Shown here piece after piece: positions 1-38,180 of a stretch of 38,180 nucleotides of DNA. The notes under the pieces are model-generated. The model did no database searches and was not told the origin of the DNA. It saw nothing but the letters and a program-made list of their open reading frames with translations. A program made the position numbers and the translations under genes. The DNA comes from Bacillota bacterium (GTDB taxonomy: Bacteria > Bacillota > Clostridia > Caldicoprobacterales > DTU083), in NCBI GenBank assembly GCA_029549985.1, contig JAKPIB010000040.1:1-38180 (forward strand), given 5' to 3'. How positions within the stretch are numbered: position 1 is the stretch's first letter; each line of letters starts with the position of its first letter.

Positions 1-341
1 GAAGTCATCTTCATGGCCCGGGTACCGTTGGTGGTGGTGAACAATATGGTCTTGCCCTCCACTGTCTCTCTCTTGTATTCCAGTGGGGAGTTGGACAGAT
101 GGAATCCTTCGATCGGCTGTGAATTGCGCTCGCCACAGAGCAAATATGCATCCTTGTCATAGTTTTTGGACATATTGATTGCTTCTTCGATCTCCTTGAC
201 AGGTATGACCTCCTTGCATCCGTTGTACAGGGCTGTGATCATGGTGCTGGTCGCCCTGAGCACATCGATTACAACTACTGCCTGCTCCTTCAGGTCCCTC
301 TCCATAATGCTGTCAGGAGTAGCGTATACGCTGATCCTCAT
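1..341 (-). CDS. comB: 2-phosphosulfolactate phosphatase, ComB family (5' part only)
   Basis: The gene runs off the left edge, so only about the first 113 residues are visible. They match the ComB family: VVIDVLRATSTMITAL near residue 18, then CGERNSQPIEGFHLSNSP and FTTTNGTRA. ComB removes phosphate from 2-phosphosulfolactate to give sulfolactate, an intermediate of coenzyme M synthesis in methanogens. In B. subtilis the pathway makes sulfolactate stored in spores, so a spore role next to spmBA is a reasonable inference. The ATG at 341-339 is preceded by GGAGG at a six-base spacing, and an extended -10 box lies just upstream. The C-terminal half cannot be checked. Confidence 0.87.
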   Translation of the reverse strand, partial: MRISVYATPDSIMERDLKEQAVVVIDVLRATSTMITALYNGCKEVIPVKEIEEAINMSKNYDKDAYLLCGERNSQPIEGFHLSNSPLEYKRETVEGKTILFTTTNGTRAMKMT

Positions 342-369
342 AAGTTGCCTCCATCTTGTTGTTTTTTAG

Positions 370-378
370 ATTATACCA
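370..378 (-). promoter_or_regulatory. Extended -10 promoter of comB
   Basis: On the minus strand the sequence reads TGGTATAAT, a perfect -10 hexamer with the extended-10 TG. No good -35 box is present at 16-18 bases. It lies about 30 bases upstream of the comB start, so the leader would be short. Confidence 0.5.
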
Positions 379-419
379 CATGTCATGCATAAAAGTCACT
401 CATGACGGCAAGGGGATGA

Positions 420-956
420 TCATCTCCCGAAAAACATGGTGCACACGGCCACAGCGGCCAATATCCCCGCCGCATCCGCCAGGAGCCCCGCTGCCAGGGT
501 ATACCTGATATTTTTAACCCCGACTGATCCGTAATAAACAGAAAGGGTGTAGAATATGGTCTCGGTGGATCCCATAACCGTTGAAGCCGTACGACCGATA
601 AAGGAGTCCGGGCCATAAACCTTGAAAAGCTCTGCAAGCAGCCCGGTGGATGCTGCCCCGGACATGGGCCGCATTATCACCAGGGGCAGGACCTCGGGCG
701 GCAGCCCTATAAGGCCCAATACCGGCGACACGATTTTAATGACGAACTCCATAGCGCCTGATGACCTGAACATACCGATAGCTACAAACATCGCCACCAG
801 ATAAGGTATGATACGGAAGGCTGTAGTCAGTCCTTCCTTGGCACCCTCCACAAAGGTTTCGTATACCGCGACCCCCTTCATATGCCCGTATATGAGGATA
901 AAGGCGATAAAGGCCGGTATGGCAAAAACCGACACTGTTTTCAGCACTGCCACCAT
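420..956 (-). CDS. spmB: Spore maturation protein B
   Basis: This 178-residue polytopic membrane protein has the nucleoside-recognition (Gate) fold of SpmB. The segments FRIIPYLVAMFVAIGMFRSSG, PLVIMRPMSGAASTG and TASTVMGSTETIFYTLSVYYG are typical of the family. SpmA and SpmB are needed for full dehydration of the spore core in Bacillus and Clostridium. The length is normal. The ATG at 956 follows a GGGGG Shine-Dalgarno. The gene lies 84 bases downstream of spmA and is probably co-transcribed with it. Confidence 0.95.
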   Translation of the reverse strand: MVAVLKTVSVFAIPAFIAFILIYGHMKGVAVYETFVEGAKEGLTTAFRIIPYLVAMFVAIGMFRSSGAMEFVIKIVSPVLGLIGLPPEVLPLVIMRPMSGAASTGLLAELFKVYGPDSFIGRTASTVMGSTETIFYTLSVYYGSVGVKNIRYTLAAGLLADAAGILAAVAVCTMFFGR

Positions 957-1040
957 TTTATATTCCCCCAGCCAGTTATTGAAATTTTATTTAAAATTTT
1001 AGTTATACAGGTAAAAAATTGTTTATATATATTAACACAA

Positions 1041-1616
1041 CTAATAGTATCGTCTTAAAATAAATACTGAAATGATACCGGCAAGCGTCGAACATGCGGT
1101 AGCGATCAAGGCCGTACCAATTATCTCAGTCGGGTTAGCGGATCCCGCCGCAGACCGTAAGGCTATCACAGTGGTTGGTATCAATTGGACAGAGGAGGTG
1201 TTGATGACCAGGAACATGCACATTGCGTTGGTTGCCGTCTCCTTGTCATGACTGAGCTCTCTTAGCTCCTTCATCGCCTTGATGCCCAAAGGAGTTGCCG
1301 CGTTGCCAAGGCCCAGCATGTTTGCTATTATATTCATGGCCATGGCTCCCATGGCGGGGCTGCCCGCCGGTACTTCAGGAAATAGGGCCTTCATGACCGG
1401 AGCCATCCTGGAGGATAAGGCCTTTACCAGGCCGGCTTTTTCGGCCACTCTCATGAGGCCAAGCCACAGGGCATATATGCCGATCAGGCCGAAGCTGAGC
1501 TCCACTGCCTGCTTTGCACCGTCAAATGCCGACTGGGTGACAGCCTCAATGTTTCCCGCCGGGATCGCTGCCAGGATGCCGGCCAGTATCAGGATAATCC
1601 AGACCGTGTTTACCAT
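1041..1616 (-). CDS. spmA: Spore maturation protein A
   Basis: This 191-residue membrane protein is the SpmA partner of the downstream SpmB. Family signatures are LSFGLIGIYALWLGLMRVAE, the PAMGAMAMNIIANMLGLGNA stretch and ELSHDKETATNAMCMFLVIN. It carries a Gate (nucleoside recognition) domain over several helices. In B. subtilis spmA and spmB form an operon active in the developing spore compartment system, and mutants make poorly dehydrated spores. The ATG at 1616 follows AAGGGTGA. The upstream gap is shared with divergent abrB and is AT-rich. No clear sporulation sigma promoter could be assigned. Confidence 0.95.
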   Translation of the reverse strand: MVNTVWIILILAGILAAIPAGNIEAVTQSAFDGAKQAVELSFGLIGIYALWLGLMRVAEKAGLVKALSSRMAPVMKALFPEVPAGSPAMGAMAMNIIANMLGLGNAATPLGIKAMKELRELSHDKETATNAMCMFLVINTSSVQLIPTTVIALRSAAGSANPTEIIGTALIATACSTLAGIISVFILRRYY

Positions 1617-1652
1617 AGGCTCACCCTTTCTTTGTCCTGTTTACATTAATAT

Positions 1653-1666
1653 GAGGTTTTTACCTC
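1653..1666. repeat. Perfect short inverted repeat in the spmA-abrB intergenic region
   Basis: Two 5-base arms, GAGGT and ACCTC, flank TTTT about 40 bases upstream of spmA. It could be an operator or a small RNA hairpin in the spmA leader. Nothing links it to a known regulator. Confidence 0.35.
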
Positions 1667-1742
1667 CTGTAGACCAAAATATAAGGGTTTATGCAAACAG
1701 CAAAGATTTTTGAAAAAAATATAATTTTTTTATTAAAAAAGG

Positions 1743-1771
1743 TTGACTTATATTTCAATTATTGGTAAACT
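1743..1771 (+). promoter_or_regulatory. Sigma-A type promoter of abrB
   Basis: TTGACT at 1743-1748 is followed after exactly 17 bases by TAAACT at 1766-1771. The start of transcription would fall near 1778, giving a leader of about 40 bases. The region just upstream is a long A/T tract that could act as an UP element. Confidence 0.6.
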
Positions 1772-1818
1772 ATATTCCGTAGGAAGTTGTCGAATTTTGT
1801 ATAAGAGGGGGGAGAAGG

Positions 1819-2061
1819 ATGAAATCTACAGGAATCGTCCGTAAAGTTGACGAATTAGGCAGGGTAGTTATTCCGATAGAGCTTCGGAGGACATTGGACA
1901 TCGAAGAAAAGGATGCCCTGGAGATATATGTTGACGGAGAACATATAATACTCAAGAAATATGCACCTGCTTGCATATTCTGCGATGATGCCCGCGACGT
2001 TGTTCAGTACAAGGGCAAGAACATCTGCAAGAATTGTCTGGCTGAAATGGCCAACAGGTAA
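1819..2061 (+). CDS. abrB: AbrB/SpoVT-type transition-state regulator with C-terminal zinc-binding motif
   Basis: This 80-residue protein has an AbrB swapped-hairpin DNA-binding domain at residues 1-48 (STGIVRKVDELGRVVIPIEL). AbrB proteins repress post-exponential and sporulation genes during growth. The C-terminal part replaces the Bacillus tail with a cysteine quartet, C52-x2-C55 and C70-x2-C73, which probably binds zinc. The ATG at 1819 follows a strong GGGGGGAGAAGG site. The gene is transcribed alone, divergent from spmA and convergent with rsmI, as in B. subtilis where abrB converges on yabC. A terminator follows. Confidence 0.93.
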   Translation: MKSTGIVRKVDELGRVVIPIELRRTLDIEEKDALEIYVDGEHIILKKYAPACIFCDDARDVVQYKGKNICKNCLAEMANR

Positions 2062-2113
2062 GGCCGACTCGCTAGTAGTGAGGTCAAAAGCATTCTTTAT
2101 GGATGTGTAATGT

Positions 2114-2154
2114 AAGAGCTGTCTCAACAAGCAAATGAGACAGCTCTTTTTTTT
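2114..2154 (+). terminator. Rho-independent terminator of abrB
   Basis: A 12-base perfect stem (2114-2125 with 2137-2148) closes an 11-base loop and runs into eight T residues. It works only on the plus strand, since the other side lacks a U-run. Confidence 0.9.
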
Positions 2155-2176
2155 ATATGCAGCTTATAAACCATAT

Positions 2177-3070
2177 CTATTTTACATCTTCTGATCCGCT
2201 CTTTATTTTGCCCTTATCCATTTCTATACTCACAGCATAGACCTCGCTTTTTGGGAGCCCCCTGTCCCTGGCCGCCTGTTTGACCGCTTCCATTTTGGTC
2301 ATACCGGCCTGCATATACCGCCTGATGTGGTCCTCTATACTGATACCGGCATAGCCGGCCCTGTCCTCTTCAAGGTCTGACTCCGGGCTGCGTCCTTCCA
2401 GCACCAGGACATACTCTCCCCGGGGAGCCTTGTCGTCATAGTAGGCAGTCGCTTCTTCCAGACTCGTGGAGAGGACTTCCTCATGCAGCTTGGTAAGCTC
2501 CCGAACAATGGAAATACGCCTGTTTCCCAGATGGCTGTACAGGTCCTTGATGGTCTGCCTTACGCGATGGGGGGCCTCATACAGGATGATGGTCCGTTCT
2601 TCCCGGGCAAGCCGGTCAAGCCTTTTGACCCTTTGCTTTTTGTCCCTGGGCAGAAAGCCTTCAAACACGAACCTCTCCGTGGGCAGGCCCGACAGTACCA
2701 GGGCTGTCAGCGATGCAGAAGGCCCCGGCAGGACGGTTGCCTGAATCCCTTCATCCCGGGCCAGACGGATAAGGTCAGCCCCCGGGTCCGATATGCCCGG
2801 CATGCCGGCATCGGAGCAGTAGGCAACGTTTTTCCCTTCCTTGAGCAGGGCTATTATCTCCATGCTCTTTTCCCGCCGGCTGTGCTCATGGTAGCTTATG
2901 AGTGGCTTTGAAATATCATAGTGGTTGAGCAGCTTCAGCGTATGCCGGGTATCCTCCGCGGCGATGAAATCAACCTCATTCAGGACCTTCAGCACCCTGA
3001 GCGTGATATCCTCCAGGTTGCCTATCGGGGTAGTGCAAAGGTACAGTATCCCCCTGCCTGCTTTGTCCAT
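2177..3070 (-). CDS. rsmI: 16S rRNA (cytidine1402-2'-O)-methyltransferase RsmI
   Basis: This is a tetrapyrrole-methylase-fold SAM enzyme of about 297 residues that methylates the ribose of C1402 in the 16S rRNA decoding site. Diagnostic segments are TPIGNLEDITLRVL, AAEDTRHTLKLLNHY, SDAGMPGISDPGADL and LPGPSASLTALVLSGLP. The ATG at 3070 (MDKAG) is preferred because AAAGGA lies eight bases upstream and it fits the usual family start. An upstream ATG at 3079 would have the ribosome site touching it. The gene starts 19 bases after trmN6 stops, so the two are co-transcribed. It is the counterpart of B. subtilis yabC. Confidence 0.95.
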   Translation of the reverse strand: MDKAGRGILYLCTTPIGNLEDITLRVLKVLNEVDFIAAEDTRHTLKLLNHYDISKPLISYHEHSRREKSMEIIALLKEGKNVAYCSDAGMPGISDPGADLIRLARDEGIQATVLPGPSASLTALVLSGLPTERFVFEGFLPRDKKQRVKRLDRLAREERTIILYEAPHRVRQTIKDLYSHLGNRRISIVRELTKLHEEVLSTSLEEATAYYDDKAPRGEYVLVLEGRSPESDLEEDRAGYAGISIEDHIRRYMQAGMTKMEAVKQAARDRGLPKSEVYAVSIEMDKGKIKSGSEDVK

Positions 3071-3088
3071 CCTGATCATCCTTTGCAG

Positions 3089-3847
3089 TCATAGTGAGAG
3101 GTCTTTTGGCTTCATATGGTATATTTCGATCAGCTCCTCAGTGTATTGGCCGTTTTCATCATATACATACAAGGGCGGCAGCCACTTGAGGTGAGGCCTG
3201 CTGTGCTTCACAGCCTCTATCAGGACCAGGTTAGGCGGCTTTTGCGGCCGGGGATGGACCATCTGGATCCGCTTGGGCTCCAGGCTGGATCTGCGCATAG
3301 CCCAGATGATATCGGCCACCCGGTCCGACTGATGCACCATGGCAAACCTGCCGAACGGGACCAGAAGAATGGAGGCCGCTTCGACCACATCCTCCAGGGT
3401 ACACAGGATCTCATGCCTGGCAACAGCTATGGAGTCGCTGGGGTTGACCTTGCCGCTCCCGCTTTTTTTATAGGGCGGGTTGGAAACCACCAGGGTATAC
3501 CTGTTCCTCCCCAGGAGCTCAGGGGCCTTCCTCAGATCACCTTCCATGATTTTCACCCTGTCCTGCAGATCGTTCAGCTCTACGCTGCGCCGGGCCATCT
3601 CAGCCATATCTGCCTGGATCTCGAGGCCTGTTATCCTGGCATCCTCTGATCTTCCCGCCAGCAATATGGGTATGATGCCTGTACCGGTACCCAGGTCTGC
3701 GACCACATCGCCCCTTCTCACGCCGGCAAAATGCGACAGGAGGACTGCATCCGTCCCGAAGCAGAACTTCCTTGGATCCTGAATAATCTTAAGGCCCTTG
3801 AATTGAAGATCGTCTATGCGTTCAAACTCCTTCAGTCCGATCTCCAT
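3089..3847 (-). CDS. trmN6: tRNA1(Val) (adenine37-N6)-methyltransferase family protein (YabB/YfiC type)
   Basis: This 252-residue class I SAM methyltransferase carries DLGTGTG at residues 51-57 and the amino-methylase catalytic motif NPPY at 123-126. The N-terminal DPRKFCFGTDAVLLSHF matches the TrmN6/YabB family, which methylates N6 of A37 in tRNA-Val in E. coli. The tRNA target in clostridia is inferred. The gene lies directly before rsmI, as yabB lies near yabC in B. subtilis. The small GIY-YIG gene yazA that sits between them in Bacillus is absent. The ATG at 3847 follows AGGACGG. Confidence 0.9.
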   Translation of the reverse strand: MEIGLKEFERIDDLQFKGLKIIQDPRKFCFGTDAVLLSHFAGVRRGDVVADLGTGTGIIPILLAGRSEDARITGLEIQADMAEMARRSVELNDLQDRVKIMEGDLRKAPELLGRNRYTLVVSNPPYKKSGSGKVNPSDSIAVARHEILCTLEDVVEAASILLVPFGRFAMVHQSDRVADIIWAMRRSSLEPKRIQMVHPRPQKPPNLVLIEAVKHSRPHLKWLPPLYVYDENGQYTEELIEIYHMKPKDLSL

Positions 3848-3865
3848 ACCACATCCGTCCTTGTC

Positions 3866-3910
3866 TCTTCATACGACTCTATTTCATACGTCTTTATTTC
3901 GCAATACGTC
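3866..3910. repeat. Three short imperfect direct repeats upstream of trmN6
   Basis: On the plus strand TTCATACGAC, TTCATACGTC and GCAATACGTC recur about 15-18 bases apart in the 110-base gap between the TlpA-like gene and trmN6. They could be a binding array or simple sequence drift. No function is known. Confidence 0.35.
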
Positions 3911-3957
3911 CGCCGGCAGCTCTGGCTCGTCCGCAGACTAAAATCCGGCTTTGACCT

Positions 3958-4632
3958 TCAGTCTATCCCAGCCCCGGCAGCCTTTGCAAAGGCCACTATC
4001 TCCTCAAGGCTAATAAACGCCCCTGGTTTGAGGAATCTGATCATGCCGTTTGCGTCGATCACGTAGTTGGCCGGTATCCCCCTCTGCTGGTACACATACC
4101 AGGCTGAATTGTCTGCGTCCACCAGCACCGGGAAGGTATAGCCTTCCTGCTCGATAAAGGATCTGGCCTTGCGCTTTGCTCCCTCGCTGTCGTTGAATCC
4201 ATTGTTCTCCACTATATTGGGGTTGACCGCCAGCACAGTTACGCCCTTGTCCTTGTATTTCTCGTAAAACTCCTGGAAATGGGGCATTTCCTCACGACAG
4301 GGAGGGCACCAGGTAGCCCAGAAATTCAGTATCACGACCTGACCCTTGAGGTCTGAGAGCCTTACAGTCCCGCCGTCCAGACTCTCAAGCTCGAAATCGA
4401 CTATAGGCTCATTGAGCTGAAGGTAATAATAGCCTTCAAGTAGCTTTAGATCATTCTCAAGACCTCTGTCCGGGCTTTGGGTCTCCTTGCTTTCATGCTC
4501 CTGGCCCGGCTCTGCCGTCGCTCCGGTTTCGTCCCCCGGATAGGCGGCGCAGCCTGCAGCTCCTGCCATCACCAAAAAGAGCAAGAGGGCAGCCAGCTTT
4601 TTAGCTCCGATCCTTTTAAGCAATGTTATCAC
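3958..4632 (-). CDS. TlpA/ResA-like membrane-anchored thiol-disulfide oxidoreductase (lipoprotein)
   Basis: The 224-residue protein begins with a lipoprotein signal: basic residues, a hydrophobic stretch and a lipobox AGAAGC with C28 as the lipidated residue. An acidic, Ser/Thr-rich spacer follows, then a thioredoxin fold of the AhpC/TSA-Redoxin group with WCPPC (C109 and C112) in FWATWCPPCREEMPHF and a cis-proline loop in RGIPANYVID. Such proteins reduce or isomerise disulfides outside the membrane. CcdA, encoded 30 bases upstream, is the likely electron supplier. The GTG at 4632 has a poor ribosome site, and a TTG three codons in is an alternative start. Confidence 0.9.
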   Translation of the reverse strand: MITLLKRIGAKKLAALLLFLVMAGAAGCAAYPGDETGATAEPGQEHESKETQSPDRGLENDLKLLEGYYYLQLNEPIVDFELESLDGGTVRLSDLKGQVVILNFWATWCPPCREEMPHFQEFYEKYKDKGVTVLAVNPNIVENNGFNDSEGAKRKARSFIEQEGYTFPVLVDADNSAWYVYQQRGIPANYVIDANGMIRFLKPGAFISLEEIVAFAKAAGAGID

Positions 4633-4662
4633 ATCCCGTGCTCAGTTTTATGGCCTTGATTT

Positions 4663-5352
4663 TTAGTAGGCCAACAGGGAAAATATATTGAAATAGATCA
4701 TGAAACCAGTAATAATGAGGATTATGCCGCTTATCACCTTTATTATGCTCATATACCGGTATACTGCCTTCAGATATTTTAACAGATACCTGGCACCAAA
4801 GGCCAGCACCAAAAAGGGTATCCCCAGCCCCAGGGCGTATACTGCCAGGTACAGGATGCCGGCAGCCAGGGTCCTGGAGTTTGCAGCAAGGATCAGTATC
4901 GAGGCCAGCACAGGGCCAATGCAGGGCGTCCACCCGATGCTGAAGCCCGCCCCGATCAGCAGGGAAGGCAGGAATCCGGGCGTTGCAGGCCTTATGTTGA
5001 GCCTGCGCTCATAGTTCAGGAGCCTGACCGGCAGAAGGCCGGTATGGAAGAGGCCAAAGAGTATTATCACCACTCCGCTTGCCTTACGTATGGTATACTG
5101 GTGTCTCAGAAGAAAGCTCCCGACCCTGGTCGCAGCAGCCCCCATCAGAACAAATATCACTGAAAAGCCCAGCACAAATGCCAGGGAGTTTAGAACCAGG
5201 CTTTTCTGTGCCATCCTGTCCTGGGTCACAGCTTCCAGTGATCGTCCTGTCAGGTAGGTCATATAGGCAGGGATCAGCGGCAGGACACAGGGCGACAGAA
5301 AGGAAGCCATGCCCTGCAGGAAAACTGTTATGATGAAGAATCTGCTGCCCAC
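4663..5352 (-). CDS. ccdA: Cytochrome c biogenesis protein CcdA (transmembrane thiol transporter)
   Basis: About 229 residues with six predicted membrane helices. The first helix has the conserved SFLSPCVLPLIPAY with a redox cysteine, and the second is in GFSIGWTPCIGPVLASIL, both hallmarks of CcdA. The protein passes electrons from cytoplasmic thioredoxin to extracytoplasmic thioredoxin-like partners, here probably the lipoprotein encoded just downstream. No cytochrome c or heme-ligation gene is in view, so the pair may serve envelope or spore disulfides. The GTG at 5352 has GGGAG at good spacing. Another GTG at 5361 lies inside that site and is less likely. Confidence 0.93.
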   Translation of the reverse strand: MGSRFFIITVFLQGMASFLSPCVLPLIPAYMTYLTGRSLEAVTQDRMAQKSLVLNSLAFVLGFSVIFVLMGAAATRVGSFLLRHQYTIRKASGVVIILFGLFHTGLLPVRLLNYERRLNIRPATPGFLPSLLIGAGFSIGWTPCIGPVLASILILAANSRTLAAGILYLAVYALGLGIPFLVLAFGARYLLKYLKAVYRYMSIIKVISGIILIITGFMIYFNIFSLLAY

Positions 5353-5462
5353 TTCGATCACTCCCTTACCTTACAAGGTAGTTATACCCTTATACTATAA
5401 TATATAAACAGGCGTCATGGAATCAGAAGTGTAGAACACAAGGTGCTGTGATCAAAGAAATG

Positions 5463-5490
5463 TTGACTAATATATCTCATGGTATATAAT
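5463..5490 (+). promoter_or_regulatory. Sigma-A type promoter of the LytR-CpsA-Psr gene
   Basis: TTGACT at 5463-5468 and a perfect TATAAT at 5485-5490 are separated by 16 bases. The leader before the ATG at 5550 would be about 52 bases. Confidence 0.65.
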
Positions 5491-5549
5491 AAATAAGTCA
5501 CTATATATGCAAACTCTGATAGCTTGCTTTGAAAATGGAGGCATAAACA

Positions 5550-6560
5550 ATGAAGAAAGTCCTGGTAGTCCTTTTGTCAGTCTTACTGGCTGTGCTCATA
5601 GGGACTGGCATATATATTTACCGACTGCTTGACATGGTCCAGGAAAAGCCTGTGGTGAATCCTGATACCGGCAATCCCATAGAAGACCCGTCAGATATAG
5701 GGATAGGCCCTGGAGCGCCGAACTCCAATGAGACGGGTGTGATAAACATCATGCTCTTTGGCACCGACAACCGGCACAGAAACGAGCAAAGCAGATCGGA
5801 CAGCATGATGATAGCCAGTATCGATAAGAAGAACAAGACCGTCAAGGTAACCTCTCTTATGAGGGATATGTATGTTCCCATCCCCGGCAAAAAAGACAAC
5901 AGGATAAATACTGCCTATATATTCGGCGGACCTTCCCTGGCCTTGAAAACGGTTAACACCAACTTCAACATGGACATAACGGACTATATCTCCGTAGACT
6001 TCTTTTCACTGGAGATGATAATAGATGAGGTCGGGGGCGTCCCCATCGATGTCAAGCAGAAGGAAATCAAGCACATAAACAAATTTATCAAGGAGCTTGA
6101 TAAAATACACAAGGACGGCAAAAAGACCCCCCTTTTGACTGAGCCCGGCCTTCAGGTCCTGTCCGGCAGGCAGGCTGTATCCTACTGCCGCATACGTTCC
6201 GTAGGCAACGGCGACTTTGACCGTACCGCACGCCAGCGGAAAGTGCTGGACGAGCTCTTTAAAAAAGGGAAGCAAATGGGCGTCTCCAGGATACCCGGCC
6301 TGGTAGCAAAGATCCTGCCCGAGGTCGAAACCAGCCTGAGCAAGACCGAGATAATCGATCTGGCTATAGCCATGATAGGCTTCAGCACCAGCGAGATCGA
6401 ACAGTTCAGGCTGCCTGCCAACGGGGCATATACCGATCAAACGATCAACGGCATGATGGTCCTGGTGCCCGACATGGAGAAAAATAAGCAGCTCCTGCAT
6501 GAGTTCATATACGGGAAGGATGAGGTCGAACCCTCACCCTCTGTATCCCCTGAAAATTGA
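5550..6560 (+). CDS. LytR-CpsA-Psr (LCP) family glycopolymer ligase
   Basis: This 336-residue protein has an N-terminal membrane anchor (residues 3-26) and an extracytoplasmic LCP domain. Motifs include MLFGTDNRH, RSDSMMIASI, TSLMRDMYVPIPG, RINTAYIFGG and RSVGNGDFDRTARQRKV, which holds the arginines that bind the polyprenyl pyrophosphate. LCP enzymes move phosphate-linked glycopolymers from lipid carriers to peptidoglycan or to proteins. The ATG at 5550 follows GGAGG, and a clear promoter lies upstream. Its last 27 bases overlap the end of the convergent cotH gene. The short Ser/Pro tail has no recognised role. Confidence 0.93.
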   Translation: MKKVLVVLLSVLLAVLIGTGIYIYRLLDMVQEKPVVNPDTGNPIEDPSDIGIGPGAPNSNETGVINIMLFGTDNRHRNEQSRSDSMMIASIDKKNKTVKVTSLMRDMYVPIPGKKDNRINTAYIFGGPSLALKTVNTNFNMDITDYISVDFFSLEMIIDEVGGVPIDVKQKEIKHINKFIKELDKIHKDGKKTPLLTEPGLQVLSGRQAVSYCRIRSVGNGDFDRTARQRKVLDELFKKGKQMGVSRIPGLVAKILPEVETSLSKTEIIDLAIAMIGFSTSEIEQFRLPANGAYTDQTINGMMVLVPDMEKNKQLLHEFIYGKDEVEPSPSVSPEN

Positions 6561-9131
6561 TCTCCTGAAGAAGGGCATCTGCCTTAAGAGGGCATAAAGA
6601 GTCAACAGGGCAGATAGGGTCATTAGGACGATCACAGCGCCTGAGACTATAGCTCTTGCAGGCGACACAGGAACAAAGGCGGCTGCGATATACAGGTCTC
6701 CGTCAAGGGTCAGGATCAAGGTATCCCTTGCAGAGTCCAAACCGTCATCAGCCGGGCCGCCCGAAAGTAAGGTCCATCCCGCGAACCTGTAGCTAGGATA
6801 GGGGTGGGCGCTGACAGTTATAGGAACACCGGTGAAATACTCCCCGGTCCAGCTTGCTTCGTCAAGCACGCCGGGGGTATTTTTATTTATGTCAAGGGAA
6901 TTGACCCGTATATAACCGCCTTTGGGATCCTCGTTCACTGCCGTGACTGTCGCCGTTTCACCAAGGCCGAACATGCCGGCAAGGTGCTGTTTGAGGAATG
7001 CAGGCCGCTCTCTGGCAAAATCCCGCAGCACTTCTACATTATCAAGCCACCTGTCCCTGGACCTGCCAAGCAGGTTCCACCTATCAAGGTGCTCTTGTAT
7101 GACAGTGGCGATAAGGGCAGACTGCCTGTCTATCTCCGTCAGCACTACATCGGTCCTGAAGGTGGAGTTCAGATGGTCCATGAACCGGTTTACCAGCTCA
7201 GTCCTGAAGCTTTCATTTTCAAGCAGGCCCCGGATGATCATGCCGGGCCATTCCTCTCCGTTTTTCGGGTTGAACCGGGCGGTCGCCCATTCCAGGGCAT
7301 TGAAGCTGACGTCCCGGTCAAGGCCGAATCCAAGGTCCGTGTCAAACAGCATCCATCTCCACCGCCCGTCAAGATACGGCGATGTCCTGCTGTCCCCTTC
7401 TTCCCCCTTGTACCTCCAGAGCCTGATGTTGTTATGGGGCCAGTCGGTGTTGTTGCAGTAAACATTGGCGATGAAATAGTCGAGATAGTTGCCCGTGTCT
7501 ATCAGGCTCTCCAGATAGACATAATTTTCGGCGTCCGCCAAATCGTGGCTTCTGATGAAATCCATCATATCGAAATATGCCTGTTCATCCCCTGGCGAGC
7601 CCTCCGACAGGACGCCGTTGTCTTCCAGGATCACGACCCTGTTCGGGTCGGCATTGTAGTGGTTTTCAAGATAGAACCGGTCCTGTCTTTGCTGGATGAT
7701 GTGGATACCCCAGAATTCACCGTTTATAAAGACTACGGCCGGCCTGCCGCCCTGGGTGGCAATGTCCGTATGGGCAGTGAGCGCCTGCATAAGGCTGTCC
7801 CTAAGCATCGTATTTACCCAGTCGTTGCCGGAGTTCCTGAGCACAAGCCTTTTGAATTCGGTTATGGGAGCCCTGGTAGCGCTGGCTGTGAGCCCCTTGA
7901 ATATTTCATGGGCGAATGTGCTTTTTGGATCATATTGAGCGCCTGCATACAGCCTGAGGCTTTTTTGCGGGTAGGCGCTAGTCCTTCCGCCGTGTATGCG
8001 CAGCCCTGCGTTTTGTGAGATGACCTGCGCGCCTCCGGGTTCGAAAAACTCCACATAAACGGGCCGTTCCCAGTCATCCCCGTTCTGGTGATAGTTGGCA
8101 GGAGTATTCATCCCGATGATGGCCCTGGGGTTTTTGAGCCTCCAGCTTTCAAACACTGCTCCGGGCACATAGATACCCTTTTCCTTGTCAAAAAGGTTGT
8201 CAGGATCCGTAATCAGGGATATTACCGGCAGACTGTACCTTTTGTCAGCTTCGGGGGCTACAAAGTAGGTCCGGGTCGCTGTTTCCCCGGGGCCGGTGCC
8301 TGCCTTGAACACCCTGGCCCTGACTACCGTACCCTTGAAGGAGGGGGCGTCTGAAACAGGCCATGAGGGCAAGGATGTCTGTATATCCCTGTAGAGGTTT
8401 GGCTCACCCTCCCTGTCCCTTATCATGATCGGTCCCGTGTATAAAGGAGAGGACTCGTCAGGCTCGCTCCCGTCTAAAGTGTACCGGATCACAGCATCCT
8501 TTTCGGTAGTTGAGAGCTCAAGCAAAAACTCTTTAGCATAAAAGCCGCTGTCATGGGAGAATGAAGGCGGCTCCGGTACAGACTCACATACGATGCCGCC
8601 TGCGTTGCCGGTGCCCGGAGTGGATGAACTGAAATAGACAAGAGTCCGGGACCCGTCAGTTATACGGCCGTAGGAAACATTGGACCGCATCTCCGCAGGA
8701 TACAGCCTGTCCACTATCTTCCCGTTAGTGTCCGCCAGCACGACATCCTCGCCGAGGGTACTTAGCCTGAAGCTGGTATGAAGCTGTCCGCCCGGGCTCC
8801 TTCGGTCCTTTCCCGATGCAAAGACAAGCAGATGGCCCTTGCCCTCGATCAGCGTGCCCTCAGGGAACTGCCACTTGAGAATGTCCACGCTGTCCGACAG
8901 ATACCAGCCGGAAAGGTCGACAGGCTTGCTTCCGTCATTGTAAAGCTCTATCCAGTCATGATATTCCCCATCCTCATCTGCTGCGGCACTGTCGTTGGCC
9001 GCCATTATTTCATTGATCCGGATCAGCCCTAACGCAGACAGGCCCCGGGAATAATGATATTCAAGATACCCAAGGCCAAGGGCCAGGGATATCAACAAAA
9101 CTGCAAGGAGTATAACTATGACCTGCTTCAT
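6534..9131 (-). CDS. Membrane-anchored CotH kinase family protein with lamin-tail and chitobiase-like domains
   Basis: Reading from the ATG at 9131, which has a strong AGGAGG site, the protein has 865 residues. An upstream in-frame ATG at 9173 lies within the previous gene and lacks a site. Order of parts: N-terminal membrane helix (1-22), lamin-tail domain (about 37-150), chitobiase/hexosaminidase C-terminal-like beta domain (about 195-290), CotH kinase domain (about 300-710), a beta domain (735-820), and a C-terminal helix (824-850) with a basic tail. The CotH domain shows LRIHGGR, NDWVNTMLRDSL, NNIRLW and the catalytic-type DTDLGFG at 597-603. CotH of Bacillus phosphorylates spore coat protein CotB. 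Here the two membrane helices suggest an envelope substrate instead. The gene is last in the operon DUF4956-VTC-cotH. Confidence 0.93.
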   Translation of the reverse strand: MKQVIVILLAVLLISLALGLGYLEYHYSRGLSALGLIRINEIMAANDSAAADEDGEYHDWIELYNDGSKPVDLSGWYLSDSVDILKWQFPEGTLIEGKGHLLVFASGKDRRSPGGQLHTSFRLSTLGEDVVLADTNGKIVDRLYPAEMRSNVSYGRITDGSRTLVYFSSSTPGTGNAGGIVCESVPEPPSFSHDSGFYAKEFLLELSTTEKDAVIRYTLDGSEPDESSPLYTGPIMIRDREGEPNLYRDIQTSLPSWPVSDAPSFKGTVVRARVFKAGTGPGETATRTYFVAPEADKRYSLPVISLITDPDNLFDKEKGIYVPGAVFESWRLKNPRAIIGMNTPANYHQNGDDWERPVYVEFFEPGGAQVISQNAGLRIHGGRTSAYPQKSLRLYAGAQYDPKSTFAHEIFKGLTASATRAPITEFKRLVLRNSGNDWVNTMLRDSLMQALTAHTDIATQGGRPAVVFINGEFWGIHIIQQRQDRFYLENHYNADPNRVVILEDNGVLSEGSPGDEQAYFDMMDFIRSHDLADAENYVYLESLIDTGNYLDYFIANVYCNNTDWPHNNIRLWRYKGEEGDSRTSPYLDGRWRWMLFDTDLGFGLDRDVSFNALEWATARFNPKNGEEWPGMIIRGLLENESFRTELVNRFMDHLNSTFRTDVVLTEIDRQSALIATVIQEHLDRWNLLGRSRDRWLDNVEVLRDFARERPAFLKQHLAGMFGLGETATVTAVNEDPKGGYIRVNSLDINKNTPGVLDEASWTGEYFTGVPITVSAHPYPSYRFAGWTLLSGGPADDGLDSARDTLILTLDGDLYIAAAFVPVSPARAIVSGAVIVLMTLSALLTLYALLRQMPFFRRSIFRGYRG

Positions 9132-9165
9132 GGCACTCCTCCTAGTGCGGCGGGATATGCCCCTT

Positions 9166-9942
9166 CTATGCATTATGGGCTATATTGGCGCTGAGCTGGC
9201 TGTGGAAATCTGCCTGTGGCAGCCATAAGCCGGATGCCTTCACTTCATAGCCTGATGCTTCGATGCTCTGCGCATACTTGCTGTTTGATACGGCCTTAAG
9301 CCCCAGCTTCTTTACCAGGCGGTAAAGCCAGCCCGGCTCATCCTGGCCTGTCTTGATCTCGAACACTACCGTACCAGGGCTGTGCTCCTTGAAAAAGAGG
9401 CCCTCCTGGAACAGGCAGCGGCCCGCAGCGCTCCTGACGCCATGGTCCATGGTCAGCCTCAGGCCTGACCCGTCTATAGCTTCAAACCCCTGCCTGCGGT
9501 ATTCCACGATGGTTTTGGGGCGAAAAGCCTTTAGAAGCACCAGCCGCTCAAACTCTGTAAAAACCTCGCCTGACGCCCCGGCCCAATGCCAGGAATCCAT
9601 GAACTCCCTGTACTCGGCCAGGGTAACGAAGGTACTGTATTTTAACATGGCGTTACCGGACTTTGTCTTCAACTCAACGGACAGCCTTGCCGATTCATCT
9701 GGCTGATCCGTATATGTCCTGATCCTGAGCTTCACCCTGCCATAATCTCCGTCATCCTTTTCCCTGTATGCCAGGTACCCAAAGGTATCGAAATACAGGC
9801 TGCGGACAAAGTAGCCCTTTTCATGGCCTGACAGCCTGGTGTACCTGTCCTCCCGAACATAGGGCGTTATGGCATGGAGCACCTGGTAATACTGCTTTAT
9901 GTCCAGCTTGTATTTTAGCTCAAGCCGCGTTACTACTCTCAT
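9166..9942 (-). CDS. VTC domain polyphosphate polymerase-like protein
   Basis: This 258-residue protein is a stand-alone VTC domain of the triphosphate tunnel type. Charged strand motifs that line the tunnel are visible: TRLELKYKL, RSLYFDTFGYLAYREK, GRVKLRIRTY, SVELKTKSGN, TIVEYRRQGFEA and VVFEIKTG, then SNSKYAQSIEA. In yeast Vtc4 this fold makes polyphosphate from ATP. Bacterial versions are annotated as polyphosphate polymerases, but their product is mostly untested. There is no signal peptide, so it should act on the cytoplasmic side, probably with the membrane protein encoded nine bases upstream. The ATG at 9942 follows AGAGG. Confidence 0.92.
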   Translation of the reverse strand: MRVVTRLELKYKLDIKQYYQVLHAITPYVREDRYTRLSGHEKGYFVRSLYFDTFGYLAYREKDDGDYGRVKLRIRTYTDQPDESARLSVELKTKSGNAMLKYSTFVTLAEYREFMDSWHWAGASGEVFTEFERLVLLKAFRPKTIVEYRRQGFEAIDGSGLRLTMDHGVRSAAGRCLFQEGLFFKEHSPGTVVFEIKTGQDEPGWLYRLVKKLGLKAVSNSKYAQSIEASGYEVKASGLWLPQADFHSQLSANIAHNA

Positions 9943-9951
9943 GTCGAACCT

Positions 9952-10626
9952 CTACACCGGAAGGGCAAGCTGGGGTGCCAGGAGCGATACCTTTTTGACA
10001 CCGTCGAGCCTGTTTATATCCTCAACGAGTCCCTTTGCCAGGTCGGCCTTAGGCGCCTGCAGCTCGTACACGGTCTCCCACCTGTCCTCTTCTGCCTGAT
10101 GCGACCTTATCCGGGCATACACCTGGTATGACCTGAGCACGTTTTCGATCTCCGATGTCAGGCTGCTGCCCCGGCCTGATACTACCAGTACGAATTCACC
10201 CTGGAGGGGTATCCGGTACCTGAGCAGGAAGGCAACCATGACGACCAGCGATATGGCAAGGGTCGCAGCGATCGTTACCGTCCAGTTGTAGGTGCCACAG
10301 CCCAGACCAACCCCTATTGCCCAGAACAGGAATACCATGTCCCTGCTGTCCTTGATAGGGGTGCGGAACCTTATGATGGACAAGGAACCAACTAGCCCAA
10401 GGGAAAGCACAAGGTTGCCCTGGATGAAGAACATGACCATGGTGACGATGGGCGCGATCACCAGCATGGTGACCAATAAGGAAGGCTCATAGCTCATGCC
10501 CCTGTGGGTAGCCTTATATACGACTGCTATAAAGGCTGACAGCGCAACAGAGAACAAGATAGACACCAGAAGGTTCAATAGCTGCTGGCCGGGTACCATC
10601 AGGTATCCAATAATAACATCCCACAT
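9952..10626 (-). CDS. DUF4956 domain multi-pass membrane protein
   Basis: About 224 residues with four or so membrane helices in the first 135 residues (15-37, 48-68, 70-82 with 97-112, 114-135), followed by a soluble domain of about 85 residues. The family signature SIIRFRTPIKD lies at 83-93 between helices. The function is unknown, but the family is repeatedly found beside VTC and CotH genes. A cytoplasmic C-terminal domain could regulate or dock the VTC protein; this is inference. The ATG at 10626 is chosen for its GGAGG site; an ATG ten codons earlier has none. It is first in the three-gene operon. Confidence 0.88.
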   Translation of the reverse strand: MWDVIIGYLMVPGQQLLNLLVSILFSVALSAFIAVVYKATHRGMSYEPSLLVTMLVIAPIVTMVMFFIQGNLVLSLGLVGSLSIIRFRTPIKDSRDMVFLFWAIGVGLGCGTYNWTVTIAATLAISLVVMVAFLLRYRIPLQGEFVLVVSGRGSSLTSEIENVLRSYQVYARIRSHQAEEDRWETVYELQAPKADLAKGLVEDINRLDGVKKVSLLAPQLALPV

Positions 10627-10679
10627 ATCCAATCCTCCATTATATTGTTTATGCAATGCTCATCCGGCGCTTGCTCAGC

Positions 10680-10713
10680 AAAAAAATGCGGTTGGGAAAA
10701 CAATCCCAACCGC
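10680..10713 (-). terminator. Rho-independent terminator after the SpoIID-domain gene
   Basis: A perfect 10-base stem (GCGGTTGGGA with TCCCAACCGC, 10688-10697 and 10704-10713) with a 6-base loop is followed on the minus strand by ATTTTTTT. It separates the SpoIID-domain gene from the DUF4956 operon. Confidence 0.88.
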
Positions 10714-10775
10714 TTATTTGCATCGAAGTCCGAACCTGGGGCTGCTTGAACCGCTAAGCGGTATCATGCCGTCTT

Positions 10776-13682
10776 CTATTGCAGTTTGATATAGTCCGAA
10801 TGTACATAGCCGGTAGTGCTGCCATATTTGATTTTGTACCACTTGCCGCTGACTCCCGTGATCGTCACTGTCTTATTGCGCTGGAGCTGGCCCACTCTGC
10901 TGTAATCGGTGCCTGGGCCGGAGCGGACATTCAGCACACTGGCGGTCACTATACCGGTAAGCTGGTCAGACCCCTGGTCTCCCCTGCTTGTACCAGACTG
11001 GGTTACGGTGAGATATTGGGCCGATACATAACGCTCCTGCCCGTTATACAATACCTTGTACCAGTCGCCGCTCTTGCCGGTTATGGTCAGCTTGGTCCCC
11101 TTCTGCACCAGGCCTACGCTTGCATAATTGGTGCCCGGGCCCGTGCGCACATTGAGGGGGCCTGCGTTGACCGTACCCGTCTGTGTCGTCTGGGGCGCAT
11201 CTTCCTTTGGAGCCTGGGATACGGTGAGGTACTGGGCTGATACATAGCGCTCTTTCCCGTTGTACAGGACCTTGTACCAGTCACCGCTCTTGCCGGTTAT
11301 GGTCAGCTTGGTCCCCTTCTGGACCAGGCCGACGCTGCTGTAGCTGGTGCCTGGACCCGTGCGGACATTGAGGGGGCCTGCATTGACCGTACCTGTCGAT
11401 AGAGTTACGTCTAACAGTTTTACATAATCGGAGTGAACATAATTTACCTTGCCGTTGTATTCTATAGAGTACCAGTCACCGGTCTTGCCAAGTATGATAA
11501 GCCTTGTGTCCTTTTCGACCATGCCGACCGAGTGGTTCTTCGTGCTGGGACCGCTGCGGACATTCAGCTTGCTTGCCGTTACATAGCCCAGCTTCCTTGT
11601 ATCCGTATTCGGCGGGGGAGCAGGATCTACAGGCGGCGGGCTCGGGGGATCCGGGACCGGCGCAGGTGCCGGATCCGGCTTGGGCGAGACTGCCGGTGTG
11701 ATGTAGTCCTTGTGTACATACCCTGTGGTATTGTTCGTCTTTATCTTGTACCAGGTGCCCGATTCGCCCGTGATCTGTACCACAGCGCCTCTTTTGAGCT
11801 GCAATATTACAGCATACTCTGTGCCGGGGCCCTTGCGGACATTAAGGACACTCGCGTTGACCGTGCCCGAGCTTGGCAGAGGCGTAGGTGTCGGCTTGGG
11901 TGTAGGTGTTGGTGTTGGCTTAGGCGTCGGCGATGGTGTCGGCTTGGGCGTAGGTGACGGAGTAGGCGTAGGTTTAGCCGTAGGCGTAGGAGTAGGCGCC
12001 GATGTAGGCTTGGCTGTCGGCGACTGAGTTGGCGCCTGGGTCGGCTGTACCGTTGGCTCCGCCGTTGGGGCTGCGGTGGGTGAAGCTGTAGGAGATGCAG
12101 TCTCCGTGGGTTCAGGATCTACCGTCGGCTCTCCAGATGCATCAGGTGAGGGTGAAGCGGACGGGTCCTGGCTCGCTTCAGGCGAAGCTGAAGGTGTCGG
12201 GTCGCTTCCCTGGTCCGGATCTTCCGGCGGGGTCCCGTACAACAGCGTCAACTGGGTAGTCGGATAATAGAATTCCAGGATCTCAGTGTAATTGAAGCCT
12301 TCCCTTGCCATCTGCTGGGCGCCGTACTGGCTCATGCCTACTCCATGGCCCCAGCCTCCTCCGTTGAGCACATAGGCATCGCCTCTGTCTTCAAGGGAGA
12401 CAAGGAGGCTGTACAGGTTCAGCACGCTTCTGGCGTTGTTTTTATTAAAGTTTATGGTTTCTTCGATGGTATCATATGTGCTGATAACATTCAGCTCGGT
12501 GCCCTTTGGCACAAGCCCGATGCTCTCATACTGTGTGCCCGGGCCCTTCCTGATATTGAGCTGCTCGGTCTTGACTGTCCCGAGGATGCCCCCATCGGGC
12601 ATCTTCACGCTGGGGTTCAGGGTGACAAGCCAGCTGGCTACATAGTATTCGCCGCCCTGGTAACTGATCTTGTACCACTGCGAAGTCAGGTGCCTTGCAT
12701 TGACTTCTACGGTGATGTAGCCCTTGTCTATCCTGCCGCTCTCGTTCGGGGGCTCGAAGAATAGCTTCTTTATGCTTAGGATGATGATATCCGAATCTTC
12801 GGTGCTATAGCCCTTCGAGCTCAGCGATGATTTCATGCGCTGTCTCAGCCGGTTCTGAAGGTTACTGTCCACAGGGGATTTGTAGTATGTAACCGTCCAT
12901 CTTGCCCTGGTATTGGAAGTATTCCTTACATCGTAGGGATCGTCTTTTACCACGGAATAGGGCAGGTCTTCGACGAATATGTTCTTGGAGGCCTCGGTCT
13001 TGCCGCCGTTGCTGGCGGAGTAGAAAGTACCGACAAACTTGCCCTTGTACATCAGGACCTGGCCCCTGGTCTCGTCAACTGCCCTGATGCATTTGTCATA
13101 TATGGGGTCATAGCCTTCATAGACCTGGCTGTCCTGGGTGTCATACACATCATAGTATGAGCTTGAACGCCTGGCCCTGGCGGCATAGGTCCTGGCTGCG
13201 ACCGCTTGGGCTTTCAGGGCTTCCAGCGGCCAGCTGTTGGACATCTCGAACGGCAACACCCCATACAGGTAGGTCTCCATGTCTATATGGTTCACCAGTC
13301 TGATGCCGCCGTTTGCGGTCCTGACCTCCATATCCCCTCTGTAGTTTTTCCAGCCGTAGGACTTGTTGTAGATCCTCAGGTGGCCGTCCTCCCGCTTGAA
13401 CATGAAGGGGCTGGACAAAGTATATGTGCTGCTGCCGTTTTTAAGCTGCAGCTTCCCGCTGGCAAGGGCTATCGTATACTTGATGCCGCTTTCCAGCTTG
13501 ATGTCCGGATAGCCTTCAATGGTGTAGCTGCCGTTAACATATAGATCTATAGAAGTGGGGGCCCCCATCGATGTCAACGCAACGCGGATCATGCTGTAAT
13601 CTATGCTTGCGTAAGCAGGTTTTACCCACACAAAGTTGAAAGCTACCAGCAGGCTCAATAAAACCGCTAAAAATCTCCGCAT
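10776..13682 (-). CDS. Secreted SpoIID/LytB-domain protein with six SH3b repeats and a Pro/Thr linker
   Basis: This 968-residue protein has a signal peptide (1-25, cleavage after AYA). The SpoIID domain spans about 115-480, with [20 protein letters not shown] holding the likely catalytic E146 and [16 protein letters not shown] at 440-454. SpoIID is a lytic transglycosylase of the engulfment machinery; homologues of this kind also act in vegetative walls. One SH3b unit (367-405) lies inside the SpoIID domain. A Pro/Thr/Ser linker (about 490-605) leads to five SH3b repeats (606-662, 699-756, 763-820, 836-893, 910-967) that should bind the wall. The size, absence of a membrane anchor and SH3 array set it apart from true SpoIID. 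The ATG at 13682 follows AAAGGCGGTGG. It is probably a single-gene unit. Confidence 0.92.
11004..11396 (-). repeat. Nearly identical tandem SH3b repeat units 3 and 4
   Basis: Units at 11223-11396 and 11004-11177 encode 58-residue SH3b domains that differ at only three residues, and the DNA is also highly alike. This points to a recent internal duplication and makes the locus prone to repeat-number change and to assembly collapse. Units 1, 2 and 5 are much more diverged. Confidence 0.85.
11874..12191 (-). repeat. Low-complexity Pro-Thr/Pro-Ser repeat tract
   Basis: The stretch encodes about 100 residues built from [10 protein letters not shown] and PTAxPT units, a typical cell-wall spacer. 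On the plus strand it reads as GGCGTAGGTGTC-like repeats. It is a linker within the SpoIID-domain gene and not a separate gene or CRISPR. Confidence 0.85.
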
Positions 13683-13808
13683 ACTACCACCGCCTTTTGA
13701 AGTTTTATGGGGGCACTTTCTGATAAACAGGAATACACACCCTAAATACTACTTATTCGACGTATTCCGCTTTTATCCTGCCTGGAGCTCGATATTTTTG
13801 CCCAAAAT

Positions 13809-13836
13809 AAAAAAGACCTGATAAAATCAGATCCTT
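13809..13836 (-). terminator. Rho-independent terminator after the ferredoxin gene
   Basis: On the minus strand a 10-base stem with two G-U pairs (13827-13836 with 13812-13821) and a 5-base loop runs into six T residues. It closes the ferredoxin unit. The rest of the 195-base gap before the SpoIID-domain gene shows no clear promoter. Confidence 0.75.
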
Positions 13837-13877
13837 CTTATGTAGATATTTATACTTATGTCACATCTTTTGCCGGC

Positions 13878-14048
13878 TTATTGTTCCTGCTTCGGAGCTC
13901 CCACAGGGCATACATCAGCACAAGCGCCGCAATCGATGCAAAGGTCCTCGTCAATCACATAGATATCGCCTTCGGAAATAGCCTCGACCGGGCACTCCTG
14001 CATGCAAGCGCCACAAGCTATGCATTCTTCACTGATATAGTGTGCCAT
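13878..14048 (-). CDS. Clostridial-type 2[4Fe-4S] ferredoxin
   Basis: A 56-residue protein with two classic cluster motifs, CIACGACMQECP and CIDCGACADVCP. Each has C-x2-C-x2-C-x3-CP, so it binds two [4Fe-4S] clusters and carries electrons in the cytoplasm of anaerobes. The start at 14048 (MAHYIS) matches the usual family start. An ATG two codons upstream is also possible, since both share the GGGGGGTGA site. It has its own promoter-like element and terminator. It follows ricT, itself an Fe-S protein, but a functional link is not shown. Confidence 0.9.
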   Translation of the reverse strand: MAHYISEECIACGACMQECPVEAISEGDIYVIDEDLCIDCGACADVCPVGAPKQEQ

Positions 14049-14087
14049 CTTCATGTCACCCCCCACAACCCCTATTGAATCTATAAC

Positions 14088-14096
14088 ATTGTATCA
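14088..14096 (-). promoter_or_regulatory. Extended -10 promoter of the ferredoxin gene
   Basis: The minus strand reads TGATACAAT, a near-consensus -10 with the extended TG. The -35 region is poor. Transcription would start about 40 bases before the ferredoxin start codon. Confidence 0.45.
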
Positions 14097-14160
14097 CTTA
14101 TTGTCATAAAAAGAAAGCACTTTTTTGCGCAGATTCCTATGCAAGGAAACAGAGGGGATC

Positions 14161-15048
14161 TCATTCCTCCAGCAGGGATATTATCTCAGGGTCGTCAGGC
14201 AATACCTCTTCTTCGTCGCCGTGGCTGCCGGCGCTGTCTTCAAGGAGCTGGATCCTGTTCAGCGGATATTCCTTTATCTCGACAACATCATCCTCCAGCA
14301 GGAGCTTGACCCTGACGAGCTGTTTCAGCTTGTTCACGTCCAGTACGGTCGCCCTGCCGTCAGGCGTCATGACTTCCCTTCCTATCTTGGGCAGGAGCTT
14401 GTCTATCTCCTCATAATAATCCTGCTCGTACTTCAGGCAGCACATCAGCCGGCCGCACAGGCCCGAGATCTTTGCGGGGTTGAGCGACAGGCATTGCTCC
14501 TTGGCCATTTTTATCGAGACAGGATGGAAATCATCAAGGAAAGTGCTGCAGCATAGGGTCAGGCCGCAGGGCCCCAGCCCGCCGAGCAGCTTGGCCTCGT
14601 CCCTGACGCCGATCTGCCGAAGCTCGATCCTCGTCTTGAATATGGCCGCCAGGTCCTTGACCAGCTCTCTGAAATCTATCCTGCCCTCCGCCGTGAAATA
14701 GAATATTATTTTGCTGGAGTCGAAGGTCAGCTCCACATCGATCAGGTTCATGGGCAGATTGTGTTCGGCTATCTTCTGCTCGCAGATCCTGAAGGAATCC
14801 TGCTCCCTGGCCTTGTTCTCCTCATATTTGCGCCTGTCCTCCTCAGTGGCCTTGCGTATGACGCTCTTGAGGGGAGAGACTATTTCGTCAGGCGAAACCA
14901 GGCGGGGCTCAACCACCACCTCGCCGTATTCTATGCCGCGGGCAGTCTCTACTACGACATGGTCATTCAGCTTCAGCTCTATATCCTCAGGGTCAAAATA
15001 ATATATCTTGCCTGCCTTCTTAAAACGCACACCTACCACAAGCTGCAT
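14161..15048 (-). CDS. ricT: PSP1-domain Fe-S protein RicT (YaaT)
   Basis: This 295-residue protein has the PSP1/YaaT fold with the two conserved cysteine groups GLGPCGLTLCCSTF and GLCGRLMCCLKYEQ. In B. subtilis RicT joins RicA and RicF in an Fe-S complex that helps RNase Y process RNA and speeds Spo0A phosphorylation, affecting sporulation and competence. No ricA or ricF is in the window. The ATG at 15048 shares one base with the holB stop and has AAGGGG seven bases upstream. A TTG just before it is less likely. The C-terminal 30 residues are acidic and variable. Confidence 0.94.
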   Translation of the reverse strand: MQLVVGVRFKKAGKIYYFDPEDIELKLNDHVVVETARGIEYGEVVVEPRLVSPDEIVSPLKSVIRKATEEDRRKYEENKAREQDSFRICEQKIAEHNLPMNLIDVELTFDSSKIIFYFTAEGRIDFRELVKDLAAIFKTRIELRQIGVRDEAKLLGGLGPCGLTLCCSTFLDDFHPVSIKMAKEQCLSLNPAKISGLCGRLMCCLKYEQDYYEEIDKLLPKIGREVMTPDGRATVLDVNKLKQLVRVKLLLEDDVVEIKEYPLNRIQLLEDSAGSHGDEEEVLPDDPEIISLLEE

Positions 15049-16031
15049 CAATGTACCCCTTCCTTGAAACCTAAAAGCATATTATCTATAGCAAGCTCGA
15101 AATTTCCATAATTATTCAACGATCTTGCGCACCGCTCGATCGATTGTATGATATCCATAAGCCCCTTGCTCGTAAACCTCATGGTCTGTCTGCGCAGCAG
15201 GTCGACCTTGTCGGCGTTCACTACCAGGCTTTCGTCCCCGGTTTCCTTCATGACCAGCAGGTCCCTGAACCACAGCTCCACCATATCCAGCAGGTTGAAA
15301 ACTGATTCCCGCCTTTGGGCAAATACCGGACCCAGCTCCAAAAGCCCGGACAGGCCTGCTGAGTCGAGTCCTGCAAGCAGCCGGTTCCTCTGCTCCCTGA
15401 AATCACCATCCCCGGCCAGCTCCAGCGCCAACCCGGGTATCCCCCGGGCAAGGGCTGCATATACCCTGGCCTCCTGGGCAGGCAGTCCAAGCCTTTGCAT
15501 CACTATTTGAGCCGCATCCCGGACAGGCAGGCTGCTGATCCTGAAGATTTGGCACCTGGACAGGATAGTCGGCAGCAGGGCATTCATATTCTCTGTCAGC
15601 AATATGATACAGGCATGGTCCGGAGGCTCCTCAAGGGTCTTCAAGAGGGCATTCTGGGCCTGCTCGGTCATTCTGTCCGCTTCATATATGAAAAAGATCT
15701 TCTTTCCGTTTTGAAATGGTTTTACGATGATATCGTCCCGCATCGCCCTGATCAGATCGACCGGGATGATCTGCTTGTCTTCAGGCCGGCTGATCCGGGA
15801 TACATCCGGATGATTGCCGCTGTCATACTGTCTGCAGGTCTTGCAGGCATGGCAGGGCTTGTCCCCCGGTGTACGGCACAGCATGGCCTTGACAAAGAGA
15901 GAGCTCAAGGTTTTCTTGCCGGCACCCCTGGGACCTGCAAATATATAAGCATGGGCAATCCGCCCGCCCGACAGGATGCTGTCCATCATCCTCAGGAGCT
16001 GGGATTGCCCCACTATACCGCTGGTATTCAT
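15048..16031 (-). CDS. holB: DNA polymerase III delta-prime subunit
   Basis: This 327-residue AAA+ clamp-loader subunit has a Walker A-like GPRGAGKKT at residues 33-41, a zinc module (C52, C60, C63, C66), FFIYEADRMTEQAQNALLKT as Walker B region and an SRC motif in LPTILSRCQ. It loads the sliding clamp at replication forks together with delta and tau. Its place between darA and ricT is the usual Bacillota arrangement, although yaaR, which lies between yaaQ and holB in B. subtilis, is missing. The ATG at 16031 has GGAGAG upstream. It starts 36 bases after darA. Confidence 0.94.
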   Translation of the reverse strand: MNTSGIVGQSQLLRMMDSILSGGRIAHAYIFAGPRGAGKKTLSSLFVKAMLCRTPGDKPCHACKTCRQYDSGNHPDVSRISRPEDKQIIPVDLIRAMRDDIIVKPFQNGKKIFFIYEADRMTEQAQNALLKTLEEPPDHACIILLTENMNALLPTILSRCQIFRISSLPVRDAAQIVMQRLGLPAQEARVYAALARGIPGLALELAGDGDFREQRNRLLAGLDSAGLSGLLELGPVFAQRRESVFNLLDMVELWFRDLLVMKETGDESLVVNADKVDLLRRQTMRFTSKGLMDIIQSIERCARSLNNYGNFELAIDNMLLGFKEGVH

Positions 16032-16067
16032 AGCGCCGATCTCTCCATGTAACCGCTCATGATCAAA

Positions 16068-16397
16068 TCAGAACTTGCGGAATGTCTCAATGTTCAATAC
16101 GAACACAGTGGCCCCGCCTACCGTGACCTCGATGGGGTAAGGAACATACACTCCGGCTGTACCGGCGACAGGGGAAGGAGATGTGGCGACCTGTTTCCTG
16201 CTCTTGCACACCTTTTCGATAAGCTCCATGGCATGGTCAAGCCTTTCCTCGTCAACACCGATCAAAAGCGTGGTGTTGCCGGCTCTCAGGAATCCGCCGG
16301 TGGTAGCCAGCTTGGTCACACTGTAGCCGTCGCTCATCAAAGTGGCCGTCAGCCTTTGAGCATCTTCATCCTGGACTATTGCAATTATAAGCTTCAT
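16068..16397 (-). CDS. darA: Cyclic di-AMP receptor DarA (YaaQ, PII-like)
   Basis: This 109-residue protein has the PII-like ferredoxin fold of DarA/PstA: MKLIIAIVQDEDAQRL, then VTKLATTGGFLRAGNTTLLIG, which forms the c-di-AMP pocket, and FVLNIETF near the end. DarA binds the second messenger c-di-AMP, but its output partner is not known. The ATG at 16397 has GGGGGAG seven bases upstream. An upstream in-frame ATG at 16433 lies in the terminator zone and is unlikely. It heads the darA-holB-ricT operon, driven by a strong promoter. Confidence 0.94.
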   Translation of the reverse strand: MKLIIAIVQDEDAQRLTATLMSDGYSVTKLATTGGFLRAGNTTLLIGVDEERLDHAMELIEKVCKSRKQVATSPSPVAGTAGVYVPYPIEVTVGGATVFVLNIETFRKF

Positions 16398-16431
16398 GAT
16401 CCAACTCCCCCTTCGGCTCGGATGAACAGGC

Positions 16432-16464
16432 AAAAAATAATAGCCATAATTCTATGACTATTAT
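16432..16464 (-). terminator. Rho-independent terminator of the V-ATPase operon, overlapping the darA promoter
   Basis: On the minus strand a 12-base stem with one G-U pair (16453-16464 with 16437-16448) and a 4-base loop is followed by a run of T. It lies about 43 bases after the atpD stop. Its first arm contains the -10 box of the darA promoter, so RNA starting there would lack that arm. Confidence 0.8.
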
Positions 16465-16488
16465 ATATTACTTTTATTGTTAAGGCAA
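16460..16488 (-). promoter_or_regulatory. Sigma-A type promoter of darA-holB-ricT
   Basis: The minus strand carries TTGCCT (16488-16483), 17 bases, then a perfect TATAAT (16465-16460). The start point would fall near 16453, within the hairpin of the preceding terminator. Confidence 0.7.
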
Positions 16489-16506
16489 ACACCAAATGCA
16501 GAGAGG

Positions 16507-17121
16507 TTAGGCTCCTGCCTTTTTCTTTACCATTTTGAGCCTGAAGAAATCCTCCCTGTCCTTTTCCTCTAGCTGGTCCTGTATGAGCTTCACCAGGTCC
16601 CTGTACCTGGGTATCTGGATGTTTTCCAGGGCATTGGTCCGCTTTCGGGTCTTCTTGATCTCATTGGCCAGTTTGTAAATGGAGGTCTCGATCTCCGCAA
16701 GCTCGAAAAGCAGCAGCTTCACCTTGTGGAAGCTTACAAGAGCGGCATCTATCGCAGCGTTGGTATGAAAAAAGCTGTAGTGGGGCTCCGGATCCTCCTT
16801 GGCATACCGGACCTCCGGGATCTCTACGCCCATGACGCTCCTGAACCTCACATTGAAGTCCGTTTCCTCCGGGACCGACAGGGCAATGTTCTCCACTTCG
16901 CTTATGCCAAGGGTGATATTGGCCATCTGGAGGGCCCGGTAGGCCTCCTCGAAGGAGGAATCGATCCGCTCCTGGATGTCCCTGGCCTTGTCTACCAGCC
17001 CCATCATCTCACGGATCAGTACGTTGCGCTTCCTGTCAAGCAGCTCAAAGGCCTTTTTCGAAAGCTCCAGGGAAACCTGTGCGCTCATCAGATTAGCTTT
17101 TGTAGGCGTGCTGTCAGCCAT
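16507..17121 (-). CDS. atpD: V/A-type ATPase subunit D (central rotor stalk)
   Basis: The 204-residue protein is a long helical hairpin typical of subunit D. N-terminal PTKANLMSAQVSLELSKKAF and C-terminal KKTRKRTNALENIQIPRYRD are conserved. It forms the central shaft that couples rotation in V1 to the membrane ring. The ATG at 17121 is preferred because AGGAAG lies eight bases upstream; the GTG at 17130 lies against that site. The start is six bases before the end of atpB on the map, so the genes nearly abut. It is the last gene of the operon, followed by a terminator. Confidence 0.95.
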   Translation of the reverse strand: MADSTPTKANLMSAQVSLELSKKAFELLDRKRNVLIREMMGLVDKARDIQERIDSSFEEAYRALQMANITLGISEVENIALSVPEETDFNVRFRSVMGVEIPEVRYAKEDPEPHYSFFHTNAAIDAALVSFHKVKLLLFELAEIETSIYKLANEIKKTRKRTNALENIQIPRYRDLVKLIQDQLEEKDREDFFRLKMVKKKAGA

Positions 17122-17126
17122 ATGCT

Positions 17127-18503
17127 TCACTTCCTGCCGTATTTCCTGTAGATCTCAGGGGAGATCCGGTCGAGCTCCTCCTGAGGCATTATGGACAACA
17201 GGTGCCAGCCCAGATCAAGGGTCTGGGTTATGTCCCTGTTTTCATTGAAGCCCTGCTTTATGAGCCGTTCCTCGAACTGCCGGCCGAATTCCAGGTACCT
17301 GGCGTCCGTATCGGACAGGGAATCCTCACCGATGACCTGGGCCAGGTCTCGGACCTCCCTGACCCTGGAATAGGTCGAGAAGATCTGATTGGCCAGATCC
17401 GGATGGTCCTCGCGGGTATAGCCCTTGCCTATGCCGTCCTTCATCAGGCGGGACAGGGACGGGAGCACATCCACGGGTGGATATATGTTGTTCTGGTAGA
17501 TATCCCTGCTCAATACTATCTGCCCCTCGGTGATATAGCCGGTCAGGTCCGGTACGGGATGGGTGATGTCGTCATTGGGCATGGTGAGTATGGGTATCTG
17601 GGTTATGGAGCCCTTCCTGCCCTTCATCATGCCGGCCCTTTCGTACAGGCTGGCAAGGTCGGAATACAGGTATCCCGGGTACCCCTTCCGGCTCGGCACC
17701 TCCTCCCTGGATGCCGATATCTCCCGCAGGGCCTCGCAATAACTGGTCATGTCGGTCAATATCACCAGGATATGCATGCCATGCTCAAAGGCCAGGTATT
17801 CCGCTGCAGTCAGGGCACACCTCGGAGTGGTGATCCTTTCGACTATCGGATCATCCGCCAGATTGATATACATGACAACCCGCTCCAGCACCCCGGACTC
17901 CTCAAAGCTCCTTATAAAGAAATCCGCCTCATCGTGCCTGACGCCCATGGCCGCAAATACTATGGCAAAATCGCTGCCCTCCTCGGAAGCGATCCTGGCC
18001 TGCCTTACTATCTGGACGGCAAGCTCATTGTGGGGCAGGCCGTTTCCCGAAAATATCGGCAGCTTTTGCCCTCTGATCAGGGTCAGGAGGAGGTCTATGG
18101 ATGATATGCCGGTCTGTATGAAATTCCTGGGATACTGCCTTGCGACAGGGTTGACCGGCCTGCCGTTTATATCCCCCCTGCTCGGACTGTATACTGCCCC
18201 GCCGCCGTCAATCGCTTCACCTATGCCATTGAAGGTCCTGCCCAGGATCTCTTTGGACAAGGGTATGGTAAGAGGCTTGCCCGTGAACCGGACGGATGTA
18301 TTGATGGATGACAGGCCTGTCGTACTGCCGAATACCTGGACGACCGCCTTGTCCTCGTCAAGCAGGACCACCCTGCCCTTCCTGCCGCTTTGGCCGTTGT
18401 CGGCATACAGCTCGACTATTTCGTCGTAGGCCGCATCCGATACCTCCGACAAGACTACGAAGGGCCCTTCTATCCTATCCAAACGGAGATATTCATTTCT
18501 CAC
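17127..18503 (-). CDS. atpB: V/A-type ATPase subunit B (non-catalytic)
   Basis: This 458-residue protein is the non-catalytic nucleotide-site subunit of the V1 hexamer. In place of a P-loop it has [10 protein letters not shown], the usual B-subunit sequence. [20 protein letters not shown] and [19 protein letters not shown] are also diagnostic. The start is a GTG at 18503 with AGAAGGTGA upstream. Unlike the other, nearly overlapping genes, it is separated from atpA by 216 bases with no recognised gene. A separate entry describes that spacer. Confidence 0.96.
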
Positions 18504-18719
18504 CTTGTCTCACCTTCTAAATATAGCGCTAAACGCCGGACTGCCCGCCGGTTCATTATCAACAGCCGTCTGCGGCATGCTCTGATCCTATGATCGAAAA
18601 TCACAGAGGCCTTATAGGGCATTACCTATCTATGGCCCCAGACCAACGCCATCAGTTAGTGCAGGCTGTTGTTGAGTCATTTGAAAAGACTTAGTGTAGT
18701 AGCCTTAGAGCCTGTTGAC
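18504..18719. other. Anomalous 216-base spacer between atpA and atpB
   Basis: All other junctions of this operon are short or overlap. This spacer has no minus-strand gene. It holds an 8-base inverted repeat (TTGAGTCA at 18672-18679 and TGACTCAA at 18716-18723, taking in the atpA stop) that could fold in the mRNA. A small plus-strand reading frame is described separately. It may be an insertion scar or a leader for atpB. Confidence 0.5.
18590..18694 (+). other. Short antisense reading frame in the atpA-atpB spacer
   Basis: A 34-codon frame starting at ATG 18590 encodes a protein-like tail with HYLSMAPDQRHQLVQAVVES near its end. The frame is open for about 20 further codons upstream of the ATG. 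No ribosome site precedes it and no family is recognised. It may be the remnant of an inserted gene or chance. Confidence 0.2.
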
Positions 18720-20489
18720 TCAAGCGTAAACTGCGTCCAGCTCATCATAGAACCTGTCTATCTCCCTGTTTATCCCGTCAAAGCCGCTCAGGTCATCGTT
18801 GGGGATGGTGTATTTCATCCTGAGGATCCTGTCAAACAGCTTGTCATCCCGTATCCTTGAGATGGGTATCCCCTTCCTGACGGCCTTGTAGGCCCTGCTG
18901 TACAGGTGGCTGATCGTCTTGAGCATCAGGTACTGCTTGCTCAAAGGCACATAGGTATCCTCACTGTGATACGCGTTCTGGCTCATAAAGCCATTTTTCA
19001 GGAGCCGGGCGATCTCCAGTATCAGCCTCTGGTCGTCGGGCAACACATCCTCACCGACAAGCTTTACGATCTCCAGAAGCTTTGTCTCCTCGTGCAGGAG
19101 CCTGAGCGCCTGGGCCCTCAGATCCACAACGTCCGAGGCTGCATTCTCCTTGTACCAGTCGGCCAGGCGGTCCATGTAGCCGCTGTAGCTCGACAGCCAG
19201 TTGATGGCCGGGAAATGGCGCGCATGGGCCAGCCTTCTGTCCAGGGCAAGGAATGCACCCACAAAGCGCTTGGTGTTCTGAGTCACAGGCTCTGAAAAAT
19301 CACCTCCGGGAGGTGAGACAGCACCGATGATCGTGACGGAGCCCTCCTGCCCGTTCAAGGTTTCCACCATGCCTGCCCGCTCATAAAACTCCGCCAGCCG
19401 CGTCGGAAGATATGCCGGGTAGCCCTCTTCCGCAGGCATTTCCTCAAGCCGTCCGGAGATCTCCCTCAGGGCTTCGGCCCACCTGGAGGTAGAGTCCGCC
19501 ATGATGGCCACATGGTAGCCCATGTCCCTGTAATACTCCGCCAGGGTTATGCCCGTATAGATGCTGGCCTCCCTGGCCGCGACCGGCATGTTGGATGTAT
19601 TGGCGATCAGGACTGTCCTTTCCATCAATGAACGCTTTGTCCTGGGATCGATAAGTGCCGGGAAGTCCTCCAGCACCTCCGTCATCTCGTTTCCCCGCTC
19701 ACCGCAGCCCACATACACGATGATATCGGCATCGGACCATTTCGCGAGCTGGTGCTGGGTCATGGTCTTTCCGGTGCCGAAGCCGCCCGGTATAGCCGCC
19801 GTACCGCCCTTGGCAATGGGGAAGAACATGTCCAGGATCCGCTGACCGGTTATAAGAGGCCGGTCGATAGGCTTCCGCTTCATCACCGGCCTGGGTGTCC
19901 GCACAGGCCATTCCTGCATCATCTTGAGCGGTACTTCCCTGCCGTTGTCATCTCTCAGGACCACCAGGACCTGGTTCAAATCGTAGCGCCCGTCAGGCAC
20001 CACTGAGACTACAGTCCCGCTTATGCCCGGCGGGACCATGAGCCTGTGCATGACCGAGCCTGTCTCCTGCACCTGTCCGAATACCTGCCCCGGGCCCAGC
20101 TTTTGCCCGGTGCTTACAAGCAGGCTGACCTCCCATTCCTTCTCTTCGTCGATGGATATAAGGCCGATCCCCTTGGGCAGATAGCCCGGCGACATGCGGT
20201 TTATCGCGTCAAGGGGCCGCTCGATGCCGTCGAATATACTGCCGATTATCCCAGGGCCGAGCCTGAGTGACAGCGGCCTTCCCGTGGATATTATCTCCTC
20301 GCCTATTTTAAGGCCTTCAGTCTCTTCATAGACCTGTATGGTCGCCTTGTCCCCGTCTATCGATATGACCTCGCCGATGAGCCTGTCCTTGCCGACCATG
20401 ACCATTTCCCTCATCCTGAAGGCTCTCATGTTTCTGCCTCTGATCACCGGGCCGTTTATCATAGAAATTATGCCCTTGTTCTCTGCCAT
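18720..20489 (-). CDS. atpA: V/A-type ATPase subunit A (catalytic)
   Basis: This 589-residue catalytic subunit has the P-loop GGFGTGKT at residues 235-242, the extra non-homologous region after the N-terminal barrel (about 110-200), and the [20 protein letters not shown] and [18 protein letters not shown] segments. It hydrolyses or makes ATP at the A/B interface of V1. The ATG at 20489 has AGGTGG eight bases upstream; GTG codons earlier in the frame fall within that site. It starts 12 bases after atpE ends. Confidence 0.97.
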
Positions 20490-20501
20490 TCGTGACACCA
20501 C

Positions 20502-21122
20502 CTAAATATGCAAATACTCCGTTACGGTCTGCCCGATTATCTCCCTGCCGTCCTCCAGGAGGGATGCAAGGGTGTGCTCAGCCTTCCTGGTGCCCTTGCC
20601 GTTAACGCAGATGCAGCCCCCCTGGATCCCGTCGTCCGCCTCAAGCAGCGTATATGCAGCATCCGGTACGTCACTGCCCAGGCACCGCCTGATAAGGTCC
20701 TGATGGGCCTTGAGGTCCCGGGAAGTGAAATAAAGCCTTAGCTCCTTCTCGCCCTTCATGCTGCCAGCTGCCTGGTATATGGACTTTTCAAGAAAGGCGG
20801 CATAGGCCCCGGTCCCCGCAAAGGTATCAGCCAGGACTCTAAGGTCGGCTATGGTCCTCTCCAGCAGTTCATTGCGTTTGGCCAAAAGCTTTTGCTTTGA
20901 TTCCTGCTTTGCCTTCGATATTATCCGGGTATACTCCGCCTGGGCTTTTATTGCACTCTCCTCGATGATAAGGGCACATTCCTCGTCAATGCTCTGCTTT
21001 TCGGCCGCCATCTTTTCGTCTATGCTGCGAAAAGCCTTATCGACCTTCTCTGCAGATTCCTTTTCGGCCTTATCCAGCACGATCCCGGCAAACAGGTTCA
21101 GTTTATCCTCAATAGTGATCAT
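20502..21122 (-). CDS. atpE: V/A-type ATPase subunit E (peripheral stalk)
   Basis: The protein has about 206 residues. The N-terminal half is a charged coiled coil rich in Lys, Glu and Ala (residues 15-95), and the C-terminal globular part includes ADDGIQGGCICVNG. That is the layout of subunit E, which pairs with the G/H subunit to form the stator stalk linking V1 to subunit I. The ATG at 21122 has GAGGTG seven bases upstream; a TTG two codons earlier is an alternative. Sequence identity is low, as usual for E, so the call rests partly on operon position. Confidence 0.9.
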   Translation of the reverse strand: MITIEDKLNLFAGIVLDKAEKESAEKVDKAFRSIDEKMAAEKQSIDEECALIIEESAIKAQAEYTRIISKAKQESKQKLLAKRNELLERTIADLRVLADTFAGTGAYAAFLEKSIYQAAGSMKGEKELRLYFTSRDLKAHQDLIRRCLGSDVPDAAYTLLEADDGIQGGCICVNGKGTRKAEHTLASLLEDGREIIGQTVTEYLHI

Positions 21123-21133
21123 AATCAAGCACC

Positions 21134-21442
21134 TCAGATCTCCAAGCCGATGGCTTCCCTTATATAACGGGTGATACGGTCCACGCCCTTCCGTGACCCG
21201 TGCCTGTCGGGTATCTCCACTATCAGCGGAAGGGAGGTCTTTAATTTCATGGCATTGAGCTCTTCCCCGACAAGCTGCGACAGCTTTTCGGTTATGACTA
21301 TGATGCCTGTCTCTCTGTCATCAGCTGCCGCTTTCAGCGCATCCAGCACTTCCTCCCGCTCATGGGCCACCACGCCTTTGACGCCTGCCAGGCGCATGCC
21401 CACAAGGGTATCCACATTGTCGCTTATCAGGAAAAGCTTCAT
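21134..21442 (-). CDS. atpF: V/A-type ATPase subunit F
   Basis: The 102-residue protein has the Rossmann-like fold of subunit F. MKLFLISDNVDTLVGMRLAG is a typical start and GIIVITEKLSQLVGEELN is the conserved middle. F binds the central shaft with D and modulates coupling. Its ATG at 21442 comes one base before the stop of the ring-subunit gene, so translation is probably coupled. Length is normal. Confidence 0.93.
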   Translation of the reverse strand: MKLFLISDNVDTLVGMRLAGVKGVVAHEREEVLDALKAAADDRETGIIVITEKLSQLVGEELNAMKLKTSLPLIVEIPDRHGSRKGVDRITRYIREAIGLEI

Positions 21443-21443
21443 A

Positions 21444-21866
21444 TCACAGCGCTCCCAGGATCATAATAGAAATTATGAGGCCATATATGGCGATACCTTC
21501 GGCCAGGCCGACGAAAATCAGGGTCTTGCCAAGGAGCGAGGGGTCCTCTGAAACAGCACCCAGGGCTGATGATGCCACAGAGCCTACCGCGTAGCCTGCA
21601 CCGATGGTCGCAAGCCCGGTTGACAAGGCTGCAGCTATGAAGCCAAGGCCGTTGCCGCCTGATGCACCTGCCGTCTCGGCAGCGCTCGCCATATCAGGGA
21701 TCAGCATGATCACTGCCCCGGCCATGATCGGGACAAAGGCCGACAGGTTGAGCTTCAATGCCTTCTTTGTAGTAAGCCTGCCTAAAGAACCTTTGAATCT
21801 GATCACGAGACCCGCCGCGGTCGTTAGTACAACAACACAGACTGCTGCAATCAACAATAAGTACAT
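21444..21866 (-). CDS. V/A-type ATPase subunit K (membrane rotor ring)
   Basis: This 140-residue proteolipid has the c-type hairpin in its second half. The first helix is IAAALSTGLATIGAGYAVGS. The second is LIFVGLAEGIAIYGLIISIM, with E123 as the ion-binding carboxylate. Residues 1-68 add two hydrophobic segments (4-22 and 42-60) that lack an equivalent carboxylate. Whether the ring carries protons or sodium cannot be settled from these residues. The ATG at 21866 has AGGAGGT at good spacing. Confidence 0.94.
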   Translation of the reverse strand: MYLLLIAAVCVVVLTTAAGLVIRFKGSLGRLTTKKALKLNLSAFVPIMAGAVIMLIPDMASAAETAGASGGNGLGFIAAALSTGLATIGAGYAVGSVASSALGAVSEDPSLLGKTLIFVGLAEGIAIYGLIISIMILGAL

Positions 21867-21898
21867 GTTCCTACCTCCTGAAGAATTAAACTTAAGGT

Positions 21899-23902
21899 TT
21901 ATAATGCCGCCTTGCGGCCGGCAAACGGCCTGCGCTTCAGCCTGTACCCCAGCCTGACCGGTTCATAGGGTACGCCTGAGCCCTCGTAGTACTTGCTGAA
22001 CAGTTCATAGTATTCGAGCCTTAAGCCCTGTATGAATACGATCAGGCCTTCCAGGCCGATGATGACAAGGTTGCCTATGATCAGGATCAAGACCCCCGAG
22101 GCATTATGGATCATCTCCGACATGGTGAGGAAGGCTATGAACAGACCAACATGGTTCAGCGCAAAGGCCCCCACCCTTATGAAGGAGATGGTATTGCTCA
22201 GCATGCTGAGTATGGTCTCAAGGATGCCAAAGCCGCTTTCGATATAATAATCCGAAACCTTTTCATCATGCAGGGGCGTCTTTCTCCTGATAAGGTTGGC
22301 CAGGGGCTCCTTTACGACCGTCACCCCCAGGAGCACTGCCAGTACGGCGATGACTGCCGGCAGCGGCACCGGCAGGGTGCCATTCAGCGCATACATAAGC
22401 ACGGTCGTAATGAGTATCCAGTAGAACAAAAGCCCCGCCAGGCCATTCTGGCCGAACAGGCCGTCCTTGAGGTCCCTGCGCCTTATGGCATTTGCCAGGT
22501 TGTATATATATGCCGTCGTCAACAGGACAACGCCCAGGGCGATCGCCCCTATCAGCATGGCGTTTATATCCTCCATAGGCCTGACCAGAAGGGCCGGGAT
22601 CACTTCCTCAAAGCCAAATACGCTGCCGTACAGGGCACCAAATACCATTGAGCTCAAGCCCAGCCTTGAGAGCACGCCCCCAAGCGCTGACCTGTGCCTT
22701 ACCCTGCTCAGATACAGGCCTGCCAGAAGAAATATCAGCCCCTGCCCCAGGTCACCGAACATGGCCCCAAACAAGACCATATAGCTTATGCCCACAAAGG
22801 CGGTGGGGTCGAGCTCGTTGTAGGAGGGTATGCCGTACATGGCCACAAGGGCCTCAAAGGGCCTTATGAAAACAGGGTTTCTAAGCTTTGTCGGGGGTGT
22901 GATCCTTTTGCCGACGGTTTCTGCCGCCTTGTAATGGATCTGGGTCCGGCTCGTCACCGGCTCAAGCCTTTTCTCCAGCTCTGCCTTTTTCCGGGCAGGG
23001 ATCCATCCGGCCAAATAAAAAAACTCCGTGCTCAGGGCAGCGTCCCTTTTTACAACTTCCATCTTTTCATATACCTTCACATGGCTGTATGACCTCAGGA
23101 CCTCGTCACCGTATTCGGACTTGAGATTTTCGATCCGGTCCCTCAGCCCGGCCATTTCAGCCTCAAGGCCTTGTATTTCTCCCGTCAGCCTTTCCGTTAT
23201 CTCCCGGGGCGTACCTGAATAGTCCTCGGGCACATCAAGCTTCTTGAAGCTTAATGAGTTGAATATCCTGTCAAGCTCCACCTTGAGCGATTTTGGCGCT
23301 ATGGAGATGACCACGACCCTGTCCGGCAGGGTGTCGACCTTGTACAGGACAGCAGGTATATCCGAATAGTTGTTCTTGAGCTTGACTGCGTTGTCCTTCG
23401 GCATCATGCCGATGCTGAAATCGAAATACTCCATGCCTGTGAGGTCTTCCCAGCGGATATCGATGTCTTTCATATAGGTGAAGTATTTGTGCAGCTTGCG
23501 CTTGTTCTCCAGAGTCTTATCAAGCCCGGCCATTTCATCCCTTATGGCCTGGAGCCTTTGGTACATGCCCGCAACCTTGTCTGAGGTCAGGGCAAAGTCG
23601 AAATCCTCCTCAGCGTACTCAGGCAGGACGGCCTTTTCCAGGTCAAAGGCCTCCATCAGGGTCTCGGCCTGATGAGCTACCTCCGCAATGCGGACATCCC
23701 TGGGGTAAGGCCTGATGAAGTTTACATCTACCAGGGCATCCATGTTCAGCTCTGAAGCCGATATAGTAAAATTGTTGTTGTCTATCTCATGCATGGCGTT
23801 GACCATGTGGATGCATCCGAGCAGGACAAGCTCCCTGGATATGAAATCCATATCGCTTATCTGCCCTATGAGGTTGAGCATTTCCATCCGTTCGACTGCC
23901 AA
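21899..23902 (-). CDS. atpI: V/A-type ATPase subunit I (membrane stator)
   Basis: This 667-residue protein has a cytoplasmic N-terminal half with coiled coils (about 85-110 and 240-290) and a C-terminal membrane half of seven or so helices. It holds LFGAMFGDLGQGLIFLLAG, GSVFGFEEVIPAL and SNTISFIRVGAFALNHVGL, the last being the ion-path helix with its essential arginine. It anchors the peripheral stalks and forms the ion half-channels. The start is TTG at 23902, supported by AAGGAGGGG eight bases upstream. It is a few bases after atpC. Confidence 0.96.
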   Translation of the reverse strand: MAVERMEMLNLIGQISDMDFISRELVLLGCIHMVNAMHEIDNNNFTISASELNMDALVDVNFIRPYPRDVRIAEVAHQAETLMEAFDLEKAVLPEYAEEDFDFALTSDKVAGMYQRLQAIRDEMAGLDKTLENKRKLHKYFTYMKDIDIRWEDLTGMEYFDFSIGMMPKDNAVKLKNNYSDIPAVLYKVDTLPDRVVVISIAPKSLKVELDRIFNSLSFKKLDVPEDYSGTPREITERLTGEIQGLEAEMAGLRDRIENLKSEYGDEVLRSYSHVKVYEKMEVVKRDAALSTEFFYLAGWIPARKKAELEKRLEPVTSRTQIHYKAAETVGKRITPPTKLRNPVFIRPFEALVAMYGIPSYNELDPTAFVGISYMVLFGAMFGDLGQGLIFLLAGLYLSRVRHRSALGGVLSRLGLSSMVFGALYGSVFGFEEVIPALLVRPMEDINAMLIGAIALGVVLLTTAYIYNLANAIRRRDLKDGLFGQNGLAGLLFYWILITTVLMYALNGTLPVPLPAVIAVLAVLLGVTVVKEPLANLIRRKTPLHDEKVSDYYIESGFGILETILSMLSNTISFIRVGAFALNHVGLFIAFLTMSEMIHNASGVLILIIGNLVIIGLEGLIVFIQGLRLEYYELFSKYYEGSGVPYEPVRLGYRLKRRPFAGRKAAL

Positions 23903-23929
23903 CGCACGTTCCCCTCCTTCCCGATCTGG

Positions 23930-24976
23930 CTACAGGCTGCGTATCAGGCAGCTCTTGATCCTTTCCGGGTCCTCGTTGTGATATCGTATATTTTCAACTA
24001 TTGTTATTATGTCCCTGATCTCTATCTCAAGCAGGTCGAAAAATATCACGGACTGGACTATGTCCATCCGGTTCATCCTGCGTATCTTGAGGAGCTTGTA
24101 ATACAGGTACCTGTTCATGCGCCGTTCCATGAATATGTCCCGGGTCTTTTTGTGGTCGAACAAGAAGTTGTACCTGGTGTTTCTCATCTTTTCCACAAGC
24201 TCGGCCTCATCCCTGCATTGGCAGAGCTCCTTCAGCCTGGCATGGCTCAAGCTGCCGTTGAAATCGAGGGTGTAGTTGAGCAGGATGTCCCCCGGCAGGC
24301 GGTAGAACTTTATGCCCCTGTAGATGAGCTGAAGGTTCAGCAGGTCTGCCCTCATGCCCTGGATCCTGATGATCATCTCCTGCTCGGCTGGAGTCAGCTT
24401 TTCCATATGGCGCTTGTATATGGCCGCATAGGCCAGGTCGAGGGCCATCTCCACCCTGAACTGGTTTTCGGTATTGTCCTTCAGGGTCAGGGGGTAAAGG
24501 TAAGGGTAGTAGGGGCTGCCCTTCAGGCTGTCCACCAGCTCGGAAAAGCTTTTTGAGGATATGAGCCGCTTAATGTCCAGGTCTCCATAGCGGCCGATAT
24601 ACACCAGGGAGCTGCCGGCCTCAGCGAGGTCCTGCCCGGTGAAAAGGGCCCTGATCAGCAGCTTCAGGTCCTCAACTTCAAACCGCATGTAAAGGACATT
24701 CAGGAACTTCCTGGCTTCATCCTTGAAATAGTGCCTGAGCCTCATCAGCAGGTCTACGGAGTAGCGCCTCAGGATGACCTCGAGCTCTCCGCGGTGGATG
24801 GCTTCCGCACTTACCCCTTCCAGGGCCTGCGAGTAATGGGTCTGCTTCAGGTACCTGGCTATGTCCGCTACAGAATCCATCGATATGAGCCTCATGTAAT
24901 CCTCGTTGCTCAAAAATAAGCCCAGAATGGCTCTGAGCTTAGTATTCACCGCAGCATAGCTGATCGCAGGACTCAT
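23930..24976 (-). CDS. atpC: V/A-type ATPase subunit C (rotor cap, subunit d homologue)
   Basis: This 348-residue helical protein matches subunit C of the bacterial V-ATPase, a funnel that joins the DF shaft to the membrane ring. Conserved stretches are LRHYFKDEARKFLNVLYMRF with EVEDLKLLIRA, and the C-terminal RMNRMDIVQSVIFFDLLEIE. Its ATG overlaps the stop of the upstream G/H gene by four bases. Length is typical. Confidence 0.92.
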   Translation of the reverse strand: MSPAISYAAVNTKLRAILGLFLSNEDYMRLISMDSVADIARYLKQTHYSQALEGVSAEAIHRGELEVILRRYSVDLLMRLRHYFKDEARKFLNVLYMRFEVEDLKLLIRALFTGQDLAEAGSSLVYIGRYGDLDIKRLISSKSFSELVDSLKGSPYYPYLYPLTLKDNTENQFRVEMALDLAYAAIYKRHMEKLTPAEQEMIIRIQGMRADLLNLQLIYRGIKFYRLPGDILLNYTLDFNGSLSHARLKELCQCRDEAELVEKMRNTRYNFLFDHKKTRDIFMERRMNRYLYYKLLKIRRMNRMDIVQSVIFFDLLEIEIRDIITIVENIRYHNEDPERIKSCLIRSL

Positions 24977-25308
24977 TGCTCCATATTCCCTTCTTCCGCT
25001 TCGGGTATGATCCGCTTGAGGATCTCAGCCTCCATCCTGCCTTTAACGCACAAAAAGTGCTCTTCCAGTTGGGCAACCTTCCGATCACTTTCTGTGCCAT
25101 AGACATCGGCCTCTTTATATGCAGCCTTTATTTTTTCCTCATAGACCGACCGGCCCTTCTCCCTGGCACTGCTTATAGCCTTGGCCCTGTATTCCTCTAT
25201 TTCCGCCTTGGCCTGCTCTTCCTTTTGCCGGATCCTTTGCTCAGCGCTTTCAACGGCCTTTCTTGCGCTTTTGTCAAGGGAGATTATTTTTTCTATAATG
25301 TCCTGCAT
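24973..25308 (-). CDS. V/A-type ATPase subunit G/H (peripheral stalk)
   Basis: The 111-residue protein is almost wholly an alpha-helical coiled coil rich in Lys, Glu, Ala and Arg (residues 12-95), as expected for the G/H stalk partner of subunit E. The ATG at 25308 (MQDIIEK) is chosen over an ATG 20 codons earlier, which lies in the promoter. It is the first gene of the ATPase operon, about 25 bases after the predicted transcription start. The family call rests on composition and operon place. Confidence 0.85.
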   Translation of the reverse strand: MQDIIEKIISLDKSARKAVESAEQRIRQKEEQAKAEIEEYRAKAISSAREKGRSVYEEKIKAAYKEADVYGTESDRKVAQLEEHFLCVKGRMEAEILKRIIPEAEEGNMEQ

Positions 25309-25339
25309 ATAAAAACCGTCCTTCAAGAATATGTAACTT

Positions 25340-25368
25340 ATTTTACTGCTGCTGTTATTAAATTTCAA
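25340..25368 (-). promoter_or_regulatory. Sigma-A type promoter of the V-ATPase operon
   Basis: On the minus strand TTGAAA (25368-25363) is followed after 17 bases by TAAAAT (25345-25340). It lies in the 74-base gap between the DUF438 gene and the first ATPase gene, so the ATPase can be transcribed separately from the genes upstream. Confidence 0.65.
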
Positions 25369-25382
25369 TAGGTATGAAAAAT

Positions 25383-26600
25383 TTAATCCGCCAGTCGTTT
25401 TTCCCCTTTCAGCTCCTGGATCGGCCTGATGTTCTGGGTGACCTCCATGGTGCCCAGATACTCGCCCTTTTCATCACGTACAGCAAAATACCTTATGTAA
25501 ACGAACAAATCCCCCTTCTGGATCCAAAAATCCTCATGGTCCTTACGGCCGGACTTGAAGTCATCCAGCATTTTCTCCACTACATGGACACTGGCCGGCG
25601 GATGGCAGTTCTGAACCGTCCGCCCCAATACGGCCTTCGGACGGTGGAAGATCCTGTCCTTGCCCTGATCGAAGTACTTGACCACGTCATTTTTATCTAT
25701 AAAGGTTATGTCGATGGGCATGGTATTGAGCATAGCCTCAAGCTCTGTTACCGTAAGGGTGCCCGAATCGAACCTTACTGTACCTTTATCTACCCCGGGC
25801 TGCTCCGGCACGATCTTGTTTACGTCCACCCTTTCGGGCTTCCATTGGCCGGCAGGCCTTACGAAGGTGTAGCCTATCTCATCGCTTTGCTCTGCGATCC
25901 TGAGCCATTCATCCTCAGTCAGGATCTCCAGCGCCATCGGGATCAGTATGTTTTCTTCCTTGAAGATCATCTCCGTGACCTTGGTCAGCATGCTTTCGGC
26001 CGCAGCCGCCAGCTTTTCGCTGTCCTCCTCGCCGGCAAGCCTGGCCAGCACATGCTTTATATCCGCTCGTATCTCGTCATCAACGCCCCACATCACCTTC
26101 GGAGGCCCTGTTATATCATACTTCTCCAGGTAGGGGAACAGCAGGTTCTCCTTGCGGCTGTAGTGCTTATCCAGCTCCAGCAGCTTGCTCAGCTCCTCCT
26201 TGAGCGCCTTGCGGTTTTCTGCGCTCCCGTCCTGCTTCAGGGCTTCTAGCCTGGGCCGGATGCTGTTTTCAATGAGCCTTTCGACAGCCCGGTTCTCAAG
26301 CATCATCGTATGTGCGGGATGCCCGGGTATCTCATGAGCCTGGGCAGGCTTGTGTATGTCCTCTATTGAGCCCTTGAACACGGCAGCATGCACGTCGCAC
26401 AGCCGCTGGACCTCCTCCACGGGCAGGCCTTCCCGGATCAGGGCCTGCTCCATCTGCGAGATCTCAGATACGGATATGCCCTTTATGAGCTCCTGGAACC
26501 GCTGCTTGACCTCATCCACCGATCTGCCCTGGTGAAGCTCCATGATAAGCTCCTTCAGGACCCTTTGCCTGTGTTCCCTGTTGTCTATCAACTCACTCAT
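25383..26600 (-). CDS. DUF438 - hemerythrin - PAS domain protein
   Basis: This 405-residue soluble protein has an N-terminal DUF438 domain (about 12-80, IMELHQGRSVDEVKQRFQEL), a hemerythrin-like helical bundle (about 90-225) with iron-ligand-type residues in HPAHTMMLEN, LDKHYSRKENLLFPYLE and FKEENILIPMAL, and a C-terminal PAS fold (about 275-395). Such proteins are thought to sense oxygen, nitric oxide or redox state in anaerobes; the output is unknown. The ATG at 26600 follows CTGGAGGAAGG. It lies just upstream of the V-ATPase operon and could be part of a longer transcript. Confidence 0.9.
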   Translation of the reverse strand: MSELIDNREHRQRVLKELIMELHQGRSVDEVKQRFQELIKGISVSEISQMEQALIREGLPVEEVQRLCDVHAAVFKGSIEDIHKPAQAHEIPGHPAHTMMLENRAVERLIENSIRPRLEALKQDGSAENRKALKEELSKLLELDKHYSRKENLLFPYLEKYDITGPPKVMWGVDDEIRADIKHVLARLAGEEDSEKLAAAAESMLTKVTEMIFKEENILIPMALEILTEDEWLRIAEQSDEIGYTFVRPAGQWKPERVDVNKIVPEQPGVDKGTVRFDSGTLTVTELEAMLNTMPIDITFIDKNDVVKYFDQGKDRIFHRPKAVLGRTVQNCHPPASVHVVEKMLDDFKSGRKDHEDFWIQKGDLFVYIRYFAVRDEKGEYLGTMEVTQNIRPIQELKGEKRLAD

Positions 26601-26726
26601 AATAACCTTCCTCCAGTCTTATATAATGATTGTCCCCAAAGACCCTTATTATTCCCATTAATCTTATAACCTCTTTTCTGCGGGCATAACACCCTTTTTG
26701 GGGCCACGATCATATATAGTCCTGGC

Positions 26727-26741
26727 TGTCTGACTCAGACA
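26727..26741. promoter_or_regulatory. Perfect palindrome upstream of the DUF438/hemerythrin gene
   Basis: TGTCTGA and TCAGACA flank a single C in the 173-base gap before the hemerythrin gene. Such compact symmetry suits a dimeric repressor site. It matches no regulator consensus I know, and no convincing promoter was found beside it. Confidence 0.35.
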
Positions 26742-26773
26742 TATTTTAAAGTATGAAACCGGAAGGCAAATTA

Positions 26774-26986
26774 TTAACTTAGGTCGCAGCCCATACAGCA
26801 TCCGTCGCACCTGTCAGAAGCCGGGCTGTCAGCGGAGAAGGGAGACAGGGAATTGCACTTGCCCTCATAGACCTGCTTTACCTCACCGCCGCATTCCGGG
26901 CATCTGACCTTGTCCTTGTTGTGGCTGTATACCAGCTCTGAAAACTTCAAAGCGCATTCCTTGCATTGGAAGTTTATAAGCGGCAT
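26774..26986 (-). CDS. FmdB-type zinc ribbon protein
   Basis: This 70-residue protein begins with the FmdB zinc ribbon: MPLINFQCKECALKFSELVY, then KVRCPECGGEVKQVYEG, two CxxC pairs that should bind one zinc. The C-terminal tail adds a second cysteine cluster, CDGCCMGC, of unknown role. FmdB-type proteins are common and small, and their function is poorly known. The ATG at 26986 follows GGGAGG, which lies in the end of tmk, five bases apart, so the two genes are co-transcribed. Confidence 0.82.
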   Translation of the reverse strand: MPLINFQCKECALKFSELVYSHNKDKVRCPECGGEVKQVYEGKCNSLSPFSADSPASDRCDGCCMGCDLS

Positions 26987-26991
26987 ACATA

Positions 26992-27684
26992 TCAACCTCC
27001 CTGTTTGCTGTCAAGCAGATTTTTGACTACTTCGTAGACATCCTCATGTATGTCCTCGATGGATCTGATCCCTCCATCCTTCGTGCAGGCTATCCTGTGC
27101 CAGCCGTAAGCCTCAGCAAGGGATTTGGTCGTCCGGTAGACCTTTTCCAGGTAGGCTTCGTCCTTTTCGTGGATGTCCTTTTCCTCCTGGCCAGTTATCT
27201 TGTTGCTGCGGTCCTTTATGAGCCTTTGGGCATATTCAGGCGGCATGTCGAGCAGTATGACACAATCCGGTACCGGCAGGCCCAGCTTTACGAACTCCAG
27301 GTCATAGAGCCATTCCAGGTAGCGCTTGCGTTCATCCGGATCCTCGAGCTTGGCCGCCTGGTGCACCATGTTGGATGTGGTATACCTGTCGGCAAGGATG
27401 ATCCCGCCGCTTTCATAAAAGTCCTTCCAGTCCGTCTTGTATGACGCGAAACGGTCCACCGCAAAGAAAACGGATGATGCATAGGCGTTGACATCATCAG
27501 GCCTTGATCCGAAATCCCCCCTCAGGTACATCCTGACCAGGGCCGAGGAATCGCTCCCGTAATTGGGGAACCTGATGATCCTTGCATTGTAGCCCTCATC
27601 CTTCAGCCTTTGATACAGCCTTTTGGACTGGGTCTCCTTGCCGCTGCCGTCCCCTGCTTCAATGATTATCAGTTTGCCCTTCAT
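26992..27684 (-). CDS. tmk: Thymidylate kinase (dTMP kinase)
   Basis: The protein has 230 residues. It phosphorylates dTMP to dTDP for DNA synthesis. It has the DRY-type motif LADRYTTSNMVHQAAK and a lid-like basic region (RLIKDRSNKITGQEEKDIHE). The P-loop region reads EAGDGSGKETQ (residues 9-19), so the first Gly of the usual GxxxxGK(S/T) is Ala10 and the Ser/Thr after the lysine is Glu17. This is a clade-type variant, and activity is still likely. The ATG at 27684 follows GGAGAGG. It lies between the yaaO-like gene and the core darA-holB genes, as in B. subtilis. Confidence 0.92.
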   Translation of the reverse strand: MKGKLIIIEAGDGSGKETQSKRLYQRLKDEGYNARIIRFPNYGSDSSALVRMYLRGDFGSRPDDVNAYASSVFFAVDRFASYKTDWKDFYESGGIILADRYTTSNMVHQAAKLEDPDERKRYLEWLYDLEFVKLGLPVPDCVILLDMPPEYAQRLIKDRSNKITGQEEKDIHEKDEAYLEKVYRTTKSLAEAYGWHRIACTKDGGIRSIEDIHEDVYEVVKNLLDSKQGG

Positions 27685-27726
27685 CGTCGTCCCTCTCCTG
27701 TCGTAGATTTTGCGTATCATATTATA

Positions 27727-29142
27727 CTATTCCGCCAATACCGGTATCAGACCATCCTCAGTCAAGCCAAAGAGGCGGCCGCCCATTGCCTTGATTTCCA
27801 GCAGGCCTGCTATCCCGCCTTTGTCTATGAGCTCTCCGGGGCAGAAGGCCGGGATCCCCGGAGGATAGGCACCTATTATGCCGGCGCAGACCCGGCCAGG
27901 TGATGCCTCAAGAGGGATATGCGCTGTTTTTCTGTAAAAAGCCTCTTTAGGCGACATCTCCTGCCGGGGCATTTCCCGGGAAATTGACAACTTAATACCT
28001 TTGTCCCTGGGCTGCCTTCGTTGGTCCCACAGAACCCTGCAGGCACCTATGAGCCTTTCGAAGTCCGCCTGGGTGTCAGCCACGGTGCAGATGCAGACCA
28101 ACCTCCGCATATCCGCCATTTCGACCTGGACCCCGTGCCTTCGCAGGACCACTTCGGCTTCAAACCCGGTAAGCCCAAGGTCACGGAGGTCCAGGACAAG
28201 CCGGGTACCGTCCATGCTTTCGACCTCAGGCCTGGTATAGCCGTCCATGGTGTCTATCCCAAGCTGCCTGAGCTTCCTTTTAGCATCAGCAATAATGTCA
28301 AGCAGCCTGTCGGTCTCTCTCCTGCCAGTTACTTCCATATAGGCCCTGGCCCAGTCAAGGGAGGCCATAAGCAGGTAGGAGGGGCTGGTGGTCGTCAGCA
28401 TGCTGTGGATATGCCTCAGCCTGTTCAGATCCACCCTGCCGCGCCTTGCGTGCAGGTAAGAGGCCTGGGTCAGGGCAGGGATGGTCTTGTGGGCGCTCTG
28501 GGCCCAAAGGTCTGCCTTGCAGTCCGCTGCCGACTTTGGCAGCCCTGGATGGAACACAAAATGAGTCCCGTGGGCTTCATCCACCAGGGACACGATCCCA
28601 TGCTCATCAAGGATGCTGCAGATCTCCTCAAGGCGGGGAGCCAGCCCATAGTAGCTGGGGTTCACGATCATCATGGCCCCGGCCTGCGGGTTTTGCTCGA
28701 TCGCCAGCCTGACATCCTCCGGCGATACCTGGGTGGCCAGGTCCCGCTCCTCGTCATAGCCCGGCCATACATAGACCGGACGTGCCCCGCTGAGCACCAG
28801 GGCATCCCAAACGGATTTATGGCAGTTGCGCGGGACTATCACGGTGTCCCCCGGACCGATCGTTGCCAGCAGCATCATTTGTACGCCGGAAGTTGTCCCG
28901 TTTACAAGAAAAAAGCAGGCATCAGACCCAAATGCCCGGGCCGCCAGCTCCTGCGCCTCCTTTACAGCCCCGGCCGGGGCGTGGAGGTTGTCCGTGCCCG
29001 GTATTTCAGTCAGGTCATACGACCAGCTTAAATTAAAACAGGACGGTGATACCAGCTTACCGCCCTTATGTCCAGGCATATGGAACCTTGCGGTATTTTC
29101 ATTTACATAATCGAGTACAGCTTGCACCAAGGGCGTTTTCAT
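27727..29142 (-). CDS. PLP-dependent Orn/Lys/Arg decarboxylase family protein (YaaO-like)
   Basis: This 471-residue fold-type I PLP enzyme starts with the HMPGHKGG motif typical of the family. It has LVNGTTSGVQMM, the DEAHG aspartate near 188 and the Schiff-base lysine K219 in SAHKTIPALTQ. The short C-terminal domain includes CAGIIGAYPPGIPAFCPGE. Members decarboxylate arginine, lysine or ornithine to make polyamines; the substrate here is unknown. The ATG at 29142 follows GGTGAGG. It lies between gin and tmk, the same place as yaaO in B. subtilis. Confidence 0.92.
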   Translation of the reverse strand: MKTPLVQAVLDYVNENTARFHMPGHKGGKLVSPSCFNLSWSYDLTEIPGTDNLHAPAGAVKEAQELAARAFGSDACFFLVNGTTSGVQMMLLATIGPGDTVIVPRNCHKSVWDALVLSGARPVYVWPGYDEERDLATQVSPEDVRLAIEQNPQAGAMMIVNPSYYGLAPRLEEICSILDEHGIVSLVDEAHGTHFVFHPGLPKSAADCKADLWAQSAHKTIPALTQASYLHARRGRVDLNRLRHIHSMLTTTSPSYLLMASLDWARAYMEVTGRRETDRLLDIIADAKRKLRQLGIDTMDGYTRPEVESMDGTRLVLDLRDLGLTGFEAEVVLRRHGVQVEMADMRRLVCICTVADTQADFERLIGACRVLWDQRRQPRDKGIKLSISREMPRQEMSPKEAFYRKTAHIPLEASPGRVCAGIIGAYPPGIPAFCPGELIDKGGIAGLLEIKAMGGRLFGLTEDGLIPVLAE

Positions 29143-29174
29143 GCCATGCCTCACCATCTGCTTAAGTATATTGC

Positions 29175-29360
29175 CTATTTGCCACTATTGTCAAATATGT
29201 TCCTTATGCTCTCCATATACCGGCTGTAGGCCTCGTCACCTGCCTTTGCGCCCACTATCTCCTCTTCACAGCTCTTGCATATGTTCCGGCCCAGGATGAC
29301 AATATTGGCCCTTTTGATTTTCCGGCATATGCCGCAAACCATTATATCTATATCAGCCAT
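29175..29360 (-). CDS. csfB: Gin/CsfB-type anti-sigma factor
   Basis: This 61-residue protein has the Gin zinc-binding pattern, C9-x2-C12 and C28-x2-C31, in VCGICRKIKRANIVIL and GRNICKSCEEE. Gin is made in the forespore and holds sigma-G (and sigma-E) inactive so that late genes are not switched on too early. The length and the position before the yaaO-like gene and tmk match csfB of B. subtilis. The ATG at 29360 follows GGGGAGG. That site can pair with a sequence upstream of the gene (see the hairpin entry). Confidence 0.92.
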   Translation of the reverse strand: MADIDIMVCGICRKIKRANIVILGRNICKSCEEEIVGAKAGDEAYSRYMESIRNIFDNSGK

Positions 29361-29366
29361 GACAAA

Positions 29367-29434
29367 CCTCCCCGGTTGGATGATACTTCAATCATTGACG
29401 TAATAATAGCATTCTATTCACCCAGCCGGGGAAG
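29367..29434 (-). promoter_or_regulatory. Long-range inverted repeat able to bury the gin ribosome binding site
   Basis: On the minus strand the arm at 29434-29422 can pair over 13 positions (one G-U, one mismatch) with 29379-29367, which contains the GGGGAGG site of gin. The loop is 42 bases. RNA coming from the upstream glycosylation operon would have both arms, while RNA starting within the loop region would not. No U-run follows, so it is not a normal terminator. Confidence 0.5.
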
Positions 29435-29444
29435 TGTTTCAAGC

Positions 29445-32400
29445 TCAGGTCCAGAAGACCCAGGAAGGCAGGATCTCCATGAGTTCGGCGTAGGCCCTGG
29501 GTATCACCATACCGGAGACCGCAGGGTAAAATACTATGAACAGCACCAGCACAAGGGCCAGGTATGCATAGACCCACTTTCGCTCCAGCCCCATGTCCTC
29601 CAGCTTATTTATCACATACACGACTGCCAGCATCATAAAGGGTATGATCGGGAAAAAGTGATATATGAACGCGGCTCTTGATATAAGGGTCCAGGGCAGG
29701 ATCTGGGAGACTATCGCGATCACAAGCAGGAGGGCCTTTTTGTTCCTTACCACCGCTTCCTTCAAGGCATAGAAGAAAGCTGCAAGACCTGCCCACCAAA
29801 CGGCCGGATTGCCGAAGGAGGATATGGTGGACGCCAGACCGGCCGGCATGTCAGGAGCCTTGTAATACCATATGGGCCTTATGATAAGCGGCCAGCTCCA
29901 CCACGGTGACTGGAAGGAGTGGGTCGCTTCAAGGCCGCTGTGATAGTTGTACATCCGCTTCTGATATTCGAGTATATCCTTGAAGGTCATTCCCTCCACC
30001 TGGAGGTAGGGGATATAGGACAGGAAGTATATGGCCGCAGGAATGATTATGAAGAACACCACGCAGCTCAGCAGGGTACCGTACCAGTAAGCCGGGATGA
30101 ACCTTTTGACCCATGAAGGCCTCTCCGCTTCATCAAGCTTTTTGTGCTGCCGGTAATCCTTGAACTCTTCATACTTGGCCAGGAAGAATATCACGGCCAG
30201 GCCCGGAGCGGCATATATGGCCGACCACTTTACCGCTGCTCCCAGGCCGAAGAAGAGGCCGCTCAGGAACAAGGGGACCAGAGACCTTGCAAAGCCCCTT
30301 GTGTATGACTTATTGAGGTAATAGTCCATCATGAAATAGTACATCAGGATCACGAAGAAGGTCGTATAGCTGTCGATGGTCGCGATCCTGGTCTGGGCAA
30401 AATGCATCAGGTCGAACATCATCAAAAAGGCGGCGCAGAACCCGTAAAAGCTTTTCCTGAACAGCTTGAGGCCGAACATGTACATAATCGGGATCATGGC
30501 GGCGCCAAAAAGGGTGCCGACTATGCGCCAGCCAAAGGTGTTCATGCCAAAGATCTTTATGCCTATAGCGATGAAGAGCTTGCCAAGGGGCGGATGGGTC
30601 CACTCATAGGGCCTTATTTTGTGCAAATGCTCATAGGCCGTCCTGGCGTGGTAGATTTCATCGAAGTAGGTGCCCGTCATATAGGTATGGGTATACTTTG
30701 CTATATCCTGCTCGTCGATCAGGTTGTAGAGGGGATCATCCTCCGTTACGGGCGTGCCGTCAAGGTGCTTAAGGGTGATCTCAAGGGGCTTTTTCGTGTC
30801 TTCACCAAACAGGGCTATCTCGAGCAGGGAGCCCTTTATATCGCGAGCCTGGACCCTGATAGAGGTCACATTCCGTGAGATGTCGAGAGCCCGCCATTTG
30901 TAAAACTCATCGTCCTTTATCTTTTCATCGAGCAGCTCATACTGACCCTTCGAATCCATGACCCAGACATTGTAGTCGCCCTTGTCGCCCAGGCCGCAGT
31001 AATAGGACAGGCGCTTCACATAGGTCTCCCGGGGCAGCTCGATGATGAAGCCCTCGGTCACCTTCTCCGCCATCCATTCCGTCTGGGGCACCTCAAACCC
31101 GCCCAGGTTGATAAAGGCTATGACAAGGTAGACTGCGGTCATGACAGCCATGATGATCACATCGGTCCTGCCTGCCCTGACCCTTGGCCTTGCGCTGCTC
31201 ACGCCGGCGCTGTTCAGGCCGGCCTTGTGGTCCGCGCTCTCCGGCCTGTGATCCTCATCCCGGCCCGCCTTGCCTTTTTCGGGTATAAGGTGGGCCTTAT
31301 TTATCCTTTCCGGCACAGCGATCCTCCAGGCCCAGGCTACGGCATATATGAGCAGGATCACATTTATAACCGAGAAGACATGGACGATTATCCTGATTGC
31401 GATATCATTCATATACAGGTGGCCGTCGCCAACCCTCAGCATTTTCTCCAGTACGGCATACACATTCGTAAAGCTTGTGAAGGACGCCACCCCGTACAGG
31501 GCCAGGGCCCGCTTGTCCCTGGTCATCACAAACAGGGCCAGCAGGAAGAACATGGCCGGGAACATGTACCGCTCGTGCATCCTCACGGACAGCACGAATA
31601 CTCCCAGGCTCAGCAGCAATCCGCCCAGGTAGGCCAGGTGCCTGCCCCTGCCCCTTATGTATATGATCGCCGTATACAGGACGGTCAGCACGATAAAGGC
31701 ATAGCCCCAGACCTTGTAGCTCAGCAGCACAAAGGTCTCCGAATCCTGCTTCAGGTTGGCCCCCAGCATGGCAAAGAAGTTGAAGGCATTAAGGGATGCA
31801 TAGGTATAGTTGCCTGTTGTGCTCAGGTACAGGTCCAATAGCCACATGGGCCCCTCGACGATGGCAAAGGGCATGGCCAGGAGCACGATCGCGCCCACCC
31901 CATAGGCCGCGGTCTTGAGGAGCAGCTTGATATCCTTGCGTTTGATGAGCTCAAACAGCACCACAGGCATCAGGATGAGGCCCTGGGGCTTTGTCAGGAC
32001 GGCAGCGGCAAAGGGAAAGGCGCAAAGCTCGGGCCTGTCGGCATCGAGGAGGTAAAAGCCCGCTGCCAGGAGCATCATGAGGAACGAATCCACCTGGCCC
32101 CATATGGCGGTATCCAGCACGACTGCCGGGTTGAAGATATACAGGCCGGCAACGGCAAGGGGCCATGAGCCGGGCAGCCTTTTCACAGCCAGCTTGTACA
32201 GCAGATAGGCTGTAGCCAGGTCAGCCAGGATAGAGGGCAGCTTGAGCAGGAGGACGTACAGCGACTCATCTCCGGATAAGCCCAGGATCCTTGCTATGGT
32301 CCCGATTATGCTGAGTACGTAAATATAAAAGGGAGGGTAATCGAGAAAGGATGCATTGGAGTAGATGTGGATAAGGTCCTTGGCTCCCTCCTGAGCCCAG

Positions 32401-32606
32401 TACCTGAACAATCCCATGTCATTGGGAAAACTCAGGCCAAGCGGTGCGATGACTATCCTCAGCGCAAATCCGATCCACAGGAGCATACCGATGGAGCTTG
32501 ACCTGGGCGGCGACTCCAGTGTCCTGATCCTCCCCTTTATGTTGCCGTAAAAATAAACAAGTCCCAGGTAAAATAAAGTATAGGAGATAAATGCTACTGC
32601 TCCCAC
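29445..32606 (-). CDS. Double GT-C glycosyltransferase: N-terminal GT-C half fused to PMT-type protein mannosyltransferase
   Basis: This 1053-residue protein has many membrane helices in two halves. Residues 1-430 form a GT-C glycosyltransferase-like unit (DYPPFYIYVL, AIWGQVDSFLM, AAVLTKPQGLILMP, RMHERYMFPA). A charged linker (about 440-478) and a helix (479-500) lead to an extracytoplasmic beta-type domain (about 510-640). The PMT core follows (about 640-1053) with TYFDEIYHARTAYE, WTHPPLGKLFIAIG and ARTIA-like TRIATIDSYTTFF. PMT enzymes move mannose or another sugar from a polyprenyl phosphate to Ser/Thr outside the membrane. The start is GTG at 32606 with AAGGGTGA. It follows gtrB and gtrA in one operon. 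Confidence 0.9.
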   Translation of the reverse strand: MGAVAFISYTLFYLGLVYFYGNIKGRIRTLESPPRSSSIGMLLWIGFALRIVIAPLGLSFPNDMGLFRYWAQEGAKDLIHIYSNASFLDYPPFYIYVLSIIGTIARILGLSGDESLYVLLLKLPSILADLATAYLLYKLAVKRLPGSWPLAVAGLYIFNPAVVLDTAIWGQVDSFLMMLLAAGFYLLDADRPELCAFPFAAAVLTKPQGLILMPVVLFELIKRKDIKLLLKTAAYGVGAIVLLAMPFAIVEGPMWLLDLYLSTTGNYTYASLNAFNFFAMLGANLKQDSETFVLLSYKVWGYAFIVLTVLYTAIIYIRGRGRHLAYLGGLLLSLGVFVLSVRMHERYMFPAMFFLLALFVMTRDKRALALYGVASFTSFTNVYAVLEKMLRVGDGHLYMNDIAIRIIVHVFSVINVILLIYAVAWAWRIAVPERINKAHLIPEKGKAGRDEDHRPESADHKAGLNSAGVSSARPRVRAGRTDVIIMAVMTAVYLVIAFINLGGFEVPQTEWMAEKVTEGFIIELPRETYVKRLSYYCGLGDKGDYNVWVMDSKGQYELLDEKIKDDEFYKWRALDISRNVTSIRVQARDIKGSLLEIALFGEDTKKPLEITLKHLDGTPVTEDDPLYNLIDEQDIAKYTHTYMTGTYFDEIYHARTAYEHLHKIRPYEWTHPPLGKLFIAIGIKIFGMNTFGWRIVGTLFGAAMIPIMYMFGLKLFRKSFYGFCAAFLMMFDLMHFAQTRIATIDSYTTFFVILMYYFMMDYYLNKSYTRGFARSLVPLFLSGLFFGLGAAVKWSAIYAAPGLAVIFFLAKYEEFKDYRQHKKLDEAERPSWVKRFIPAYWYGTLLSCVVFFIIIPAAIYFLSYIPYLQVEGMTFKDILEYQKRMYNYHSGLEATHSFQSPWWSWPLIIRPIWYYKAPDMPAGLASTISSFGNPAVWWAGLAAFFYALKEAVVRNKKALLLVIAIVSQILPWTLISRAAFIYHFFPIIPFMMLAVVYVINKLEDMGLERKWVYAYLALVLVLFIVFYPAVSGMVIPRAYAELMEILPSWVFWT

Positions 32607-32637
32607 TATAACTCACCCTTCTCATCTATTCTGTATA

Positions 32638-33072
32638 TCAATGCCCGGTCTTGAAAACCAGAAGCTTGCTGCCCAGAAAGTTCACGGCCATGGCGCACAG
32701 GGTCGCCGCAAGTTTGCCTATGTATTCATTGAGATGGAGGCTGCCCGCCACCAGCGCCCTGAACACCAGAGAAGATATGCCCAGGGAAACGAGGTTGACA
32801 GCCGCAAACTTCAGCATCTCGGGCAGGCCCTCTTTCTTCTGCACCCTGAAGGTCCATCTGCGGTTGAAGAAATAGCTGTTGACGACACCGCAGGAATAGG
32901 ATATCACATGGCTGACGGTAGGCTCGAGCCTAACCAGCCCGGTCAGCAGGGCAAACACCCCAAAGTCGACCAGGGTGTTCATGACTCCCACTATGGAAAA
33001 TTTGATGATCTCCTGCAGCCTGGCCTTAAGGGCCTTCATACTGTCCTTGCTCATATTACATGATGTCCTCAT
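32638..33072 (-). CDS. GtrA family membrane protein
   Basis: This 144-residue protein has four helices and the GtrA family pattern: KFSIVGVMNTLVDFGVFALL, SYSCGVVNSYFFNRRWTF and AATLCAMAVNFLGSKLLVF. GtrA proteins are thought to flip a polyprenyl-phosphate sugar across the membrane. Its first ATG overlaps the stop of the upstream GtrB-like gene by four bases, so translation is coupled. Later ATGs at codons 7 and 12 are alternative starts. It lies 31 bases before the PMT gene that would use the flipped sugar. Confidence 0.9.
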   Translation of the reverse strand: MRTSCNMSKDSMKALKARLQEIIKFSIVGVMNTLVDFGVFALLTGLVRLEPTVSHVISYSCGVVNSYFFNRRWTFRVQKKEGLPEMLKFAAVNLVSLGISSLVFRALVAGSLHLNEYIGKLAATLCAMAVNFLGSKLLVFKTGH

Positions 33073-34058
33073 TCACTTTGCTCTTTGTCATCTCCACTCG
33101 GGCCTTTGTCCCCGCTGTCACCTGAAAAGCCTATGGTTTCCTTTACCAAATACAGGGGCCGGTCCTTTGCCTCCTCATAGATCCTGCCCACATACTCCCC
33201 TATGATGCCGAGGATTATCAGGGTGATCCCGTTGAAAACTATGTTTACGGCTATGGTGGAAGCCCAGCCGCTCACAGTGGCATGGGCGATGAACCTTTGA
33301 TACAGCACATACAGCAGGTACAGGAAACCGGATATGGATAGGATGAAGCCCAGATAAGAGGCCAGTTTCAAGGGCTTGTATGTAAATGAGAATATGCCGT
33401 CCGCCGCAAACTTGAGCATCTTCTTTAGGGGGTACTTGGTCTCGCCTGCAAAACGCTCATCCCTGACATACTCAACGGCTGTCTGGTTGAAGCCCACCCA
33501 GCTTATCATGCCCCTGAGGAAACGGTTCTTCTCGGTCAGACGCTTCATGGCGTCGCAGACCTTCCGGTCTATCAGCCTGAAATCTCCGGTATCCTTTGGG
33601 ATGCTGTCATTGGTGAGCATTGCGAGCACCCGGTAGAACATATAGGCGGTCGCCTTTTTGAAAGCCGTCTCCCCCTGGCGTTTGAGCCGCTTGCCATATA
33701 CTACATGATAGCCCTCCCGCCATTTTTTCATCATCTCAGGTATGACCTCCGGCGGGTCCTGGAGGTCGGCATCTATGATGACCACTGCTTGTCCGGCTGC
33801 ATAATCCAGCCCGGCAGTGACTGCAATCTGGTGTCCGAAGTTGCGGGAGAAGTCGATCAATCTTATGTTCCTGTCATCCTTTGCCAGGTCCCTGATTATC
33901 TCAGCAGACCTGTCACGGCTCCCGTCATTGACAAAGATGAGCTCATAGGTCTCTCCTGTCCCGTCCATGACCTTTTTCAGCCGCTTGTATGTCTCCGCAA
34001 TTACCTCCTCCTCGTTGTACATGGGCACTACTACCGAACAGACTATTCCTCTCTCCAT
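33069..34058 (-). CDS. GT2 polyprenyl-phosphate glycosyltransferase (GtrB/DPM1-like)
   Basis: This 329-residue GT2 enzyme has VVVPMYNEEEVIAETYKRL, the FVNDGSRDRS donor site, IDADLQDPPEVIPEM with the metal-binding DAD, and FRLIDRKVCDAM. Two C-terminal helices (about 230-255 and 270-295) anchor it. It should charge undecaprenyl phosphate with a sugar from a nucleotide donor, to be flipped by GtrA and used by the PMT enzyme downstream. The sugar cannot be told from sequence. The ATG at 34058 follows GGAGG. It is the first gene of the glycosylation operon. Confidence 0.93.
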   Translation of the reverse strand: MERGIVCSVVVPMYNEEEVIAETYKRLKKVMDGTGETYELIFVNDGSRDRSAEIIRDLAKDDRNIRLIDFSRNFGHQIAVTAGLDYAAGQAVVIIDADLQDPPEVIPEMMKKWREGYHVVYGKRLKRQGETAFKKATAYMFYRVLAMLTNDSIPKDTGDFRLIDRKVCDAMKRLTEKNRFLRGMISWVGFNQTAVEYVRDERFAGETKYPLKKMLKFAADGIFSFTYKPLKLASYLGFILSISGFLYLLYVLYQRFIAHATVSGWASTIAVNIVFNGITLIILGIIGEYVGRIYEEAKDRPLYLVKETIGFSGDSGDKGPSGDDKEQSE

Positions 34059-34121
34059 GGCATCCTCCGATTGCTTATGTAAATCAATATGGATAGTTAC
34101 AGTATTAGCCTTAATAACTAA

Positions 34122-34130
34122 AGTATAGCA
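34122..34130 (-). promoter_or_regulatory. Extended -10 promoter of the gtrB-gtrA-PMT operon
   Basis: The minus strand reads TGCTATACT, a good -10 with the extended TG. The -35 side (TTCAAT at 17 bases) is weak. The leader would be about 57 bases. The rest of the 314-base gap to the divergent acetyltransferase gene shows only that gene's promoter and no gene. Confidence 0.5.
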
Positions 34131-34283
34131 TAATTCCGGACAACATTGAATCTCATAATACTACAAACGCAAACAGGGCCAAAATGTTCCACACTCACCC
34201 GAGGGTTTTGCAGCATTTGACAGATAAAGCGACCAAACAACAGCTTTTCCGAGCTATTCCATGTTAAACCCAGGCAACCGGGA

Positions 34284-34311
34284 TTGCATATTCCCTGTTC
34301 TATGGTAGAAT
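34284..34311 (+). promoter_or_regulatory. Promoter of the GNAT acetyltransferase gene
   Basis: TTGCAT at 34284-34289 is followed after 16 bases by TAGAAT at 34306-34311, with an extended-10 TG before it. The leader is about 55 bases. Confidence 0.5.
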
Positions 34312-34372
34312 CGAGACACTGCCATGCGACTGGCAGGAGCAATATGTACCTGTTTTCCGGGAGGGTCACAAG

Positions 34373-34885
34373 GTGAGGACTTTGAATGTTTCGCTTCGGC
34401 GGGAGATTTACAGGGATGATGCCTACAAGATCATTGAGTGGCTTGAGGATGAGGAAATATCGCAACATCTGAATGAGCACCAGAACGTATGCAACAGCAT
34501 CAGGCAGGTCATAAGCAGGGTCAATATGCCTATACTGACCCATCTCTTCAACCAGGGGGGCAGCTTCTTCATGGTAGCCACCGGTGACGACAACATGCCC
34601 ATTGGGTTTATAAGGCTGGTACCCAGAGAATCCGAGGCCGAGATCGTCATAGTGATAGGGGACAAGAGCAAGTGGGGGCAGGGATTCGGCACCCAGGCTA
34701 TCCTGCAAGCCCTGAGGCATGGCTTTATCGAATGGCGCGTTGACAAAATAGTGGCCAAGATAAAGCACAACAATAAAAGGTCCCACCGGGTGTTCAAAAG
34801 GATCGGGTTCAAGCCGGAAAAGGACCTTGCCTACGGAAAGCAGTATTGCATGACTATCAATGATTACCTGGAGCTGGCAGCGTAG
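34373..34885 (+). CDS. GNAT family N-acetyltransferase
   Basis: This 170-residue protein has the GNAT acetyl-CoA fold of the RimJ/RimL-like group. IGDKSKWGQGFGTQAI holds the pyrophosphate-binding loop, and NNKRSHRVFKRIGF is the following helix. The substrate is unknown; RimL-like members acetylate protein N-termini, amino acids or drugs. The start is GTG at 34373, supported by GGAGGG seven bases upstream. It is a single plus-strand gene, ending seven bases from the convergent coiled-coil gene. Confidence 0.88.
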   Translation: MRTLNVSLRREIYRDDAYKIIEWLEDEEISQHLNEHQNVCNSIRQVISRVNMPILTHLFNQGGSFFMVATGDDNMPIGFIRLVPRESEAEIVIVIGDKSKWGQGFGTQAILQALRHGFIEWRVDKIVAKIKHNNKRSHRVFKRIGFKPEKDLAYGKQYCMTINDYLELAA

Positions 34886-34891
34886 AGAGGC

Positions 34892-35830
34892 TCAGCCTGA
34901 TATCAGCAGGTCTTTTTTCTGGGCCTCGATCGCTTCTATTCTCTCCTTCAAAAGCTGCCTTTTGTTTTCCAGGTTCGTTATGAGTTCATTTATGATGCCT
35001 GCCAGGCGGCGCACCTGGTCCGCATCATGCCGTATATTTTCACGGACATAGTCGTCGGTCAGCATGTTGTCAAACCAGAAATCAACGGCTTTGGTGCCGG
35101 AGTCGATGCCTCCGATCTGCGGCAGGCTTTCTATGTTGATCTCCTTGAGCTCCTTTTTAAGGTCTTCCATCTGTGAGCTGAGCCTGTTGAACTCCTTCTG
35201 GGCGGCATCCACGTTTTTATACTTGGCGGCATAGGACACAAGCCCGCCCCTCAGCCACATATCCAGGGCAGCCCAATCCTCCGCGCTGCCGAGGTATGCA
35301 TTGACCTGCTTTGCTGTCTCCTTTGCCCTGTTGGCCGCAAGCAGGGCCTCATCGATCCCTATCGTCTGCTTGAGCAGGTCCCGCCTTTCAGCCTCAAGGG
35401 CCCGGTACCGGATGGCGACTTCCCCGGTTATGTCCCTGAGCATCACCTGCTCGCGCTTTTTGAGCTCCTCCTCATAGGGAAGCTGCTCCTGCTTTATAGC
35501 GTCTATCCTTTCGGCGAGCTCACCGACCCTTTGGCGAAGCTCATCCGCCCGTTCACATGCCTTGTCATATTCCAGCTTTGCACGGAGCATTTCCTCGGTC
35601 TCCCTGTCCAGCCTGCCTTCGTATCCGCCAAGGAGCTTCAGAAGCAGCGAGGACAAGGAGTTCTTCCTGAGCCGCTCCACATCTAGGGATTCGTTTCTAT
35701 ATTTCTCCTCCATGGCCCTTACGTTTTCTTCAGCCTCGTCAAGGAGAGATCTTATCTTATTGAGCCTTTCTTCCAGGGCCGGCAGCATGGCTATCCTGTC
35801 CCTGATTTCCCTAAGCCGATCATTATCCAT
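34892..35830 (-). CDS. Coiled-coil protein of unknown function
   Basis: The 312-residue soluble protein is not recognised. It is highly charged (Glu, Lys, Arg, Leu) with predicted coiled coils at about 5-60, 70-140, 205-235 and 270-305. A less charged centre has YLGSAEDWAALDMWLRGG, and KAVDFWFDNMLTDDYVRENI follows. There is no signal peptide, membrane helix or cysteine motif. The ATG at 35830 follows GAGGTG; an ATG ten codons earlier has no ribosome site. It starts 47 bases after the oxidoreductase gene and is probably co-transcribed. A scaffold or structural role is possible but not shown. Confidence 0.75.
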   Translation of the reverse strand: MDNDRLREIRDRIAMLPALEERLNKIRSLLDEAEENVRAMEEKYRNESLDVERLRKNSLSSLLLKLLGGYEGRLDRETEEMLRAKLEYDKACERADELRQRVGELAERIDAIKQEQLPYEEELKKREQVMLRDITGEVAIRYRALEAERRDLLKQTIGIDEALLAANRAKETAKQVNAYLGSAEDWAALDMWLRGGLVSYAAKYKNVDAAQKEFNRLSSQMEDLKKELKEINIESLPQIGGIDSGTKAVDFWFDNMLTDDYVRENIRHDADQVRRLAGIINELITNLENKRQLLKERIEAIEAQKKDLLISG

Positions 35831-35877
35831 AACGACACCTCGCTTAAAGCATACTGACATCCTTAGGACGGTCCGGC

Positions 35878-36936
35878 CTACAGCACCAGCTCCCTGCCCT
35901 TGTCCGAGGAATCATATATCGCCTGCATGATCTGCGAAGTGATGACCGCATTGTCGATACCCGCGATATTGTTCTTCCTGGTTTTTATACACTCTATAAA
36001 GGTGTTTATTTCATTCTCATACATATTGGCCATCGTAAATTTCGGGGTGATCTCCAGCAGAGCCCCGTCCTTTGCCGTATACATGGTGAACCCTGCGCCG
36101 TAGTCAAGCCGGATGCCGGCCTTGTCGCCCATAAAGTCTATAAACATCTCTTTCTTTCCGATGTTCTGAGCCCAGGCGCCATGCAGCGTGATGGTCGGCC
36201 CTTCTGTCCTTATGAGGGCTGTGACCGAATCTTCGACGTCATAGGTTCCGTTTAGAACCGGCGGGCCTGCCCACATGTCGGTATAGGTATAGCCTGCTAT
36301 GTCCTTGCCCAGCTTGCTGAAGACCTGGCCTGACACCGTGACCGGCCTGGGGTCGCCGCAGCAATACATGACTATGTCAAGGAAGTGCACGCCCCAGTCT
36401 ATCAAAGCGCCGCCTCCCGATACGGCCCTGGTAGTAAAGTCCCCTCCAAGCCCCGGGATGGACCGGTGAGCGCGAAAGCTTATATATACATGGTAGACTT
36501 CGCCCAGCTCGCCCTTGTCGATCAGATCCTTGATCCTGTTCACGCTTGTATTGAAGCGGTTGCAAACGCCGATCATGAGGATCCTGCCAGTCTCATGGCA
36601 GGCCCTTTGCATCTCAAAAGCTTCCTGGTATGTACGGGCAGCAGGCTTTTCGCACAACACATCCTTGCCGGCCCGGAGAAAATCGATGGCGATCTGTGAA
36701 TGCACATTGTTGGGTGTGCATACCGAGACTGCATCTACCCTGTCGCTGTTCAAGATATCACGATAGTCCCTTACAGCTTCACCGGTACCGTAGCGGCGGA
36801 CCGCCTCCTCGGCCCGCTCAGGCCGGATATCGCAAAAATATGCTATCTCGACCTCGGGATTTTTCATATACGCGGGTATATGGGCACTGTTGGCAATCGT
36901 ACCGCACCCGATAACAGCTACTCCGATTTTCTTCAT
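35878..36936 (-). CDS. Gfo/Idh/MocA family NAD(P)-dependent oxidoreductase
   Basis: This 352-residue protein has an N-terminal Rossmann fold with VAVIGCGTIANSAHIPAY, the family motif CEKPAAR near residue 95, and a C-terminal alpha/beta domain with GALIDWGVHFLDIVMYCCG holding the usual aspartate and histidine. Members oxidise or reduce sugars, inositols and sugar nucleotides. The substrate is unknown. The ATG at 36936 has AAAGGGGTCAGG upstream and is preferred to one six codons earlier. With the glycosylation operon nearby, a role in sugar-donor synthesis is possible but unproven. Confidence 0.92.
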   Translation of the reverse strand: MKKIGVAVIGCGTIANSAHIPAYMKNPEVEIAYFCDIRPERAEEAVRRYGTGEAVRDYRDILNSDRVDAVSVCTPNNVHSQIAIDFLRAGKDVLCEKPAARTYQEAFEMQRACHETGRILMIGVCNRFNTSVNRIKDLIDKGELGEVYHVYISFRAHRSIPGLGGDFTTRAVSGGGALIDWGVHFLDIVMYCCGDPRPVTVSGQVFSKLGKDIAGYTYTDMWAGPPVLNGTYDVEDSVTALIRTEGPTITLHGAWAQNIGKKEMFIDFMGDKAGIRLDYGAGFTMYTAKDGALLEITPKFTMANMYENEINTFIECIKTRKNNIAGIDNAVITSQIMQAIYDSSDKGRELVL

Positions 36937-37052
36937 CGACCTGACCCCTTTCATAAGTCCGGATAAATATATTATAGGTTATCTGCCCTGATGTAACAAT
37001 GAATATTTGGAAAAAACCTGCCTATCCTGCAAGCATGGAATACGCGGCTTTA

Positions 37053-37081
37053 TTGGCTTTTACCGGCATACATGCTAAAAT
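37053..37081 (+). promoter_or_regulatory. Promoter of the FMN reductase gene
   Basis: TTGGCT at 37053-37058, a 17-base spacer ending in the extended TGC, and TAAAAT at 37076-37081. The start would be near 37088, giving an 89-base leader that holds the hairpin at 37109-37131. Confidence 0.6.
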
Positions 37082-37108
37082 GCTGTCAGAGGCTCAAAGT
37101 GCCTGGGA

Positions 37109-37131
37109 ACATCCGGTCGCATGCCGGATGT
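37109..37131 (+). promoter_or_regulatory. Leader hairpin upstream of the FMN reductase gene
   Basis: ACATCCGG and CCGGATGT form a perfect 8-base stem around TCGCATG. It lies in the predicted leader, 45 bases before the start codon. No U-run follows, so it is not a terminator. It could be an operator or an mRNA stabiliser. Confidence 0.5.
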
Positions 37132-37176
37132 ACTAAAGCTTGCATTTACAAATACTATTGCACGAGGGGCGATTAT

Positions 37177-37740
37177 ATGAAAATCTGTATTTTGTCAGGC
37201 AATCCAAAGAAGGACGGGCTCTGCCAGTCCATTATCGATGCTGCGATCTCGGGTGCGGTAGAGGCAGGCGCAGAGGTAGATGAGATCAGGCTGTGCGATT
37301 ATCATATGGGGCCCTGCCGGGTCTGCGGCGGCGGATGGGGCACATGCCTGTCAGGAAACTACTGCACCTACGGCGACGATGGCTTCGATGATGCCAGGGA
37401 CCGCATAAAGGCCGGCGATGCGATCATAATGGCCACCCCGGTCTACTGGGGAGAAACATCCGAGGCGATGAAAAACTTCCTGGACAGGCTTCGCAGGGTG
37501 GAGTTCAACCAGTCCGGAGTCCTCAGGAACAAGCAGGTGTTCCTGATAGCTTCACCGGGCGGTTCGGGCAACGGGGCTCTGACCTGCCTGGAGCAGATGG
37601 ACCGTTTCTGCCGCCATACGGGGGCTGTGATCTTTGATTATATAATCGTCAACAGGTGGAACAACGACTACAAGCGGATAGCTGCAAGGGCTGCTGCCAA
37701 AGCTATGGCTGAAGGCAGAAAAAACGGGGATACGATATAA
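37177..37740 (+). CDS. Flavodoxin-fold NADPH-dependent FMN reductase with cysteine cluster
   Basis: This 187-residue protein has the flavodoxin_2/FMN-reductase fold: MKICILSGNPKKDGLCQSII binds the FMN phosphate, and MATPVYWGETSEAMKNFLDR is the ring-side loop. Between them is a cysteine group, PCRVCGGGWGTCLSGNYC (C-x2-C-x6-C-x5-C, about residues 47-63). It resembles the Fe-S site of iron-sulfur flavoproteins, but the spacing is wider than usual. The ATG at 37177 follows GAGGGG. An in-frame ATG 35 codons earlier overlaps the promoter and is rejected. The electron partner is unknown. Confidence 0.88.
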   Translation: MKICILSGNPKKDGLCQSIIDAAISGAVEAGAEVDEIRLCDYHMGPCRVCGGGWGTCLSGNYCTYGDDGFDDARDRIKAGDAIIMATPVYWGETSEAMKNFLDRLRRVEFNQSGVLRNKQVFLIASPGGSGNGALTCLEQMDRFCRHTGAVIFDYIIVNRWNNDYKRIAARAAAKAMAEGRKNGDTI

Positions 37741-37763
37741 ATATTCGCAGCGGCAAACGTCAT

Positions 37764-37979
37764 CTATGATCTCATTATCAATGGTGTATGGATTTTAGTT
37801 ATTATATCGTTTTCAACTGTAAAATTCATATACCCTTCATATGAGACCGTATAGAAGTATTTGTCATTAGATTCTTCTTCGTAACCATATTTTTCATACA
37901 TTTGTTCGATGCGGTCGCCGACTCTTACACCTCTTGCAGCCGGATAGTTTTCATCAGTTGCTACAACACGGATCAGCAT
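37764..37979 (-). CDS. Small ORF of unknown function, possibly the remnant of a larger protein
   Basis: The 71-residue frame is not recognised as a full protein. AARGVRVGDRIEQMYEKYG resembles the repeat-like motif RGIxVGDSxxxVxxxYG at the ends of some Bacillota lipoproteins, so this may be the tail of a truncated gene. The ATG has no good ribosome site, and stops lie four codons upstream in the same frame. No signal peptide is visible. It lies between the FMN reductase gene and the rRNA terminator. Confidence 0.4.
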   Translation of the reverse strand: MLIRVVATDENYPAARGVRVGDRIEQMYEKYGYEEESNDKYFYTVSYEGYMNFTVENDIITKIHTPLIMRS

Positions 37980-38042
37980 GTCAGGAAGTTCTCACTACCT
38001 TATATACAATCTAAACATATAGAGAGTTGATCTTTTCGCAAC

Positions 38043-38080
38043 AAAAAACACCCAGCACTAAGAGTGCTGAGTGTTTTTTT
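38043..38080 (-). terminator. Rho-independent terminator of the rRNA operon
   Basis: A stem of about 12 pairs with one mismatch (38048-38059 with 38063-38074) and a 3-base loop lies directly after the 5S rRNA. The minus-strand RNA would end in a run of U. The other strand has a T-run too, so it may work both ways. Confidence 0.85.
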
Positions 38081-38082
38081 GA

Positions 38083-38180
<98 letters not shown>

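Follow-up and report, generated by a model that had tools for sequence, protein, structure and literature searches.

The window, which is the whole stretch of 38,180 nucleotides of DNA that was analysed, carries on its minus strand at 6534-10626 an operon transcribed in the order DUF4956, VTC and CotH. A sequence-only reading of this DNA had described three tightly packed genes encoding these domains, and this description is borne out by the open reading frames and the Pfam matches. The operon comprises the following:

9952-10626, minus strand: DUF4956 gene, 224 residues, encoding a predicted membrane protein of the MgtC superfamily, first gene of the operon (PF16316, E 4e-14)
9166-9942, minus strand: VTC-domain (triphosphate tunnel) gene, 258 residues, predicted polyphosphate polymerase (PF09359, E 2.5e-32)
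6534-9131, minus strand: CotH-kinase gene, 865 residues from the likelier start (ATG at 9131 after AGGAGG)
10713-10688, minus strand: strong terminator-like hairpin between the upstream SpoIID/SH3 gene and the operon

The DUF4956 gene starts with the ATG at 10626, has GGAGG upstream and is spaced 9 nucleotides from the VTC gene. The CotH open reading frame as listed opens at 9173, encodes 879 residues and overlaps the VTC gene by 8 nucleotides, but the ATG at 9131, with AGGAGG just upstream, is likelier to be the true start and would leave a gap of 34 nucleotides. The hairpin at 10713-10688 marks the operon off from the upstream SpoIID/SH3 gene. At the other end an LCP gene (5550-6560, plus strand) is convergent with the CotH gene and overlaps its 3' end by 27 nucleotides.

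A second operon with the same three families is encoded in the same genome (L008:3225-8002, contig C17), in a gene order different from that of the window operon:

L008, 7229-8002, minus strand: VTC
L008, 6530-7204, minus strand: DUF4956
L008, 3225-6533, minus strand: CotH

The CotH protein of this second operon has 1102 residues and is rich in repeats on its N-terminal side, where LTD-like stretches recur ahead of the kinase domain. The genome also encodes a third CotH-type protein (L009:11037-13157, contig C49), an exported protein with a C-terminal membrane helix, which is an orphan with neither VTC nor DUF4956 adjoining.

Among 149 genomes spread over Bacillota, DUF4956 has been identified in 20 and VTC in exactly the same 20, with 26 copies of each. 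CotH is encoded in 21 genomes, 18 of them common to the set of 20. The hypergeometric p for co-occurrence, uncorrected for phylogeny, is about 3e-25 for VTC with DUF4956 and 3e-18 for CotH; the grouping of VTC and DUF4956 is far beyond chance. A further survey took in 80 DUF4956 loci, two of which are archaeal, from named genomes belonging to many phyla. VTC is found in 77 of these loci and all three families in 60, and the intergenic distance between VTC and DUF4956 has a median of 11 nucleotides. Two of the three loci without VTC (L062 and L097) end close to DUF4956. The third belongs to Evansella caseinilytica (L056:8938-11741), in which a DUF4956-CotH pair has no adjoining VTC and the VTC gene is located on another contig. 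VTC is present in 3 of 14 control genomes and DUF4956 in those same 3, one of which lacks CotH. Corynebacterium glutamicum encodes all three families. The identical genome sets within the phylum and the joint occurrence in 77 of the loci indicate that the pairing of VTC with DUF4956 is near-obligate. The conserved co-occurrence that the sequence-only reading had put forward as a check is borne out by these counts. CotH is missing near the VTC-DUF4956 pair in 17 of the 80 loci; it is a frequent yet optional third member of the module and therefore cannot be the sole use of the pair. The mirror-tree correlations (0.59, 0.50 and 0.53) are positive but carry little weight, since they are uncorrected for species phylogeny.

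The PF16316 match of the window DUF4956 protein is limited to its membrane half. The AF2 model of the protein (pLDDT 84) has five membrane helices, the third of which is short, and a C-terminal domain of beta-alpha-beta-beta-alpha-beta arrangement. The regions recognised are:

10222-10590, minus strand: membrane core, residues 13-135, five helices (AF2 model, alignment and loop charges)
10363-10371, minus strand: invariant Arg-Phe-Arg, residues 86-88, at the cytosolic end of the third helix (alignment)
9976-10203, minus strand: ACT-like cytosolic domain, residues 142-217 (structural matches to ACT domains)

The C-terminal domain is matched by ACT domains, one of which is C-terminal in M. tuberculosis MgtC (2lqj), and the loop charges, with basic loops inside, place it on the cytosolic side. 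The structural matches cover the ACT part alone, the membrane core having no match to a solved fold, and comparison by sequence with solved structures gives no significant match. Alignment of the DUF4956 profile with that of 24 MgtC proteins using hhalign gives a probability of 98% (E 1.8e-13) over 192 columns that cover both halves, the reversed, column-shuffled and VTC controls reaching at most 5%. PF02308 is matched by 18 of 25 DUF4956 proteins at an E limit of 10 (best 1.9e-4); the window protein, with E 9.3, is short of the Pfam cut-off and falls outside the MgtC family proper. The profile match over both halves, taken with the ACT match, argues for DUF4956 as a distant branch of the MgtC superfamily that has predicted membrane helices and a cytosolic ACT-like domain. 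The label 'Tubulin/FtsZ' carried by C. perfringens proteins is rejected, no tubulin being among the 25 families listed for the 25 DUF4956 members.

The two partners have also been modelled as a single chain by in-frame read-through of the window DNA, with TAG read as Gln, the read-through serving purely as a linker. Both halves of this joined DUF4956-VTC model are well folded, but with a pTM of 0.55 their relative placement carries no confidence, and an oligomer is beyond the method. A natural DUF4956-VTC fusion has not been seen among the 80 loci.

The tunnel domain is the only Pfam domain of the 258-residue VTC protein, which has neither an SPX domain nor membrane helices of its own. A profile built from 22 bacterial VTC proteins finds yeast Vtc4 (3g3q) with an E-value of 4e-18. 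The predicted structure matches Vtc4 bound to an ATP analogue (3g3r) with a Z score of 21.1 over 228 residues and an rmsd of 2.9, other tunnel enzymes among the structural matches listed having Z scores of 15.2 or less. Positions invariant in all 22 bacterial proteins map to Vtc4 R196, K200, R264, R266, E279, K281 and K294, and further to R361, R373, D377, E426, K428, S457 and K458. R264, R266 and E426 are residues mutated for inactivating the yeast complex (PMC9911596), and K458 has been termed catalytic (PMC4641920). The single aligned tunnel position that differs is an invariant Glu8 in place of Thr198. With this exception the tunnel basic residues, the metal Glu and the catalytic Lys of Vtc4 are all retained in the bacterial proteins, and the assignment of a VTC tunnel in the earlier reading holds on both residues and fold.

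Neither PPK1 nor PPK2 has been detected in this genome, which is 96.7% complete. PPK1 is encoded in 8 of the 20 VTC genomes as against 14 of the 129 without VTC. The coexistence of both enzymes in those 8 genomes rules out VTC as a mere replacement of PPK1, and the supply of polyphosphate alone fails to explain the module.

The CotH protein has Pfam matches to the kinase domain PF08757 (E 7e-51), LTD (E 3e-18) and Fn3_assoc/CHB_HEX_C (E about 1e-12); a weak InlB-like repeat is below threshold. Its domain organisation, numbered on the frame of 879 residues, is as follows:

9063-9131, minus strand: N-terminal membrane anchor or signal (sequence)
8703-9032, minus strand: LTD domain, residues 48-157 of 879 (PF00932, E 3e-18)
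8265-8552, minus strand: Fn3-associated / CHB_HEX_C domain, residues 208-303 (PF13287, PF13290)
6993-8003, minus strand: CotH kinase domain, residues 391-727 (PF08757)
7443-7445 and 7341-7343, minus strand: predicted catalytic Asp577 and Asp611 (motif and alignment)
6585-6650, minus strand: C-terminal hydrophobic segment, probable second membrane helix (sequence)

The kinase domain matches the solved spore CotH (5jd9) with an E-value of 2e-31. Asp577 and Asp611 align by motif and spacing with D228 and D251, the catalytic residues of B. subtilis CotH (PMC7821199). The window protein has Gln495 at a position occupied by Glu in 57 of 75 sequences, so that kinase activity is more doubtful for this copy than for its sisters. 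An N-terminal hydrophobic segment is present in 58 of 60 near-full-length CotH proteins of the module, the other two starting at or near a contig end, whereas stand-alone CotH proteins of the spore type (n=3) begin directly with the kinase fold; this contrast indicates that the module employs an exported form of CotH. The C-terminal hydrophobic segment is found in 11 of the 60 relatives. Both catalytic aspartates are intact in the kinase domain, whose predicted location is outside the cell. The topology proposed earlier, with the VTC enzyme inside and the CotH kinase outside, is supported at the level of sequence by the loop charges of DUF4956 and the N-terminal segments of CotH.

Given that VTC, DUF4956 and CotH occur together across many phyla, phosphate chains may be built by bacteria at the membrane and put to use outside the cell. 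In yeast the isolated tunnel domain of VTC synthesises slowly, and synthesis is coupled to translocation via basic membrane helices (PMC9911596). This coupling of synthesis to a membrane path, considered with the near-obligate DUF4956 partner, suggests a similar coupling in bacteria, and we give close to an even chance to the reading in which VTC is an ATP-dependent polymerase and is coupled at the membrane to DUF4956. From its fold and residues, VTC would build a phosphate chain from the gamma-phosphate of ATP on the cytosolic side of the membrane. The ACT-like domain and the invariant Arg cluster of DUF4956 might dock or gate VTC, and DUF4956 would pass the chain through the membrane, as the membrane helices of Vtc1, Vtc3 and Vtc4 do in yeast. 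The CotH kinase domain, anchored outside where ATP is scarce, could then transfer phosphate to a surface protein or glycan, for which the exported chain would be the simplest donor, and the LTD and Fn3-associated domains would keep CotH attached to a polymer or surface. That exported polyphosphate is the phosphate donor of CotH is doubtful. The same doubt attaches to the general proposal that bacteria and archaea have a vectorial polyphosphate synthase, made of VTC and an MgtC-superfamily protein, whose exported polyphosphate and not ATP feeds an extracytoplasmic CotH that phosphorylates the surface.

We know of no MgtC protein that has been shown to carry polyphosphate, which counts against translocation. 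In the chief rival reading DUF4956 acts as an MgtC-like sensor or regulator and not as a channel: the ACT-like domain would sense a small ligand and switch VTC on at the membrane, the polyphosphate would stay in the cytosol, and CotH would be a separate but co-controlled surface protein. ACT domains are commonly binders of small ligands. This suits a regulator, as do the remote relationship of DUF4956 to MgtC over its full length and the existence of VTC-DUF4956 pairs without CotH. The known action of Salmonella MgtC is likewise on another complex, the F1Fo ATP synthase, which it binds and inhibits, and exopolysaccharide is affected (PMC4469704). A regulator, however, has no need of near-obligacy, and no clear VTC without DUF4956 has been found in the 149 genomes. 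The recurrence of an exported kinase adjoining the pair also suggests a link across the membrane. We regard regulation by DUF4956 as somewhat unlikely.

The VTC protein could also be a hydrolase or transferase of another triphosphate and not a polymerase. Tunnel enzymes catalyse many reactions, and in the tunnel hydrolases the chain-guiding basic residues of Vtc4 are replaced by four Glu (PMC4641920). The invariant Glu8, at the position of Vtc4 Thr198, resembles the second Glu of the CYTH ExExK motif. The bacterial proteins are nevertheless basic, as is Vtc4, at the two positions of the acidic patch that are readable against CYTH proteins (Arg6 and Lys197), with Lys101 probably marking a third, and the best fold match is Vtc4, which renders a non-polymerase improbable. 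About as improbable is an accessory or regulatory exopolysaccharide cassette, with polyphosphate incidental and CotH either phosphorylating a polysaccharide-synthesis or surface protein or simply binding it. In its favour, the same genes adjoin Pel operons of streptococci, clostridia and bifidobacteria (PMC7112168), HEAT, MBOAT/AlgX and glycosyltransferase genes follow the module in some related loci, and the presence of LTD and Fn3-associated domains points to binding of a surface or glycan. Against it, the window copy stands alone, no polysaccharide synthase adjoins it or many other copies, and VTC-DUF4956 pairs are found in very different neighbourhoods.

The proposed polymerase coupled to DUF4956 resembles the yeast VTC complex (Vtc4/Vtc3/Vtc1) in its tunnel polymerase fold and residues and in having a cytosolic enzyme with a dedicated membrane component. 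Unlike the yeast enzyme, bacterial VTC is devoid of an SPX domain and of its own membrane helices, the membrane partner is DUF4956 of the MgtC superfamily in place of the DUF202-type Vtc1, and an exported kinase is added. The three families also occur together as CotH-PPP-DUF4956(-DUF4832), described as accessory genes of Gram-positive Pel operons with a proposed regulatory role for CotH (Whitfield 2020, PMC7112168). The window module differs in standing by itself, no pelDEADAFG genes or DUF4832 having been found among the open reading frames scanned in the window, and in a CotH with LTD and Fn3-associated domains. The C. perfringens locus NELoc-2, reported in 2010, likewise clusters VTC, a membrane protein named tubulin/FtsZ (a candidate DUF4956 by position and size) and CotH (PMC2879425); it continues with a protein of no known function, a HEAT protein and a glycosyltransferase that the window operon lacks. 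A gene order resembling that of NELoc-2 is seen in L081:11161-14539, L052:11199-14397 and L107:11088-14467, where a protein of about 700 residues, with no significant Pfam match, and then a HEAT-repeat protein lie downstream of VTC-DUF4956-CotH. MgtC/SapB proteins (PF02308) share with DUF4956 a membrane core and an ACT-like C-terminal domain that align over the full length, but DUF4956 singly has no significant PF02308 match, has the invariant Arg-Phe-Arg and is tied to VTC. The Bacillus spore-coat CotH (5jd9) shares the kinase domain and catalytic aspartates with the window protein, and differs from it in lacking a signal; the window protein is anchored outside and has extra surface domains and Gln495 for the common Glu.

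The gene set itself is not new, being known beside Pel operons (2020) and in part from C. perfringens (2010). What appears new is the near-obligate pairing of VTC and DUF4956 across phyla, the MgtC relationship and the contrast in CotH export, none of which was found in the literature searched, which included few subscription journals or preprints; the DUF4956-MgtC link is likewise absent from the available part of the Pel-operon study (PMC7112168). The same literature yielded no functional experiment on VTC-DUF4956-CotH. DUF4956 gains a partner and a superfamily, and the function of an MgtC-type membrane protein becomes testable in a simple two-protein system. If true, the proposed mechanism would add to PPK1 and PPK2 a further bacterial route to polyphosphate, related in fold to yeast VTC, and it could account for the action of a kinase outside the cell in the absence of ATP.

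The neighbouring genes of the window have been considered as well. The sequence-only reading had linked the convergent LCP enzyme to the pathway, and this link finds no support: in only 3 of the 80 loci is there an LCP relative within 9 kb, and in none of them does it adjoin the module. The SpoIID/SH3, DsbD and TlpA neighbours are rejected as members of the module, relatives of these being absent from the 80 loci. The product of the SpoIID/SH3 gene (10776-13682) has a SpoIID/LytB domain, a linker rich in Pro and Thr, and six bacterial SH3 domains. An operon for a V/A-type ATPase (subunits D, B, A, E, I and C) is located at 16507-24976; yeast VTC relies on the V-ATPase. A DUF438-hemerythrin-PAS protein is encoded at 25383-26600, with an open frame of 291 residues inside it on the opposite strand. 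The region 29445-32606 encodes a protein of 1053 residues, the C-terminal half of which is similar to protein O-mannosyltransferases (PMT).
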